DNA of 64,000 nucleotides. Origin: Jaapia argillacea MUCL 33604 (lineage: Eukaryota > Basidiomycota > Agaricomycetes > Jaapiales > Jaapiaceae). The notes beneath the pieces are model-generated. The model was not told the DNA's origin. It worked only from the letters and a program-made list of their open reading frames with translations, and searched no databases. Numbering within the stretch: the first letter of the stretch is position 1; each line of letters begins with the position of its first letter. This document shows positions 1-64,000 of the stretch, in pieces. The stretch spans positions 24,382-88,381 of the forward strand of contig KL197768.1 of NCBI GenBank assembly GCA_000697665.1, in the 5' to 3' direction. Position numbers and translations under genes: made by a program.

Positions 1-2
1 GG

Positions 3-840
3 GGTATACACAAGGTCAATTTTGACTCCGTGCGTGCCGTCCTTGATGCTGCCCGCCAATACGGTTCAGCAGCAGGTCGGTTGATCAAGTTCATCTTCAC
101 TTCAGGAGGGGCAGTTTATGGTGGTGCTCTAGTGAGTACGATACTCTCATACTCTAAGGAAGAGCACCTCACAGGTTCGGCATAGCCTGATATCGTAACA
201 CCAAGCACGATCGCGACTCCGGAAGGAGCGTATGGTATGGAAAAACTCGCCATCGAGTTATTTGTCAACGAGTACACTCGAAGAGGGTTCATTGACGGTC
301 GTATCCTGCGCCTACCTACTATCATCGTCCGGTCTGGTGTTCCATCTGGCGCTACTTCAGGCTTCATGTCAGGTAAATATGCACCCGCCACTACTTTCCT
401 AATCTCACGCCGCTTTGGCAGCGATCATTCGAGAGCCCCTCATGGGACGGGAGACCATATGTCCTATAGGAGATTCACTCGACTCTCCAGAACTCGACCT
501 TGCAGCTTGGGTAGCTAGCCCGACCACAACCATCAAAAACTTCATCATCGCCAAACATATACCTGCCGAGAAGTTTACGTCGCATACCGGGGTGGTTTGT
601 CTTCCTGGATTTTCGACGACGATCCGGCAGGAGTTAGAGGCGCTAGAGAACGTTGCTGGGAAAGACACTGTCCGTCTTGTCCAGTTTCGACATGATCCTG
701 TGAACAGTCGGATTGTGAAATCGTGGCCTGCGCGGTTTGACATTTCTTACCCACTGAGCCTTGGGTTTTTGGTTGACGAGGGTGGGATGGTGCCTGTGGT
801 TGCCCAGTTCAAAAGGGATCTGGAAGCGGGAAATCTATGA
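3..840 (+). CDS. NAD-dependent epimerase/dehydratase family protein, 3' part
   Basis: The N-terminal nucleotide-binding half lies outside the window. Exons are <3..131, 186..372 and 422..840, with introns of 54 and 49 nt, and the frame closes. Visible are a TSGGAVYGG strand (the Ser of the short-chain dehydrogenase triad region) and a YGMEK segment that supplies the catalytic Tyr-x-x-x-Lys, followed by ELFVNEYTRRGFIDGRILRL and an IIREPLMG segment. This order is typical of extended SDRs of the UDP-glucose 4-epimerase/D-erythronate dehydrogenase type, which oxidise or epimerise a sugar or sugar acid with NAD(P). The substrate cannot be read from the sequence; a DenD-like role is the closest resemblance I recall. 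The protein ends with no membrane segment, so it is probably cytosolic. The family call is firm, the substrate is not. Confidence 0.82.
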
Positions 841-998
841 TACTGATTTACACCATATTATTACATACATTCGCTAGTCTTGTAGCAGCTGAAGTAGTAC
901 GTATTCGCATGAACCAGTCGCATCCCACGAATCGTCTGGTAAGTCCTCGAGAGAACACGCCCACACCCTGACCTGACCCAGGGAACCGAAACCTCAGG

Positions 999-2233
999 TC
1001 ATCCCACACTCTGCTTCGCCCGCAAAATCCCCTTGCGAGTCAACTGCGGCATTTTGATTTCCCAGTGAGGCTCAGGTCCCGAAATCTGGGATGCATAGCT
1101 CAGGACGATCGACACCTCCTTCAACGCGGGGAACCTTGGGCCGGATAGGATGTTGTCAATCATCTGCCAGTCCACTCTGCCTTCCATCAGCACATATTTC
1201 TTGTCGCTAAACTCGAATTCCACGAGCTCAAGTTCGTCGCTAGCAACTTGGGATAATAATGCGGTGATGGCAGGATCCCGTGGATATATGGGGGCGATAA
1301 ATGTGAGAGATCGAAGGGACTTGTTGTACGCGAGGTCAACTTTACCCTCTACGGTAGCTATTCCAATGTAGTCAATAATCGTAAGGGAAGATAGGAGGCT
1401 GATAACCAAAACTTACGACGGCCGCATCCACATTCCAAGGTGAGGTTCTTTATGGATGATCCTGCCTTCTGAAGCATGAATCCTATGGGTTCCAGATCCT
1501 GGTCTAACCCTACGTGGACGGTAACCAGCGCGCGCGGGTCAACATACTCGAGTGCCACCCATTGGATCATCTCCTTGGGACAGTCCACAAGCTTGAGGTA
1601 GGATAAAGGACGAGTGGGGGGAGCTATCGCTGGTTCCGGCCATCCACCTCCCCAGTCGTCATCCCATGGTGCCATATCGTTCAAAGCCAGCTCACAAAGA
1701 TTGGGGAAGGCACAGAGGATTGTGCGGAGATCTGCCATGCCGACCAAGATCCAGGACTCCAATTCCAGTTTCTTTATGCCACTAAAATGGCCGAGGAGAT
1801 ACCATCCAACTTCCATGTCCTCGAACTGCGTCTGCCAATTACACACGTGCATCGAAGTCAACTCGGTCAACTTGGAGACGTCGAGGTTTAGGAATTGGGG
1901 GTCGAACCAAGGCATAGTGTCGTAGTTACCATGTTCATATTGACATATAGAGAGATGGGTGGTGTAATCAAAGACGCAGGGATTGCCGTGGTTCAAGAAC
2001 GTGCGGAAGGCAAGGTGTTGTCCGAGGGTAGTCACGGAGATGTTGCGGAAAAGATGATAACGGCTCCGAGGAAGCCAGTTTCGACAAACAAGGGCGCATG
2101 AATGCAAAGTCGATCCATCTGTGACTTGGTCGATGATGAGATCGTGTAACTCGGGAGAGAGCATCGGACCCTCCACCAGCTTTTCCACGTAAGTTAGGTG
2201 TGAGTTTATGAGGAAGTCGGAAACAGCGTACAT
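999..2233 (-). CDS. F-box-like protein
   Basis: Two exons, 1417..2233 and 999..1357, separated by a 59-nt GT-AG intron at phase 1. The ATG lies at 2231-2233 and the product is about 391 aa. Residues ~24-60 carry a degenerate F-box (LSPELHDLIIDQV, then SCALVCRNWLPRSRYHLFRNI), which in this family recruits Skp1 of an SCF ubiquitin ligase. The rest reads as irregular leucine-rich or beta-rich segments (ITKLELESW-type motifs), as usual in mushroom F-box proteins, where this domain binds the target. F-box genes are strongly expanded in Agaricomycetes and most have no known substrate. The gene points away from the GH131 gene at 3011. No broken codons are seen. Confidence 0.8.
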
Positions 2234-3010
2234 AGAGCGAGCTGCCGCTCGAAAGTTGTGGTAAACTTGGTTGAACGGCCATGGCCAAGCTCGAAAGACA
2301 AAAGTTCAGGAGACGAGTAACTTACTCCAAATATCCACGTGGCAGGAATCCGTTCCCCGATGCCGTTTTTCTTCGAGTTCTTCACTGTTCTTCTCCGCAC
2401 TCATCCTTTGGCTTTCTCATGAACTTGCCTCGTTGCAACTGAAAAAGCACATCTCACCGACAGCTCAGCTTGGAGGATACTCTTGACATCTCTACTGCTT
2501 CGAAAATGTGGTGAAAGTCACCCCATCGTCGACAGCTCGACGCCTCTCGACGTTCTGAGGTTCGCCATATTCTTCCAAATCTTCCTTCATCGCTCCAGGC
2601 TAAGCTTTCACATTGCCCTGTTTCATCCAGCAACCCACGAACCTATTTTGGTGAGAATCCAATTCTCTCCATGGGCGTCGCAATCGGTGGAGCTAACTTC
2701 TGTGCCCAATGAGGCGTTCGTCGTTCAGACACTCTGGAATAGACGGACCGACATACGTCCATCAGCTGATCGATTTCAACCTGCAGGCAGTGATATTTTG
2801 GAAAATATCGAGGAAGATGTTGTGGAGTACGACATTCGTTACGATACTGTTGAATGTGCATGAGAGGTCTTCAAGATGTCTCTCGACATTTCCCCGTGAG
2901 TTGCCCAGATATTTCTCCGAATTCTTGCTCATGGTCACTCATATAACTTTGCCTACTCATAGAGGAATGTCTCAGCTCGAAGCTGATCCACTCATCCAAA
3001 GTGTACCTGA
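2234..3010. other. Intergenic region between divergent genes
   Basis: This 0.78-kb stretch separates the minus-strand F-box gene from the plus-strand GH131 gene, so it should hold both promoters. I see open frames on the plus strand (e.g. 2483-2863), but they have no recognisable domain and no splice context. I do not call a gene here. Confidence 0.4.
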
Positions 3011-4216
3011 ATGTCGACCTCGTCAAAATACCTGCTGGCTGTGTTGGGCGCCTTGGCACCCCTCGCCGTTGTTGCTCAGACGACTGCGCCTGGGATCAGC
3101 TGCCCCGTACTCTTTGATGGACGCATTTCTTACACCACCCAACCTACGGATTTCGACAAGAACACAAGCTTGTACAATCCTTCGTACAACCTTGGGCAAA
3201 GTAAGTCTCGCCGTCCTTTTCGGCCCCTCATGTTGTATCTGACAGATCATTGTTCTTCAGATCAGACATGGGACCAGGTTATCTCGTTCCCCCCCATGGT
3301 CCCTTCCCTCGTACGTTTGCCTTCAGCTTGGTCCCACAGGAAGATCCTCACTCAGCGCCATAGTTCGATATCCCATCCCGCACAAAATCCTTCGAAGTAA
3401 CCATCAAGTTTGTTCCCTGCATCACATTTGATCTTCCCTGAACTTACCCATCCGTAGCGATCAATCGATCTTCTTACCTGGAGGAGCTCCCCTGGAAGTC
3501 GGTTTCCGTCGTTCAGAACTCATGCCTGCGACGAACAATGGCACAGATGCCACCGTACAAGGAACCACAACTTTCCATTGGTCAATGCGAACTGACCTCT
3601 TCAAGCCATTGAACTATTCGCATGAGTATCATGTAAGATATCCTCGTCCGTGACTGAGGCCGAACTCAACTGACATCCCACTTCAGCCCATTTGGCACGA
3701 GACGGCCGACTACTCAGACTCCGAGTTTACGTTGACCTTGGGCACACCCTTCAACGCATCTTTCGACCCGACAGTACACGTGCCGAAGACACTCCGTCTC
3801 GCAGGTCGCCAATCGGTTAGCCCCGAGACGACTTTCTTCCAGGTTCCGTTCGATGACACCGTGTGGCATAACTGGGCAGTCACGATCGGCTGGACTACCA
3901 AGTAAGCTCTTCCCCCTCCTTCTCATGAAGGAACGAAACGCTCATTCTCGTTCCTCGCAACAGCACTTTAAGTGTCTGGTACTCTACTGATTATGAGCCC
4001 CTCCAACTCGTCGCCGGTCCTTCATTCAATAACAATACCGGAGGTGGAGATTTCCATGTTGGATTGATGAAGGAGCCGACGGGACCGTTGGGTATTGATG
4101 TCGTACATGCAGGTTATCAGGAGTCGGGGATTAACGAGGGTCTGATCTATGGTGGCGTGTTCATTGAGAACAGCGCCAATGGATGTGTTACTACATCACC
4201 CTACACTTCCTTCTAG
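3011..4216 (+). CDS. Glycoside hydrolase family 131 beta-glucanase, secreted
   Basis: Six exons: 3011..3200, 3261..3310, 3364..3407, 3458..3632, 3687..3901 and 3964..4216. All phases close to a 308-aa product. Residues 1-22 are a classical signal peptide (SKYLLAVLGALAPLAVVA, with cleavage likely after the VVA). The mature start CPVLFDGRI is followed by the block around GFRRSELMP, the HEYHPIWHETADYSDSEFTL block, and a C-terminal lectin-like fold ending in NSANGCVTTSPY. These are the hallmarks of GH131, fungal enzymes that cleave beta-1,3-, beta-1,6- and beta-1,4-glucans and are produced on plant or fungal cell walls. Length matches the single-domain members, and no carbohydrate-binding module is attached. 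The protein is expected outside the cell. Five short introns (50-62 nt) are typical for this genome. Confidence 0.88.
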
Positions 4217-4936
4217 TTGTAACGCCTTAGGATATGAATTGGGCATTAAGGGCTCATTTGTTTGCTAGATGACCCTCGTTGCGGCTGTTGGGAGGCCCTT
4301 GAAATTTCAGAGCTAGTGCTAGTGGTGGATTAAACGTAGATCGATTCGTACTTTGGCGTGTGTTGCTGTTGCTCTGGCAGCGCACTTACTCGGTGTTCTG
4401 TAACTCCGACTCCGAGCCAGCGGCTCGCAATTTGCGGATTGAACTCGCTGGCAACCTTGCTTTGACAACTATGGAACCTGGGCTTGGGTAATTCGACTTG
4501 TCGTCGCTACTCTCAGATCTCAGCCACGAGCGGGCAAGCCTCCAACAGCATAGTAAACAAAATACAAGAGTGAACACAACTAATCGAAAGATGGCAGAAT
4601 TCGAACAACTGTTACATCAGGACCCACGACTGCAATTTTCTCACCAGCAAGCGCCCGCAATCCCCTTGTTTAGCGCTCGAAGGTTCAGCTGCGGTTCAAT
4701 TCACATCATCCAACATCGGTGAGGGACATCACTTTCACCACTTGGTTTAAGAAGGTACGAGTCAAGGACCTTCATATGTATCGGTTCCCAACTTTTTCAT
4801 CTTCAGGACCTACCATTTCATAGGAGTAGAGGGTTACGGCTGGCCCAGTGGACACATAAGTCGAAGAGGTGACTACCGCTTTTCTGCTTCAAGCTGTTGG
4901 TTGGCGATCTCATCCTCCGCCGCGGTAGCTTGCAGG
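4217..4936. other. Intergenic, no gene recognised
   Basis: About 0.7 kb between the GH131 stop and the MYND gene. Short open frames on both strands lack motifs and intron context. The distal part presumably holds the promoter of the gene at 4937. Confidence 0.3.
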
Positions 4937-6091
4937 ATGGTTCGCGAATGCCACTTTTGTCACAAATCCGACTCGGGCGATCGTGAGTTGAAGCGCTGTG
5001 CTGCATGCCAGAAAGTCTGGTATTGTGGCAGAGAGCATCAGGAGTACGATTGGGTGCGCCACATCTTTGATTGTGATCCAAATCGTCCCGTCACCACCGC
5101 CGACCGACTTGCGCTCGCTGTCCACGACAATCTCCTCCCCGAAGATGTCCAAACCCTTAACGATTTCGGCTTCGTTCGAGCATTCACTCTCGAGAATCGG
5201 TCCAACTTATTGGGCCTATACATCGGGTTGATGGACCCGAATCGTCTCGGCGTAAAGGCGAAGACTGTCCACAAGTGGAGATTGAACGGAACTCTCGCCC
5301 AGGAGATAATTGCCGCCTACAATACCCTCCCCGCCCACAGTCGAGGCGGGTATTTTCCATGGTTCCTACAGAACCGATACGTCCTCGACAATTCGTTGCC
5401 TCAACCGAGAGATCCCGAGGATCAGTTCCTCCAAGCCTGGCGGTTCGTTGGAGGCTCTCCGGCGGATAATGAATCACAAGCGATGGCTAAGATCAAAACT
5501 TGGCCCCCGTACAAGCAGCTTTGCCAGCAATTCTATCTCGTCCTCCTCGCTGGATGGCATCCTTCTCCCGATCTGCCACAGTGGCTCAACCTCGGCTTTT
5601 GCTCTTGTGCCGATGAGAGAGAGGAGGCGACACTTTGCTCCATTTACAGAGACCTTATCCATCTTTGCACCTTCGACGAGTTCTGTGAAGCGTACCGCAC
5701 ATCCTCCATCATTGCCCTTTTCGACGCGCACGGTCTCACCGCTCGACGACAAGCGTTCCCATATCTCGAAGAGGTCCTCCAAGGTTCTCCCCATACCTTC
5801 AAATCTGTTTGGAACCTGAAGAACTATGTGCTGGCACAACTTGACGAGGACGAGCTGTTGATACCGTCTATTCGAGTGGATTATGGGTTCCTTAACTGCA
5901 AGTCGACGGGGGAGTTGGCACAGTTGAAGGACATCTATCGTCAGGTTCTCCAACGTCCTGATGCGAATCCTCTCGAATTGCACCAGGCTTGCATCTCGGG
6001 TAGATTGTACCAGCACGTTGGAGGAATGATGAAGTTGAAGAAGAAGTTTCAACGTTTGATGAAAAACCCTTACCCCCTTGCGGCGTACTAA
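4937..6091 (+). CDS. MYND zinc-finger protein
   Basis: Single-exon gene of 384 aa. I start it at the ATG at 4937 (MVRECHFC); the open frame continues upstream to 4901, but only with a TTG. Residues ~4-44 form a MYND finger: CHFC, CAAC, then WYC, H and C at the expected spacing (CQKVWYCGREHQ). MYND fingers bind proline-rich partners rather than DNA. The remaining ~330 residues form an alpha-helical region with no domain I recognise, conserved in the paralogue at 8081. Shared blocks include LLGLYIGLM, RYVLD, KQLCQQFY, RDLIH CTF EFC and the terminal LYQ VG segment. No membrane segment is seen. This is the first of two tandem paralogues; it is intact and likely the working copy. Confidence 0.8.
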   Translation: MVRECHFCHKSDSGDRELKRCAACQKVWYCGREHQEYDWVRHIFDCDPNRPVTTADRLALAVHDNLLPEDVQTLNDFGFVRAFTLENRSNLLGLYIGLMDPNRLGVKAKTVHKWRLNGTLAQEIIAAYNTLPAHSRGGYFPWFLQNRYVLDNSLPQPRDPEDQFLQAWRFVGGSPADNESQAMAKIKTWPPYKQLCQQFYLVLLAGWHPSPDLPQWLNLGFCSCADEREEATLCSIYRDLIHLCTFDEFCEAYRTSSIIALFDAHGLTARRQAFPYLEEVLQGSPHTFKSVWNLKNYVLAQLDEDELLIPSIRVDYGFLNCKSTGELAQLKDIYRQVLQRPDANPLELHQACISGRLYQHVGGMMKLKKKFQRLMKNPYPLAAY

Positions 6092-6422
6092 TTAGTTTGC
6101 CGTCCTCGTCTATGGTCATTAGTCGTCTATTCATCGTGTACGTTTTACTTGTACCAAAAATCCATGTTCTCAGGCCGTCCAAGGATCAAAACCGAACTCC
6201 TGATGTATGATAACACCACGATTGACGGAGAGTATTTTAGGTCCTGTTTTGGTATTCGTTTAGCGCCCAACGCCAACGTTGCCTTTACACCCGCGTCGTC
6301 GACATCTGGCTTTATCGTTCTCATCACTTAGTCCATCCTCTCGAGAGTGGTCGCTTCGTTCGCATATCTCGTAAGTACATTGCTTTCAATTTCATTCATC
6401 AGCAAAACTACATACCACTTAT

Positions 6423-6640
6423 GTGAACTTGGTGGTCTTGAGCAAGTCGTGCAAGACCCGCAAGGCTCAAGTAATTCGGACTTGTACATGTAGGTCCACT
6501 TTCTTGGCAAGTAGCGAGGTTCTTGTACAAGTTCCGCAAGTTTGGACCCCCAGTTCAAGTCGTTCATACAAAGATGTCGCAAGCCGCCCTCAGCCACCTC
6601 TCAAGTCATTGCAAGTCACGAATCTGGACTTGGATTAGGA
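6423..6640. repeat. CAAGT/ACTTG-rich short-motif array
   Basis: Within about 220 bp the pentamer CAAGT or its complement ACTTG occurs many times, often as GCAAGT, TTGCAAG or ACTTGTAC. Similar but shorter stretches occur at ~7800-7885 and ~17470-17560. The last two also share the tail TTTGTAGTTTTGCTGATGC. This looks like a dispersed low-complexity or element-derived repeat. No coding potential is seen. Confidence 0.5.
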
Positions 6641-8080
6641 CGAATTTGATACTATTAAACCTATCGTAGCTACGGATACATTCAATGGTAGTTCTCACAG
6701 TCAACCAGTCACATCCGAACATCCACACACCACCCGACGAAACTCCACATATCTCATTCCAAACCCCTCCCAAACCATTCCAGTAGAACGAGGTAGGAAG
6801 CAAGCAGGATGATCCTCCGGTGGTAACTGACAAGGCAACGACCAACGCCCGGCGGGTGGAACGAGACCTCGACAACACCTGCCAGCCTCAGGAAAAAGCC
6901 GAGGCAAAGGGTTGATGGGCAACAGACAGTAGCCCAAACAGCTTCGAAGAGGTGGACGCTGTAGGCAATCGAGAGGGCAGGAGCAACAGCTAGAACGCAG
7001 ACCGACCGAGAATCTTCAGGTTCGAACACAAAAGTCTCGTTGTATATTGGTCCTGGGGGCCGAATCTGGCTGTTGTGGATGTCCTTGGAAGGTGCAGAGG
7101 GTTTGATAAGACGATATTTGAATTTAGTGAGACAAAGTTGCTGGTTCCGGTACCTGCTGTCCGAGATTACTAGAGAAGACTGGATATGTTGCACGAGAGT
7201 TGATGCTGTTCATTGGGCTCGAAGTCAATAGATATCTACGACGAGGATGTGTGGCCTTCGGACTCTAGTTGACATATACTCCACGTGAAGTAGGAGGGGA
7301 CACCAGTGGGGACTGCGAGCTACTCCTGGATCAACCCAACAAGCACCAGAGGAGCCGGAGAGTAGAGTTTGGCCCGAATGAAGGAAGCAAGGCAACCTGA
7401 CATACAGCACGATATACAGTCATATCCAGCAAGATCAAGAATGAGTGATTGAGATGGCCGAGCGACGGTGTTGAAACTTGAAGGTCTGAGAACGGAGATG
7501 ACATTGATGGAGCAGTGTACTGACTTCTTGCATTTTCAGGATCCCGTTATGTCTTGACCGCAAGGAGTTGTTAGCACCAAGAGTTGTTGGATCCATTGTT
7601 GCATATGGAGGAGACGGAGGGTGAGAGGTGGGATAGACGACGACGGCGATGAAGGTTGCATGTTGAGAGGAGGCCGCGTGTATTGTTGAGATATTCAACA
7701 TCACGTGTTAGAGTTAGGGCAGGGGCCGGTGGACTTGAAAGTGTTCCCAATGGAGACGTTCACACGACGAACTTGGAGATTCACGGGACCTTGGGGATTG
7801 TAGGCTTGGTGTTATTCAACGAACTTGCGGTAACTTGTCGCGTCTTGGCCCAAGTTCACAAGTGTCGCAAGCCGTCCAAGTCACCGAAGTGATTTGTAGT
7901 TTTGCTGATGCTTGGCTGGAGGAGATCGTGCAACTAATGGTTGTATCGCAGCCTGAGGAACGCGTCAATCCCCTGTCTACCGTGCCGACAAGACTTGTGA
8001 ACGACTTGACGGTTGAGGTCAGCCTATGCAAATGACTGTACAATGTCTGAACTTACATCCCTCCCAGCATCGCTTCCGTC
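6641..8080. other. Spacer between MYND paralogues; possible decayed minus-strand gene
   Basis: Minus-strand open stretches (about 6754-7194 and 7435-7597) include a hydrophobic segment and plausible splice sites. Frames break between them, and no family is recognisable. A short stretch starting MDPTTLGANN on the minus strand near 7597 could be a first exon of a decayed membrane protein. I cannot support a full gene. Confidence 0.25.
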
Positions 8081-9364
8081 ATGCCGCCTTTGTGTTACTA
8101 TTGCGACGATCGGGAGGGCCTCGAGTCAGAGAGATGCGAGGGTTGTCAGAAGCTCTGATATTGTAGCAGAGAGCATCGAGAGTCCCATTTTCGTCACGTT
8201 CTCAGCTGCACACCTCAACAAGCCACCACCGCCCATCATCTCGCAGTCGCAGTCTTCGACGATCTCTTGCCCGAGGACAACCAAACATGCATCGACTACG
8301 GTTTCGAACGCGCATTCACGACTGCGAATCGACGCATGTTACTGGGAGTCTACATTGGGTTGATGAAGGTTCTGTGCATCGAGGCGGAAACCATTCACCA
8401 ATGGCGTGTGAATGGTTTCCTTCTCAAGAAGATAAGCGCTGCGTTCAACAAGCTACCAGCCGCCAACCGAGGCGCATATTTCCTATGGCTTATGGAGAAC
8501 CGATACGTCCTAGATCCTTCCTTGATAGCGCCCGTGGATCACCTCCACGATTGGGTTCTAGCCACATGGCGATTCATTGGCGGCCCCCCTTCCGATACCG
8601 TAGATCGTATCAGGGCCGAGGTGGAAACTTGGCCTGCGCCCAAGCAATTTTGCCACCAGCTATATGTGTACCTCCTCGCCGGAAGCCATCCCTCTCCCGA
8701 ATTTGGCACCTGGCTGCGGTTTGGTTTCTGCACATGCCAGGATCAGATGGAGGAACTACTCCTTGGATCCCTCTTCCGGGACCTTATCCACCGATGTACC
8801 TTCGCCGAATTCTGCTCCGCGTTCGAGAGCTCTTCCCTCATCAGCCTTCTCGACCTCAGCGGATTCGCTGATGCACGTCGCATGTTCCCTCATCTTGAAG
8901 ACGTTCTTCAGGGTACTGGAACTTTAGTCACCAAATCCGTGTGGTGTCTGAAACAGTACGTATTCGGGAACGGCGACGGGCTATTGACCTTGCCCATCTA
9001 TTTGGATTACGGCTTTATCAACTGCAAGTCCCGGAACGAGGTGAAGCAGCTCAGGAGTGCCTATCGACGATTTTTTGAGCAGGGTGGTGCAAATCCCATC
9101 CGCTTACACGAGGCTTGCATCGCCGGGAGTTTGTATCAATACGTGGGCTCGGTGGTGAATTTGCACAAGAAGTTCAGTCGTATTATGGTGGGTCCTTACC
9201 GCCTCGACTTGTCTCGTGGCAGTGGAGGTGGGATGAGATCGGATCAAGAAGTGTTGAGACGATATGCAATAGTTAGAGGGACCGCCAATGATGGCACTGG
9301 AAGTTCTGTGAAGATCATTATCCTTGTCTTGATCGTTTGGGGCCTGTGGTATCTACTCGCGTGA
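8081..9364 (+). pseudogene. MYND zinc-finger paralogue with in-frame TGA in the finger; C-terminal membrane tail
   Basis: This is a close paralogue of the gene at 4937. From the ATG at 8081 the finger reads MPPLCYYCDD, CEGCQKL, then TGA (8156-8158), then YCSREHR in the same frame. The paralogue has CQKVWYC, so the TGA replaces the Trp inside the MYND finger (TGG to TGA). After it the frame is open to 9364 and the helical domain is well conserved. The next in-frame ATG is at 8336, which would remove the whole finger. Unlike its sister, this copy ends with a Gly/Ser-rich linker and a hydrophobic stretch (IIILVLIVWGLWYLLA), a likely tail anchor. It is either a recent pseudogene or an N-terminally truncated, tail-anchored version; a single base error in the assembly is also possible. 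Confidence 0.7.
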
Positions 9365-9700
9365 ACGGATTTAGTTGACTGCTGTATTCGTATGTTTCTC
9401 TTGAAATCTCTCGTCTCGTTCTTGTTTCCTTATCTCGCAGGTCTTGCATAGGGCCCGGTATCCGAGATTGCTTCCTCCGCCGTAGGGGGCTGTCCGGTTG
9501 ACGCTCAGACTTGGAGGTAGAAATCCGATCTTAAAACTGCCATCCAGAACATAAATCTACAAGAGGCCGCGTAGCCTCAAATCTATGAATACACAATTTA
9601 CGTTACAAGGAAGCGATGTTGATGTTCTCGGACAACATACATACCTTCCTCTCAACTTCGAATGACCTCCTCTCATGTCTATAGGGGGCCAGTTGGTGAG
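9365..9700. other. Intergenic between convergent genes
   Basis: A 336-bp stretch lies between the stop of the MYND paralogue and the stop of the minus-strand membrane protein gene, so it holds two 3' ends. No gene, repeat or RNA is seen. Confidence 0.4.
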
Positions 9701-11095
9701 TCAGCACACAGTTGTCGTATCCCTCGCGATGGCTGGGTCGAAACCTATATCGGTCTTCACGGTTGGGAACCGTATACACGAGGTGAAGTGATTGACGGCC
9801 CCAGTAGGAGCGCTGTCATCCGATGCAGCTCCAGCCCCTCCGGTGACCCAGAACAAGACAAGAGCGTTTAACACGACCTAATTGGAAGTTAGTCTGGATT
9901 TTTAACTGTGGAGTGGAAAAAAAGCTCTATTTACATCGGTGCCACAACTACCGAGGCACACCCATGCGAGTTGCTGTCCGTGCATTATAGTGAGCACGAG
10001 AATATTTAGCTGAATGAGACACTGAAGTCAATTCCATGACGTAGTTTTGAGAGGCCGGTTGCTACGTACCGTCGAAGTTGAAAGTGCCATGAGGGCAGCA
10101 CTAAGCCAACGTTACGAGTCAGTTGCGACAGGGTCAAAAAATAAAAGTGCACCAGGGATTTAGAGCTTACAACAAGGTACGAGAAGCGACTTTTCGTAGC
10201 GCGGCATTGGCAAACTTGTAGCGAAATAGAGGCCAAAGGAACATAGAGGTGAGGAACAAGTTGATAAAACTGTGCAGTTCTTCAGCAAACCACAACAAGA
10301 GTCAAATGAAGTACTCACAGGTCATAACCAAGAAGAGAAGCGGAGGCATACCGTCGAAGACCGATGACACAGGCACCGTCGTTCCGAAAAAACGATGTTC
10401 TACCTGAGTGAAGGGGGGGGGTTTAGATAAATCTCGCAACTCAGTTGATCGCCAACGCACCGATGACGGCAATTGCGACAACAACGCTGTACATTGACAC
10501 AGCCACGATGCAGCAGTTGTATATAGGAGACTTGAAACGTCCGGCGACGCCCGTAGGTGGTGCCCAGACAATGTAGACCTTCTCCACTGGGTTGGACATG
10601 AGCGATTGGCTGATTCGACGAAGGGCAGGGTTACTTAAGAAGCAATATATAAAGATCTTGGAGGTTGCGTAGAACGCGATACAGATGTCGACTCCGAGGC
10701 TGCATGCGAGAGGATGGAGCTCCACGCCAGCACCAAATATCAGGAGCCCGCCTGTGTGGTCATTGTTAACGAAATATCAAATTCAAATCATATCTGTTAC
10801 GACGTACCCATAAACACGAAAAGCCACGAGTCTAGGAATACGAGAATAATACACAGACGCGGCCATGAAATCTGCCTGAAACCATCCATGGTCGTCAAGT
10901 TTTCAATGGCGATCCTCCTAGATAGGCAATGAGCGATAATCGATACTCCTAAGAGAGAGAGTGGGCAAATATCCATGATGAGATCCAGGTAAGTAACCAA
11001 CCGAGGAGGTGAATGATCGAGCTCAGGATTTGCATTCCCGTAGACGGAAACATCATGCGACTAGAACCACCACCACCAACCACCGAGTTTATCAT
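9701..11095 (-). CDS. Seven-helix membrane protein of an Agaricomycete-expanded family
   Basis: Nine small exons join cleanly: 11002..11095, 10808..10948, 10635..10751, 10461..10586, 10319..10403, 10171..10269, 10070..10100, 9935..10009 and 9701..9877. They give 314 aa from the ATG at 11095. The order of segments matches a very common mushroom family of unknown function. There is a hydrophobic helix ending IILVFLDSWLFVFMG, then GAGVELHPLACSLGV and a helix with ATSKIFIYCFL. KVYIVW precedes a further helix, then come DGACVIGL, ASLLGYDL, LFINLFLTSMFLWPLF, LRKVASRTLL, LAWVCLGSCGTD and LNALVLFWVT. About seven helices are predicted and the tail is cytoplasmic and Ser/Thr-rich. It may be receptor-like, but no ligand or partner is known to me. 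All nine junctions are GT-AG. Confidence 0.78.
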
Positions 11096-13449
11096 GGTAA
11101 CTTTGAGCCAGCAGGGATTCAAAGGGAATGCAAGCGACGTTTCCCTGCCCGTCTTTAAAGGAGGGAGGGACGTATTTGGGACGCCGCGAGTGGAGACAGC
11201 TGCCAACTGAGTTCAGTTCGGCATCAAATGGTCAAGGATGAAAACGCTTGATGTTGAATGTCATTTCATACCAAGGGAGTTCTTGTTATTGGTGCACAGC
11301 GTGATCTGCCCCATGGGTTGGGTCGAACTTTTGGTGCAGTGAATTGCAGGGCCACCAGTCCCAGTATGCCTTCGGTGTTTCCTCCGACAGGAGCTTCCTA
11401 TAGCGGTACCCAGAAGCACAGACTTAACTGTGACGTAGGCTAGGGTGAAGATCGAGCCTATGAACTGGAGCCATGGCAGGAGGGTCCCGGTTGGTGGAGA
11501 TGCGAAGCCAAGATAAGTGCGTGTGGAAGAACAGCACCGTAAAGCCGCCAGCCGAGGCGCTTTGATTGGCTCTATGGCTCGACGTAAAATACTTAGCGTG
11601 GAATCATTGGGCGGAAGTACTGACACCAGCGCATATCGCGTGGTTGAGGTCCCTCCACAAGACCATACCAGATTTGGGCGAAGAAGTACCTCCACAAAAG
11701 AACCGAGGGAGAGGTGATTGGCCTCCTGATCTTCAATTGTAACCGAAAGCCTTCTCATAGCAGGCCGTCCCTGCACCTGCATTGGTGGGGCGCTCGGTAT
11801 GTTCCTGAAGTGTTCCTGCCACATGGGTCGAATTAGGTTGACGTTGTGGAGAGTAACGGCATAGCAGGCAAATAGTGTATACGGTTCGGTGCATCATCAG
11901 GACCCGGAGGCGCAGCAAACTGGCAGCCTCTCTAGTCATGATCAAATGACGGACGGAAGAATTGGGGAAAGGAAGAATACCACGACCAGAGTACAGGCTG
12001 ACAACGAAGCTTGGGTCACAGATTATCTTTCGAAAAACCACTGGCGTCTAGTAGGCTCTCCAGCAACCATTGTCGGAGGGATGTGTTGTAGAAATATGAC
12101 GGAATGCAGATACGGTCACGCACGAGGGATTTGATGGCTTCTGAATTTCTGACCAATGCCCATCTAAGTAGTTCCGGCGGTGTTCAGGACGAGAACGCGA
12201 TGTACGCAAATATGCTCTTCCTTCGTCAGCTTCTGATCCGTTCGAAGTCCCAAACGTGGGGAGTGCAGGGATGGTTCGCGGGTAGAAGGATTTGTCAGGT
12301 GACGAGGAAGAGATGGGTACTGAACAAAGTGATTGGGTACTGCTCAATGCGGGGGAGGTAGAGTGGCGTCAGACGCGATTGGGACATTGACCATGTTGAT
12401 GTCCGGCGCTGTCCACCAAGCTGGCGCTATTTACAATCTAAGTTCCAGAGACATTGAAACTGGGAACTTGGAACAGCAGTCGACGCATCTCCCTCGAACA
12501 TCGACCTGCTTCCTTGATGGATGGACGAAGTCGCGGTACCTGTTGGTCGTGTCAGTTTTCGCTAATGTTGGGGAAGAACATAACACATACAGCCAATAGC
12601 CGTCCCTGCATCTCTCTCGACACTTCACTCCCACCCATTCATCCCTCAATAAATAGATGTGGCTGGACTTGGTACAGTCGACACGACCTATCTCCTCATT
12701 TACACGCGCACACTCAGTGCCTCTCACTATGTCCGTGTCACTCCCACTTAGGGCCGATAAACCTGACGTAGATCATCCCTGATGATAGCCCAACGCTCGG
12801 GCGCTGGGGTGAAGGCCGTTCGAGGCTTGTGGTATTGCACCATGAATACCTTACGGTAGTAAGTAGACGATTGTCGATCCGGCTGGTTCCGCGGTACATG
12901 TGAACGCGTCTGAAATGGTTCGATGAAGCCACAAGCTGATAGAGAAGGGGTTTGTCTGACAAAAGCGGGTTTCTTGTAGGACCGTTCGCAGGCTCCCACG
13001 TGAACGGAGTTCGCGGTGAACCGCGGTGCGAGGCCGAAAAGAGGCTTGGGGAAAGGTGGGGCGCAAGCCGACGAGCACGGGAATTGACAGAGCTATAGAC
13101 TGCATCAACTATTCAAGGATTACAAGAGGAGAAGAGATCAGTGTCCGATTCCGTACTTTCGATGAGGAGTGGCTCGTCGTACCTTGTTGGAATATGAACG
13201 GGGGAGGAGATGAGCCGGGTTGGTCTCCGAAAAGTAGGGCCATGAGCGTGGAATGGAGCGACGATCGGTGAAATAAATCGATATGGGTCGAAGGGACCGT
13301 GTACGAAGCTTAAGGTGGGAATATGGAGAGTTTGTGGCGTCGAGGGCGCGCGGTTGCGGTGAGTAGGATTCCAGGCAAATTGAAGTGAGACGTAAAGGTC
13401 CCATAATTGAATCGAGTCGCGGCCAAGAGATTTTTGCAGAGATACTGAA
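11096..13449. other. Gene-poor stretch, no supported gene
   Basis: Long minus-strand open stretches occur (about 11261-11824, 12048-12347 and 13113-13502). None shows a recognisable domain, a consistent set of splice phases or a similar copy elsewhere in the window. One contains a hydrophobic run (FIGSIFTLAYVTVKSVLLG). This may be remnant sequence of a second membrane-protein gene, but I cannot show it. Confidence 0.25.
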
Positions 13450-14000
13450 CCGAACAAGCCAGTAGGACTAATGTCGGAGCCGCAGACTTTGGCAGATTGC
13501 AAACAATTGAGATTATTGGAGGGTCGTTAGACAAGTTTCGATCACGTACAGGTTAATAGACCATATGGTGGCCAAATGACACCAATTTCAGATTCCTTCA
13601 GGCTGCGGAGGAGAGGAGGTAGTCCGATCAGGTCGACATTGAACCAGCACTAGGGAAGACCTCACCTTTTTTCGCCACTTCTACATCCCTAGCGCGCCGT
13701 AATGCAAGCTCCTCCCATCAACGACCACAACCCTCGTCTCCCGAAGACCCTACGTATCAACAACCGTCACCCCCTCTCAACATAATCCGACCGACCAGAG
13801 GAACAATAACGAATTGAGGAATGAAGGAGCGACAAGGGACAAGGGCGACTTCGAAGGGTGGTTCATGAGCGGAGTCGCAGAATGGCGGATCTGGAAACGA
13901 AGATCGACTCGCAAGCAAACGCCACCGACGGATGAAGGACCCAAACCCAGTGAAATCAACAACCCTACACCACGACTAGATTCCATCCGCCGTCACCCCA
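13450..14000. repeat. Degenerate duplicated block, copy 1 (partner at 39775-40240)
   Basis: The stretch is similar to 39775-40240 along its length. Shared anchors include GCCGCAGACT near the left end, GATTGCAAAC and CACCAATTTCAGATTCC. Read on the minus strand, both copies give a peptide of the type PPxISxVCNLPxSAAP, and many base differences fall on third codon positions, so the ancestor probably coded on the minus strand. A GTGAGG donor and a CAG acceptor sit at the same place in both. Both copies are now broken by stops. The family is unknown to me. Confidence 0.5.
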
Positions 14001-14840
14001 AAAAATATACCCAGGACCCTGAACCCTCTAAATCCGTGCATGGACAGGCAAACATTCCAACCCAAGGCCCCAGAAAGTCGCGCCGTTACCTCGGCGCCTC
14101 GTCCTCGATGTTTCAGTCCACGAAAGATACAACCCGTCCGCTCGAGACGTTCAACCACGAGCTACCACCCGAACGCTGCCTCCACACATGCCTCTTATCA
14201 TCTATCATGGCTTTCTGTGAGGCGGATGCCTGAAGAGGGATCATCCAAATGAGTGTTGTCGAAGGATTGGGGTATAGAAGACTGAATCGATAGAAACGAC
14301 AATAGTTGAGGCGAGTGTAAGCGTCCTCAAGATACGATGGTCCTCGGATTGAGAGGGTAGAATGAAGGTCGAAGTGGAAGTGGTGCCGCAAGACCGGAAG
14401 TGACATGTAAAGTCGATAGCACGACCATGAAGAGCGATCCGGAATGACTAAAGTCGTACGGGCGAGGGAGCAGGTAGTGTGGTCTGACTGTAACGTGTAT
14501 GATCCGGAAGCTCGGAGCATCTGCTGTGGGGCGAGTCGTCGAAAGAAATCGTCTGAATGGGTGTCCAACGAATCGTGGTGTGAAATAGCCAAGGAGTGAT
14601 CATTGTTGGGCCAAGTGTGAGCATTCGATTATCTTCAAGCCAAGCGGGTACGGTGGATGTGAAAGATGTCCTGATATCCACCAGACCGGCGCAAGTGAGA
14701 AAGATGCAAAACATCCAGCCATTAGGAAACTTGAAAGGAGAGACGGCGACACGCAGCAGGGGGCAACCCGGAAGGGTGGAGTATTCGGCGAGATGGAGGG
14801 AGCAGGTGAGGCAGCGGATGACAAACTGTGACCATACCGT

Positions 14841-15066
14841 GTGCGATTAGGAAGGCTCGAAGCAATGTCACTCGAGACTCGGAGTGCTAAGGACTCACAA
14901 GTTTCGGAAAAATGGAGCGACGTGAACTCAATACTCCCAACACCCACATCGTCCCCATGCCCAATTCTCCCCAATCCACACTATCCTCATTCTCCACCCA
15001 CTCGACTCCGCCACGGTCCTCGACGCCAGCTTCAAGTTCGCATCATTTCGCAAGAGGGGTGCAAAA
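14841..15066. repeat. Duplicated segment, copy 1 (partner at 24557-24800)
   Basis: The sequence running through GACTCACAAGTTTCGG and AAAAATGGAGCGACGTGAAC to the CACTCGACTCC region is nearly repeated at 24557-24800. The right end of this copy is cut by the foldback element that starts at 15071. The original coding content is unclear; a minus-strand peptide around SRRSIFPKL is conserved between the copies. Confidence 0.55.
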
Positions 15067-15281
15067 CCTTAGTCCCAGCCAAAAGTCGTGTGAGCGAAAA
15101 CGAGCGAAATCGGTCGTGATTTTAGGTCGCTCGATTTTGCTTGACGAGGCTCGAGATTTGGGTCCATTGACAACGAGAATCAAGCTTCCATCAGACGGCT
15201 AAGAGAAAATCAAGGGTTTTTGATGGAAAATGATGGAGAAATACATTGGAAAAAGAAAAGTTGAGAACAGTGTGCACAAGG

Positions 15282-15354
15282 GGATTCGAACACCAGACTA
15301 TTAGAGACAGCGGAAAACAGCACGTAGAACAATACACCTACAACCACTGCACTA
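15282..15354 (-). promoter_or_regulatory. tRNA-like A and B boxes, left arm
   Basis: On the minus strand, TAGTGCAGTGG (15344-15354) fits the polymerase III A-box consensus and GTTCGAATCC (15282-15291) fits the B box. Their starts are about 63 nt apart, longer than in a normal tRNA gene. A T-run follows downstream on the same strand. Transcription would run outward to the left. Confidence 0.6.
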
Positions 15355-15595
15355 CAAGAGCTTAAAGACTTGGGGTAATGGCTGCTATATGACCCTGTTG
15401 GCCAGTTGAGCCTTATCACATCAGTTGGCCTCCACATTGATTCCCTGCTCATCAAAAATACGGATGCTACTGTAAATTGGCGAATAGTCCGTGTTCAAAG
15501 AGGATATAATTTATTTGGAGGCCAACTAATGTGATACGGCTCAACTGGCCAACAGGCTTATATAGCAGCCGTTATCCCAAGTCTTTAAGCTCTTG

Positions 15596-15668
15596 TAGTA
15601 CAGTGGTTGTATGTGTCATACTCTACACGCTGCTTCCCGCTGTCTCTAATGGTCTGGTGTTCGAATCC
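15596..15668 (+). promoter_or_regulatory. tRNA-like A and B boxes, right arm
   Basis: TAGTACAGTGG (15596-15606) is an A box and GTTCGAATCC (15659-15668) a B box, mirroring the left arm. A CTTTTCTTTTTCC tract about 20 nt downstream could end a polymerase III transcript. Transcription would run outward to the right. Confidence 0.6.
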
Positions 15669-15882
15669 CCTTGTGCACACTGTTCTCAACTTTTCTTTTT
15701 CCAATGTATTTCTCCATCATTTTCCATCAAAAACCCTTGATTTTCTCTTAGCCGTCTGATGGAAGCTTGATTCTCGTTGTCAATGGACCCAAATCTCGAG
15801 CCTCGTCAAGCAAAATCGAGCGACCTAAAATCACGACCGATTTCGCTCGTTTTCGCTCACACGACTTTTGGCTGGGCCTTAG

Positions 15883-17661
15883 TCTCAGACATCGTCTTCT
15901 TTTTCCCACGGGGTACTCCATGTTGCGACGCTGATGGGGGGCTTGGTGCTTGTGCTTTCGGAATTCCGACCTACTTGACCTATCCTATTTGTGATGCCTA
16001 CGAAATATTCTACACTGTTAGTTTTCCACAAAACTCGCCGAGCGTCGAGTAGAACGTCGCCCAAACCGTGGGAGAACTGCGTTGGTTTTCCGTTTTGGGA
16101 ACTGTCAACTTCGGAAATTCGGATCCGACCAGCCCCCTGAGCTCAACATTCACAATGATTCTGTCCTACTTGACTACCTCAAAATCAATACTGTAGAATA
16201 CGTATTTGCAACCCAACTTCCAGTGTGAGCAAAGGATCTGGAGTTATCTGGCTGTCTTTGAAAAAGGAGGACGATGTACCCGATCCAGATCTTGCACCCC
16301 TCTTATCATTTCGATCCCCTTCGACACGCACGTGATCGCCGTACTTCTTGCCAACGCTCGAACTCAAGTCGGGCTGCCATGTACAGAACTATCTCGAGCT
16401 CCCCTCATCAGGTTGCCATTAATATTGGTCTCACCACCAACACTCCTCGCCACGAGTTCTGGTATGTCCTTGACCTCCAACCTGTCTTCACAATCAGCCA
16501 CGTTCGCATCACCAATCCCGTTGACAACAGTAACGACCCCGAAGACCTAATACAGTGATTGATGTCTCTTCCAGACCCACTTGTGTCACTCGCACTGCCG
16601 TGCACCGTCAGCTCCTCACAAGAAACATTGGACCTCCGACATGTATCAGGGTACCTGGTGATTCCGACGATGTCTTCAAGGACGATGAGGACGTGTCGGA
16701 TACTGAGGAAGCACCCCGTAGTATGTATCAGAGCTAGGCAAGAGTTAGTTGGGAGCTTGGCGGGAGAGTACCAGAAGAGGTTCGTCGTCTCTGCATTCCA
16801 ACCGCCGCGTTCTCTCCCTAACATTGCGTCGCAGTACACACCATACCTTAGCAGCCCAAACAACCAAACTCCCCTCCGTCCCAGAAGAATTCGGTGTGCT
16901 CCACCAACTTCTCCAATTCTCGCATCATATACCACCCAAGTTCTCTCGGATGCCCTGGTCCACGCCAAGAAAGTCAGTAGGGGAGGTGGGGAGGAACGAC
17001 TGAGATGGATGATGTCGCGCTTGCCATCACCAACCCCCCACTCTTCCCGACCTCCACTTCGTACCCATGTCCAACCCTCATCATCTCCCATCTCCCAAGC
17101 TCACATCCCTCCGGGTCCGATGATCTGATGCCTTCGCCGGTGCGTCCACACCTGCACCAATCGTCTTGCCAACTTTGCCTGACCGAAGATAATAAGTAGG
17201 CGAGCTGAGAGTTTGGAGGACATACACTTAAACCATCCAACTCTTGTTTCTCAACAGCTTGCACCCGCACCGTTTCTTTGGATCTCTTGGTCTCTCACAT
17301 GATGCTTCCCCTACTATATACCTTCTGTACCCTCCCACATGTTACTCCCAAATTTATTCGTTAATCTTGACATGCTCGTTGTGTAGGCTAGTTCAGTTGA
17401 AGGAATATGACTTACTCTGCACTTTGTTGACTAGGACTTAAGGACTTGGGCTTAATATTGCTTTCTGAACTTGGTCTTCGATAGCGAACTTGGTCTGACT
17501 TGCGAGCAACTTGCACAAGTCGACAACTCATGCAAGACTCACAAGTTGTGCAAGTTATTTGTAGTTTTGCTGATGCTCAACCTTCGACGCCCACCAGCCA
17601 AATCATGTTTGCCATCTGCGATGTCAACTACACCCCCCACCCTCGTCATACACCCTCTTCT
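15883..17661. other. No supported gene; open frames of unclear status
   Basis: A plus-strand frame at ~16380-16556 encodes a peptide with HEFWYVLDLQPVF and a second segment HVRITNPVDN, which reads like real protein. I could not connect it to other exons. A 227-codon minus-strand frame (16408-17091) overlaps it but has low-complexity Arg/Trp/Gly content typical of a chance frame. The right end, 17470-17575, carries the CAAGT-type motif described at 6423. Confidence 0.3.
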
Positions 17662-17903
17662 GCTGGATGGTCTTGTTGTCGTTTCGGTTGCACTTGGATG
17701 TTGCATTGCAGCGTCCTTAGCTAGCAATGAATGGACGGCGAGAACAATGGAAGGGACACAGATGGCTCGGGATCAGTGCGGCGGGAGTGCTCTCTCAATG
17801 CAGTGCAGCAGCGAAGATTCTAGGAATATTGAATTGCAAATGTCAAGACCGAGCTGTGCTGGCGGGAGTCCTCCGTGATGGGCGCTTGATGCCAGCCATA
17901 CTG
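17662..17903 (-). pseudogene. Relic of the 5' end of a kinase-TPR gene
   Basis: The stretch aligns with 28771-29020, which is the promoter and first codons of the kinase gene at 26185-28814. On the minus strand a start at 17706 gives MQHPSATETTT, against MQHPTATETTT in the intact gene. About 190 bp of upstream sequence is also conserved, including CAGCGAAGATTCTAGGAA. After about a dozen codons the similarity stops and no kinase domain follows. It is a truncated duplicate that shows the family, together with its promoter, was once more numerous here. Confidence 0.7.
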
Positions 17904-18052
17904 ATCCGTTCCAATACCCCAGCCCCTCTCCACGTCATCATCGCCTCCAACGTTTCGCGGCCTGCTACCCATGTATCAGCTGATCACTTGAGTCGGCCTA
18001 TCTGCGGCCGTTCAACCTACCGATGAGTTGAGTACTTGAATTGGAAGAACGG

Positions 18053-18928
18053 TTCTAATGCGGTTTTGTCTGTAGACTGCAGTAGACGCATTCCAGAATG
18101 ATGCGGAAACGGCACGGAGCTCCCCATCCCTGTAAGTCTTCATTTCCAAGTCGAGCTCCTGTCGTCGAGCGCCCACTGCAAGGCTAGGAACACACCACCG
18201 GCTGTGTTGGACGAACAGGACGCTAACCCTGAAGGACAGTCAAATTAATGGAGTTCAAGTACTTTTGTCAGTTCCATTATCACATAGTTGCCGTTGAGAT
18301 ATCACACAGCTGATCTAAACCCCAAGACCCCCATTTCTCATTGCTCAGGTACGAGGTTGAGTGGTTTCAACGAACGTCGTCACTGATGTCACCTACGGTT
18401 AGGTGTCCATTGTGATAGATCGGCCAACCTTGTGCATTCGAATATCCTGAGCTCATTATTTCCACCCCCGATCGTTTTCGTTCTGTCAACAATTGGAATC
18501 CTCGTCTTAAAAGCGCTTCACAAACTGCTATGCGAGCCATTCGGAGTATTTACAGAACGAAGCTAACGCAGTTTTGTCTGCAGACTGAAGTGGATACGTT
18601 CCAGAATAACGCCGAGCTGTGTATCTCAATGGTCGTTCGCTTTGAGCTCCGGTCATCTGGTATCCACCGCGAGGCTGGAAGCACATCAAAGCTGTGTACT
18701 ATCAACAGGGAACTGCCCCATATAATAGATGCCAAGCTGAGTCGAGCGCTTCCATCTTCCACCTTCACATCGTTACCATTGAGAAATCACATAACTACTC
18801 GATTCGAATCCCAAGACTCCCATTTTTTTCATTACACAGGTACGAGATTCAGGTATCTCAACCACCACTGTCACTGATCTCATCTATCGTTGGGTTAGCC
18901 ATTGTGCCGTCTCGGACAATCTAACAAG
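18053..18928. repeat. Tandem duplication of the region upstream of kinase gene 1
   Basis: Two imperfect copies, about 18053-18430 and 18558-18928, repeat with a period near 505 bp. Shared anchors are GTTTTGTCTG, TTCCAGAAT, the CCCAAGAC..CCCATTT block and the CAGGTACGAG block, followed by a run ending near GTTAG. The second copy ends about 60 bp before the ATG at 18989, so the duplication may have doubled promoter elements. Confidence 0.6.
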
Positions 18929-18988
18929 TAGATTAACCGAGTTCACCCTCTCGCTGTTAGTTCAACAGACATCAATCATCATCGTTCC

Positions 18989-21937
18989 ATGAACCCCAGG
19001 AGGCACCACAGAACCGAATCAAGACCGTTAACGCCAAGTACATTTGTGATCAAGCCAGAGGAGGTGGAGATTGATTACAAGTCAGGTTGTATCGGAGAAG
19101 GGGGATTTAGCACTGTATACCGTGGGCGTTGGGGAGGACACCTTGTGGCCGTTAAAGTTTTGCGGGAACGGATTCCCGCCAAAGTAAGTCCCTCTCATGG
19201 TCCTCCGCCTAGTCGTCTCATCTCCGCGTTCCAGTCTCTACAACAGGAAATCGACATTTGGCAGTCAATTCGCCACCCAAACATCCTTGAATTCTACGGT
19301 TACAACTCGTCATCAGAACCCATTTTCCTCGTGTCTGCGTTAAAGAAGAGGGGTAACGCTGTCGCTTTCTTCATCGATAATCCAGGTGCTAGCAGGCCAA
19401 AGTTGGTGCGTATGCATTTGATTGTGATGAATATGGCTTCATATTCGTTGTTGACATCCTCCATAGCTTTATGAGGCTTCTCTTGGCTTACAGCACCTCC
19501 ACCGACATTCAATTATCCATGGTGACCTGAAAGCGGTGAGTTCCATTGCTTTCTCCCCTGAAGTTCGGTGGTAATTGGTCATCTCAGCTCAATATATTGG
19601 TGGACGACCATGGATCTGCCTGTTTATCTGACTTTGGCCTTTCACATGTTAGAACACTCTCAACCTCGCCTTCCAAACGGAGTGGGCATGGATTTGAAGG
19701 AACCTTGCAATGGATGGCACCAGAATGCTTGGTTGGCTGCAAGGCTAACTCGAAATCGGATATCTACAGCTTTGGCATGACGATATACGAGGTGAGCTCG
19801 ATGCGTCACGCAACTATAAATATGGTTCTAAGTCCTCCTTAGATCTTTACTGGACACGCACCGTTTCCTTATCTCCGTGATGCTGTGGTGATTGCACAGG
19901 TTCAAGAGAGGAGGATGCGCCCCGATCGACCTCCTGATGAGGAGGCTTTACTTCGTGGACTTGGTGATTCAATGTGGACTCTTGTGGTGGAGTGCTGGGG
20001 ACACGAGCCGCAGCAGAGACCCAATTCCACAGACTTAACTCGTCGTCTCGATACGCTAGCCAAGCGCCACGGAGAGAAACAATCGCTCTCGCGATATGCC
20101 GGACGAAAGCCAGAACCCATTGTCTGTGACGAAGACACTGAGGATCCCGACAGGACCCTCCGGGCGACTCAGGATCCCAATGAGAGACAATCTCCGGCTC
20201 GCGCCAATCAAGAGATATCTACGGTCGTCAATTATTCGCTCATCATGCCCGACCCTAAAGTCACCACTCCTCGAAAGATCCCTGGGACTCGCGATACATC
20301 TCCTCCGGCAATTATTCCAATTATTCCTGGCCAAGATGGCTTCAAGGACGTAACGAGCATTCATTACTCTACCTCTACCACACTGAATGGGTGAGCTGCT
20401 GGTCACTGTCCGAATGTAAACTTAGATGATTTACAGTCTCATACACACCCGAGACCCACTAGCATCGAGAAAAATGACCGAACACGAAGGATCCATTCAA
20501 CCCCCAAGCCGGAGAGGCTGGCGCCTCCCATTGAAGGTGAGCTACTTCCAGCAGGCCTTTATCTATGTCTCATCCCCTCCCAAAGCAGAAGCTCGGTCTC
20601 TTTCAACCCGTGCTGGTCAACTCTTTCACCACTTCGAAAGCACTGGTGAACTCGGGGATTTGGAAGAGGCCATCAAGTTGGACCACGAAGCTGTTTCCCT
20701 TTGCCTAAAACCCAACGCCGAACGAGCCCAGTCGCTCTCGAAGCTTGCTCTCGATCTTGGTCATCGATTCCAACGCGCCGGCCATTTTGAGGACTTACAA
20801 GAGGCAATCAGGTTGTACGGTGAAGCCCTTTTGCTCGTGCCAGAAATCAATAGCTATCGAGCTGCCTGGCTCCCAAACCTGACTGTTTGCCTTCGCCTTC
20901 GATTTCATCAAGAAGGTCAACTTCGGGACTTGGAAGAGGTAGTCGAGTTGGACCGTCAAATTCTGTCGCTTACTCGGGAACCCAATACCCACCGCGCTGA
21001 ATTGCTTACCCGCCTCGCTGATGATCTTAGCCTTCGGTTCGTTCACACTAGCCAACTCGACGATTTGGAAGAAGCAATTAAATTGGATCGCGAAGCACTC
21101 TCGCTTCGATGCGAACCCAGTGCCCATCGAGCGCTCTCACTCACTCGCCTCGCTGATGACCTCAGATGTCGATTCAAGCGCACCACTGGCAGTCGGTCCA
21201 ATGATTTGGACGAAGCTTTCAAATTGGACCACGAAGCACTTGAACTTTCCACTACCGACTCTGATCGAGCAGATTCCCTCTCAAACCTTGCTCGCGACCA
21301 CAACATTCGGTTTGAAGGCGCCGGTCACCCCGAGGATTTAGATGAGGGAATCAGGTTGAGTCGCGAAGCACTCTCGCTTCTACCCCATCCTGACGATCAT
21401 CGAGCTTCTGCACTCACAAACTTAGCCAAACATCTCGGGTGTCGATTCCGGCACAATAAACATCGTGAGGATTTAGAGGAGGCTATCAAATGTCAACGTG
21501 AGGCGCTCTCCCTTCGACCAAAGCCTAATCCCCATCGGCGTCGGTCACTTGCAAGCCTCGTGTATTACCTCGTTCAGCGATTCCACCACAATCACCATGT
21601 GCAAGACTTGGACGAAGCAGTATCCTTGAACTGCGAAGCACTCTCGCTCCTACCCAAACCCAATGCTGATCGAGCTCAGTCACTCGCACAACTTGCGAAT
21701 TGGCTCCGTCTCCGATCCCAGCATACCCCCCATTCCCAGGATTTGGACGAGTCTATCGTGTTTTGTCATCAAGCACTTCATCTTTATCCGGGTTCTCGAA
21801 CGCGTTATCCTCTCGTTGTCCTCAGAGAGAGTCTCGCCGCCCGATATGATCTTCTGGGAAGACCTGAGGATTTGGAGGAGTTACGGAATTTGCGGACGGA
21901 GATCCAAGACTTGGGAAACCTGGAGGCGGGAAAGTGA
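18989..21937 (+). CDS. Protein kinase - linker - TPR protein, gene 1
   Basis: Exons 18989..19183, 19235..19405, 19467..19535, 19588..19791, 19843..20390, 20463..20536 and 20589..21937 give 869 aa. The sixth exon boundary is the least certain; I chose it because it restores the frame and matches the paralogues. The kinase spans ~30-285: glycine loop GEGGFSTV, Lys56 in VAVK, Glu70, HGDLK (Asp142), DFG 160-162 and APE 189-191. All catalytic residues are present, so it should be active, most like TKL kinases. The linker holds one TSIHYS motif. Residues ~421-860 are about nine TPR-like units of the D-LEEAIKLDREALSLRP type, a protein-binding superhelix. No signal peptide or membrane segment is present. 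The fusion suggests that a signal sensed by the TPRs switches the kinase. Confidence 0.78.
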
Positions 21938-23269
21938 TAAATCATTCTTCCGTGTGGTATGTTGTTTGTCGTACAGTTGGATGACATTCAAGGACCCATT
22001 GCTTGGGAGTTCGAGACTTCAGAACCTTTCATGAAAATGTCAAATCGATGTGTTTCTCCACCATGTTTTGGCAGTAATTCTCGTTCCCTATGGATCGATA
22101 TCTGTATTTTCAATCATCTTGTGCGTCTTCCCAGCCGGCATCGTCGATAATTAATTGCCATATACATATCATATTATAAGCTGTATCTTAGCTCTACAGT
22201 ATTCCATTATCCTTCAGGGCGTAGCCTTATGGGTAGACATCACGGTTCATGTATTATACCAATCCAATAATGGGGCCGCTCCCCTTATTTCCTCTTGCTC
22301 ACGCATTGCAAATCTCCAGCTGCCGACTTGCTGCGCAACCCGACAGCCCGACGTTTAGTTCTACATAGCGTAAACATACGACTCATTTGCTGGTTCAACG
22401 TCGCGCTGTGCGTTCTCTCTCCAACACCCTTCAACGATCGATACCTCCCAATCCATACACAACCCAAGGATGGTCCATCACCAAGGCGAAGGAGTAGACG
22501 GCTGCAATTTCATGATCCAGAGGGAATCAAATATGACGCATAACAGAAAGCGATGGGAAATGGCTTTGAGGTGCAGATGTAATAGTTAGAAGCATGGGGT
22601 GGCATGAATCAACCGGAAATAACTTGCCTAAAACCGCAGATCGAGACGATGAAATGATGATGATCCTGCCAGTCACCAGAGGAGGGGATGGATTGAACAC
22701 TAGGTATCGAAGAAAGCTGGAAATTCCATGAAGGTTTCTCATCAGTAAGGGCCCTCTCCTAATCACAACACAGCACAAGGGATGAACTCACGATAAACTA
22801 TCGCCCATCGACAACGAATCCAACGGGCCATAACAACAGCCCATGGAACGAAATATCACCCTCCCTCGACGAAGATAACTCAGGCTCAATCTCGACGAAG
22901 TTCGGCGTCCTAATCAACCCAAAAGTGGGTAAATCCAACCACCCATCTCGATCGTATTCGAAACCACTTGGTCCCAATGGGCGGCTTCTGATTCCAGGTA
23001 GTTCCAGCCGTCAGGGCTCCTATTTGTCCTCTCAATACCCATCGCCTATTGCCGCTACTTAGTTTTGTCTCATATCTCCCCTCCGCATATCCAGACCTCG
23101 ACCGTTCCCACCAACATACTCCCTACCCCGCACTCCACCTCTCTCATCCTAATATCCAACCTCCCCCCCATTCTATAACGAGAGGCGATGAATCATAAGA
23201 TTACGGATTGAAAGCCGAAGGAGTGAACCAAATGTTCGTTTCCGGGAAGTGAGTTGGGGGTTCTCAGAC
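21938..23269. other. Intergenic, no supported gene
   Basis: The 3' flank of kinase gene 1, then 1 kb with only short unsupported frames. A minus-strand frame at 22527-22778 has no recognisable feature. Confidence 0.3.
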
Positions 23270-23600
23270 ATTGCGAGTAGAATCGATTTGACAAGTCGGG
23301 GTTTACGAGGTGGTGGGATATGCATGGTGCTTAATGATCGCTGTTATTGAGAGTAGGGGTGAAGAAGACGGGTAGGTTTGAGTCTCGTGGTCGACGGGAT
23401 AACGGGATAGGGAAGGTCAAGTTGGGTCCTGAAGGTGACAACAACGAGTGGGAGAACTGCGTTGCACTGGAAATATAAGCAAGGGAAAGGCGTAATTGGA
23501 TGGGGAAACTCACATTAAGCTATTAATTTCCAGAGACGGAGCTCCAACAGCCAATCATTCCATCCACATCAACCTCAAGGAGACTCAAGCTAGCTTAGCT
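23270..23600. repeat. Duplicated segment, copy A (partner at 32825-33200)
   Basis: The stretch aligns with 32825-33200. Anchors are GAATCGATTTGACAAGTCGG against GAATCAATTTGAAAAATCGG, and later GGAAACTCACATTAAGC against GGAAACTCACATCAAGC. It marks the left part of two larger related units, each of which leads on to a kinase-TPR gene. Confidence 0.55.
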
Positions 23601-24224
23601 CTCTCGCTCCTCGTATGCAACGCCTGAATCCATGTCGGGTCCAGCCTTCGAGTCTGGCACTCGCCACTGAGGCATCCATTACCCTCCTTGTCAGCCCACC
23701 GTCGTCGCTCTCCTCTCCACAGACCTTCCTCTCTCACCTCTTCACACAACACCCTCAGATTCCGATCGACATGACACCCTACCACCCAGTCTTGTCACCC
23801 TCATCGTCCATACCCTCTGATGTACTTCATTCCGTCCTTTCAACAATGAGCCACCAAAGAGAGGGGTCTTCAACGAGTGCTGAAACGCAAATCCATGTGC
23901 GGACACACATGACTGGAGGGAGGTTGGTTGACATACTCTATAACAGGTCAGGATTGTCGAGTGGTAGGTTGGGTTGGTGAAAAGCAATGGCGATGAGGTG
24001 AGGCTGAGATCCCTAGGACTGGTCCAGAACCGAATATAAGTGAGAAATTGTGGACCTTTGGACGAGGATCGTGCTGCATAAGTAGAGGAATGGTTCGGGG
24101 TGCATGACTGGAAGGTGCAATGCGCGAGATTGACCAAGGTTGATTCGGGAAGGCCTACGAGTTCGAGTAGTATGAGGGACATAGGGCGACATATGCAATG
24201 TGTATGCGGAAAGACTCACCACGT

Positions 24225-24545
24225 TCACCAATCCGTAAAAACATGGGCAGCAACCTGCCATACTTCCAACCTCTGAAACCCACCACCCTGGGCTCCAGGT
24301 TTAGCTTCACGTCCGTAAACCGCTGGAATGATCAATCTGATGGTATCACCCACTTTTGCGGCTTCGATCAAGGGATGGGTAGGGGGCCATGTGGCGACGT
24401 GTCGAGTACGAGGGTGGGGAGGGACAGTGAAGGAGAGGGGGACGCGTAGTGTTTGGAGTCGGTGACGAAGACAGCAGTGGTCGGTGGTTTGGGCAGGTGT
24501 GCCGAGTTTCTGGAAGGATGGGGATGGGTTAGAGATGGGAGAGCG
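24225..24545 (-). pseudogene. Truncated copy of the gene at 30859-31677
   Basis: The last ~80 codons are nearly identical to the C-terminus of the intact gene (VGDTIRLIIPAVYGREAKPG, then GGGFQRLEVWQVAAHVFTDW and TGA). Just upstream, about eight bases are missing relative to the intact copy after the T-D-S-K segment, which shifts the frame. The N-terminal two-thirds are missing. It is a clear pseudogene. Confidence 0.7.
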
Positions 24546-24556
24546 GATGGGTTAAC

Positions 24557-24800
24557 TCGAAGCAGTGTCAATCGAGAGTGTTAGGGACTCACAAGTTTCG
24601 GAAAAATGGAGCGACGTGAACTCGATACTCCCAACACCCACATCGTCCCCATGCACAATTCTTTCCAATCCACACCATCCACACCATCCTCATTCTCCAA
24701 CCACTCGACTCCTCCACACAGTCCTCGATACCCTTCGCATCATTTCGATCCCCTCACCACCCACATATGCATACCAATCCTACCCCATCCACCGCAAACG
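24557..24800. repeat. Duplicated segment, copy 2 (partner at 14841-15066)
   Basis: See the copy at 14841. This one continues further to the right because it is not interrupted by the foldback element. A short extra CACACCATC repeat is present. Confidence 0.55.
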
Positions 24801-24909
24801 AATGTCAACGAAAGCTGCAGTCGAGTTCCAGGTCGGTACGGGAACGATGTCTCAGCTTCAGTGGACGGAAGTTAAGTAGTTTTGGTGTATCACTGATACA
24901 GTGTATTTT

Positions 24910-26184
24910 AGTTGTGGCATGTCGGCGGAGAGATAAGGTTAGAATTCATTCTCCGCCATCACTGTGCTCATCGTTTGTCGGCACCCCGCTCATCGACGAC
25001 CACAGCGACGAGTATGCTCCCAACAACAGCCCACCAATCTTCCTGCCTTTTTCCCTCTGAGGATCAAGCATCTCACAGCTCAATTCTGTTCCCCTGCCTG
25101 CCCTCTACTTGTTTCACCTCACCGAGTCTGTTAAGCTGGAACCCTTGGGGACGTCGCGATTTTGACCTATGCCAAGCGGCTAAGAGCCCTGGAGAAGCAT
25201 GTCAACGGATCACATCCAACTAGAGCCTCACATCTCTCTCGAACTTACGCGTTCACGTTCGAGGGACCTGAGCCAACCAGATGAGCGTATACACATATTT
25301 TCGAACTTGTCGTCGTCCAATATTAGCCCAGTGCTCTCCATCTATTCCTCAGATTTGGTCGCGCCCCAATCCTTAGCAAGATCTTCGACCATGCTCTGGC
25401 GATATTCGCGAGACTATTTGAACCCCGGTTCGGACCAGCTACGACGGGTCGTGAGTCTGATACTTTATCGTCTTGAGCATGTCACCGTCGCAGTGCCTAC
25501 AATCATAGCCGAAACCTATCCACATCCTCTCAGACACCTCCCACTTTACATACTACCTCGCAAGCCTCAGCTCTAATTCTGACAATATCAAGTCGAGATC
25601 CCCGCCTCTTACACCGCATGCGACTCCTTGCATTATCGATCGGTGGGCATCTCGCCTTCCTTCAACATTCGCAGAATAGAACAGGCCTCTTGAAGCTTTC
25701 CCACCCGACCTTACGGTCTGCTATAAGCCATTGATCAACTCAGTTCTCAACAACCTGTTCGGGAGTTGCGTGTCTTCGCCGTCTGCTAAGGCGTCTCGAC
25801 AAGCCCTCGTCATTACTCACAGTCAAAATCTGCCTTCAGCACCACCATACTACTTCTTTCGATTTTACCTGGAACTTGTTCGATTCCTTTCGCCACGCTA
25901 CCTTTCGGATACTCATCATCGAGAGCGATCGCGTCGGCGCTTCCATGGGTCTATCTTATCGGCTCTCCCACTGCACGACTATACCCTCTGAAGATTGGGT
26001 TGGCTGTTGTACTGAGGTAGGTGATGTGGTCCGCGTTCGATGGACTAGCTACAGTAGTGTTGGAAGATGACGGTACTTCTTTGAATATGGATTTGTCCCA
26101 GGTTTCGAAAATTAAGTCCGGCCCCTCATTCGTTCATCTCATTTTCAGACATATTCTACAGCTGGTACATTGCGTATACAGTAT
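24910..26184. repeat. 3' flank of kinase gene 2, duplicated at 34738-36012
   Basis: About 1.3 kb is recognisably the same as the region 3' of kinase gene 3. Anchors are the GATAAGGTTAGAATTCATTC block, CTGACAATATCAAGTCGAGA and the run into the gene ends. No intact gene lies inside. The duplicated unit therefore includes the kinase gene plus more than 1 kb of 3' flank. Confidence 0.6.
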
Positions 26185-28814
26185 TTACCTGAAGGGAGAG
26201 GAGAATACACGTGAAAAAAAGTTCCTGCCAACTCGACCTGGTCCAGCCGAAGATGAAGATGAAAGGACCCTACCAAATCTCACCTCCATCTGGTTTATCT
26301 CCTTCAAGTCCTCACGTCTACCCAGAGAATCGTACCGTAACTTGAGTTGTTTGACGAGTCCATCAACTCGTTCGTCAGTCACAGACCCTGGATAGAGGTT
26401 CAGGGCTTCACGGAAAAGTACGATTGACTCGTCCAAATCATACATCCGTCGGGTGTGGAAATATCTGTCACGGAGGTTGGTGGCGAGGGAAGTAAGTGAA
26501 CGAGCTCGAATCACATTGGGACTGTATCGTAGTCCCAGCGCTTCACGTCCCAATGTTACGGCCTCCTCCAAATCTCCAGGGTACCCAGAATGCTTGAATC
26601 GAATGGCAAGACTTTCGGCTAGGGTTTCCAGTGCATTACCACGGTCTCCATCACGCCCATATCGGAGTTTGAGTGCTTCACGTCCCAAGGCTACCGCCTC
26701 CTCCAAATCTCCAAAGTCTCCAATATGCTTGAATCGAGTGGTGAGGTCAAGGGCAAGGTTTTTCAGTGCAAAAGCGCGATCGACATTGGGCTCAGGTCGG
26801 AGTAGCAGTGCTTGACGTCCCAAGCGTACTGCTTCCTCCAAATCTCCAATGTCTCGGGAATACTGAAACCGACGAGCAAGGCTGTTGGCAAGGTAATGGA
26901 GTATCCGGCCCCTATCGCTGTTAGGTTCTGGTTGAAGAGCGCAAGCATCACGATACAACTTGACCGACTCTTCCAAATGCTCGAGTTGACCTGTACGTTT
27001 AAATTCACGAGAGTACTCTTTGGCACGGGAGAACAGCGTCTCCACTGTGGTCAGTAAGAGTTAGCCGAGATCTGACCATATACGGATCAGAGTAACTCAC
27101 ATTCAGCCGCGAACCTTGCTGTTGCTAGACCAGTTGGAGGTAAAATGTTAGGTTGTGCGTCGCGGAGTGTTCGGTCAGAGTAATAGTGAAGCCTGGTGCG
27201 TTCCCTGGAGACGTTATTTTGAATATCGACGTATGGCTCTCGTTCATTCGTACGAATAATGGGTCGATGGTCGCGTTGTGGGGGGGTTATCGTAGCTTCG
27301 GAAAGTTGGGGTATGCGGTCGGAGTAGTGAAGACTGGTGATGGTCCTGGAGACGCCGGTTGGCATATCAGGATACGACTGTACACCGAAGGTAGGAATGG
27401 TGGGCTGACGCGGAGTCGCTATGATGCGTTCGGGTGATTGGGGTGTGCTACCAGAGGCGTGAAGAGCACCGAAGATGTCGCGTTGGACATCAGAGTATGA
27501 TGGCAGACTAACAGGGGAAACGGGGCGAGAAATCTGGCGCGAGGTCGCCGTTTGAGAGTCGAGGAGCGGGGGTGCGTGATTGGGGTAGTGTACGTTGTTG
27601 AAAGTTCTGAAGGCACCGTTCTGGAGACCGTCAATCGGACGTAACTCGACAGCATCCAGTGATGAGGCTATGGTCGAAACATCATCTCCCCGTCTCGTTG
27701 TAGTACCCGGCAGGGGTGAAGCAGGTCCCATATCCGTATGAGATTTGCGTATTGAATCAAAGCGATGAACAAGATCACTCGCACGAGGTCTCGAATCTGG
27801 TTCGTGGGTCCAACATTCCACAGCAAGAGACCACATACGATCATCCAAACCACGCTGTACAATCTCTTCATCAGTCGGTCGAGGGGGGCGGTGTTTTCGC
27901 TCGGTAACCTCGACGTATATCACAGGGTCGGTGAGTCCAGAAAACGGCGAGCGACCAGAAAATATCTAAGCAGGATTAAGATCGAAGGAGTGAAAGATAG
28001 TACTAGGAACTCACTTCGTAAATCGTCATACCGAAGCTATACATGTCGGACCTTGTGTTCCCCAACGTTGCACCAATCATACATTCTGGAGCCATCCAGG
28101 GAAACGTCCCTCCTGGTCCGTTCCGCGTAGTCCTGGCGCTATTAGACTTCGAGATCTCCCTAACTCGGGATAACCCAAAGTCAGACAAACATGCAGTTCC
28201 GTGTTCATCGACCAGTATATTGCACTGATTCGAAATGTTAGCTTCGAAACAGTACACCCACTGAAAGCAAACTCACCCCTTTGAGATCGCCGTGGATGAT
28301 TTTATTCCGATGTAAGTATCGCAATCCCAGGGAGGCCTCATGGAGCTGCGAAGAGTGTCTGCGATGAACACGGTTTTACCGGGAGGATGATTGGATACCC
28401 ACCAATTTCGGTCGACTGGCCTCGGGTTTGAGCGTAAAGAAAGTAAGAGCATCGCCTTGCTGCTTAAGGGCGGAAATGATGAATAGTGGGTCAGAAGAGG
28501 TGTTGCAGCCGTAAAACTCCAGGATGTTGGGGTGTCGAAGTGACTGCCACACCTCGACTTCCTTCTGCAAGATCTGGAGCCAGGGATGAGAGGTCAAGGA
28601 AGAATAGAATCAAATGAAATGGACGGACCTTTGGGGGAATACCTCTCAGTAATACTTTGATCGCCACAGGGTGACCTTCCCAATTTCCACGATATACATC
28701 TCCGAATCCTCCTTGGCCAAGGAGGACGTTCCGCTCAATCTCCACCTCGTTAGGATTGATTACAAAAGTGTTGGATGGACTTGTTGTCGTTTCGGTTGCA
28801 GTTGGATGTTGCAT
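26185..28814 (-). CDS. Protein kinase - linker - TPR protein, gene 2
   Basis: Exons 28629..28814, 28403..28573, 28277..28345, 28015..28224, 27101..27965 and 26185..27044 give 786 aa. All kinase introns fall at the same codons as in genes 1 and 3. The kinase domain has glycine loop GQGGFGDV, Lys53, HGDLK and DFG, with the activation segment ending in APE, so it should be active. The linker (~280-500) contains four spaced motifs of the LHYS type (VHYP, LHAS, LHYS, LHYY), each followed by a Pro/Gln/Ile-rich stretch. The C-terminal ~285 residues are five to six TPR-like units, fewer than in gene 1, and end with a Ser-rich basic tail (RNFFSRVFSS). The promoter region is shared with the relic at 17662. 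Confidence 0.82.
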
Positions 28815-29019
28815 CGCAGCTTACTTGGTTGGTTATGATGGACGAGAACGGGGAAGGGAGACAGATGGCTCAGGATCAGTGCGGGCGGATAGCGGTGGAG
28901 AGTGCCCTCTCAATGCGGTGCCGCAGCGAAGATTCTAGGAACATGGATTTGCAAATGTCAAGCCCGAGGTCCCGAGCTGTGCTGGCGGCAGTGCTCCGTG
29001 ATAGGCGCTTGACGCCAGC

Positions 29020-30858
29020 CATACTCAACTCAATAACTGGTGAGAGTTCAGGGACCACATAAGCGCCAGCTTGTTCTTCCGGTTTGACCTTGTCCTTTTA
29101 TGCTATGTTCTGGGGCGACAAGCGAGCCTACGAGCGCTTTGTTTCGTTTTCTTCAACTTTCAAGCCTCGTGAATACCGGACAAGAGTTTTGAAAGATGGA
29201 AAACGGCAATTTCAAGATTGTCGACGTGAACTTCAAAGCCTGAGATAATTGAATTACCGGGGTGGACGATGGGATGGCGAACTCAGTGGAGTCAAAACAC
29301 ATGTCGTACTTATTTATATCTCCTTTCCTCATGAATAAAGAAACACCTACACTTTGATTCGTCTGGGCCCCTAACAGACGAGGCGAGGAGCATTGTATGC
29401 TTGAAATAAGCGTTCGTTCTTTCGCCGCTCTCCCGTAACTCATTCCAAGCCCCGAAATCCCTCATCACCCATATCCCAATACCCTCCAACCCCGACTCAA
29501 TCCCAAAACTTTTCCAATCCTCAAACGTCACCATCCTCCAAACATGTAACACACAACATCCTCCAACCACCCAATCACCAATATCAGCCTCAGGTATGGT
29601 GTGAGGGTTTCAAGTTGAATCGTCAGGGTCAGGGGGGTCACGTATCGTTTGGGGATTCGAGACTTGGCACATCAATTGTGGGTTCGAGGGTTCAAGACCG
29701 GGTCGTTGGGGGTTCGAGATTAGTGGATAGCGTAAGGGCTTGAGGGTGGAGGATCTCGAGAGTTTCGAATCGAGCGAGCATCCAAGCGTCTCACGTGTCC
29801 GAGAGTCGAATTATCGCGTGTTGAGACTGGAGAGTCCAGTGTTGTTCCTGGGGCGGGAAATCGGAGGACGACGAGTGCCTCTAAGGAGTAGTCGAATGGG
29901 AGGATGGAAAGGGTTGAGTGAGAATTAGATGCGACGAAGTTTGGCCACATACTTCCAGTACGTGCGAGGCAGAAAACGTTTGGCAGTGATGCTGTTACGA
30001 GGTCAGCGATCAATTGGAGGGCCGGAGGAGAGAAACGAGGCTTACCGTCAACCAGTCGTTACGAATATGTCAACCTCCACCATCGTTGTAACCTCGACTC
30101 CACACATGGCCCGGATCTCTCAACAACCCTCGACCTGTCTCTCCACATCCAAACAGACATGTAACCCCACGCGATCACTCATCCGAAGACGCTTCGAGGG
30201 TCGTACGGAGTGTGGTGATATGCGAGAGTCGAGTGGTCCTCCGTGCCGGTCTTCATTGTCAGAGAGTTGGATTGAAAGACGAGGTAGGTAGTATCGAGTG
30301 GCTCTGCGGAGGAGGCGGGGTGAGATTCGTGTGGTGGGGGTAAGGCATCGACTGGATATAAAGGGGCGGAAAGCGAGAGAGTGGCTGGTCACTTGCCTTC
30401 TAGGATCCTATCCAACCGCCGAACCCAGCCATTCCCCAACCCTGTACCTGTACCTGTCTCTCACATCCAACCGGACGATACAAGCCCACGCGATCACTCA
30501 TCGGATGGTGCGAGTCTTGGTGAAGTTGTATTGAGTGTGGTGATGAAGCAGGGCCAAGTGGTCGTCCGGGCAGCGCATATATGCCGTCTTTAATACCGCA
30601 GAGTAGGTTGGGAAGACGAGAGAAGGAAGGGCGGGCGTGCTTTCGTAGGAGGAGGGTGAGATTGGTGATGTGGAGATAAGGCGTAGGTGAAGAGGAAGGG
30701 AAGGAAAGGGATAGAATAGCTGCTCACCATTACGCCGCAAAATCAATCAAGTTTCAGAAACACTGAATGTGATCTCCGGTCAGGGCATGAACGAAGTCTG
30801 AGTAATGATGGTCAATGAACAAACCCATCGAAGGCGAGATTATAAACATACCTAACAT
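29020..30858. other. Gene-poor, degenerate duplicated sequence
   Basis: The part at 29240-29420 resembles 39405-39560, and 29930-30020 resembles 34620-34720 and 40545-40650. This again shows old duplications of one ancestral block. A further tandem duplication links ~30130-30255 and ~30440-30590. Minus-strand frames here and in the copies share short peptides, but all are broken. No intact gene is supported. Confidence 0.4.
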
Positions 30859-31677
30859 TCACCAATCCGTAAAAACGTGCGCTGCAACCTGCCAGACTTC
30901 CAACCTCTGAAACCCACCCCCCTGCGATCCAGGTTTAGCTTCGCGTCCGTAAACCGCTGGGATGATCAGCCTGATGGTATCGCCAACTTGTGCTGCCTCG
31001 AGCAATGGATGGTTACGAGACCAGGTTACAATGTGTTGGGTGCGAGGATGATTAGGGACGGTGAGGGACAGAGGGACGCGTAGGATTTCAGGGTCCTTGG
31101 TGTCGGCGATGAGGATGGAGATCCTCGGTGGTATGGATTGGTGTGCCGGGTTTGGGATAGGGAGCGAGGGATGGTTGGCGGATGTGTTCCTCCTAACCGA
31201 GCTAGTCGGACGATACAACGATACCTCCAACACATCCACGACTCTCCCCACCGCAACCCTCCCGAGCGCAGGCTGCTTGCCCAACTCGGGCATCCTAACC
31301 ATCCAAACGACCTTCCTCGTCGGTCTCTCACAAGTCCACTCCAAATAAACTTTCCTCCTCTTCTCTCGCTCATTCAACGACTGACCGCGACCAGACAACA
31401 CCGTTTCGAGTCGTCTGTGAACGGAAGATCGATGGAACAGTTCGGCGTAGTTGAGGATGGGCACGACCAGTTCTGGTGGGAGGATGAAAGAGAGAAGGAA
31501 TTTGATTTCGAGAGCTGGGTTCGGCAGTAACCTGTGTGACATTGAGGGAGGGTTGGTGGTGGGGAGAGCTGGGTTGCTGGTTGTTTGGTTGGTTGGGCGG
31601 GTAGGACCAAAAGATGCGAGAGGCGTGGCACGAGATGCTGATTGCTTGGGCTTTGACTTGACGTCCCTGCTCAACAT
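30859..31677 (-). CDS. Basidiomycete-specific hypothetical protein with LPPELV motif
   Basis: Single-exon frame of 272 aa from the ATG at 31677. Residues ~66-82 read LPPELVVPILNYAELF, a motif found at the N-terminus of a large mushroom family whose C-terminal part has a conserved W-x-R, G-D-x-I segment. Here the latter is VGDTIRLIIPAVYGREAKPG and the gene ends in VAAHVFTDW. The LPPEL motif resembles a degenerate F-box-like helix, but the function is unknown. No signal peptide or membrane segment is present. A C-terminal pseudogene copy lies at 24225-24545. The gene appears intact. Confidence 0.65.
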   Translation of the reverse strand: MLSRDVKSKPKQSASRATPLASFGPTRPTNQTTSNPALPTTNPPSMSHRLLPNPALEIKFLLSFILPPELVVPILNYAELFHRSSVHRRLETVLSGRGQSLNEREKRRKVYLEWTCERPTRKVVWMVRMPELGKQPALGRVAVGRVVDVLEVSLYRPTSSVRRNTSANHPSLPIPNPAHQSIPPRISILIADTKDPEILRVPLSLTVPNHPRTQHIVTWSRNHPLLEAAQVGDTIRLIIPAVYGREAKPGSQGGGFQRLEVWQVAAHVFTDW

Positions 31678-31832
31678 ACGGACTTGTAATTATTGTTCTT
31701 GTCATTCACTTTGTCCACCAATATTAATGTCTATCTGCTGTCGCCTGCTGTACTTCTGAGAATTTCTGACTTTCCCCGACCCTTACCGCTCGACATGGAT
31801 CCAACGATTGTCAATCACACAGTACCAGCATT

Positions 31833-32293
31833 CTACTGAACGCCAGGGATGTAATATTCCACACTCTCTGCTCCGCGTGGACGCTCCATTCCTTTGATAA
31901 CGTGGACAAGGGCGTGTAGACCAACAACACGAGCAGCATCGAAGCCCAATCCACTCCAAGTTTCTGCACCAACCAACCTCTTCCCGCCCAACCCCATCAA
32001 CCCCACCAACCGCCACCCCCAAAACTCTGATATGCCGTCAGGTCCCACCACTGTACAATGAAACCAAAGGGCAGCGAATGGGAGATACACATCTTACATC
32101 ACGTAGGCATAAGGAGAGTGAAGGGCCGATCGCGTATCGGTCCACTCACCGATCTAAATATCGTGAGTCGCGGTTCTGTCATCAACTCAGTTCTAAGCCA
32201 TAGCAAGGTCCGACCTGTGAAATGGGTTGTCAGGGAAATCTGAACTCCATCAATCCCGAGTCCGAGGAACGATTTTGAGAGGGTTTCGCTCAA
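31833..32293 (-). pseudogene. Possible gene remnant of unknown family
   Basis: Two minus-strand segments read like protein. The upstream one (about 32160-32290) contains SFLGLGIDGVQ, and the downstream one (31833-32053) contains GFDAARVVGLHALVHVIKG and ends YYIPGVQ. A GTGAGT donor and a CAG acceptor separate them, but the phases do not match, so a base seems lost or another exon is missing. The family is not recognised. Confidence 0.35.
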
Positions 32294-32824
32294 TAGACGG
32301 AGCGCGGAGGGTTGGGGTTGGTCGACGATGGGGCTTGGGGCTTGGGATGCTGAAAGTGAAGGGCATACCAGACAAAAACGTCGCTCACCGAACTTTCAGA
32401 TTCGTCTGTGGATCTCCAATCCCCTCTATAGCATCGAATGCTCGCATATACCCAGATATAACACATTCATATTCGAGCGTGTCCTTGATGGAAGTTACAG
32501 GTGATTGCGGAACGTCCTAGCGCCAAAGGAGGGTTTATATTGTTCGAAGGAGACCCCTACGTGAGAACATCGTGACATATTCTCCGAATAGCAAGTCGTA
32601 TGTCCGCCGGAACTTGAAAGATGAGAAGATGAATTCTCGCCGCCGTTGAGAGGGAAGAGCCAGTTCGGAGGGATGAGTCAAACGGAAAATCTTGTGTAGG
32701 AGCTCAGATTGTGATGACAGCACGACGATAGCAAATGTTACTAGAGGACGGAAAGGGCCCTGAAAACTAGGTCGTGAAGGAAGACAGAGGTTTCACGCCC
32801 GCTCCCGAGGAGACGAGCCAACGT

Positions 32825-33200
32825 CATAGTAGAATCAATTTGAAAAATCGGGGTTCATAGGGTGGTGGGATTTGCACAGCACTTAACGATCACTGTTGGC
32901 GAGAGTAGGGCAATTGGGCAGTCGAGGAAGACGGTAAGAGTTAAGTCTCGCGGTCGACGGAAAGAGAGGGTCGAGTCGGGCGATGGTGATGACAACGACG
33001 AGTAGAAGAACTGAATCGCAATGTGAATATAAGCAGAGGAAAGACATCATTGGATGAGGAAACTCACATCAAGCCATTGATTTCTAGAGACGGAGGGGCC
33101 GCTCCGACTCGTCAGCTCAGGTGTACAATCCCCTTCTTATCACCCCAATATCGTCGCTCTCCTCTCCACAGACTACCCTTCCCCCCCTCTTCACATAACA
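32825..33200. repeat. Duplicated segment, copy B (partner at 23270-23600)
   Basis: Right-hand partner of the segment described at 23270. It lies about 3 kb upstream of the end of kinase gene 3, as its partner does relative to gene 2. Confidence 0.55.
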
Positions 33201-34737
33201 CCCTCAGGCCCTCTTCGATGTAACGCCCTACGACTCTCTCGAAACACCCTCACCATCGACACAAATCTCAATTTCAGACTCGATAATTCCACCAAGACTT
33301 CCCTACCGCTACTCGGTCTCGCGTAACTTATCCCGTCCTTTCAATACCCAACCGGGACAGGGAGGGCTTGACGGAAGTGCGGAAACGGGAGTGGATGTGG
33401 TGAGACGGATTCCTGGAGGGTGGTCAAATGGCTGATGGGTTGACATGGGCTTCTGGAAGGCCGTTGAGACGTGCTGAATGGTCAATTATGTCGAAAGTAG
33501 GGGAAGGGGGGCGCAGTATAGTCGTGGGTAACAGGTAAGAATTATCGAGTAGGTAGCGTCGGCATGCCAAGGTCGGGTTGGAAGCGACAGTTGCGGATGG
33601 GGGAGGAGAGCGGTTGGAATTTAGGTTGCTCGAAGTTGTGCTAGTTGGCCGATACAACTGATCACTCTTCTTGGGTTGTACAGGGTATACTGATACAGGA
33701 AGATTGGGCGTTCATCTGAGATGCTGGGTCGTAACGAGCTCAATCGCTAAGGGATGTACACCGTCGGGTTTGATCGAGAGTTGAGATCTGGAAAGGAAGG
33801 ATCGTAAGTAACTCCGTTTCTGCGAGAGGATATGAGGAGTACTAACCAAAAGGCAAGAGGGACAAGGGAAGAGGAGGATGACGCGACGCTCTGTCGACAC
33901 ACAGACCTCAAAGCTACGGACCCAACACTATGTTTCCTCCTAGCAAAACCACCCCCCATCTCCAAAGCTATTCCGACCTTCATCCCAAGCTCCACAAAGG
34001 TGGATCCCTTCCAACTCCCAACTCCCTTCACACAACCCTATCCCCAACCTATTCCAAACCCGAAACACCTCATCCTCCCACTACACAAATCCCAATACCT
34101 CCAGCCCCAGCCCCAGCCTCGACCAACCCTCTCGATTCCCCAACCACCCAAATTCCAATCCCAATCCTCAAATCCCACTATCCCTAATCACCCAAAGTCC
34201 CAAGCTTATCGCACTTTCATCTTCCAATCACCCGATCACCAAGCTCCCTGAAATCACCCAACAGACCACATCACGTATCATTCGGGGTGAATGAGTCGTC
34301 ACTCGTATATCCCTAGGATCGTTCGAGGGTCCCAGAATGAAGTGCCGGGGGGTTAGGAGAGTCAGGTATCGCTCGGGGAGTCGAGGTTGGACCGCTGGGA
34401 GTTTGAGAAGGTGTGTTGTGGGAAGATTCGGATTCGAGTATCCCGAGGGCGGGGGCGGCGTGTCTTGCGAGCGTTTAAGCATCTATCACCCGAGAGTTGA
34501 ATTGCCACATAGTCGGGGATGAGTGTGGAATCACTCCTGGGTGGGGGAAACCTCAACGAGGACGAGTGCTTCTAGTGAATAGGTTAGTGGGCGGATGGAA
34601 AGGGATTGATAAGGCGAAGACTCTCACCACACTTCCAGCAGGTTAGAGGCAGTCTGCGGAACATATTTTACAACGATGCACGACGATGCTGTGACAAGAT
34701 CAGCAATCAATGTGGGTTAGGACGTTGACCAAGGCCC
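33201..34737. other. Pyrimidine-rich, gene-poor stretch
   Basis: The plus strand from ~33930 to 34240 is rich in CCCAATCC-type runs, so the open frames there are low-complexity. Around 34615-34720 it resembles 29930-30020. No gene is supported. Confidence 0.3.
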
Positions 34738-36012
34738 GAGGCACGTCGGCGGACAGATAAGGTTGGAATTCATTCTCCGATCCCATCGTTTGTCGGCACC
34801 CGCTCATCGTCGATGACAGTGGCGAGCACGCTCACACCAGCAACCTACCAATCTTCCAGCTCTGACGTTCGAGTATTACACAACTCACCTCTGTTTCTCA
34901 GCCTCCCTCTACTTGTTCCACCTTAGCGACTCTATCTAACTAGAACCGTTGCACTAGCAGACACCGGGATTTTGACTTACGACGAGCGGCCAAGCGCCCT
35001 GGAGTGCAGAGGAATTGCATCTTATCAGACCCCTCATATCTCTCGAGGTTTCACGTCGGAGGAACTTGCGCCAAATCTGATGGGCGTGTATACATACTCA
35101 CCGATTTGTCGTCACTCAATATTAGCCCCACCGCTACTCTGCATTATTCCTCTCATTAGGCCACGCCCTCCGTATTTCGATGGGAACCATGATCTTCGAC
35201 CTTGCTCTGAGGGCATTGCTAGAGTCGTTAAACCCTGGTTTGGACCAGCTACGACGCGTCGTGAGTCCGATACTTTATCTTCCCAAGCATATACCCGTCG
35301 CACTCCCTACAATTATAACCGAACCCTATTCAGATCCTCAGACATCGCCCACTCCCACTTTATATGCTGCCTCGCCAGACTCAGCTTTAATTCTGACAAT
35401 ATCAAGTCGAGATCCCCGCCTCCTACAACACACTCGACTCCTCCTATTCATCTTCTATTACTGATCGGCGTGTATCTCGTCTTTCTTGAACATTCGCAGG
35501 AACAGGCCCCACTGAGGGTGTCCCAAACCAAACTTACGAGCTGTTACATCTCATTGATCCATTCAGGTGTCTTCAACCTGCTCGGGAGGTGCGCGTCTTC
35601 GCCGTCGGCTACTCGACTCAAGCTCTCCGCGCAAGTACTCACAGTCACACTCTGCCTTCAGCACCACCATGCAACTTATCCAAATTGCATCCAGAACCTG
35701 TGCGATTTCCTTTCGCCGTGACTACCTTTCAGATATTCATCATCAAGACTGACGTCGTGTCGTCGCTTCGACGGATCTATCTCACCGATTCTCTTACAGA
35801 ACGAATATCCGCTCGGAAGATTGGGCTGGCCGCATTGCGGAGGTGGGGTCCGGGTCCGTGTTGTTCGCTGGACTAGCGACGGGATCATTGGGGCGATGAA
35901 GGGAATTCTTTTAGGATTTGTGCGAGGTTGGGATAACCAAGTCGTGCTGTGCTCACGTGTTCATCGCGTTTTCAGACACATTCTGAGGCTGGTACATTCA
36001 CATGGACAGTAT
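34738..36012. repeat. 3' flank of kinase gene 3, duplicated at 24910-26184
   Basis: Partner of the block at 24910. Plus-strand open frames here are not conserved with their counterparts at the protein level. Confidence 0.6.
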
Positions 36013-39000
36013 TTACTTAAAGCGCGAGGAGAATACACGTGAAAAAAAATTCTTTGTAGCTCGAACCGGTCTGCCCGGAGGCGAAGGGACCCTACCCAAT
36101 CTCACTTCCATCTCATTCATCTCCTTCAAATCCTCAGGCCGGCCGAGGGAATTGTACCGTGACTTGAGGTGTTTGATGAGTCTATCGACTCGTTCATCGG
36201 TTGCGGATCCTGGATAGAGATTCAGAGCTTCACGGAGAAGTACGATTGACTCATCCAAATCATACATCTGGCCATTGTGGCGAAATCTATCTTGGAGATG
36301 GGTGGCGAAGCGAGTGAGTGATTGAGCGCGATCTTCATTCATGTCTGGTCGAAGCACTAGGGCTTCGCGATTGAAATGGATAGCTTCCTCCAAATCTCTA
36401 AGATGACCTCCATTTTTGAATCGTCCGACAAGGTCGAGGGCAAGGTTTTCCAGTGAACGAGCACGATCTGCATTGGGCTGAGGTCGGAGTTCCAGTACTT
36501 CACGACCCAACTTTACTGCTTCCTCCAAATCTCCAAGGTCTCCGGAATGCTTGAATCGACTGGCAAGGACAAAGGCAAGGTTGTACAGTGAGCCAGCACG
36601 ATCTCCATTTGGCTCAGGTCGGAGTACCAGTGCTTCACGGCCCAACTTTACTGCCTCCTCCAAATCTCCAAGGTCTCCGGAATGCTTGAATCGACTGGAA
36701 AGGACAAAGGCAAGGTGGTGCAGTGAACCAGCACGATTTGCATTGGGTTCAGGTCGGAGTTCCAGTGCCTCACGGTCCAACTTTACTGCTTCCTCCAAAT
36801 CTCCAAGGTCTCCAGAATGCTTGAATCGATGGCCAAGGTAAAAGGCAAGGGATTGGAGTATCCAGGCCCTATCACTATTAGGTTCTGGTTGAAGAGTAAG
36901 AGCATCTCGACACAACTTGACTGCCTTTTCCAACTCCTCAAGTTGACCAGTACATTCAAATTGATGAAAGTGCTGTCTTACACCAAAGTACAGCAACTCA
37001 ACTGGGTCAGTAAGTGTCAGCCGAGATCTGACCGAATATGGACCAAAGTAACTTACATTCAACCTTGGACTTTTCTCTTGCAAGACTAGTTGGAGGTAAA
37101 ACTTTAGGTTCCTCCTGTAGTTCTGGGTTGAGGAGCATATTGTTGCTGCCACTGTGAAAGAATATGAATTAGCCAGATTTGAGGGGTAGTTTGGTGCACA
37201 CCCATCTGATGTGCTAATGTAATCAGTCAATATGACTTGCCTCAAACTCCCTTGACTGTCATCCAAGCTAGCCATGGAAGGATCTCTGTCCTGGAGGGTA
37301 GCACTAATGGGCTGACCAGGTTGATGCAAGGTAATCGCGAGATGTTCAGAATGTTGGGGTGTTTGGTCAGAGTAGTAGTGAAGACTGGTGACTTTCTTGG
37401 AGACATCACTTTGGATATCATTGTATGGCTCTTGCTCAACAGTATGGCTAATGGGCTGATGGATGGGTTGTGAGGGGGTTGTCATATCTTTGGAGAATTG
37501 GGGTATGTTATTGGAGTAGTGAAGACTGGTGGGGGTTCTGGAGATGTTGGTTGGGATCTCCTGTAAACTGATAGGAGGAATAGTGGGTTGATGGAGAGCA
37601 GCTATGATGTGCTCAGGGGATTGTGGTATGCTGTCGGAAGAGTGAAGACTGGTGAGAGTACTGGGATTGTTGCTTTGTAGATCAACAGATGACTGTAGAC
37701 CAATGGGGGAGATGGGTTGAGTGATCTGGCGTGAGGCCACCATTCGAGAGTCACTGAGCCAGGGCATGTGATTGGAGTAGTGTAGACTGGTAACAGTTCT
37801 GAAGGCACCGTTTTGGAGACCATCAGTCGACCGTGGCTCGACAGCATCCAGTGCTGACACTATGGTCAAAACATCATCCTGTGTGCCTTCAGATGAAACA
37901 ACAACTCTCCGTCTCCTTGCAGCACGCCGCAGGAGTAAAGTGTGCTCCATTTCCGTGTAGTATTTGTGTAGTGAATCAAGGCAGTGGGCAAGGTCACTCG
38001 CGCAAGGTCTTGAACTCGGTTCATGGCTCCAACATTCCATCACGAGAGACCACATGGCATCATCCAAACCACACAGTTCAATCTCTTCATCGGTCGGTCG
38101 TGGCGGACGGTGTTTTCGCTCCGTAACTTCGACGAATATCACCGGATGGGTTAGTCCAGAAAATGGTGAGCGCCCGGAGAATATCTAAACAGAATTAAGA
38201 TTGACAAAGCAAAGTTAATATTAAAAGCTTACTTCGTAAATGGTCATACCAAAGCTATACACGTCGGACATTTTGTTCCCCAACGTAGCACCAACCATAC
38301 ATTCTGGAGCCATCCACGGAAATGTCCCTCCTGGTTTGTCCCGCATACTCCTGACACTATTCGACTGCGAGAGCTCCCTAACTCGAGATAGCCCAAAATC
38401 AGACAAGCATGCGGTTCCTCGTTCGTCCACTAGTATATTACACTGATTCGAAATGTTGGCTTCCAAATATTACACCGATAGATAAGGAAACTCACCCCTT
38501 TGAGATCGCCGTGGATGACTGAATGCCGATGTAAGTGTTGCAATCCCAGGGAAGCCTCATAGAGCTGCAAATAGCGTCCATGATGAACACTAATTCGCAG
38601 GGAGAACAATCTGGATACTAACCAATTTCGGTCGACTAGCCTCGGGGTTGAGGTCAAAGAACTCGCGAGCATCGCCTTTCTGCTTATGGGCTGACACGAG
38701 AAATAGTGGGTCTGACGAGGAGTTGTAGCCGTAAAACTCCAGGATGTTGGGGTGTCGGAGGGACTGCCAGACGGCAACTTCCTGCTGCAAGAGCTGGAGC
38801 CGGGGATGAGAACCAAGAAGAACGAAACTAAGCAAACTGACTTTTGGAGGAATGCCTCTCAGCAAGACTTTGATCGCCACAGTGTGACCTCCCCAGCTCC
38901 CACGGTACACATCTCCAAATCCTCCTTGGCCAAGGAGGGTATTGCGATCGATCTCTACTTCGTCGGCATTGATTACAAAGGTGTTTGATGGCGTTGTCAT

Positions 39001-39027
39001 CGTTCCGGTCCGACTTGGACGTTGCAT
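36013..39027 (-). CDS. Protein kinase - linker - TPR protein, gene 3
   Basis: Exons 38842..39027, 38623..38793, 38496..38564, 38233..38442, 37202..38184, 37057..37151 and 36013..37001 give exactly 900 aa. The intron at 37152-37201 has no counterpart in gene 2 but is at about the same place as one in gene 1. The kinase has GQGGFGDV, Lys53, HGDLK (Asp139) and DFG 157-159, with APE in the activation segment; it is complete. The linker (~280-590) holds at least four TSLHYS-like motifs spaced ~40-55 aa apart. The TPR part (~573-860) has about six units; three of them are nearly identical, encoded by 135-bp repeats at 36521-36925. The C-terminal tail is NFFSRVFSSRFK, as in gene 2. It is the closest paralogue of gene 2. 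Confidence 0.85.
36521..36925 (-). repeat. Three 135-bp nearly identical TPR-coding units
   Basis: Units start at 36521, 36656 and 36791, each beginning TCCTCCAAATCTCCAAGGTC on the plus strand, and encode 45-aa TPR-like units (GDLGDLEEAVKLGREAL type). They are far more alike to each other than to the outer units, which indicates recent duplication or gene conversion. Confidence 0.8.
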
Positions 39028-39240
39028 CGCAGGCTCCGGGTCCTTGGGTAGTAAGATCGACGAGGCTGATGGAAAGGGAAACCGCCAATGATTCGGGAGC
39101 AGTGCAGGCAGTTCAGTTCGAGTATGAGTTTAGCGGATAGCGCTGGACATTTGTCGATGCAGCAGCGAAGAATCTGGAAATACTGATATGCGAATGTCGG
39201 GACCTGGGTAATGGGCGTTGCGAAGGACGAGGTAGCACAA

Positions 39241-39774
39241 GCGCCAGTTATGGTTGAATTTTTTTTTCTTCTCACCGCTGTCAGCCATAGACGCCGAAGA
39301 TTCGACCTTTAGCGCCAGCGTATTCAGGCGATTTGCCTGCATGCAAGATTGTCGACGTGAGCCTGAGCTTGGAGTTGGGTCGCATTAGGTTCAGTGTTGC
39401 TCATCGACCAGAGCCTGAGGTCAAATTGTCAATGCAGGTGGGTCGGATGATGGAATAGGGATGGCTAACGCAGTGGGATCGAAATCCATGTCATCCATAT
39501 TTGTATCTCCTTTACTCATCGATAAAGGTACACTAGCGCTTTCGTTTTCTACGGGGCTACTGGCAGGTGAGTCGGAGGCAAAGAGCACTAGATCTTTGAG
39601 GGTCCTAAGAAAAGGCTCAAGAAGAACGGTGAAAACCGCCCGACATGAAGTACGTTCGGAGTCCAATACATACGAGTCCAAGAAATCTGCACGTCCCATT
39701 ATTTGCGCTGGGCGCTGTAAGATCTTTCGTCGAGCTCCATCCGAACCCAACCCATCCCTCCTGAGTTCTCATGT
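39241..39774. other. Upstream of kinase gene 3; degenerate frames
   Basis: Partly similar to 29240-29420. A minus-strand frame at 39421-39750 (ending LAIPIPSSDPPALTI) shares a short peptide, KGDxNxxDMxFD, with a frame near 29250-29330, so both probably descend from one gene. No complete gene can be built. Confidence 0.35.
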
Positions 39775-40240
39775 CTCCGCCAGGATGATTAAACTCGGAG
39801 CGGCAGACTCTGGTAGATTGCAAACGAGCGAGATTACCGGAGGATTGTTCGACCAATATCGATCTGGTACAGGTAAATGGATGACGGCGTGACTAAACGC
39901 CACCAATTTCAGATTCCCTCGGGCTGTGGGGGGAGAGGAGATAGTAAGATGGTGTTGAGATTGAACCAAAACGAAGAAAGGCCTCACTTTGGTCGACACT
40001 TCCACATCCCAGCGCGTCGGAACGCAAGCTCTCCCAAAACCGATCACATATACAAGCCCAGGTGGCAATGGTTCACGAGCGAAATCGCCGAAACGCAGAT
40101 CTGCAAACGGCTCATGTCAACTGAATTCTCTCACCGACGTCACAGCACGAAGATCAACCTACAAGCAAATGTCACTGATGGACAAGAGACCTAACCCCAT
40201 TGAAATGAACGACTCCACGTCATAACCAGAACCGGGACCC
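39775..40240. repeat. Degenerate duplicated block, copy 2 (partner at 13450-14000)
   Basis: See 13450. This copy has a cleaner minus-strand reading (PPVISLVCNLPESAAPSLII) but still carries stops. Confidence 0.5.
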
Positions 40241-42014
40241 CCAACCCTCATAATTAGCTACCGATACATCACACCCACTCCGTCGTCGGGTTCGGGAGTC
40301 GCGTGTCGTTCCTGTGGCGGGTAAGTCATTGACGATGAGTAACTTCAGTGTACGGAAGAAGAGTAGTTTCAGTGGGCGGACGAGAAGGTGGAGTGGAGTG
40401 GAGAGGCGTGTAAGATGAAGGTGAACGATGGAGCGACCAGAGATACTCCTAGAGTCGAATCGCTAGGTGAGGGAAGAATGCAGCGATGATGACAAGAGCT
40501 GACTACGAACACTTGGAATCCGGGACGAATGGCACCTGATTACGGAGTAGTAGAACCTACCACTCCAACGACATATTTCGAGTGTGCCGAGGCAGAAAGG
40601 TTTCAAGGATGATACTGATATGAAAATATAGCGATCAATCTGGGGTACAATGGGGTCGAAGCGAAAAGCTTACTGTAGGGCAGTTGTTACGATCTCCATG
40701 TCCAGCTACCACAGCGAGTCTCGCCGCTTCCCTTCAAAGATCTGATGACCAACGAAGCCTATCAGAATACCAGTCTTCGTGAGACCATACCGAGTGTGGC
40801 GAAAAAGGAGGGATGAGTGGTCGCCGACTACCACAGCAGTAACCAGGCAGGATGGGGATGCAAAGAAAGGGTACCGGATATGGGACCGTAATGAATTCGA
40901 TTGCGGGAAATATCAAGTTTGTAAAATGTGCACAGTTGGGTTCCTTGAATGTTGATATCGAAGACAAGAAGCGTAACACCTTGGAATCCAGCGAGAGGAA
41001 GTCAGTAAGATCAAGAACTCGGGCCAATATCGATTGAGAGTGATAATGACTCACAAGTTCGGATGAAAGGTTCATTGGAGCGAGCTGTGTCAACGATCCC
41101 CGACTAAGCTTCACTATCCACCCAATACCACATTTCCTCGTACAATAACCACGCGCTCCCCATCTCTAAAACCCTTCTTGACTTCATCCCGAGCGTCTCC
41201 AGACGTCGATCTCTTGCAACTCCCAACCCGTCTCCACGTCATAGTCGCCCTCAAGTTCCCAACTCCCAACTCGCTTCGCACCATCCCCACCTCCAACCCT
41301 TCAAAAACTCCTCCCAACCACTCCAATCACATCTCCCTAGACTGCTTTTGGACTTAGACTACGCGGCACCCCGACTAGGACCCCGAAACAACACTTCGAC
41401 CTAGGAGGCGTTCCTCGACGGAATCTCGTCGATACTTAGCTTTATAGTTATCATATATCATCTAGAACTAAACCTGAGCCCCGTCCTGGTATAGTAAAGA
41501 ACGGAAAACGAATAGATGGCCTCCGGGAGCTAGGATATTCGCTCCGCGATGGCTAGGCAGAAAGCCGGTGGAGACGCGCCAGGGAAGGCGTCGCCGAGTA
41601 CCGCAAAGGCGTCAGGTGCGAAAGTTATTGATAGGCCGACCAGAGGAAAGGCGGCGGAGGAGCCGCTTCAGTAAAATGAAGTATCCCGGCTGAGTAGACA
41701 CTCGAAGGGACACTGACTAGTATTCACACTAGTTGAGCATAGAATAATATATTGACTTGTATCTACGACTACATGTAGTGACCAATTCTACTGCTACTAG
41801 TTTTCCGGGTGAGTCAGACGGCTACTTCAGCTATGACTATATCCATCGACTAGAAAGAGTCGATCTGTCATCAAACGAAGCCGAAATCATCGTAAGTCAA
41901 CTGACCGAACGGCAGAGGCACCCAATACTTCCAGTCGTCACCGCTAGTCAAATTAAGCCAGTCGAATGAATGAATCAGACGAGAAGTCGGTCTTGTCAGT
42001 TAGTCGTAAGCATG
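40241..42014. other. Gene-poor boundary between host and transposon regions
   Basis: No full gene is seen. A 41-codon plus-strand frame at 41549-41674 (MARQKAGGDAPGKASP) has the Lys/Ala/Gly-rich look of the start of a transposon protein, but nothing follows it. From about 41.7 kb the sequence becomes rich in CTAGTCG-type motifs, which also occur at the right ends of the elements. Confidence 0.3.
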
Positions 42015-42027
42015 AAGTTGGCGTGGC

Positions 42028-42215
42028 TAGTTGGGTGAGGGGTAGCCAGTATTCGGAGTCGAAGGATCCAGTCGAAAGGATGAGTCGCCTTCGCTAGTCG
42101 CTTGTATAAAGTCCGCGTATGGGTCGAGTGTGGGTAGCCAGTATGAGGAGTCGAAGGATCCAGTCGAAAGGATGAGTCGCCTTCACTAGTCGCGTGTATA
42201 AAGCCGGCGTCGCTA
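42028..42215. repeat. Tandem 96-bp repeat at the left flank of the Plavaka element
   Basis: Two copies, each with GGGTAGCCAGTAT, GTCGAAGGATCCAGTCGAAA and a run to TCGCTAGTCG or TCACTAGTCG. A third, more diverged copy in the same orientation lies to the right of the element at about 48721-48780. These are likely subterminal repeats of the element. Confidence 0.55.
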
Positions 42216-42414
42216 GTCAAACGAATCGAGTCAAACGAATGAATCGGATGAGAAGTCAGTCTTACTAGCCGTAAACATCAGCATTCCCACAAATTTATCG
42301 TCCTCTGAACGGACTGTCAGTCTGGCGTTTCAGAGAGCCAGACCTTTCCAGAGTCCTCAGTATGCCAGGTCACCAGTATAGGTTTCGAGAATCGCTACAT
42401 CACTAGCTGAGAAT

Positions 42415-45400
42415 TTAGAATACAAACTGGTGCAGATGGTGATCGCCATACGTATTAACATAAAATGAGCGGAATGCATCTAAGGTAAATGAGAAATGAA
42501 AATCCTCTGGGAGAAAACCTGAGCCATAGGCGCCAATAAGATGGGCACTACGAGCAAGACAGTCCAGATGAACAACGGCCATACTACGACGCCCGTTACC
42601 AAGATACTCGGGTTTGACAACCCACATGCCCGTAACCTCGTTTGGCTCATCTCCAACCAATTGGAACCACTCGACGAGTGCGCATGGGTACCGCTTTCCG
42701 TCATACGAGAAGGCGAAGAAGAGCTTAACTCGACTGACAACCATTCCCTGCATTCCAGCTACTCCCGCTACTGTTTCAACGAAAACTGTGTCATAGCGAG
42801 CATATTCACCTCGCCAGTTAGGGTTCGAGCGAATGCGCTCGCGGTACATCCCCCCCGCCCCGCAAATGTCGCTGGGAGCATAGAAACGAGCCACAGCTGA
42901 GTGGTAGACATGTACACGCCCATGAAAGCCGGGGCATTGTTCGAGGGGGACATCAGATGAGGGGAGCCCGGAGTCGGGATACAATTGATCATAGAGGAAG
43001 CGGCGAAGGAGGGGGATGAGGGAGGGCTGGTTAATATGGACCGCGAGTTCGCGAAGGCGCTTCGGGTAGCCACGTTCTGGACACTCATATTTCAGTATAC
43101 TGTTTAGGTTGAAGGACTCGGAACATACCTGCTGTGTGTGCTAACTCCACAAAACTCATGACTTTGGGGCCGTCAACTGGGCCGTTTTCTTCACCCTCGT
43201 CTGCATCATCTTCATCTTCACTATCCCTTGGCTCTGGCTCGTAGCCCTCAAGAATTCGCTCTGTGAACCACAATGTGGAGCCCTCCATCAAACCCTTCTT
43301 ATCGAGCACCTGACGTAGCGCAGCCATCTTATCCATACGCTCATTCGTGCGAAGCATCTGCCGCAGAGCTTTGTAACGACTTGATCAGCGCCACGGCTCC
43401 TTGACAGCTTTGATGTGCTTCGATTCGGTTATTGATGAACAGAGTCCGTTTGGGGCGCCAAAAAGGCGAATGCCTCGGATGTAATGTTTGAGGGCGTGTT
43501 GGCGAGGCAGAGAGATATCGTCCTCTCGGACACCTGTGTCAATGAAAATCTGCCGATGGACGTGGAAGCGGGAGAGCGTCTGATCGAGCTCCTCGAGTGC
43601 GGTGGAGTCGAGAGAGTTGCGTTGAGCAATGTAGCAAAAATCCAGGAAGGCAGCGAGGCATTTTACCATGGCGTCGGGTACATGTCCAGTAATCGCCGGT
43701 AGATAAACCTGGTATTGTGGTGTGAAAATTTGTTGTTTGACAGTGAGAAAGTTGGAAAATACCTTCATGAGTGCTTTCGAGTCATCTCCAGTCCATTGCG
43801 TGAAGTCTCGGCCATCAGGAAACCGACGTAATCCTGGGAACGCTGGAACTGCCGCAATTCTGCGAGATATAGCTGATGAACACCGGGGACACAATACATA
43901 CGAGGAGCATACACACGCACCGCCGGTCAATATCTTCAATGATCTGGAAGGCTCCAGATTCGCCATGCGCTAAGACGAGATATTCGTTGACCCACGCCAC
44001 GATGTGATCCTTAAATGTGCCTTTGATAACTTGATGGAGGAGATCCGGCGATATCAGCTGGTGGATGTCGGCACGGGAAAACCCATGAGTGAACGGCTAG
44101 ATTGCGTTCAGATAAAGTAAAGTCAAAATTACGGGAACGACGTACCACAACATCAGCTCGAATGCCGAAGTCATCCCAAAGAACACCGGGATCAAAGATG
44201 CTGATGTAGTATTCTGTCTTTGCCGCTGTGCGTCGCTGAGCATCAGGATCATCGAGATTGTCTGGTTGGGCATTGCACCTTTGGTAGGGGGTATTGTTGA
44301 GGGAATGGTAACAATATAATTCGATGACAGCTTACTTGGGGCACCAGCCCTGAACGATACCACAGAGCCACACTTGCTCTGGGTAATCCGCGATGTATGG
44401 GCCAAGTCCATAGATTGCGCATCGAAAGTGGCCATCTGCACAGCAGACCACCTCCAGAGTAGTCATCCAATTCTTGAGGGGATGGAAGACACGTGCGAGA
44501 CAAGCATGATACATCTGGCGGCAGAATTTCTGGTACGCTGGCTTGCGTCGATGTTTCTTGGATGCTGTGGGGAAGTAGCCGTGAGTAAGGGAGCTTCTGA
44601 TTGCAGACGAGAAAAAAAATGTCTCACTCTTTGGGATGGGGAGAAATGCGACGGGCAAGACGCTGTTACTATGGCCACGTCGAGCAGTATTGGTGAGGTT
44701 ACCTGGAGACATATAGACTGGATGATATTCTTGATGTCCTGTTGCGACCGAACACGTTGTCTTATCGCTGCCAGCAACGATTGGGACGAACATTGCTCCG
44801 TGTGTTTGCGGATCCTTGGCGATAATGTCCTGAATGTAGAGAAATTTAGGTATACAAGAAGAAAATATTTTGAAACGCACTTACTGATTGGCTCCATGCG
44901 AAATCCGCCGACATGAGACTTGAATACACCCTTTTTCCCGCCTTATTGAACTGACAGTACGCAACTTTGTTCTGTTCCTTCTTGAAGGACTGAGTCATGA
45001 GTTGATTTTGAAGGACGAGGCGAGCGTCGCGCATACAGAGCTCGTAGGTTTCGGTCATCCACTTTGGAGGAGTCCCGGCAGGTAGAGGACCTTGGTAGCG
45101 AATCATATGGACTTTCCATGGTGCACTACCATGTTGAATTCCATCAATCATCGCATAGAGTTCGGCTGTATTTTTCCAAGGAGAGCTGGCGTCAAAGCGG
45201 CGGAAGCTGGCAGCCCAGGTGTTGAGTGACTTGTTAATTACTCCCGCAGATGTTTGCGCTTCGACGAAATGTAGATTTGCAAAGTCGAACTCGATTCGAT
45301 CTTCAAAAGGGTGAAAAGGATTGTCGTGATTGATATTTGCATCGGCAGCAGGTGGTGGTGGAGGGGGTGCATCATTGGGGAGGAAAGCGCCGTCCTGGTT

Positions 45401-45623
45401 ACACTTTCTGGCTATTTTCGAGATTAGAAAAATAAAATCAACTTGAGAAGCCATGAAACTCACCGGTCAGTTTAGGATGATAGTGGTAGGTAAAAGAATC
45501 TTCAGGGTCATTCTCGTCATTGCCTTGAGGTGGGGTAATTTCTCGATGCATAGTATTGAGGTGTTGTGTCCGACCACCATCAGATTTTAGAACGCGGGGG
45601 CATTGGGGGCAAGGAAATGACAT
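42415..45623 (-). pseudogene. Plavaka-type DNA transposase, one in-frame TGA
   Basis: Nine exons join in phase: 45464..45623, 44885..45411, 44628..44829, 44336..44564, 44146..44278, 43921..44096, 43763..43859, 43129..43708 and 42415..43076. They give 922 codons. The start MSFPCPQCPRVL leads a C2H2-like finger. Family blocks follow in order: ADFAWSQSDIIA, VAGSDKTTCSVATG, ADGHFRCAIYGLGPYIADYP, FSRADIHQLISPDLLHQ, QWTGDDSKALMK, FGAPNGLCSSITESKH and, near the end, YHSAVARFYAPSDICG. These match fungal Plavaka transposases, which cut and paste DNA in the nucleus. The only lesion I find is TGA at 43385-43387 in EPWR-TGA-SSRYKAL, where family members have Arg. It is probably dead but very recently so. 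Confidence 0.85.
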
Positions 45624-45796
45624 TTGTATCAATAGAATTCGTGCAGTTGTAGAAATCAGGCAGGGGGGCTTTGGGAGAGAAGAAAGAAAAATGAACAGTG
45701 TGGTATAGCGGTCAAGGTTGTGGCGAGGACAAACACCAACACACATTGGACTTAGAGACAGTTTTTGACCAGTCTGTACTTACACACAACCACGCC
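45624..45796. promoter_or_regulatory. Bidirectional promoter of the Plavaka gene pair
   Basis: Only 173 bp separate the two divergent start codons, so one short region must drive both the transposase (left) and its companion (right). I see no clear TATA box. Confidence 0.5.
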
Positions 45797-48294
45797 ATGT
45801 CTCAGCCCCCTCGTCGGTCATCGGCTCGTCAAAAAAATGTTCCTGCAGCATCTGTCGGTGCAGATATGCTTCCTAACCCTCTCAAATCTACATCAGCTAT
45901 CACCTCTGGGTCAGGGCAAATTAAATTTAAACTCACTATTCCAGCTCAGCAACCAGATGCTGGCGTCACTGAAGGTGACAAAATCAATGGCCCAGCCCCC
46001 CCTGAAAATCAGCCACAACCGAAAAAGCGAACCAGAGCCCCAAGTATCCCAGCTCAAGATCTTCCCGTGGATACACCATCAAAGCCCCCTGCTAAAAGAG
46101 CCAGAGGAAAAGGGGCGCAGAAAACAAATGATCTTGTGGATCTCCAGGAAGATGTCTCACCCAAGAATACCCCCCGTATATCCCAGATCCCAGCCCAACC
46201 AAAGCCGCCTCTGCCTCCTCGATCACCAGCTCCTTTTTGCAAAGCAAGACCTGCAGTCCCTGGAGGACCCAACATGCCACGTCCACGACGTACCTCTGAA
46301 GAAGTTCAAAAGGCAGCGCTTGCCAAGGCTGAGGTCGATGCAGAGATTGCAAGGCTTCTAGAGAAGCGAATCCTCCTGGCAGCGCAGGAGGAGATGAATG
46401 ATAGAGAGGCAGAACAGGCTGAGGATCTAGCTGCCCCTTGAAGCCTTGCAGATGTTGATGAGGAAGATGCGGTTAACCAGAATGGGGTTGATGATGTCGA
46501 TGCCGATGTCCGTATGGAGAGGGTGTCAGATGAAGAAGCTATTGCTGAGGCTGAGAGTGGTAAGAAGCAGAAAGCGATGGTGAGTCCCATCAACTTGTGA
46601 GAGAGACGAGACGAGACTAAGGAAGTCTTTTAGCAGAAGAAGAAGAAAAAGGCAGTGAAGGGGGAGACTCAAGCGGCGATTGATGTGGCCAAGAAGAAGC
46701 TTGAGGGTAAAAGTATTGGAAAGAAACCCGTGTAAGTTCTTGAAACCGTCATCTCGTTACCTCACAGCTTAAGGTTATGATGGGATGACGATACACGTGG
46801 GAATGTCCAAACTTCTCCAGATCTACCAAGACTGCAACTGGGTTGGATCCCAACTGGAAGACGAAGGCAGCTTGAGACAACAGTGCCCACAAACCTGAAA
46901 ACCCGGCCATTGGTGGGTTGACGGACAAGGATTTAGATCAGGACAAGCCAATTCTTCCCAAGACGAAAGTGGCTGTTTGCGAGAACGATGTACGTTGAAC
47001 CTTGATTCTGTGAGAGAGCACCACTGATCCACTCCTTAGTTTATCTATATTGGGGGTACGGACTCAGAAGTTGAGGTTGACGCTCCCACACCTACCTCAA
47101 AACAGAAATCACGACCCAAATCCGTGGCCCTTCCTGCATCCAAACAACCCAAAGTCAACCACACGCCCAATCGTCCAAAGGCTGCAAAGAAGGTGGCACA
47201 AGTTGTCACCTCTCTCGTCAAAGCAGAGATTGTTGAATCTCTCCCTCCTCCCCAGGTTCAACCCACTGGTGGCGCCACCGACATTGCGACCTTACCCTTG
47301 TTTGCCCAGTGAGACTGGTACACCCGGTTCCTTCCTACCCTCTATGCGCTCTTTAGCTTCTCGTGAATGCCCTGGCAGGTGTTGTCCCCAGACGACAAAA
47401 TCGCCGTGGTCAAACTCATTCAGAAGATCGTCGACATGTGCTGGCCAGAGTCTGGTTATGTCGTAACGTGGGGTTGTCCCATTCTTATGGCGGTAAGTTG
47501 CTTCATCAGATTGCTTCGCAAATGCACCACTGACTGGTCAATTCAGGCAAAGGATCGTATTTATGACCGCCACTCTCAAATCGGCAAAATTGCCATCACC
47601 CTTGTGCAAGATTTCTTTGCCGCTGAGGAGTACCGAGTCAAACCAGCTGCCGAGATTGCCGCATATGCAAAGTATGCTGTGGCTGGGGGCCTGGCTCTGT
47701 ATGGTATCCCTGCCCCGCAAGGAGTTAATCCTGAATCTGAAGGATACACCGTGAGTCGAGCCTTCTGCCTTGATCGTGTTACCACTCAACCTTGTCCGCA
47801 GCTGCCGGAAGATTTGTATTATTCTACTTTCATTATACAGTCGCTCGCATCGTTCCTGAAGATCACCTGGGGATCTCTTGCTGATCCAGTAGAACACAAT
47901 CCTGATGGCACCCTCAAGCCTCGCCACAATCCAGTTGGAGCACTGGCTATGATCGCGGCTGCCGTAAGCCATCTGCTAGACTCCTATTACCGCTGACTTA
48001 CCTGACTACTGGCAGGTTGAACGCGTGTTCGAAACTTTTTTTACTGGAAAGTATGTCCCGCCGGCTCACAAATTCTCCCAGCTCTGGACTTCGGGGATGG
48101 TCACTGACCACCTCGTCAATACCTGGAGACTCACCCCTCGGCGATGGAAGGAGATTTGAGAAAAGTGTAGTGAAATTAATGGGGCTTTCGATGATGTAGG
48201 GCCGACCTCCAACGAGCTCATGCGCTCCGACAAGTGTCGGGCTTTGTACATTCCAAGCAGCCCTATACCACCTTCTGGCGACGATTCCGATTGA
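45797..48294 (+). pseudogene. Plavaka companion protein, five in-frame TGAs
   Basis: Exons 45797..46579, 46634..46731, 46821..46989, 47040..47492, 47547..47750, 47802..47963 and 48016..48294 give 716 codons with all phases closing. The N-terminal ~300 residues are basic, Pro-rich and disordered (RRSSARQKN, PAKRARGKG), then a Glu/Ala coiled coil (EEVQKAALAKAEVDAEIARL). The C-terminal part (DKIAVVKLIQKIVDMCWPES, AKDRIYDRHSQIGKIAI, YYSTFIIQSLASFLKITWG) is a conserved globular domain of proteins that accompany these transposons in mushrooms; its role is unknown. In-frame TGAs lie at 46439, 46873, 47310, 47364 and 48157. No other break is seen. Confidence 0.7.
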
Positions 48295-49105
48295 AAACGA
48301 AATAGATAGGTACGTGGCTGATCCCACTGAATGTCTCGCTGAACAAAGTTTGACATACATTCTTCAGAGATCTGCCTCCGTTTTGCCTGCTTCAGCGAAG
48401 AACACCGGAAAGGTTCAGGGAACCACGGGTGCTGCTTGTTTCTGCTGTAGATAATTACGACAATTTTCTATAAACCTTTCCATCAAAAACTTCATTAGCT
48501 TTATACTAAAGCTCTGGGGACTCGTGCTCTGGCAATCTGAAACGAAGACTTTGATGTAATTCCAAAGCCTCTGAAAATGTGTTCTGGAGGAGATTCGAAC
48601 CTGGCTTGTCAACTGGAAGCTTATCATCTGGCAGGTTCTGAAATTGACTGGAAATCACTGGGATTGTCTGTGCCAGACTCGCCAGATATCTGTGGGAAAG
48701 CTGATGAATATGGAATCCGCACAGCTAGTTGGGTGTGGGTAGCCAGTATGGAGAGTCGAAAGATGCAGTCCAAAGGAGTCATGGTTGTCGCTACTCAATG
48801 AGTTCGGTCGCAGGACACAATCGAGCCAGCGAGCCATGCTGGTAGTTTGGGGAGGTTAGGTGGGCATCAATGCAGGGAGTCATGTCGCTGCTAGTCGAGT
48901 GGATGGAGTTGGATGAATGAATCATACCAGTAGTCCGAATCGCTCACGGACCAAAGAAGTGTTGGGCGACACTTGATAAAGCAGATGGCAAAGGGTCACA
49001 GCTGGAATAACTTGGCAATGGTGTCTAAATTCACAACTGCAGATACGAGTGACATCATCTTGGTACAACAATAAAATCTGATATCTTTGTTAGCACAATC
49101 CAATC
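48295..49105. other. Right flank of the Plavaka element
   Basis: Contains a diverged copy of the GGGTAGCCAGTAT motif found at 42028-42215 and further TAGTCG motifs near 48890. No gene is seen. The element probably ends between 48.3 and 49.0 kb, but I could not fix terminal inverted repeats by eye. Confidence 0.4.
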
Positions 49106-50244
49106 ACACGAGGGAGGTAAGACACGACTCACCAAAACATCCAACTAGTCAATTTGCCTCCTTCCCCTTCACCTGCCTTTGCATTCCAGAAATTATTGCC
49201 AACATGAAGCCGCCAGATGTGTGCTATTGGTGAGTGTCAGTGCGAACATCAAATGAAAGTATATGGACAAGCAAATGCACGACGAAATGCCTCTGGGATT
49301 TTACCTGGCTCTGGAAGGACCATACGAGTGACATTCTCGGCGAGGCAGATTACCCCACTTTGATAATCCTCTCGTTCCAGACTCCCTCCCGACAATAACC
49401 ACCTGTTGGCCGAAGGACCCGCAGTGTCGAGAACCGCCAAAGTGGTCAATCTTTTGATCTCCATGGTCTCAAGCTCTCGGACAATTGAAGGAAGTTGTTT
49501 GGAGGCGGTAGAACAAGCAAAATGAAGAGGGAGTGCGTCATCCTATAACACCAGAATAGAATTACATCCACATGAGCAACACTATCACCAGAAGTGGAGG
49601 GGAGAGTTCACTCATGGTGTAAAAAATCCAAAATTCAACATCGCGCACAGCAACGGGCGTGAAGTTGTAACTGTGGAGGTCAAACTTGACATCTGGAATG
49701 GATGGACTGCTGGAGGCCTCCAGGACTGGCGACCGCCAAGTTGTTGTCCAGTGCCGTCGACAAGGTGTCTGCGGTTCCACAACGGCAGATGAAGGACCAG
49801 GGCCAGGGAGTTCCAGTTGCTGAGCTTCACGGTTGTGACTGATTCGGTAGTCTGCAATCCGTCGTCAAGCCTCAGGGGACAGGGGTCCTGTCAGATATTG
49901 TACCTGCTGACAACCCTGGGTACACTGATTGAAGCATATAAGATAGACAATCAACTGATTGGGGACAAGAAACTCACAATCGTGTACATTCTGCCAACGT
50001 TCAGGTCATCTGTTCGATACTGAATTCTTTCCATGGACAAGGCATGGTCGCACGTTCAGCGTGGTGTGGGGTTTTCTCCAGTGATGATAGCTTCCACGAA
50101 GGCCTTCATGTCTGGGTCACTTCTACGGAGCGTGGCCTTGGGGGTTTTGGGGGTGGAGCCCGCTATAGAATGGACGCACATCAATGTCGAGCTGACTACT
50201 TTGCTTTTGCTGGAGGCATGGGAAGATGTCGACTGTGAAACCAT
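49106..50244 (-). pseudogene. Transposon-associated hypothetical protein, decayed
   Basis: Exon 1 49978..50244, exon 2 from 49915 to about 49610, exon 3 about 49312-49550 and exon 4 near 49134-49225 read in order on the minus strand. TGA codons interrupt exon 1 at 50056-50058 (after NPTPR) and exon 2 at 49865-49867 (PEA-TGA-RRIADYR). The junction of exons 2 and 3 is out of phase by one base. Visible peptide blocks include FDLHSYNFTPVAVRDVEFW, NRWLLSGGSLEREDYQSG and IWRLHVGNNFWNAK. I do not recognise the family. The low CpG content matches the neighbouring elements. Confidence 0.5.
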
Positions 50245-50703
50245 GATGGCAAGTTCATGGGTGAACGAAGGGAAGGGGGGAAAAAGGAACACACGCACTT
50301 AAATCATATCATCAGTGGACTAGTGGCTGTGGTTGGTCAATGCGAAGAATGTGGACAACATTCAAAGCGGCAGCTCCAAGCGTCAACGGGCTGGTCAATG
50401 TGGACAAAAAATTTCCATTGTTACCTCTGTGTATCCGTCGCTTTGCGTTGTGGCCAACCCACAGCCAACTCTTTGACCAACAATGGAGGTGTTGATCGGT
50501 TTGGCCTTCTCGGTATCGACTTCGACACCCATTGTGTATCTTGCTATTCAAGGAATAGATTGAGAATGGGTTGGGATAGCATGGGTAGGGATGATACACA
50601 TAGAATCGAGTGGGATTGCATGAAGAAAATACTGAAAAGACATAGTCCATAAGGCATAACAAGCTGTTGAAAAGTCCGTCGAGTGGTGGGACTCGTTATT
50701 GTT

Positions 50704-52019
50704 CTCACTGGCCATGACCACGACCATGGAACGATGTCACGGAAGATTTTGCAGCCGCCTGCAGTCGTGGTGGAATCCTGATCTTCCCGGCGCCACTAAC
50801 AGATGGCTTGGTAGGCGGAACAGGCTTCCCAGCTGAACGTGTATGTGGCTTCTTTGAGCTGGATTGTTCGACAGATTCATCAGTCGGGAGTCTAGTTATG
50901 GGTGAGCAAAGAAAAGGGGATAAAGGGTAAAGTCACTTACTCAGGCTCATGGGGTCGCTTCAACCTTCCTGACGCGCGACGGCCTCCTGTATTAGTGTCT
51001 TGAACATTGGTGTCTGTCGATTTCTTCTCAGCAACGACCTTCTTCTTACGACCACCAGTTTTCTTCCCCTTTGTAGACTTCCCATGAGTCACATCCTCCC
51101 CAAGTTGCGCCTCCTCCCCATCCTCCTTCGCATCTGCCTCAGTTACTGCCTTCAACGGATCTTGCTCAGCCTTCCTCTCTGCCACCTTCAATGCTTCCTC
51201 CTCAGCCATCCTCGCAGCCTCCGCCTCCTTCGATGCTTGCTCCTCAGCCGTCCTTGCCACCTCCTTCCTCGCTTCCTCCTCAGCCATCCTCGCCGCCTGC
51301 TTCCTCACTTCCTCCTCAACCATTCTCACACCCTCCGCCTCCTTCGACACTTCCTCCTCAGCTATCCTCGCGGCCTCCTTCCTCGCTTCCTCCCCAGCCT
51401 TCCTCACGGCCTCCTCCCTCGCTTCTTCCTCAGCCTTCTGCTCCTTGTCCCCCTTCGAACCCTCTGCTGCCTGAGAAACATCTGGTTCATTGTTCTCATC
51501 AAGTTCAGATTCACTTATATCTTCAGTCAGCTCTTGAAGGGAAGTGGTCCCCGTCATAACAGGGTTTGACTCAAAGTGAGAGACCAAGTGGTTGCACAGT
51601 TGGTCGAGGGCTGTTCGAGTTTTGACTTCCGTTAGATTGAATGATGGATCAGAAGAACACCTGATGGTCAATGTCAACAACGCCAAAATGAAATAACTAA
51701 ATCAAGAAGTGTCACTCATGGATACAATCTCGCCACCCCAAGGGCATCCAATCCAGCCCCAATAATGAGAAATGTCATGCCTGCTGACTTCCCATATTCT
51801 GTGCAAACTCGATGAATGTTGTACATGACGCTGTTCACTGCCCTTGAAAAAAGATGAGGCGATGAGTATTTATCTGTAGTCTCAAGACTAGAAAACTCAC
51901 TTGTCCCGATCTGTAGACTCAGCTGTGAGCTGTGTGTCTCGAAGAGACTTGCGTTCCGCAGCCTTCTCATCTCGTGTTGTGAACACATCTGGACTTGTAT
52001 ACTTATGGTCGTTTTCATT
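50704..52019 (-). pseudogene. Transposon-associated protein with AEEA-rich coiled coil, N-terminally truncated
   Basis: Exons 51901..52019, 51720..51842, 50941..51660 and 50704..50891 join in phase, but the first exon has no start upstream. The donor after 51720 reads ATGAGT where GTGAGT is expected, so the intron should not splice. The first part contains DVFTTRDEKAAERKSLRDTQ and a helical GMTFLIIGAGLDALGVARLY segment. The long exon encodes about 15 heptad-like repeats of the type ARMAEEEARKEA (a coiled coil), then a basic Lys/Gly-rich stretch suited to nuclear or DNA binding. It is a family of mobile-element proteins I recognise only by context. Confidence 0.55.
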
Positions 52020-52083
52020 CTTTTATTGAACTTCACTCGCTTTGGTATCATTTCCCTTGTCTATGATACTTAGCATCCTTTCC

Positions 52084-52340
52084 TCTTATCTTATCTTATC
52101 CTATCTTATCTCAGACATTATCTTATCTTGGACCTTGTACTATTTATAGCACCCAATGACTCGTCTCATACAGCCTTGTATAGCCTCGTCATTGTTCTCT
52201 GTTTCATTGTTCTATCTTCATTGTTCATCGTCATTGTTTTGAACCTTAACTTGCTTACCATTGTCCTTAGACATTGTCTTGTCTGTTATTGTCTATAGTA
52301 CATTGTTCGATATCCCATTGTTCCTGTAGTATATAAGGAC
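52084..52340 (+). promoter_or_regulatory. GATA-box and ATTGT-box arrays with TATA box (promoter or LTR-like)
   Basis: From 52084 to 52135, TTATC (complement of GATAA) occurs six times plus one CTATC. From 52190 to 52325, ATTGT occurs about nine times, mostly as CATTGTTC. TATATAAGG follows at 52330. Such a stack looks like a promoter, possibly the control region of an LTR. No matching second LTR was found in the window, and no gene starts just downstream on the plus strand. Confidence 0.4.
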
Positions 52341-52508
52341 ACCTACCTACGTTGTATTCGGTAGCTTGTCCACTTGAACAATACAGTGCTTTAGTTGTAT
52401 CCTTCAACCGGTTCGCTCCCTTATCGTCATCCTCTACTCTTCAACATCATAGCCTGAGTACTCGTTAGCAAGAAGTACCCAAAGGACTTACAAGCATTAT
52501 TCGCTACC

Positions 52509-53179
52509 TTACGCTAACGCTAAGGCGCTCATAACATCTCGCAGTTCTTTGGCATGTTGTTCATACTCCTCCCACTTCTCCAGGTCGGTCTCCTTGAGGA
52601 GGTCCATGGCTCGTGTGACAGCAGCGTTGGTCTGCAACTGTACAGTCGAACGATCACTAATCCCCTCCCTCTGCAGTGCTTCTCGAACCTCTTGGGCGAT
52701 TTGAGGATGATCGCGTTGGAAAAGGTCACGGGCACTCGAAGCACGTTTGGTTGTCGTGACAGGGATGCTTTGGAGTTGAAGGCTCTTTGGGAGGGATTTC
52801 ACTGCGTCGGGCCTACATTTCTTCCAATGGTTCCTAATCCAATTATATATTTGCTAAACGCTTGTCAGGGAGGGAGAACAATCACAAAAGTGGGTGAACT
52901 GACCTTAGGACGCGTCGCAGTTCTAGCCAATGCCTCAGCCTCAGTCTCTTCTCCAACAGCAACTTTCTGACCATCCTTGGTGTCGAAAATTCTTGCAGGC
53001 TTGTTATGGGGGAACGCTACGTCAAACTCTTTGGAGATCTTCTTTGAGTACTTCTTCATTCCCTGGTCAGTAAGCTTGGTCTCGGTATCATCAGTATCCT
53101 GTGCAACTCTTCAAATGATCCAAGCTTTCTGGTCAATATTGCGTTCTGGATCAATGATCAGCCACGACTTGGCAGGCAT
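52509..53179 (-). pseudogene. Transposon-associated hypothetical protein with one in-frame TGA
   Basis: Exons 52904..53179 and 52509..52820 give 196 codons from the ATG at 53179. The frame is interrupted once by TGA at 53111-53113 (KAWII-TGA-RVAQDT). The second exon encodes an alpha-helical stretch (ARDLFQRDHPQIAQEVREAL and KWEEYEQHAKELRDVM), like the N-terminal helical module of proteins that accompany mushroom transposons. The acceptor of the intron (GGAAG) was chosen to keep phase and is uncertain. Confidence 0.5.
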
Positions 53180-53721
53180 AGTGAGATAGAAGTGCAAATA
53201 AGATGAAGGGAGTGGAAAAAGTGGTGGCTACTCACTTGTATTGACTGTGGTCTATAACAGCGCGGTGAAAGGTCAAAGCGTGTGGACTCGCTTGGACAAC
53301 CACTCGCATTGAATCATTGCAAATTCAGACAATAGGATGCTCGTGTGGCCCATTTCGTGGATGGCCTTCAAGCTGAGCGAGAGGAAACTGGACAGAGAAA
53401 AGTTGAATGCTCGAAGACGCGAGGGGCACAAAATCTACCCACCAGGAACGAACAATGGACAACTAAACTGAGCGACTGGGGGCAACTGAGAGAGGACTGC
53501 AAGATTTGAACTTGCTGAAGACAAGTGTCTTCCGGCCAGGTAGAATTGCCAATGCTACCAAGTCCCCTGTATGGGATAGACCAACGTCGGAGGAGAGTAT
53601 TCATGCCCCTGTAAAAGTTTGTTGTTTCAGCACTATGTAAGGAGGAACATTGGAAAGAGGAAAATAGATAGATCATCATCTCTGTAGCTTTGCTACATAT
53701 GGACCTCAAGAGATCTCCAGC

Positions 53722-53792
53722 GATGCAAAGTCAAACTGTACTCAGACGATGCAAAGTCAAATCTGATGAATGCTCGTGGACGCAAAGTCAAC
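53722..53792 (-). repeat. Subterminal motif cluster 1 (three TTGACTTTGCRTC boxes)
   Basis: Three copies of the 13-bp box on the minus strand within 71 bp. The whole ~75-bp module is repeated at 54779-54854. Confidence 0.6.
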
Positions 53793-53879
53793 ACGATAAT
53801 TTCAAGCCTACGCCACCACTTTACAACAATGTAGTAAGCTACCCATAGGCATGGTCATCTATGTGAGTGTTGATAAAAT

Positions 53880-54490
53880 GGAGTTGATTAATTCGGTATC
53901 TTGGAGAGAGCAGTTGAATGGTGGAGAAAAGTTAATGAAAACATTCAGACCTGTTGTGATTGAAGCGCCCAGTCAGCCACGATTCTCGCAATAAAAGATG
54001 AGAATACTCACAGAAGTTGTCGCCATCAAGGAGTACTCCGAACCAGTCTCGTGTAGGCCGTTGGAATCGTGGCATCCATTGATTCGGAGACGTTCAGTAT
54101 CTTGTAGAGGGCGGCTGAACAGTGTAGAAAAGTTATTGAAATATTTGGACCTGTTGTGATTAAAGTGCCCAATCAGCCGCGGTCCTCGTGGTGAGGGATG
54201 AGATTACTTACAGAAGTTGTTGCCGCATGTAGGATACTCCGAACCAGTCTCGCGTAAGCCATTGGGATCGTGGCGTCTGTTGATTCGGAGACGTTCGGTA
54301 TCTGGGAGAGGATGGTTGAACTGTAGAGAAGAGCCAATGAAGACATTCGGACCTGTTGCAATTGAAGCGCCCAATTAGCCACGATTCTCGTGATAAAATA
54401 TGAGAATACTCACATAAGTTATTGCCGCACGTGGGGTACTCAGAACCAGTCTTATGTGGGCTGTTGGGATTGGGTTGGTCGACACAGGGC
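53880..54490. repeat. Three-copy ~200-bp tandem repeat
   Basis: Anchors GACCTGTTG recur at about 53950, 54148 and 54351, each followed by a GCCCA-TCAGCC stretch, an ACTCACA-AAGTT stretch and a CTCCGAACCAGTCTCG stretch. The copies differ by scattered substitutions. They sit between motif clusters 1 and 2. Confidence 0.65.
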
Positions 54491-54778
54491 TGCTAGCGGC
54501 TGTGGTATTTCCCATTTCCAAGCAGTCGTTATTGCCATTATTGCAAATGAGGAGTCATCACTGGACAACAGCAAAATCAGTCGAACGTCGCCAGGGCTGC
54601 GAAGGTGAAACCTAGGAAGATTTCTCCCAGGCGTTGCCGGGATGTTCTAGCATACAGAATCAGAGAGAAAATATGTAGAACTCACAAGAAATAGGATAGT
54701 GAACTATGGGTCAACTGGTGGTACCAGAGGCTTTCGCAGTGAAGCAACCTTGCAGATGGGCAGAGAGACCGACACGGT

Positions 54779-54854
54779 GACGCAAAGTCAAACTGTGGTA
54801 CATCAGACGATGCAAAGTCAAATCTGATGCTTCTTCGTGGATGCAAAGTCAACA
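54779..54854 (-). repeat. Subterminal motif cluster 2
   Basis: Again three TTGACTTTGCRTC boxes on the minus strand, with the same spacing and intervening sequence as cluster 1. Confidence 0.6.
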
Positions 54855-55204
54855 CAATTAGGTCTATCTGGAAGTAGCTAGCAATACTGGGGATATATTG
54901 TGGAGGCTGTTGAATATGGTGAGCTTGCCATAGCTGGAGTTGCCAGCAGAAGTTGCCATGCTGGATTGTTTGGTTCAAAGTTAGAGGTTTGATCAGTGTG
55001 TCTTCTGGAGACGCGCCAAACATATCCAAGTTCAACCTCACCGCATCCCATACCTCCTCATTCATTCATCGTTGTCTCAGTACTCCAGTGAGTCGAGCTC
55101 TAGGTCTGCTCTCAGGTGCGAGCCTTGCAAGATTTAGGTTTTAGAAGTTCAGGCCGGTCGTAAGTTCATCTCCCTATTCATCTGCTTTTCGTTTTTCGTT
55201 GGTA

Positions 55205-55490
55205 GCTGGTCCTGGTATTTGACTTTGCGTCGTACCAGGGCAGCGTTGTGTACTTGGTTTTGACTTTGTGTCGACCGAGGTGTTACTTCCGAGTGTTGAC
55301 TTTGCGTCCACTTGTGCCCCTTGCTTGTCTTTCTTGTTGCGAGTCGTTGGTTTCTTCATTGGAGCCTGCTCGGTATTTGACTTTGCGTCGTACTGCGTTG
55401 GCGTTGTGCCCGCAGTTTTGACTTTGCGTCGACTGCAGTGGTACTTCTGAGTGTTGACTTTGCGTCCACTCAAGCCGATGTTTCCTTTTG
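55205..55490 (+). repeat. Subterminal motif clusters 3 and 4, inverted orientation
   Basis: Six boxes (TTGACTTTGCGTC, one with TTTGTGTC) in two triplets on the plus strand, opposite to clusters 1 and 2. On the minus strand the same bases read as repeated VDAKS-type peptides, so a coding explanation cannot be excluded. Confidence 0.6.
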
Positions 55491-55529
55491 CCTGCGGTTC
55501 TGTGTTGGCATTCACTTAAAACAGCACTG

Positions 55530-57700
55530 ATGCTTTTCCTCGCTCAGACCCTTCCTCGTCATGGCGGCGACACCTATCGACTACCTTATGGAGTTCCTCT
55601 TCAAGTGAAAGATGGAAGGTATGCCATTTTTCTCATTACAATGTGTCTCGGCATATTGAATGCCATCATCCAGCTTGCCCATCCCCTTTCGACGCTCGTG
55701 TAGCTGGAGAGTTTGGTCCATATGCGATAACTACACCCAATGCCAATGTGCTCTGGGCCCCTCCTCTTGGAACTCAATGAATTCACCTTTGCGCAGACAC
55801 CAGATTTGGTGATGACGACTTCACCCAATGGCCTCAGGCCTATAACGACATCTATCCACACTTCATGGTGATCCCCTGCAATCCTCGAGATTCAATGCAC
55901 GAGCTCGCCGCCCTTTGGTGGACCCCCTCCATCAACGATTTCGTACCAATTTCCGGCAGCCTTGTCACTGGTCTTGGTCGACTCGCGTCCCACTGCTACG
56001 AGTGCCTTGCTTGTGTCAAAGCCATGCTCACCCAGCGAGTTATTGAGTACAGCGATGCCCACAAGGCACATGCATTGCATCCACTTCTCCGTCAACTCAT
56101 GATGTGCATGAAGCATGCATGCCTCCGCCTGCAGGACATCCCAACCCGGTACAAGGAGATGGTGTTCGGTGTCTCCAAATTCCAACGCTTTGGTCTTGAA
56201 CTGGTGGGCTTCATTGACTATATGTCAATTTTCTGGGATCAGATGAACGGAGTGGTACCAGGAGTCGATTCTACTGGTGTCAATACCTCTTGACTTGGTG
56301 TGTTCACGTACAAGGCTCGCGTGGCTCAAATGTGTCATACAGGTGGTATTCCGGTTTGGTATTTGCGACTCCCCGAGATGCTGAGTGATGATACAAATGT
56401 TTTGGCTATCAGCGACTGCCGAGTTCCTTCAGACTTCATTGTGACTGGTGAGTGGGATGACGAGCCTTTTCCTGTTATCTGGACTGGCGACGGTTTCAGG
56501 GTGGACAGTATCAAGGCCATACACAACTTTACACGGATGTTCACCATGCTTCAGAACCCCTTCGCATTATCAACCGACCATCTCCTGAATTCCTCTTCTA
56601 GGTCCACAATGACTCACCCTCTCCAACAACTGACTGATGACCCACAACGTTGAGGAGCTGATCGCTATAAGCCTTGTACATTATTCGCTATATCTCTCTA
56701 CATACGGTGTTCTCATGCTTGATTTTATAGATCCACAAGCGACTAGAACCCAATCATCGTCTACCACAGCTTCTACTCATGGGCACAAGAAGAAGTTTGT
56801 AGATCCCGATAGTCCATTGGTCCCTCCTGCAATACCCTCATGGCAAGATGCTCTCGTGCAAGTGGATCAGTCTCGTCGGCCTCGCGACCACACTGCCCGT
56901 CTGGGGTATCGTTTTCCTAATCCGGAACTCTTCCTCTCATTAAAGACCTCCGACAAGCAAGCCCAATATATTGTATGCTGGCTCGCCACGCGGGCTAGCT
57001 GGCTTTACCAACTCACCTCCTTGAACGCCTCCAACACTGCAGACTCCGCCTCTGCTGACGTTGCAGACTCTGCCAATGGTCAACTCTGGTGTGACTGGCT
57101 CAACCAAGATATCTTCCAAGCTCTCTGTCGAGAGCTTACACCTGGGACACGTAGCAGTCGTCGCTTCAAGGAAATTGACAGGGTACTTGGCCCTTGCTTG
57201 CAAGTGCAAGGTGTTGAGGAATTGGCCACCATCGATAGAGTTTTTTGGCAGGAAGTTGAACTCAATGCAACGTCTCCCCCAACAACGACATTATTTGTCA
57301 GGTGTTGTGGGAGCTCTATGAGAACAACTTTCGTATGGAATGTCTTGCTCTAGATTGTCGCGCCCTCGAATTATCACTATCCAAGTCCCAGCAGGTTCAA
57401 AGGATGAACCACCTGTGCGATCTCCTTGCAGGTCCAGGCACATTCATCGTCACTCGGCTGCCGGATTGAGATGTTGGTGTAGTGGCAGAGAATTGGAGGG
57501 AGTGTGTTGTGGTCTTGACTGGCTTGTGAGATCTGATGGTGGACTGGAAGGGAGCCAAACCCCATGCCTTTGGAATCCGGTTACCTGGAACCAAAGAGGA
57601 TCTGGTTGCATTGGAGTGTGCAGTTGCTTCATTCTATGCCCAGACCTTTTTTGATGAATTCAGACGAGCCGCTGTCCTCCCTCACAAGATTCCAGTTTAA
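55530..57700 (+). pseudogene. KDZ-element companion protein, five in-frame TGAs and two frameshifts
   Basis: The plus-strand reading gives DGRYAIFLITMCLG, EFGPYAITTPNANVLWAPPLG, QWPQAYNDIYPHFMVIP, ARVAQMCHTGGIPVWYLRL and later AIPSWQDALVQV, YRFPNPELF and VLWELYENNFRMECLALDCR, ending FFDEFRRAAVLPHKIPV. These blocks and their order match a very common mushroom protein found next to transposases, of unknown function. An intron lies near 56670-56735. TGAs interrupt at 55778, 56291, 56651, 57467 and 57527. One base seems lost near 55675 and one in a C-run near 57275. The N-terminus is missing or in unrecognised exons. Confidence 0.65.
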
Positions 57701-58113
57701 GGTATCCTTGCATTGTTCTCTTTGGTTGCTCGTTGTCGTCGTCGCATTGTACTGTTACTTGATTTTTTGTCATCACTTGCAATTTTTCTGGACCCGTTTG
57801 TGACCTTCGCTCTCCTCGTCATCTCTTTGGTTGAGTATATGCTACTTTGTTGTTGGTTTGTTGTCTGGTCCTCCCATGTGATCTTCCCCCATGTTATCGG
57901 TAATTTCAATCAAGCTTTGACCCTTGCTTTGTCTGTTATCGTGTGGGAGAACACTGGAGGTCTTGCATTGTTCTTGAGAACTGGCCTGTGTGCCTGATTT
58001 GGTGAGTGGCCCTTTGCGATTGTTTGTCGATCCACGTCACTGAACTGGGACATGTTACCATCCACTTAGGCGTGTTCACCACTGGCAGCTGCCCACTCGT
58101 CTTGTCCTTCGCT

Positions 58114-61100
58114 ATGGCTGGGAGAGGTAAGACACCCTGGAAACGTATTGAGGGGAGGCCTGGCAGTAGTTCTCAGTCAAGTAGCTTCATCAACGCCAGA
58201 GGTAAACTGGTGTCTTGGAATGCTCCAATACAGCTACCAGATCCTCAGCTCTCTGCGAAGAGTTCCACTACACCCGTACCAGCTAGGAAAGTTGCAGAAT
58301 GCTCCTTGACTACGAAGGTGAAGTGTAATAATACTGTGGTAAGTTTGTTCATAATCATTGTGTTATGTATTCTCACTTCGATCGTCAGCCACCACACAGA
58401 ATACTCAATGACTTCCTGAGTCATTGGGCGCAACCATTGTTGGATATCCTCCGAGTGCATGAAACTGACCAATGTGTAAATCAGCCATGCTACTCTTGCA
58501 AAGGGCCTGTGGCATTGTATTGTTGTGAGGAGTGCCAAAACCCTCCCATGCAGTGCGAATCCTGTATTGTTGCTCATCATGTACACAGTCCATTCCACCG
58601 TATCCTTCGCTGGTCCGGCAACCACTTCAGAAGAACAACCCTCGACGAACTTGGCCTCCTCCATCACTTGGGACATCATGGCGAACCATGTCCTTCTGTC
58701 AATGTTTCGATTTGACAGCCAGCCCAGCTTGTTCTGGTGCACACAACAGGGGTGCAAACCATCTCCGTTGTGTACTGCGAATGCTCGACACCATCGGGGG
58801 CTCCTTCCGAACCACTGCAACTGTGGGAGTCTTCATTATTCCCAGCATCCTTCAAGCGACCAGCAACAGTATTCTCGGAGGCGCTACTAAAGCAATTCCA
58901 GAATTTCTCAACCACCGCCCAAGTGTCAGCCCACCATTTCTATGCAATGATCAAGAAGCAAACAAACAATGCTTTCGCAACGGACGTCAAGGTATGTTCT
59001 GCCCTCTCACATGAGGTCCTGGTTTTGGTTCTGCTGACCTTGCTTCCAGGATAGATATCGGGAGTTGATGATGGCCGAGCATCAATACTCATACATCCGA
59101 GCACTGAAGAGGAATAATCTTGATGTTGCGAAGCAATTACCCCTGGACAGTCTCACTGTTCTTTGTCCTGCCTGCCCTCAACCTGGAATCAATATGGATC
59201 TGAATTGGCGGGATCGACCATCATCAGAGAGGTAGGCAACACTCTGCTTCTTACAGAACTATTGTTTATTTGTTTGAGTTCAGGCATAAGGATGCCTTGT
59301 TTTACGTAAAGGACAGCAACTATGTCAGCAACCTACACTACAAGAAGATGGATCCACTAGAGTTTGCTCTCACAGACGGTGCCGCCTACTTCCCATGCAA
59401 TGAAGAGTATGAGGCCTTCGTTCATTTCATGGGACAATTTCCGGAGACTCAGCAAGAGGTATGTTCTCCTCTACGCCTGATAACCGCTCCTAACACGATG
59501 CATCAGACTTCTTTCTGTAGTCAATTCCTGGCATTGAGCGACAACTTCAAGGGTAAAGTTCGCTCAGGAATTGTCATGTTGTTTTGCTCGAGGCACAGTT
59601 TCACGATACCATGAGGATCCACTGATTTGTGGAGGGGGGAGAGGTGAGCGAGTGTATGACTGATCTATTCCAAGAATGCACTCTTATTTCTACTAACCAT
59701 AGATACGTTAACGTTGACTATGCAACATTGAGTGGTGTGGCTCGTTGGATCGACCTACTACTGCATATGTCATATTATGATGTCAATTGCCTTTACGGTT
59801 TGCGATGGGATGCGCATTTTGAGAAATTTCAAGAATATCTCGAAAAATTGGTCGAAGATAGTCAAAATGCTGTGGGGAGTGGTGATGGATGGGGAAAAAC
59901 TTTGATCTCAACGCCCTCAGTGAGTTTTCACTACACCTGTTCGAATATGTGTTGATGAGATGGATGACAGACTCAGGCCAGACCCATCCCTTTGCCTCAA
60001 CCCTTGCAAGCCCCAAGTGGTCCGGAGCTTGTTCAGCCTCCTCGTACACCAGATATCTTGTGCCGGGCTAACCGACACCTACCTGTCACCCACCAGATTG
60101 TCCCCAAATGGCACCATAATGCTCACAAGGGCAGTTGCAGGTACCGGAACTCGGCATATTTCATGCCTGGAGCTGGTACTTGCGATGGAGAGACTGGTGA
60201 ATGGGAGTGGGCTATCAGAAATTGCAAGGTGCTGAGCACTCGAGAAATGAGTGCCGCTCACTGACATGATGCAATTAATGCTGATGCCTCTGAACGCAAC
60301 CAGCAAAAGGTCTTTACAATCGGTAGGAATCTTTGTTTCTATATAGTTTGCCATCACGCTTACCACTTCCCAGGACGCGAGCTACTAAAGAAAATGAAGA
60401 CCACCACTACTCGGCTGGCCAGGCAACAAGAGGAGTTACGAGACTTGGAAGCGAGAGTGCTCGAAATGGATCTACCCTTGACGGCGTGGAAGGAAAGGGA
60501 GAAGTTATGGATTGGGTGGATCATAGACCCACAATCCATGAAGAAAGAGCCTCAGAATCCTCACGAGCCTGCGGAGGACAAAGGTATGTGTTCAGAACTC
60601 TATAGTTCGTTTTCGACACTGAATATTGCGGCTAGCTCCTACTGTGAAGCAAATACTACAAGGAATGCAACAAGGAAGCAAGGAGACTATCCTGAGGGTT
60701 CCTTCCAGTGAACGGAGCAAGCTTGGAGGTCTGTTGGAGGGAGCGATTCAGATTGAACACAATCAGTAAGTAGTCGCTTGTATCACTTATTGCCCTGGCT
60801 TATCCTCTCACAGGGATGTTATCCGATGCCTTGTTGAAGATTTGAAGAATGACGATTCGCCAGTCAAATTATCGAAGATTGACGACAAGCGTGACAAACT
60901 TCAAGCTCAAATCGATGACTGGTTCCTCTTGCATGCTGAAACATTGGGTCATGTCACAACAAGCGCGAAGGAAGACCATCCCCAAGAAAAGTGGCCTATC
61001 CGTGATGCCACTCACCCCGAGGATGAATGCCTGCATCTTCCCTCTGTATATCCTCCTGCGGCTCTGTCGCATCCTGCTTTTTCTCCGTATCAGGCTGCTG

Positions 61101-61990
61101 AACTCCAAGTTCGCCAAGGGCAAGCTAACAACATCCTTCACGATCTTCGGTCCAAACTTTGTCTCAAATCTTTTTTGAAAATCGATGAGCAACTTCAACA
61201 GCCAGGCCAGGTTACGAAGACTTGGGTGCAGAAGTCTCAGGAGAAAGCTCAGCAGCAGATCAACATATTATGCAAACAATACAACTACGTCTTCAAGAAG
61301 ATGAAGAACCTTGGGGAAAGCGGCAACGGGGCCTATCGACCCCTCTGCGTCGCTGACTGCACTCCTTTAAAGTTGTGGCACGAGCAGGATGACAAGCCAA
61401 AGAAAAAGAAGCAAAAGAAGGTTGTCGAGGAACTCCCGTGGATCTGGCGGGTTGGTCATTATAGTGGCGAGAGTGAAGAGGACATAAAAGTTTGGTCGGA
61501 AGAAAGTGAGTTCGATAGTCTGACTATCATTATCACTGCGAACTTACCCCGACACAGTGCTACAGGTGGAATGGTTTTGGTTGAGTGCTGGTGTGTCTCG
61601 GTGCAATGAAGAAATCGAGATTATTGAGGAGGAGGTGAAGTGGACTCAGCGTTTCTTTGAACACCACATGAAATTATGGCATGAACGGAGCAAGACGGCG
61701 GAGTCATTGTTGGTGGTGCTGGGTCAGGCAGCTTTTGCAGCCAGGTATGTATCTCTGATTGTTCATTGTAGTGGACGCACCGAACTTATCTTAATTTCAG
61801 GCAGGAAGCAATGTACCGCCATTTGCTGTACGATGTTGTTGCCAAATTCCCTGAGCACCTCCATGTGGTGCTGACAGACAGTGCCCGTGCAGAAGCGGCG
61901 GCAGAGAAGATTGCAGACATCAAAGATGAAGGGGACGACGATGAAGGTGATGACGATGATGAGGATAATGAACAATCTATTCTCGATTGA
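58114..61990 (+). pseudogene. KDZ transposase with CxC2 cysteine cluster, three in-frame TGAs
   Basis: Twelve exons close in phase to 1098 codons: 58114..58338, 58389..58991, 59050..59231, 59284..59458, 59507..59643, 59703..59919, 59977..60322, 60374..60583, 60636..60765, 60814..61505, 61558..61744 and 61801..61990. The CxC2 cluster runs through CYSCKGPVALYCCEECQN, CESC and HxxxPFHRI, then GLLHHLGHHGEPC. The KDZ core follows: VHTTGVQTISVVYCEC, VLCPACPQPGINM, DGAAYFPCNEEY, RYVNVDYATL, MSYYDVNC, KWHHNAHKGSC and STREMSAAH. The C-terminus is helical and acidic. KDZ enzymes move class II elements in mushrooms. TGAs lie at 58713, 59612 and 60262; the last two replace residues that are Arg or similar in relatives. 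There is no frameshift and no TAA or TAG. Confidence 0.85.
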
Positions 61991-62384
61991 GGCATTCATT
62001 GGCAAGGAACCAGTCATGGGATGCAGTCGTGGATGCAGTCATATCACTAACTAGCTGTTGCATTCAATCATAGATCCTGTCGTCGTATTCAGTCGATGAT
62101 CTAGTTGCTACGATCTAGTCGTGTCATATCTAGTCATTGATCTAGGAGCCCCTTCAGCGCTTTTTTGCTTAACTTAAGGTATACCCGAGTGTACAGATTT
62201 CCCATAGAGACAGTGTACCCGATGGCCACCCAAAGTATCTGTATTGCCTAAGACACGGTGTACCTGAGGTACAGATTCTGTGTGGGAGTGGTATACCCAA
62301 AGGTAGAATCTGTACAAATATGACTTAAGAGATGGTGTAACCGATAAGACACCCAATACAGATCTCTTGTGAGAGTGGTCTACC

Positions 62385-63185
62385 TGGGGGTCAAATCTGT
62401 ACAGATATCACTTAAGAGATGGTGCACCTGGTGAGACATTGAGTACAGATTTCATATATACTCGCCCTACCCAACAGTGGAATCTGTACAGATTTCACAT
62501 ACCCTCGGTCTACCCAACGGTGAAATCTGTATGGATTTCAATTAGCCACAGCCTACCTGATGGTGAAATCTGTACGGATTTCAATTAGCCACGGCCTACC
62601 TGACAATGAAATCTGTATGGATTTCACTTAGCTACAGTCTACCTGACGGTGAAATCTGTATGGATTTCACTTAGCCACGGCCTACCCGATGGTGAAATCT
62701 GTACGGATTTCACTTAGCCATGGCCTACCCGATGGTGAAATCTGTATGGATTTCAATTAGCCACAGCCTACTCGACGGTGAAATCTGTATGGATTTTACT
62801 TAGCTACGGCCTACCTGACAGTGAAATCTGTACGGATTTCACGTATCCAAGGCCTACCTGATGGTAAAATCTGTACAGATTTCAATTAGCCACAGCCTAC
62901 CTGACAGTGAAATCCGTACAGATTTTACTTAGTGACAGCCTACCCAATGGTGAAATCTGTACGGATTTCATGTAGCCACAGCCTACCTGACGGTGAAATC
63001 TGTATGGATTTCATGTATCCATGGCCTACCCAATGGTAAAATCTGTATGGATTTCAATTAGCCACAGCCTACCTGACAGTGAAATCTGTACAGATTTTAT
63101 TTAGCTACAGCCTACCTGATGGTGAAATCTGTACAGATTTCACGTAGCCATGGCCTACCCAATGGTAAGATCTGTACAGATTAAA
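62385..63185. repeat. 43-bp minisatellite with hairpin units
   Basis: About 19 head-to-tail units with a period of 43 bp. Each unit contains GTGAAATC, six bases, GATTTCAC (a hairpin) followed by a stretch of the type TTAGCCACGGCCTACC. Looser versions continue left to ~62170. The array starts about 180 bp after the transposase stop and may be the 3' subterminal region of the KDZ element. Confidence 0.75.
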
Positions 63186-63458
63186 CAGTAATTCATAGAG
63201 CCATGTCTTGATAATTCAATTTATGTGGGACATCTGATTGTATCTGATGTTGGGTTTGATTATAACTGATGTTGCAGTTTTCAAAAACACTGTACACATG
63301 CTTTTTTGCCTTACATGGTCACACCCTAACCCTAGTGTCACATGATTTGATCACGTGACATTATTCACACTGTTGCCCTGAATTCTTTTTTCCATTATAA
63401 TACGCTGTTTTCTTTACAACTCACAAACTAAAGTAAAAAAAGACAAAAGAGAAAGAAA
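63186..63458. other. No gene seen
   Basis: AT-rich sequence with a CCCTAACCCTA stretch near 63325 and an imperfect palindrome CATGATTTGATCACGTGAC near 63342. No coding content is seen. Confidence 0.3.
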
Positions 63459-63459
63459 A

Positions 63460-63505
63460 CCAGGATGAGTAGCTGAGGCGTCACCTCCTCAGCCACTCAT
63501 CCTGG
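63460..63505. other. 18-bp stem hairpin
   Basis: CCAGGATGAGT, one mismatch, then GCTGAGG pairs with CCTCAGC and ACTCATCCTGG across an 8-nt loop. It lies between an A-rich run and a G-run and could fold in RNA or DNA. The role is unknown. Confidence 0.6.
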
Positions 63506-64000
63506 GGGGGCTACCCTGCAGAGGACGATGACTTCCTCCACGAAGCAGGGGATGGGGGATGAAAGATAAAAAAAAAACAAATCTGGATAAACTAAACTAA
63601 ATGCAAGACGGAAAAGTGCGGATGGGCTAGGAAATCCAAGTTAGAATACCATGATAAAGGGGGTGAGAGAGACTTACCAAGGAAAATCAGTCAGAAAGGT
63701 TTTTGAAAACATTTTTGAGGGGTTTGAGCCTGGTGTACTGACTTGGCTTGGTCAGAAAGAAGAAATGTCAGTGGGAATTCATGCATTAGTAAAAACATAC
63801 CATGTTGGCCCAAGCCAGGTGGTAAGGGTAGCATCACCCTGTTCACCAAAAGACCTGATCAATATGAGATGAACAGTTAGTAAGAGATTCACCCAGAAGA
63901 CAAAACATACTTCAATGACCAACCCCTGCCTCAAAAGGCGTCCTCAAATCCCCCAGAGCCCAGCAAAGACAATAACAAAAGACATACCTTGGGGGGTTGG
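63506..64000. other. Right edge of window, no recognised gene
   Basis: A 73-codon plus-strand frame (63651-63872) has no recognised motif. Low CpG and A-rich runs suggest it still belongs to transposon-derived sequence. Confidence 0.25.

Follow-up and report, generated by a model that had tools for sequence, protein, structure and literature searches.

A duplicating cluster of kinase-linker-TPR fusion genes in Jaapia argillacea encodes candidate NOD-less receptor kinases

Three genes, referred to as A, B, and C, each join a TKL-type kinase domain to a block of TPRs through a variable linker in a window of 64,000 nucleotides (the whole stretch of DNA analyzed) from the Jaapia argillacea genome. 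We propose that they belong to a fast-turnover family of NOD-less receptor kinases, in which an intracellular Ser/Thr kinase of TKL type carries its own TPR sensor, and we give this reading a probability of roughly 0.42. What the computations show is the shared architecture, duplication, decay, predicted disorder of the linker of C, a recurrent linker motif, and change concentrated in the TPR groove.

After GT-AG splicing, A, B, and C encode proteins of 895, 786, and 935 amino acids, respectively, with zero internal stops. Gene A (18989..21937, forward strand; exons 18989-19183, 19235-19405, 19467-19535, 19588-19791, 19843-20390, and 20437-21937) carries nine TPR units by unit count. Gene B (26185..28814, reverse strand; exons 28629-28814, 28403-28573, 28277-28345, 28015-28224, 27101-27965, and 26185-27044) carries five, and gene C (36013..39027, reverse strand; exons 38842-39027, 38623-38793, 38496-38564, 38233-38442, and 36013-38184), for which an AlphaFold model was also used, carries six. 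Each array ends in a cap, identified in C by reading the translation. A sequence-only reading of this DNA had proposed three kinase-linker-TPR genes in one cluster, with identical kinase intron positions, a variable linker, and about 5 to 9 repeats, and all of this holds: every gene splices to an intact fusion with Pfam matches to both kinase and TPR families (TPR_10/TPR_12), the four kinase introns (48-61 nt, all phase 0) coincide, and the linkers are unlike apart from the recurrent motif.

The last exon of C is a single open frame of 723 codons that runs through the kinase C-lobe, linker, and TPRs, and the fusion in B needs one 56-nt GT-AG intron at the linker-TPR junction. A 55-nt counterpart of this intron in C is open in frame, and because its removal alone causes a frameshift, C was modeled as reading through it. 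Splice sites throughout were inferred from sequence, and the status of the linker-TPR intron in C is ambiguous. This leaves some room for the view that the fusion is an artifact of gene modeling, with kinase and TPRs encoded by different genes or with the copies being pseudogenes. We consider an artifact very improbable and rejected both alternatives for A, B, and C: besides the 723-codon frame and the single intron of B, the linker has a dN/dS of 0.63 between B and C over its whole length, suggesting coding constraint, and the same kinase-TPR order recurs at seven loci.

The P-loop, VAVK/VAIK lysine, HGDLK, DFG, and APE can all be read in the translations of A, B, and C, in agreement with the earlier claim of a complete TKL-like kinase in the three genes, and Pfam matches to PK_Tyr_Ser-Thr are strong (E values of 4.8e-45, 3.9e-45, and 1.8e-43, respectively). 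With the lysine, HxDLKxxN, DFG, and APE present, the domains are complete and the proteins are predicted kinases. A Ser/Thr-type loop, DLKxxN, marks TKL kinases, and DLAARN or DLRAAN marks TK; the loop reads HGDLKGCN in B and C and HGDLKALN in A, which by this rule places the predicted kinases with TKL rather than TK. Among the best sequence matches with a solved structure are an EGFR entry, an Src/Abl ancestor, Src, CTR1, Fes, and B-Raf. Since the catalytic motifs are intact and the kinase dN/dS between B and C is 0.25, the domain is constrained.

The family reaches beyond the window. Among 12 close kinase places examined genome-wide, seven have a same-strand TPR block, four of which look unbroken and three decayed. 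A strictly conserved single copy, which the sequence-only reading had named as a refuting finding, is not the situation in this genome. The genome also has eight DUF6534 matches, seven of them over the cut-off, a pattern that fits an Agaricomycete. Behind one kinase place, C24b, a 219-amino-acid frame gave no Pfam match at an E value of 0.01. B and C arose by tandem duplication, with dS of 0.45-0.48 in kinase, linker, and TPR alike. A neighboring gene was duplicated together with the cluster: its frame (30859..31689, reverse strand; no Pfam match) follows the 3' end of C in the interval that separates it from B, and a partial copy (24225..24551, reverse strand) lies on the 3' side of B. A relic at 17602..17902 (reverse strand) retains a B-like 5' flank, a start codon, and about 16 codons; positions 17661-17902 share 81% identity with the 5' end of B (28769-29025), and 17602-17706 gives a weak protein match to B residues 1-46 (E value of 0.025); this was the one relic detected at that sensitivity, and fainter ones may exist. 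The sequence-only reading had counted one relic of the same architecture within 18989..39027; the relic detected here lies outside that span. More divergent kinase matches occur on the contig of A, B, and C (C60:105975-117977, including L069), and kinase matches near TPRs also occur at C13 and C9, where the C9 TPR adjoins a CHAT match.

The TPR blocks span 20588..21934 in A (forward strand) and, including the C-terminal tails, 26188..27042 in B and 36016..37005 in C (both reverse strand). They are predicted to form a TPR superhelix of stacked, tandem helix-turn-helix units: the AlphaFold model of C has seven helix pairs with block-mean pLDDT mostly above 90 across the TPRs, and the top Foldseek match of this block is the consensus TPR 8chy (E value of 4e-09), followed by OGT, SPINDLY, LGN, and KLC, although phmmer against the PDB found no relative of the block at an E value of 0.001. 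Units 2-4 of C share 76-84% amino acid identity (76%, 76%, and 84% for pairs 2-3, 2-4, and 3-4) and 81-92% nucleotide identity. In a genome search with the TPRs of B, 38 of 50 TPR clusters had a CHAT match at a distance of 4 kb or less, and none lay within 4 kb of any of 50 listed NACHT matches; five had no CHAT, NACHT, or family kinase that close. The TPR type had been described beforehand as one usually coupled to NLR or CHAT proteins; the CHAT association is borne out, and no link to NLRs was seen among the listed NACHT matches.

For the inner surface, we took positions 2, 5, 9, 12, and 13 of each unit to be the groove. The comparison covers five matched units of a single gene pair, B and C, which amounts to 25 codon pairs, and assumes positional homology of the units; groove pN was 0.471 against a pS of 0.324 for all positions, a pN reached by 15 of 20,000 random five-position sets. 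Groove dN/dS had a bootstrap median of 1.76 (1.03-2.98; P(<=1)=0.019), with codons treated as independent and paralogs rather than alleles compared. Buried positions gave 0.18 and the whole TPR block 0.54. Among units 2-4, groove dN/dS was 2.17 on groove dS and 2.67 on all-position dS within C, and 3.52 and 3.83, respectively, within B; the youngest pair, C3-C4, gave 0.51 and 1.58 from 2 and 1 changes. The inner TPR surface appears to change fast. Two CHAT-TPR arrays gave mixed results, L050 with 0.96 on groove dS and 3.37 on all-position dS and L051 with 0.15 and 0.30; a variable groove is therefore no peculiarity of the kinase genes. The value of 3.37 lowered our odds for the receptor reading, and CHAT-TPR arrays were dropped as a clean negative control. 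The dN/dS check on the concave surface that had been suggested for these genes thus has a mixed outcome, with about 1.8 between B and C and 3.4 in one of two CHAT-TPR arrays on the same measure.

These values also bear on an ordinary lineage-specific TKL expansion, in which the TPR would dock cellular partners in development or nutrient signaling while duplicates diverge and get lost. We regard such an expansion as a real contender, though short of even odds. TKL-like matches are many in this genome (163 for PF07714, tallied per exon as a lower bound), three of the seven kinase-TPR loci are decayed, the dN/dS of the whole TPR and whole linker between B and C is compatible with relaxed constraint, and L050 has comparable groove variability on one measure. 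A TKL expansion of no known role is also reported for Laccaria bicolor (PMC2838846). However, relaxation alone predicts a groove dN/dS at or below about 1; the B-C estimate of 1.76 lies above this, its lower bound of 1.03 only marginally so, and buried positions remain at 0.18.

The internally repeated linker of C (37009..37971, reverse strand) is predicted to be disordered, as pLDDT stays under 50 along its whole length (model residues 72-392). Across otherwise dissimilar linkers recurs a motif, [RKN]-x-hydrophobic-T-x-[ILV]-x-Y, with a score of 133 compared to 88.3 +/- 4.7 in shuffles, none of 300 of which reached 133. Linker C holds four copies by eye and three by pattern (RTVTSLHY at 37777..37800, then 37516-37539 and 37375-37398, reverse strand); pattern copies in B and A are RTITSLHY (27324..27347, reverse strand) and KDVTSIHY (20344..20367, forward strand), the latter close to the 3' end of exon 5 as read from the sequence. 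Sister kinases without a TPR block carry a variant. C21 carries two motif copies 208 bp apart rather than four motif exons.

In RIPK1, the RHIM sits between the kinase and the C-terminal domain, and by a similar scheme the linker motif would polymerize the kinases as a short homotypic motif of amyloid type that forms beta structure. Its alternating hydrophobics, its recurrence within linkers, the variant in sister kinases, and the predicted disorder of linker C would fit, as would the amyloid-like motifs reported for Agaricomycete NLRs in the accessible text of PMC9815663, but the motif covers about 8-10 residues compared to 12-30 for the amyloid motifs listed there. A convincing partner is also missing: one strict DNA form of the motif has 17 genome matches, 6 of them family members, against 23 for a reversed control, and the 4 of 11 outside matches inspected (C71, C2:1767669, C8:544263, and C28) all look chance-like. 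The C28 match reads by eye like a phosphatase. Arginine or lysine at -3 of the threonine suits a phosphosite equally well, and we consider polymerization through this motif improbable.

In RIPK1, IRAK, and Pelle, a linker connects a TKL kinase to a domain for protein interaction, and IRAK1 and Pelle have an HGD-type catalytic loop. A, B, and C resemble them in this arrangement, but Pfam gave no death-domain match in the three proteins and no RHIM was recognized, and the likeness beyond the kinase is one of layout. Fungal TPR-sensor NLRs (PNT1, PLP-1, and Podospora NB-ARC-TPR), as far as described in the accessible text of PMC4986451 and PMC12881547, similarly combine an N-terminal effector with C-terminal TPRs, variation in repeat number, and groove-side change; in Podospora, NLR TPRs show groove-side positive selection and repeat-number polymorphism (PMC4986451). 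In contrast, A, B, and C use a TKL-type kinase as effector, have no Pfam match to NACHT or NB-ARC at an E value of 0.1, and, in C, have repeats short of the line for high internal conservation given in that text (85% identity over at least 100 amino acids). Of 50 NACHT matches listed across the genome, none falls on their contig, and membership among NLRs was rejected from the lack of a NOD match in the three genes and of TPR clusters near listed NACHT matches. Fungal TPR-CHAT proteins share the TPR type and the fusion of a NOD-free repeat sensor to an enzyme, and of the two arrays examined one likewise has a high groove dN by one of the measures; the kinase replaces CHAT and is N-terminal, whereas CHAT follows the TPRs in L050 and L057. 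The TKL expansion of Laccaria shares the TKL-like domain and its many copies; A, B, and C differ in their C-terminal TPRs, common linker motif, and common intron set, and the accessible text of PMC2838846 mentions no TKL-TPR fusion.

The layout had been likened to that of fungal recognition receptors. The part of this view that is supported is an effector enzyme joined to a scaffold of variable repeats at a locus that duplicates: the genes vary in repeat number, B and C lie in tandem, three of seven loci are decayed, and B-C groove dN/dS exceeds 1; a receptor role for the kinase-TPR genes is plausible on these patterns. As NOD-less receptor kinases, the proteins would bind a variable protein or peptide partner in the TPR groove, and binding would cluster or release the kinase, which may then autophosphorylate at the RxxT-like sites of its linker (R-x-[VIL]-T-x-[IL]-x-Y) before relaying the signal. 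Judging by the evolutionary pattern alone, the object sensed might be another individual, a microbe, or a virus.

More doubtful is the broader proposal of a new class of fungal intracellular receptor, in which a TKL kinase would replace NOD and effector, the TPR would be the sensor that diversifies, and activation would be switched by a duplicable exon holding the linker motif (as a phospho-switch or a homotypic beta motif), a variant of which is shared by sister kinases bearing another C terminus. The openly available literature searched, in its accessible text, describes no basidiomycete kinase-TPR fusion. To our knowledge, few non-self recognition genes are known in basidiomycetes. If the receptor reading is true, fungi would make NOD-free recognition receptors not only from CHAT proteases but also from kinases, and a TKL expansion like that of the mushroom Laccaria (PMC2838846, accessible text) would gain a role through a subfamily that pairs a constrained kinase with a diversifying sensor. 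The kinase-TPR genes would then offer concrete loci for tests of non-self recognition in basidiomycetes.

The anatomy of the three kinase-linker-TPR genes, A (18989-21937, + strand), B (26185-28814, - strand), and C (36013-39027, - strand), is firm. Joining exons through GT-AG introns gives proteins of 895, 786, and 935 aa, respectively, with no internal stops. Each translation, on reading, shows the full set of catalytic motifs, and Pfam matches the kinase domain with E values of 4.8e-45 (A), 3.9e-45 (B), and 1.8e-43 (C) as well as TPR families in each gene, bearing out the sequence-only reading of a complete kinase in all three. Its claim of identical kinase intron positions also held, each gene carrying four phase-0 introns of 48-61 nt. 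Gene A has an extra 46-nt intron inside the linker and gene B an extra 56-nt intron separating linker from TPRs; gene C is modelled with no extra intron, its last exon being a 723-codon open frame from the kinase C-lobe to the last TPR, in which the 55-nt counterpart of the B intron is open in frame. Sequence comparison with solved structures puts an EGFR entry, Src, CTR1, Fes, and B-Raf among the best relatives, and on this basis we place these kinases in the TK/TKL group; we take their DLKxxN loop to be Ser/Thr-like.

TPR units number nine in A, five in B, and six in C, as expected from the proposed range of about 5 to 9, and each array ends in a partial cap (that of C read from the translation). 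Units are spaced at 45 aa, in A additionally at 47 and 44. An AlphaFold model of the last C exon, with the A and B exons supplied as the alignment, contains seven helix pairs with block-mean pLDDT mostly >90 across the TPRs, while the linker (residues 72-392) falls below 50 and the overall values are a mean of 58.1 and a pTM of 0.48. Foldseek matched this model best to a consensus TPR superhelix, followed by O-GlcNAc transferase, SPINDLY, LGN, and kinesin light chain. The B TPRs gave at least 134 genome matches (E of 1e-8 or better) in 50 clusters: 38 have a CHAT match, among the 50 listed, within 4 kb, seven are kinase loci, and five are neither; none has a nearby NACHT among the 50 NACHT matches listed. 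The TPR type here is therefore CHAT-linked; of the coupling to NLR or CHAT proposed earlier, the CHAT part stood and the NLR part, judged by NACHT alone, did not.

All comparisons are between paralogs of one genome (43.7 Mb, 95 contigs), whose short GT-AG introns and DUF6534 matches are consistent with an Agaricomycete and in which the window occupies C60:24382-88381. In this genome the B kinase had 80 matches (E of 1e-8 or better). Our family set of twelve comprises A, B, C, and the nine closest kinase loci: D (C60:101557, on the contig carrying the cluster), E60_135 and E60_137 (both also on C60), C21, C22, C24a, C24b, C24c, and C36. In splice-aware alignments, all four phase-0 kinase introns recur in five of these nine (D, C21, C22, C24a, and C36); C24b has four with the last called in a different phase, E60_137 also has four, with the frame broken at the last one; E60_135 and C24c, both broken, show only two. 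A same-strand TPR block is present in 7 of the 12 (A, B, C, D, C21, C22, and C24a). Among these, D lacks the end of its kinase C-lobe and carries a frame break within the TPRs, C22 has a long TPR array with several stops, and the kinase of C24a contains a single stop; unbroken are A, B, C, and C21, whose linker is only partly modelled. In a FastTree phylogeny of ten kinase rows, B pairs with C (0.984) and D joins them next (0.899). Outside the window, kinase matches continue at C60:105975-139476, to near the contig end, so that kinase matches inside and outside the window together span about 95 kb of the 139-kb contig.

The locus proved duplicated, as had been proposed: B and C belong to one tandem segmental duplication, in which pieces of 24.9-28.8 kb and 34.7-39.0 kb are 74-81% identical. 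Because dS is alike in kinase (0.48), linker (0.48), and TPRs (0.45), the entire gene was apparently copied in one event; dN/dS is 0.25, 0.63, and 0.54, respectively. Copied along with them was a neighbor gene frame without a Pfam match (30859-31689, - strand), with a part copy at 24225-24551 (- strand) and a decayed copy adjoining D (C60:100590-101135); its sole further genome match is partial, on contig C59. Dispersed repeats of 76-87% identity also occur in and around the cluster (13458-13717 with 39779-40036; 14879-15023 with 24572-24728). Upstream, an approximately 814-bp palindrome (15068-15882) is 91% identical to its reverse complement, which gives two arms of about 400 bp each, like a MITE or hairpin element. 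Elsewhere are a dense tandem array (62270-63182; self-matches shifted by multiples of 43 bp, with about 78-85% similarity among copies) and two + strand frames similar by eye, one with a MYND finger (4757-6088; Pfam E of 8e-09) and one without a Pfam match (8159-9361).

Linkers align poorly between subfamilies (25-31% identity for A versus B or C). A search of 8 linkers from the 12 copies, with ends set by hand, found a nine-residue window (best SRQITTIHY) common to six linker groups, with a total score of 133 versus 88.3 +/- 4.7 (maximum 105) in 300 composition-preserving shuffles. A fixed pattern finds one copy each in A, B, C21, and C24a, two in C22, three in C, and none in C24b or C36, where GRVTRLTF and GRVTRLDF stand instead. 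Inspection by eye raises the count to three in B and four in C, some of them degenerate. In C21 the motif exon and a donor-like site form a unit present twice, 208 bp apart (one copy entered the search), and the motif also reads near an exon end in A and C24a. One strict DNA form of the motif has 17 genome matches, 6 in the family (reversed control, 23); with 4 of the 11 outside matches inspected, the motif is taken to be family-bound. An Arg or Lys three residues ahead of the motif Thr points to a putative basophilic phosphosite, which we favor over the beta motif that the alternating hydrophobics would allow. Sister kinases retain a variant of the motif: C24b and C24c (loci L038 and L015, C24:214726-220801), where a different open frame follows in an apparent C-terminal swap (that of C24b, 219 aa, has no Pfam match), and C36 (L034).

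Within the portions of the literature available to us, Podospora NLR repeats show repeat-number polymorphism and groove-side positive selection, and Pkinase is included among NLR N-terminal domains (Dyrka et al. 2014, PMC4986451). Repeats are fused directly to proteases (PMC10197012, PMC12881547) and to predicted kinase-like domains (PMC12881547), amyloid motifs are described (PMC5485727), including in Agaricomycete NLRs (PMC9815663), and a separate fungal TK-like lineage is recorded (PMC3937382). We found no description of TKL-TPR fusions in those portions, nor a title pointing to one among those our literature searches listed.

The concave TPR surface, singled out for dN/dS by the sequence-only reading, gave a divided result. 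Five matched B-C unit pairs supply 25 codon pairs at what we take to be the groove (positions 2, 5, 9, 12, and 13, assigned by canonical numbering rather than from the C model), with pN of 0.471 against an all-position pS of 0.324. Groove dN/dS over these pairs has a bootstrap median of 1.76 (interval, 1.03-2.98; P[<=1], 0.019), and only 15 of 20,000 random five-position sets were equally variable; values are 0.18 at buried positions, 0.58 on exposed helix B, and 0.55 in loops. Among units 2-4 of one gene, it is 2.17 in C and 3.52 in B on groove dS, but 0.51, from two and one changes, in C3-C4, the youngest unit pair; on all-position dS, B-C gives 1.75 and C3-C4 1.58. Of four CHAT-type TPR arrays tried as controls, two lacked sufficiently close unit pairs; L050 gave 0.96 on groove dS and 3.37 on all-position dS, and L051 gave 0.15 and 0.30. 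The B-C signal stands by its own statistics beside these mixed controls, which make groove variability no peculiarity of the kinase genes. Nearly as likely as a receptor role is an ordinary TKL expansion with the TPRs as docking scaffold; a TKL excess is reported for Laccaria (Kosti et al. 2010, PMC2838846). At roughly four in ten, a receptor reading, with TKL kinases that have a built-in TPR sensor, is the best single account of the A/B/C family, because kinase constraint, groove change, repeat-number difference, and gene turnover coincide.
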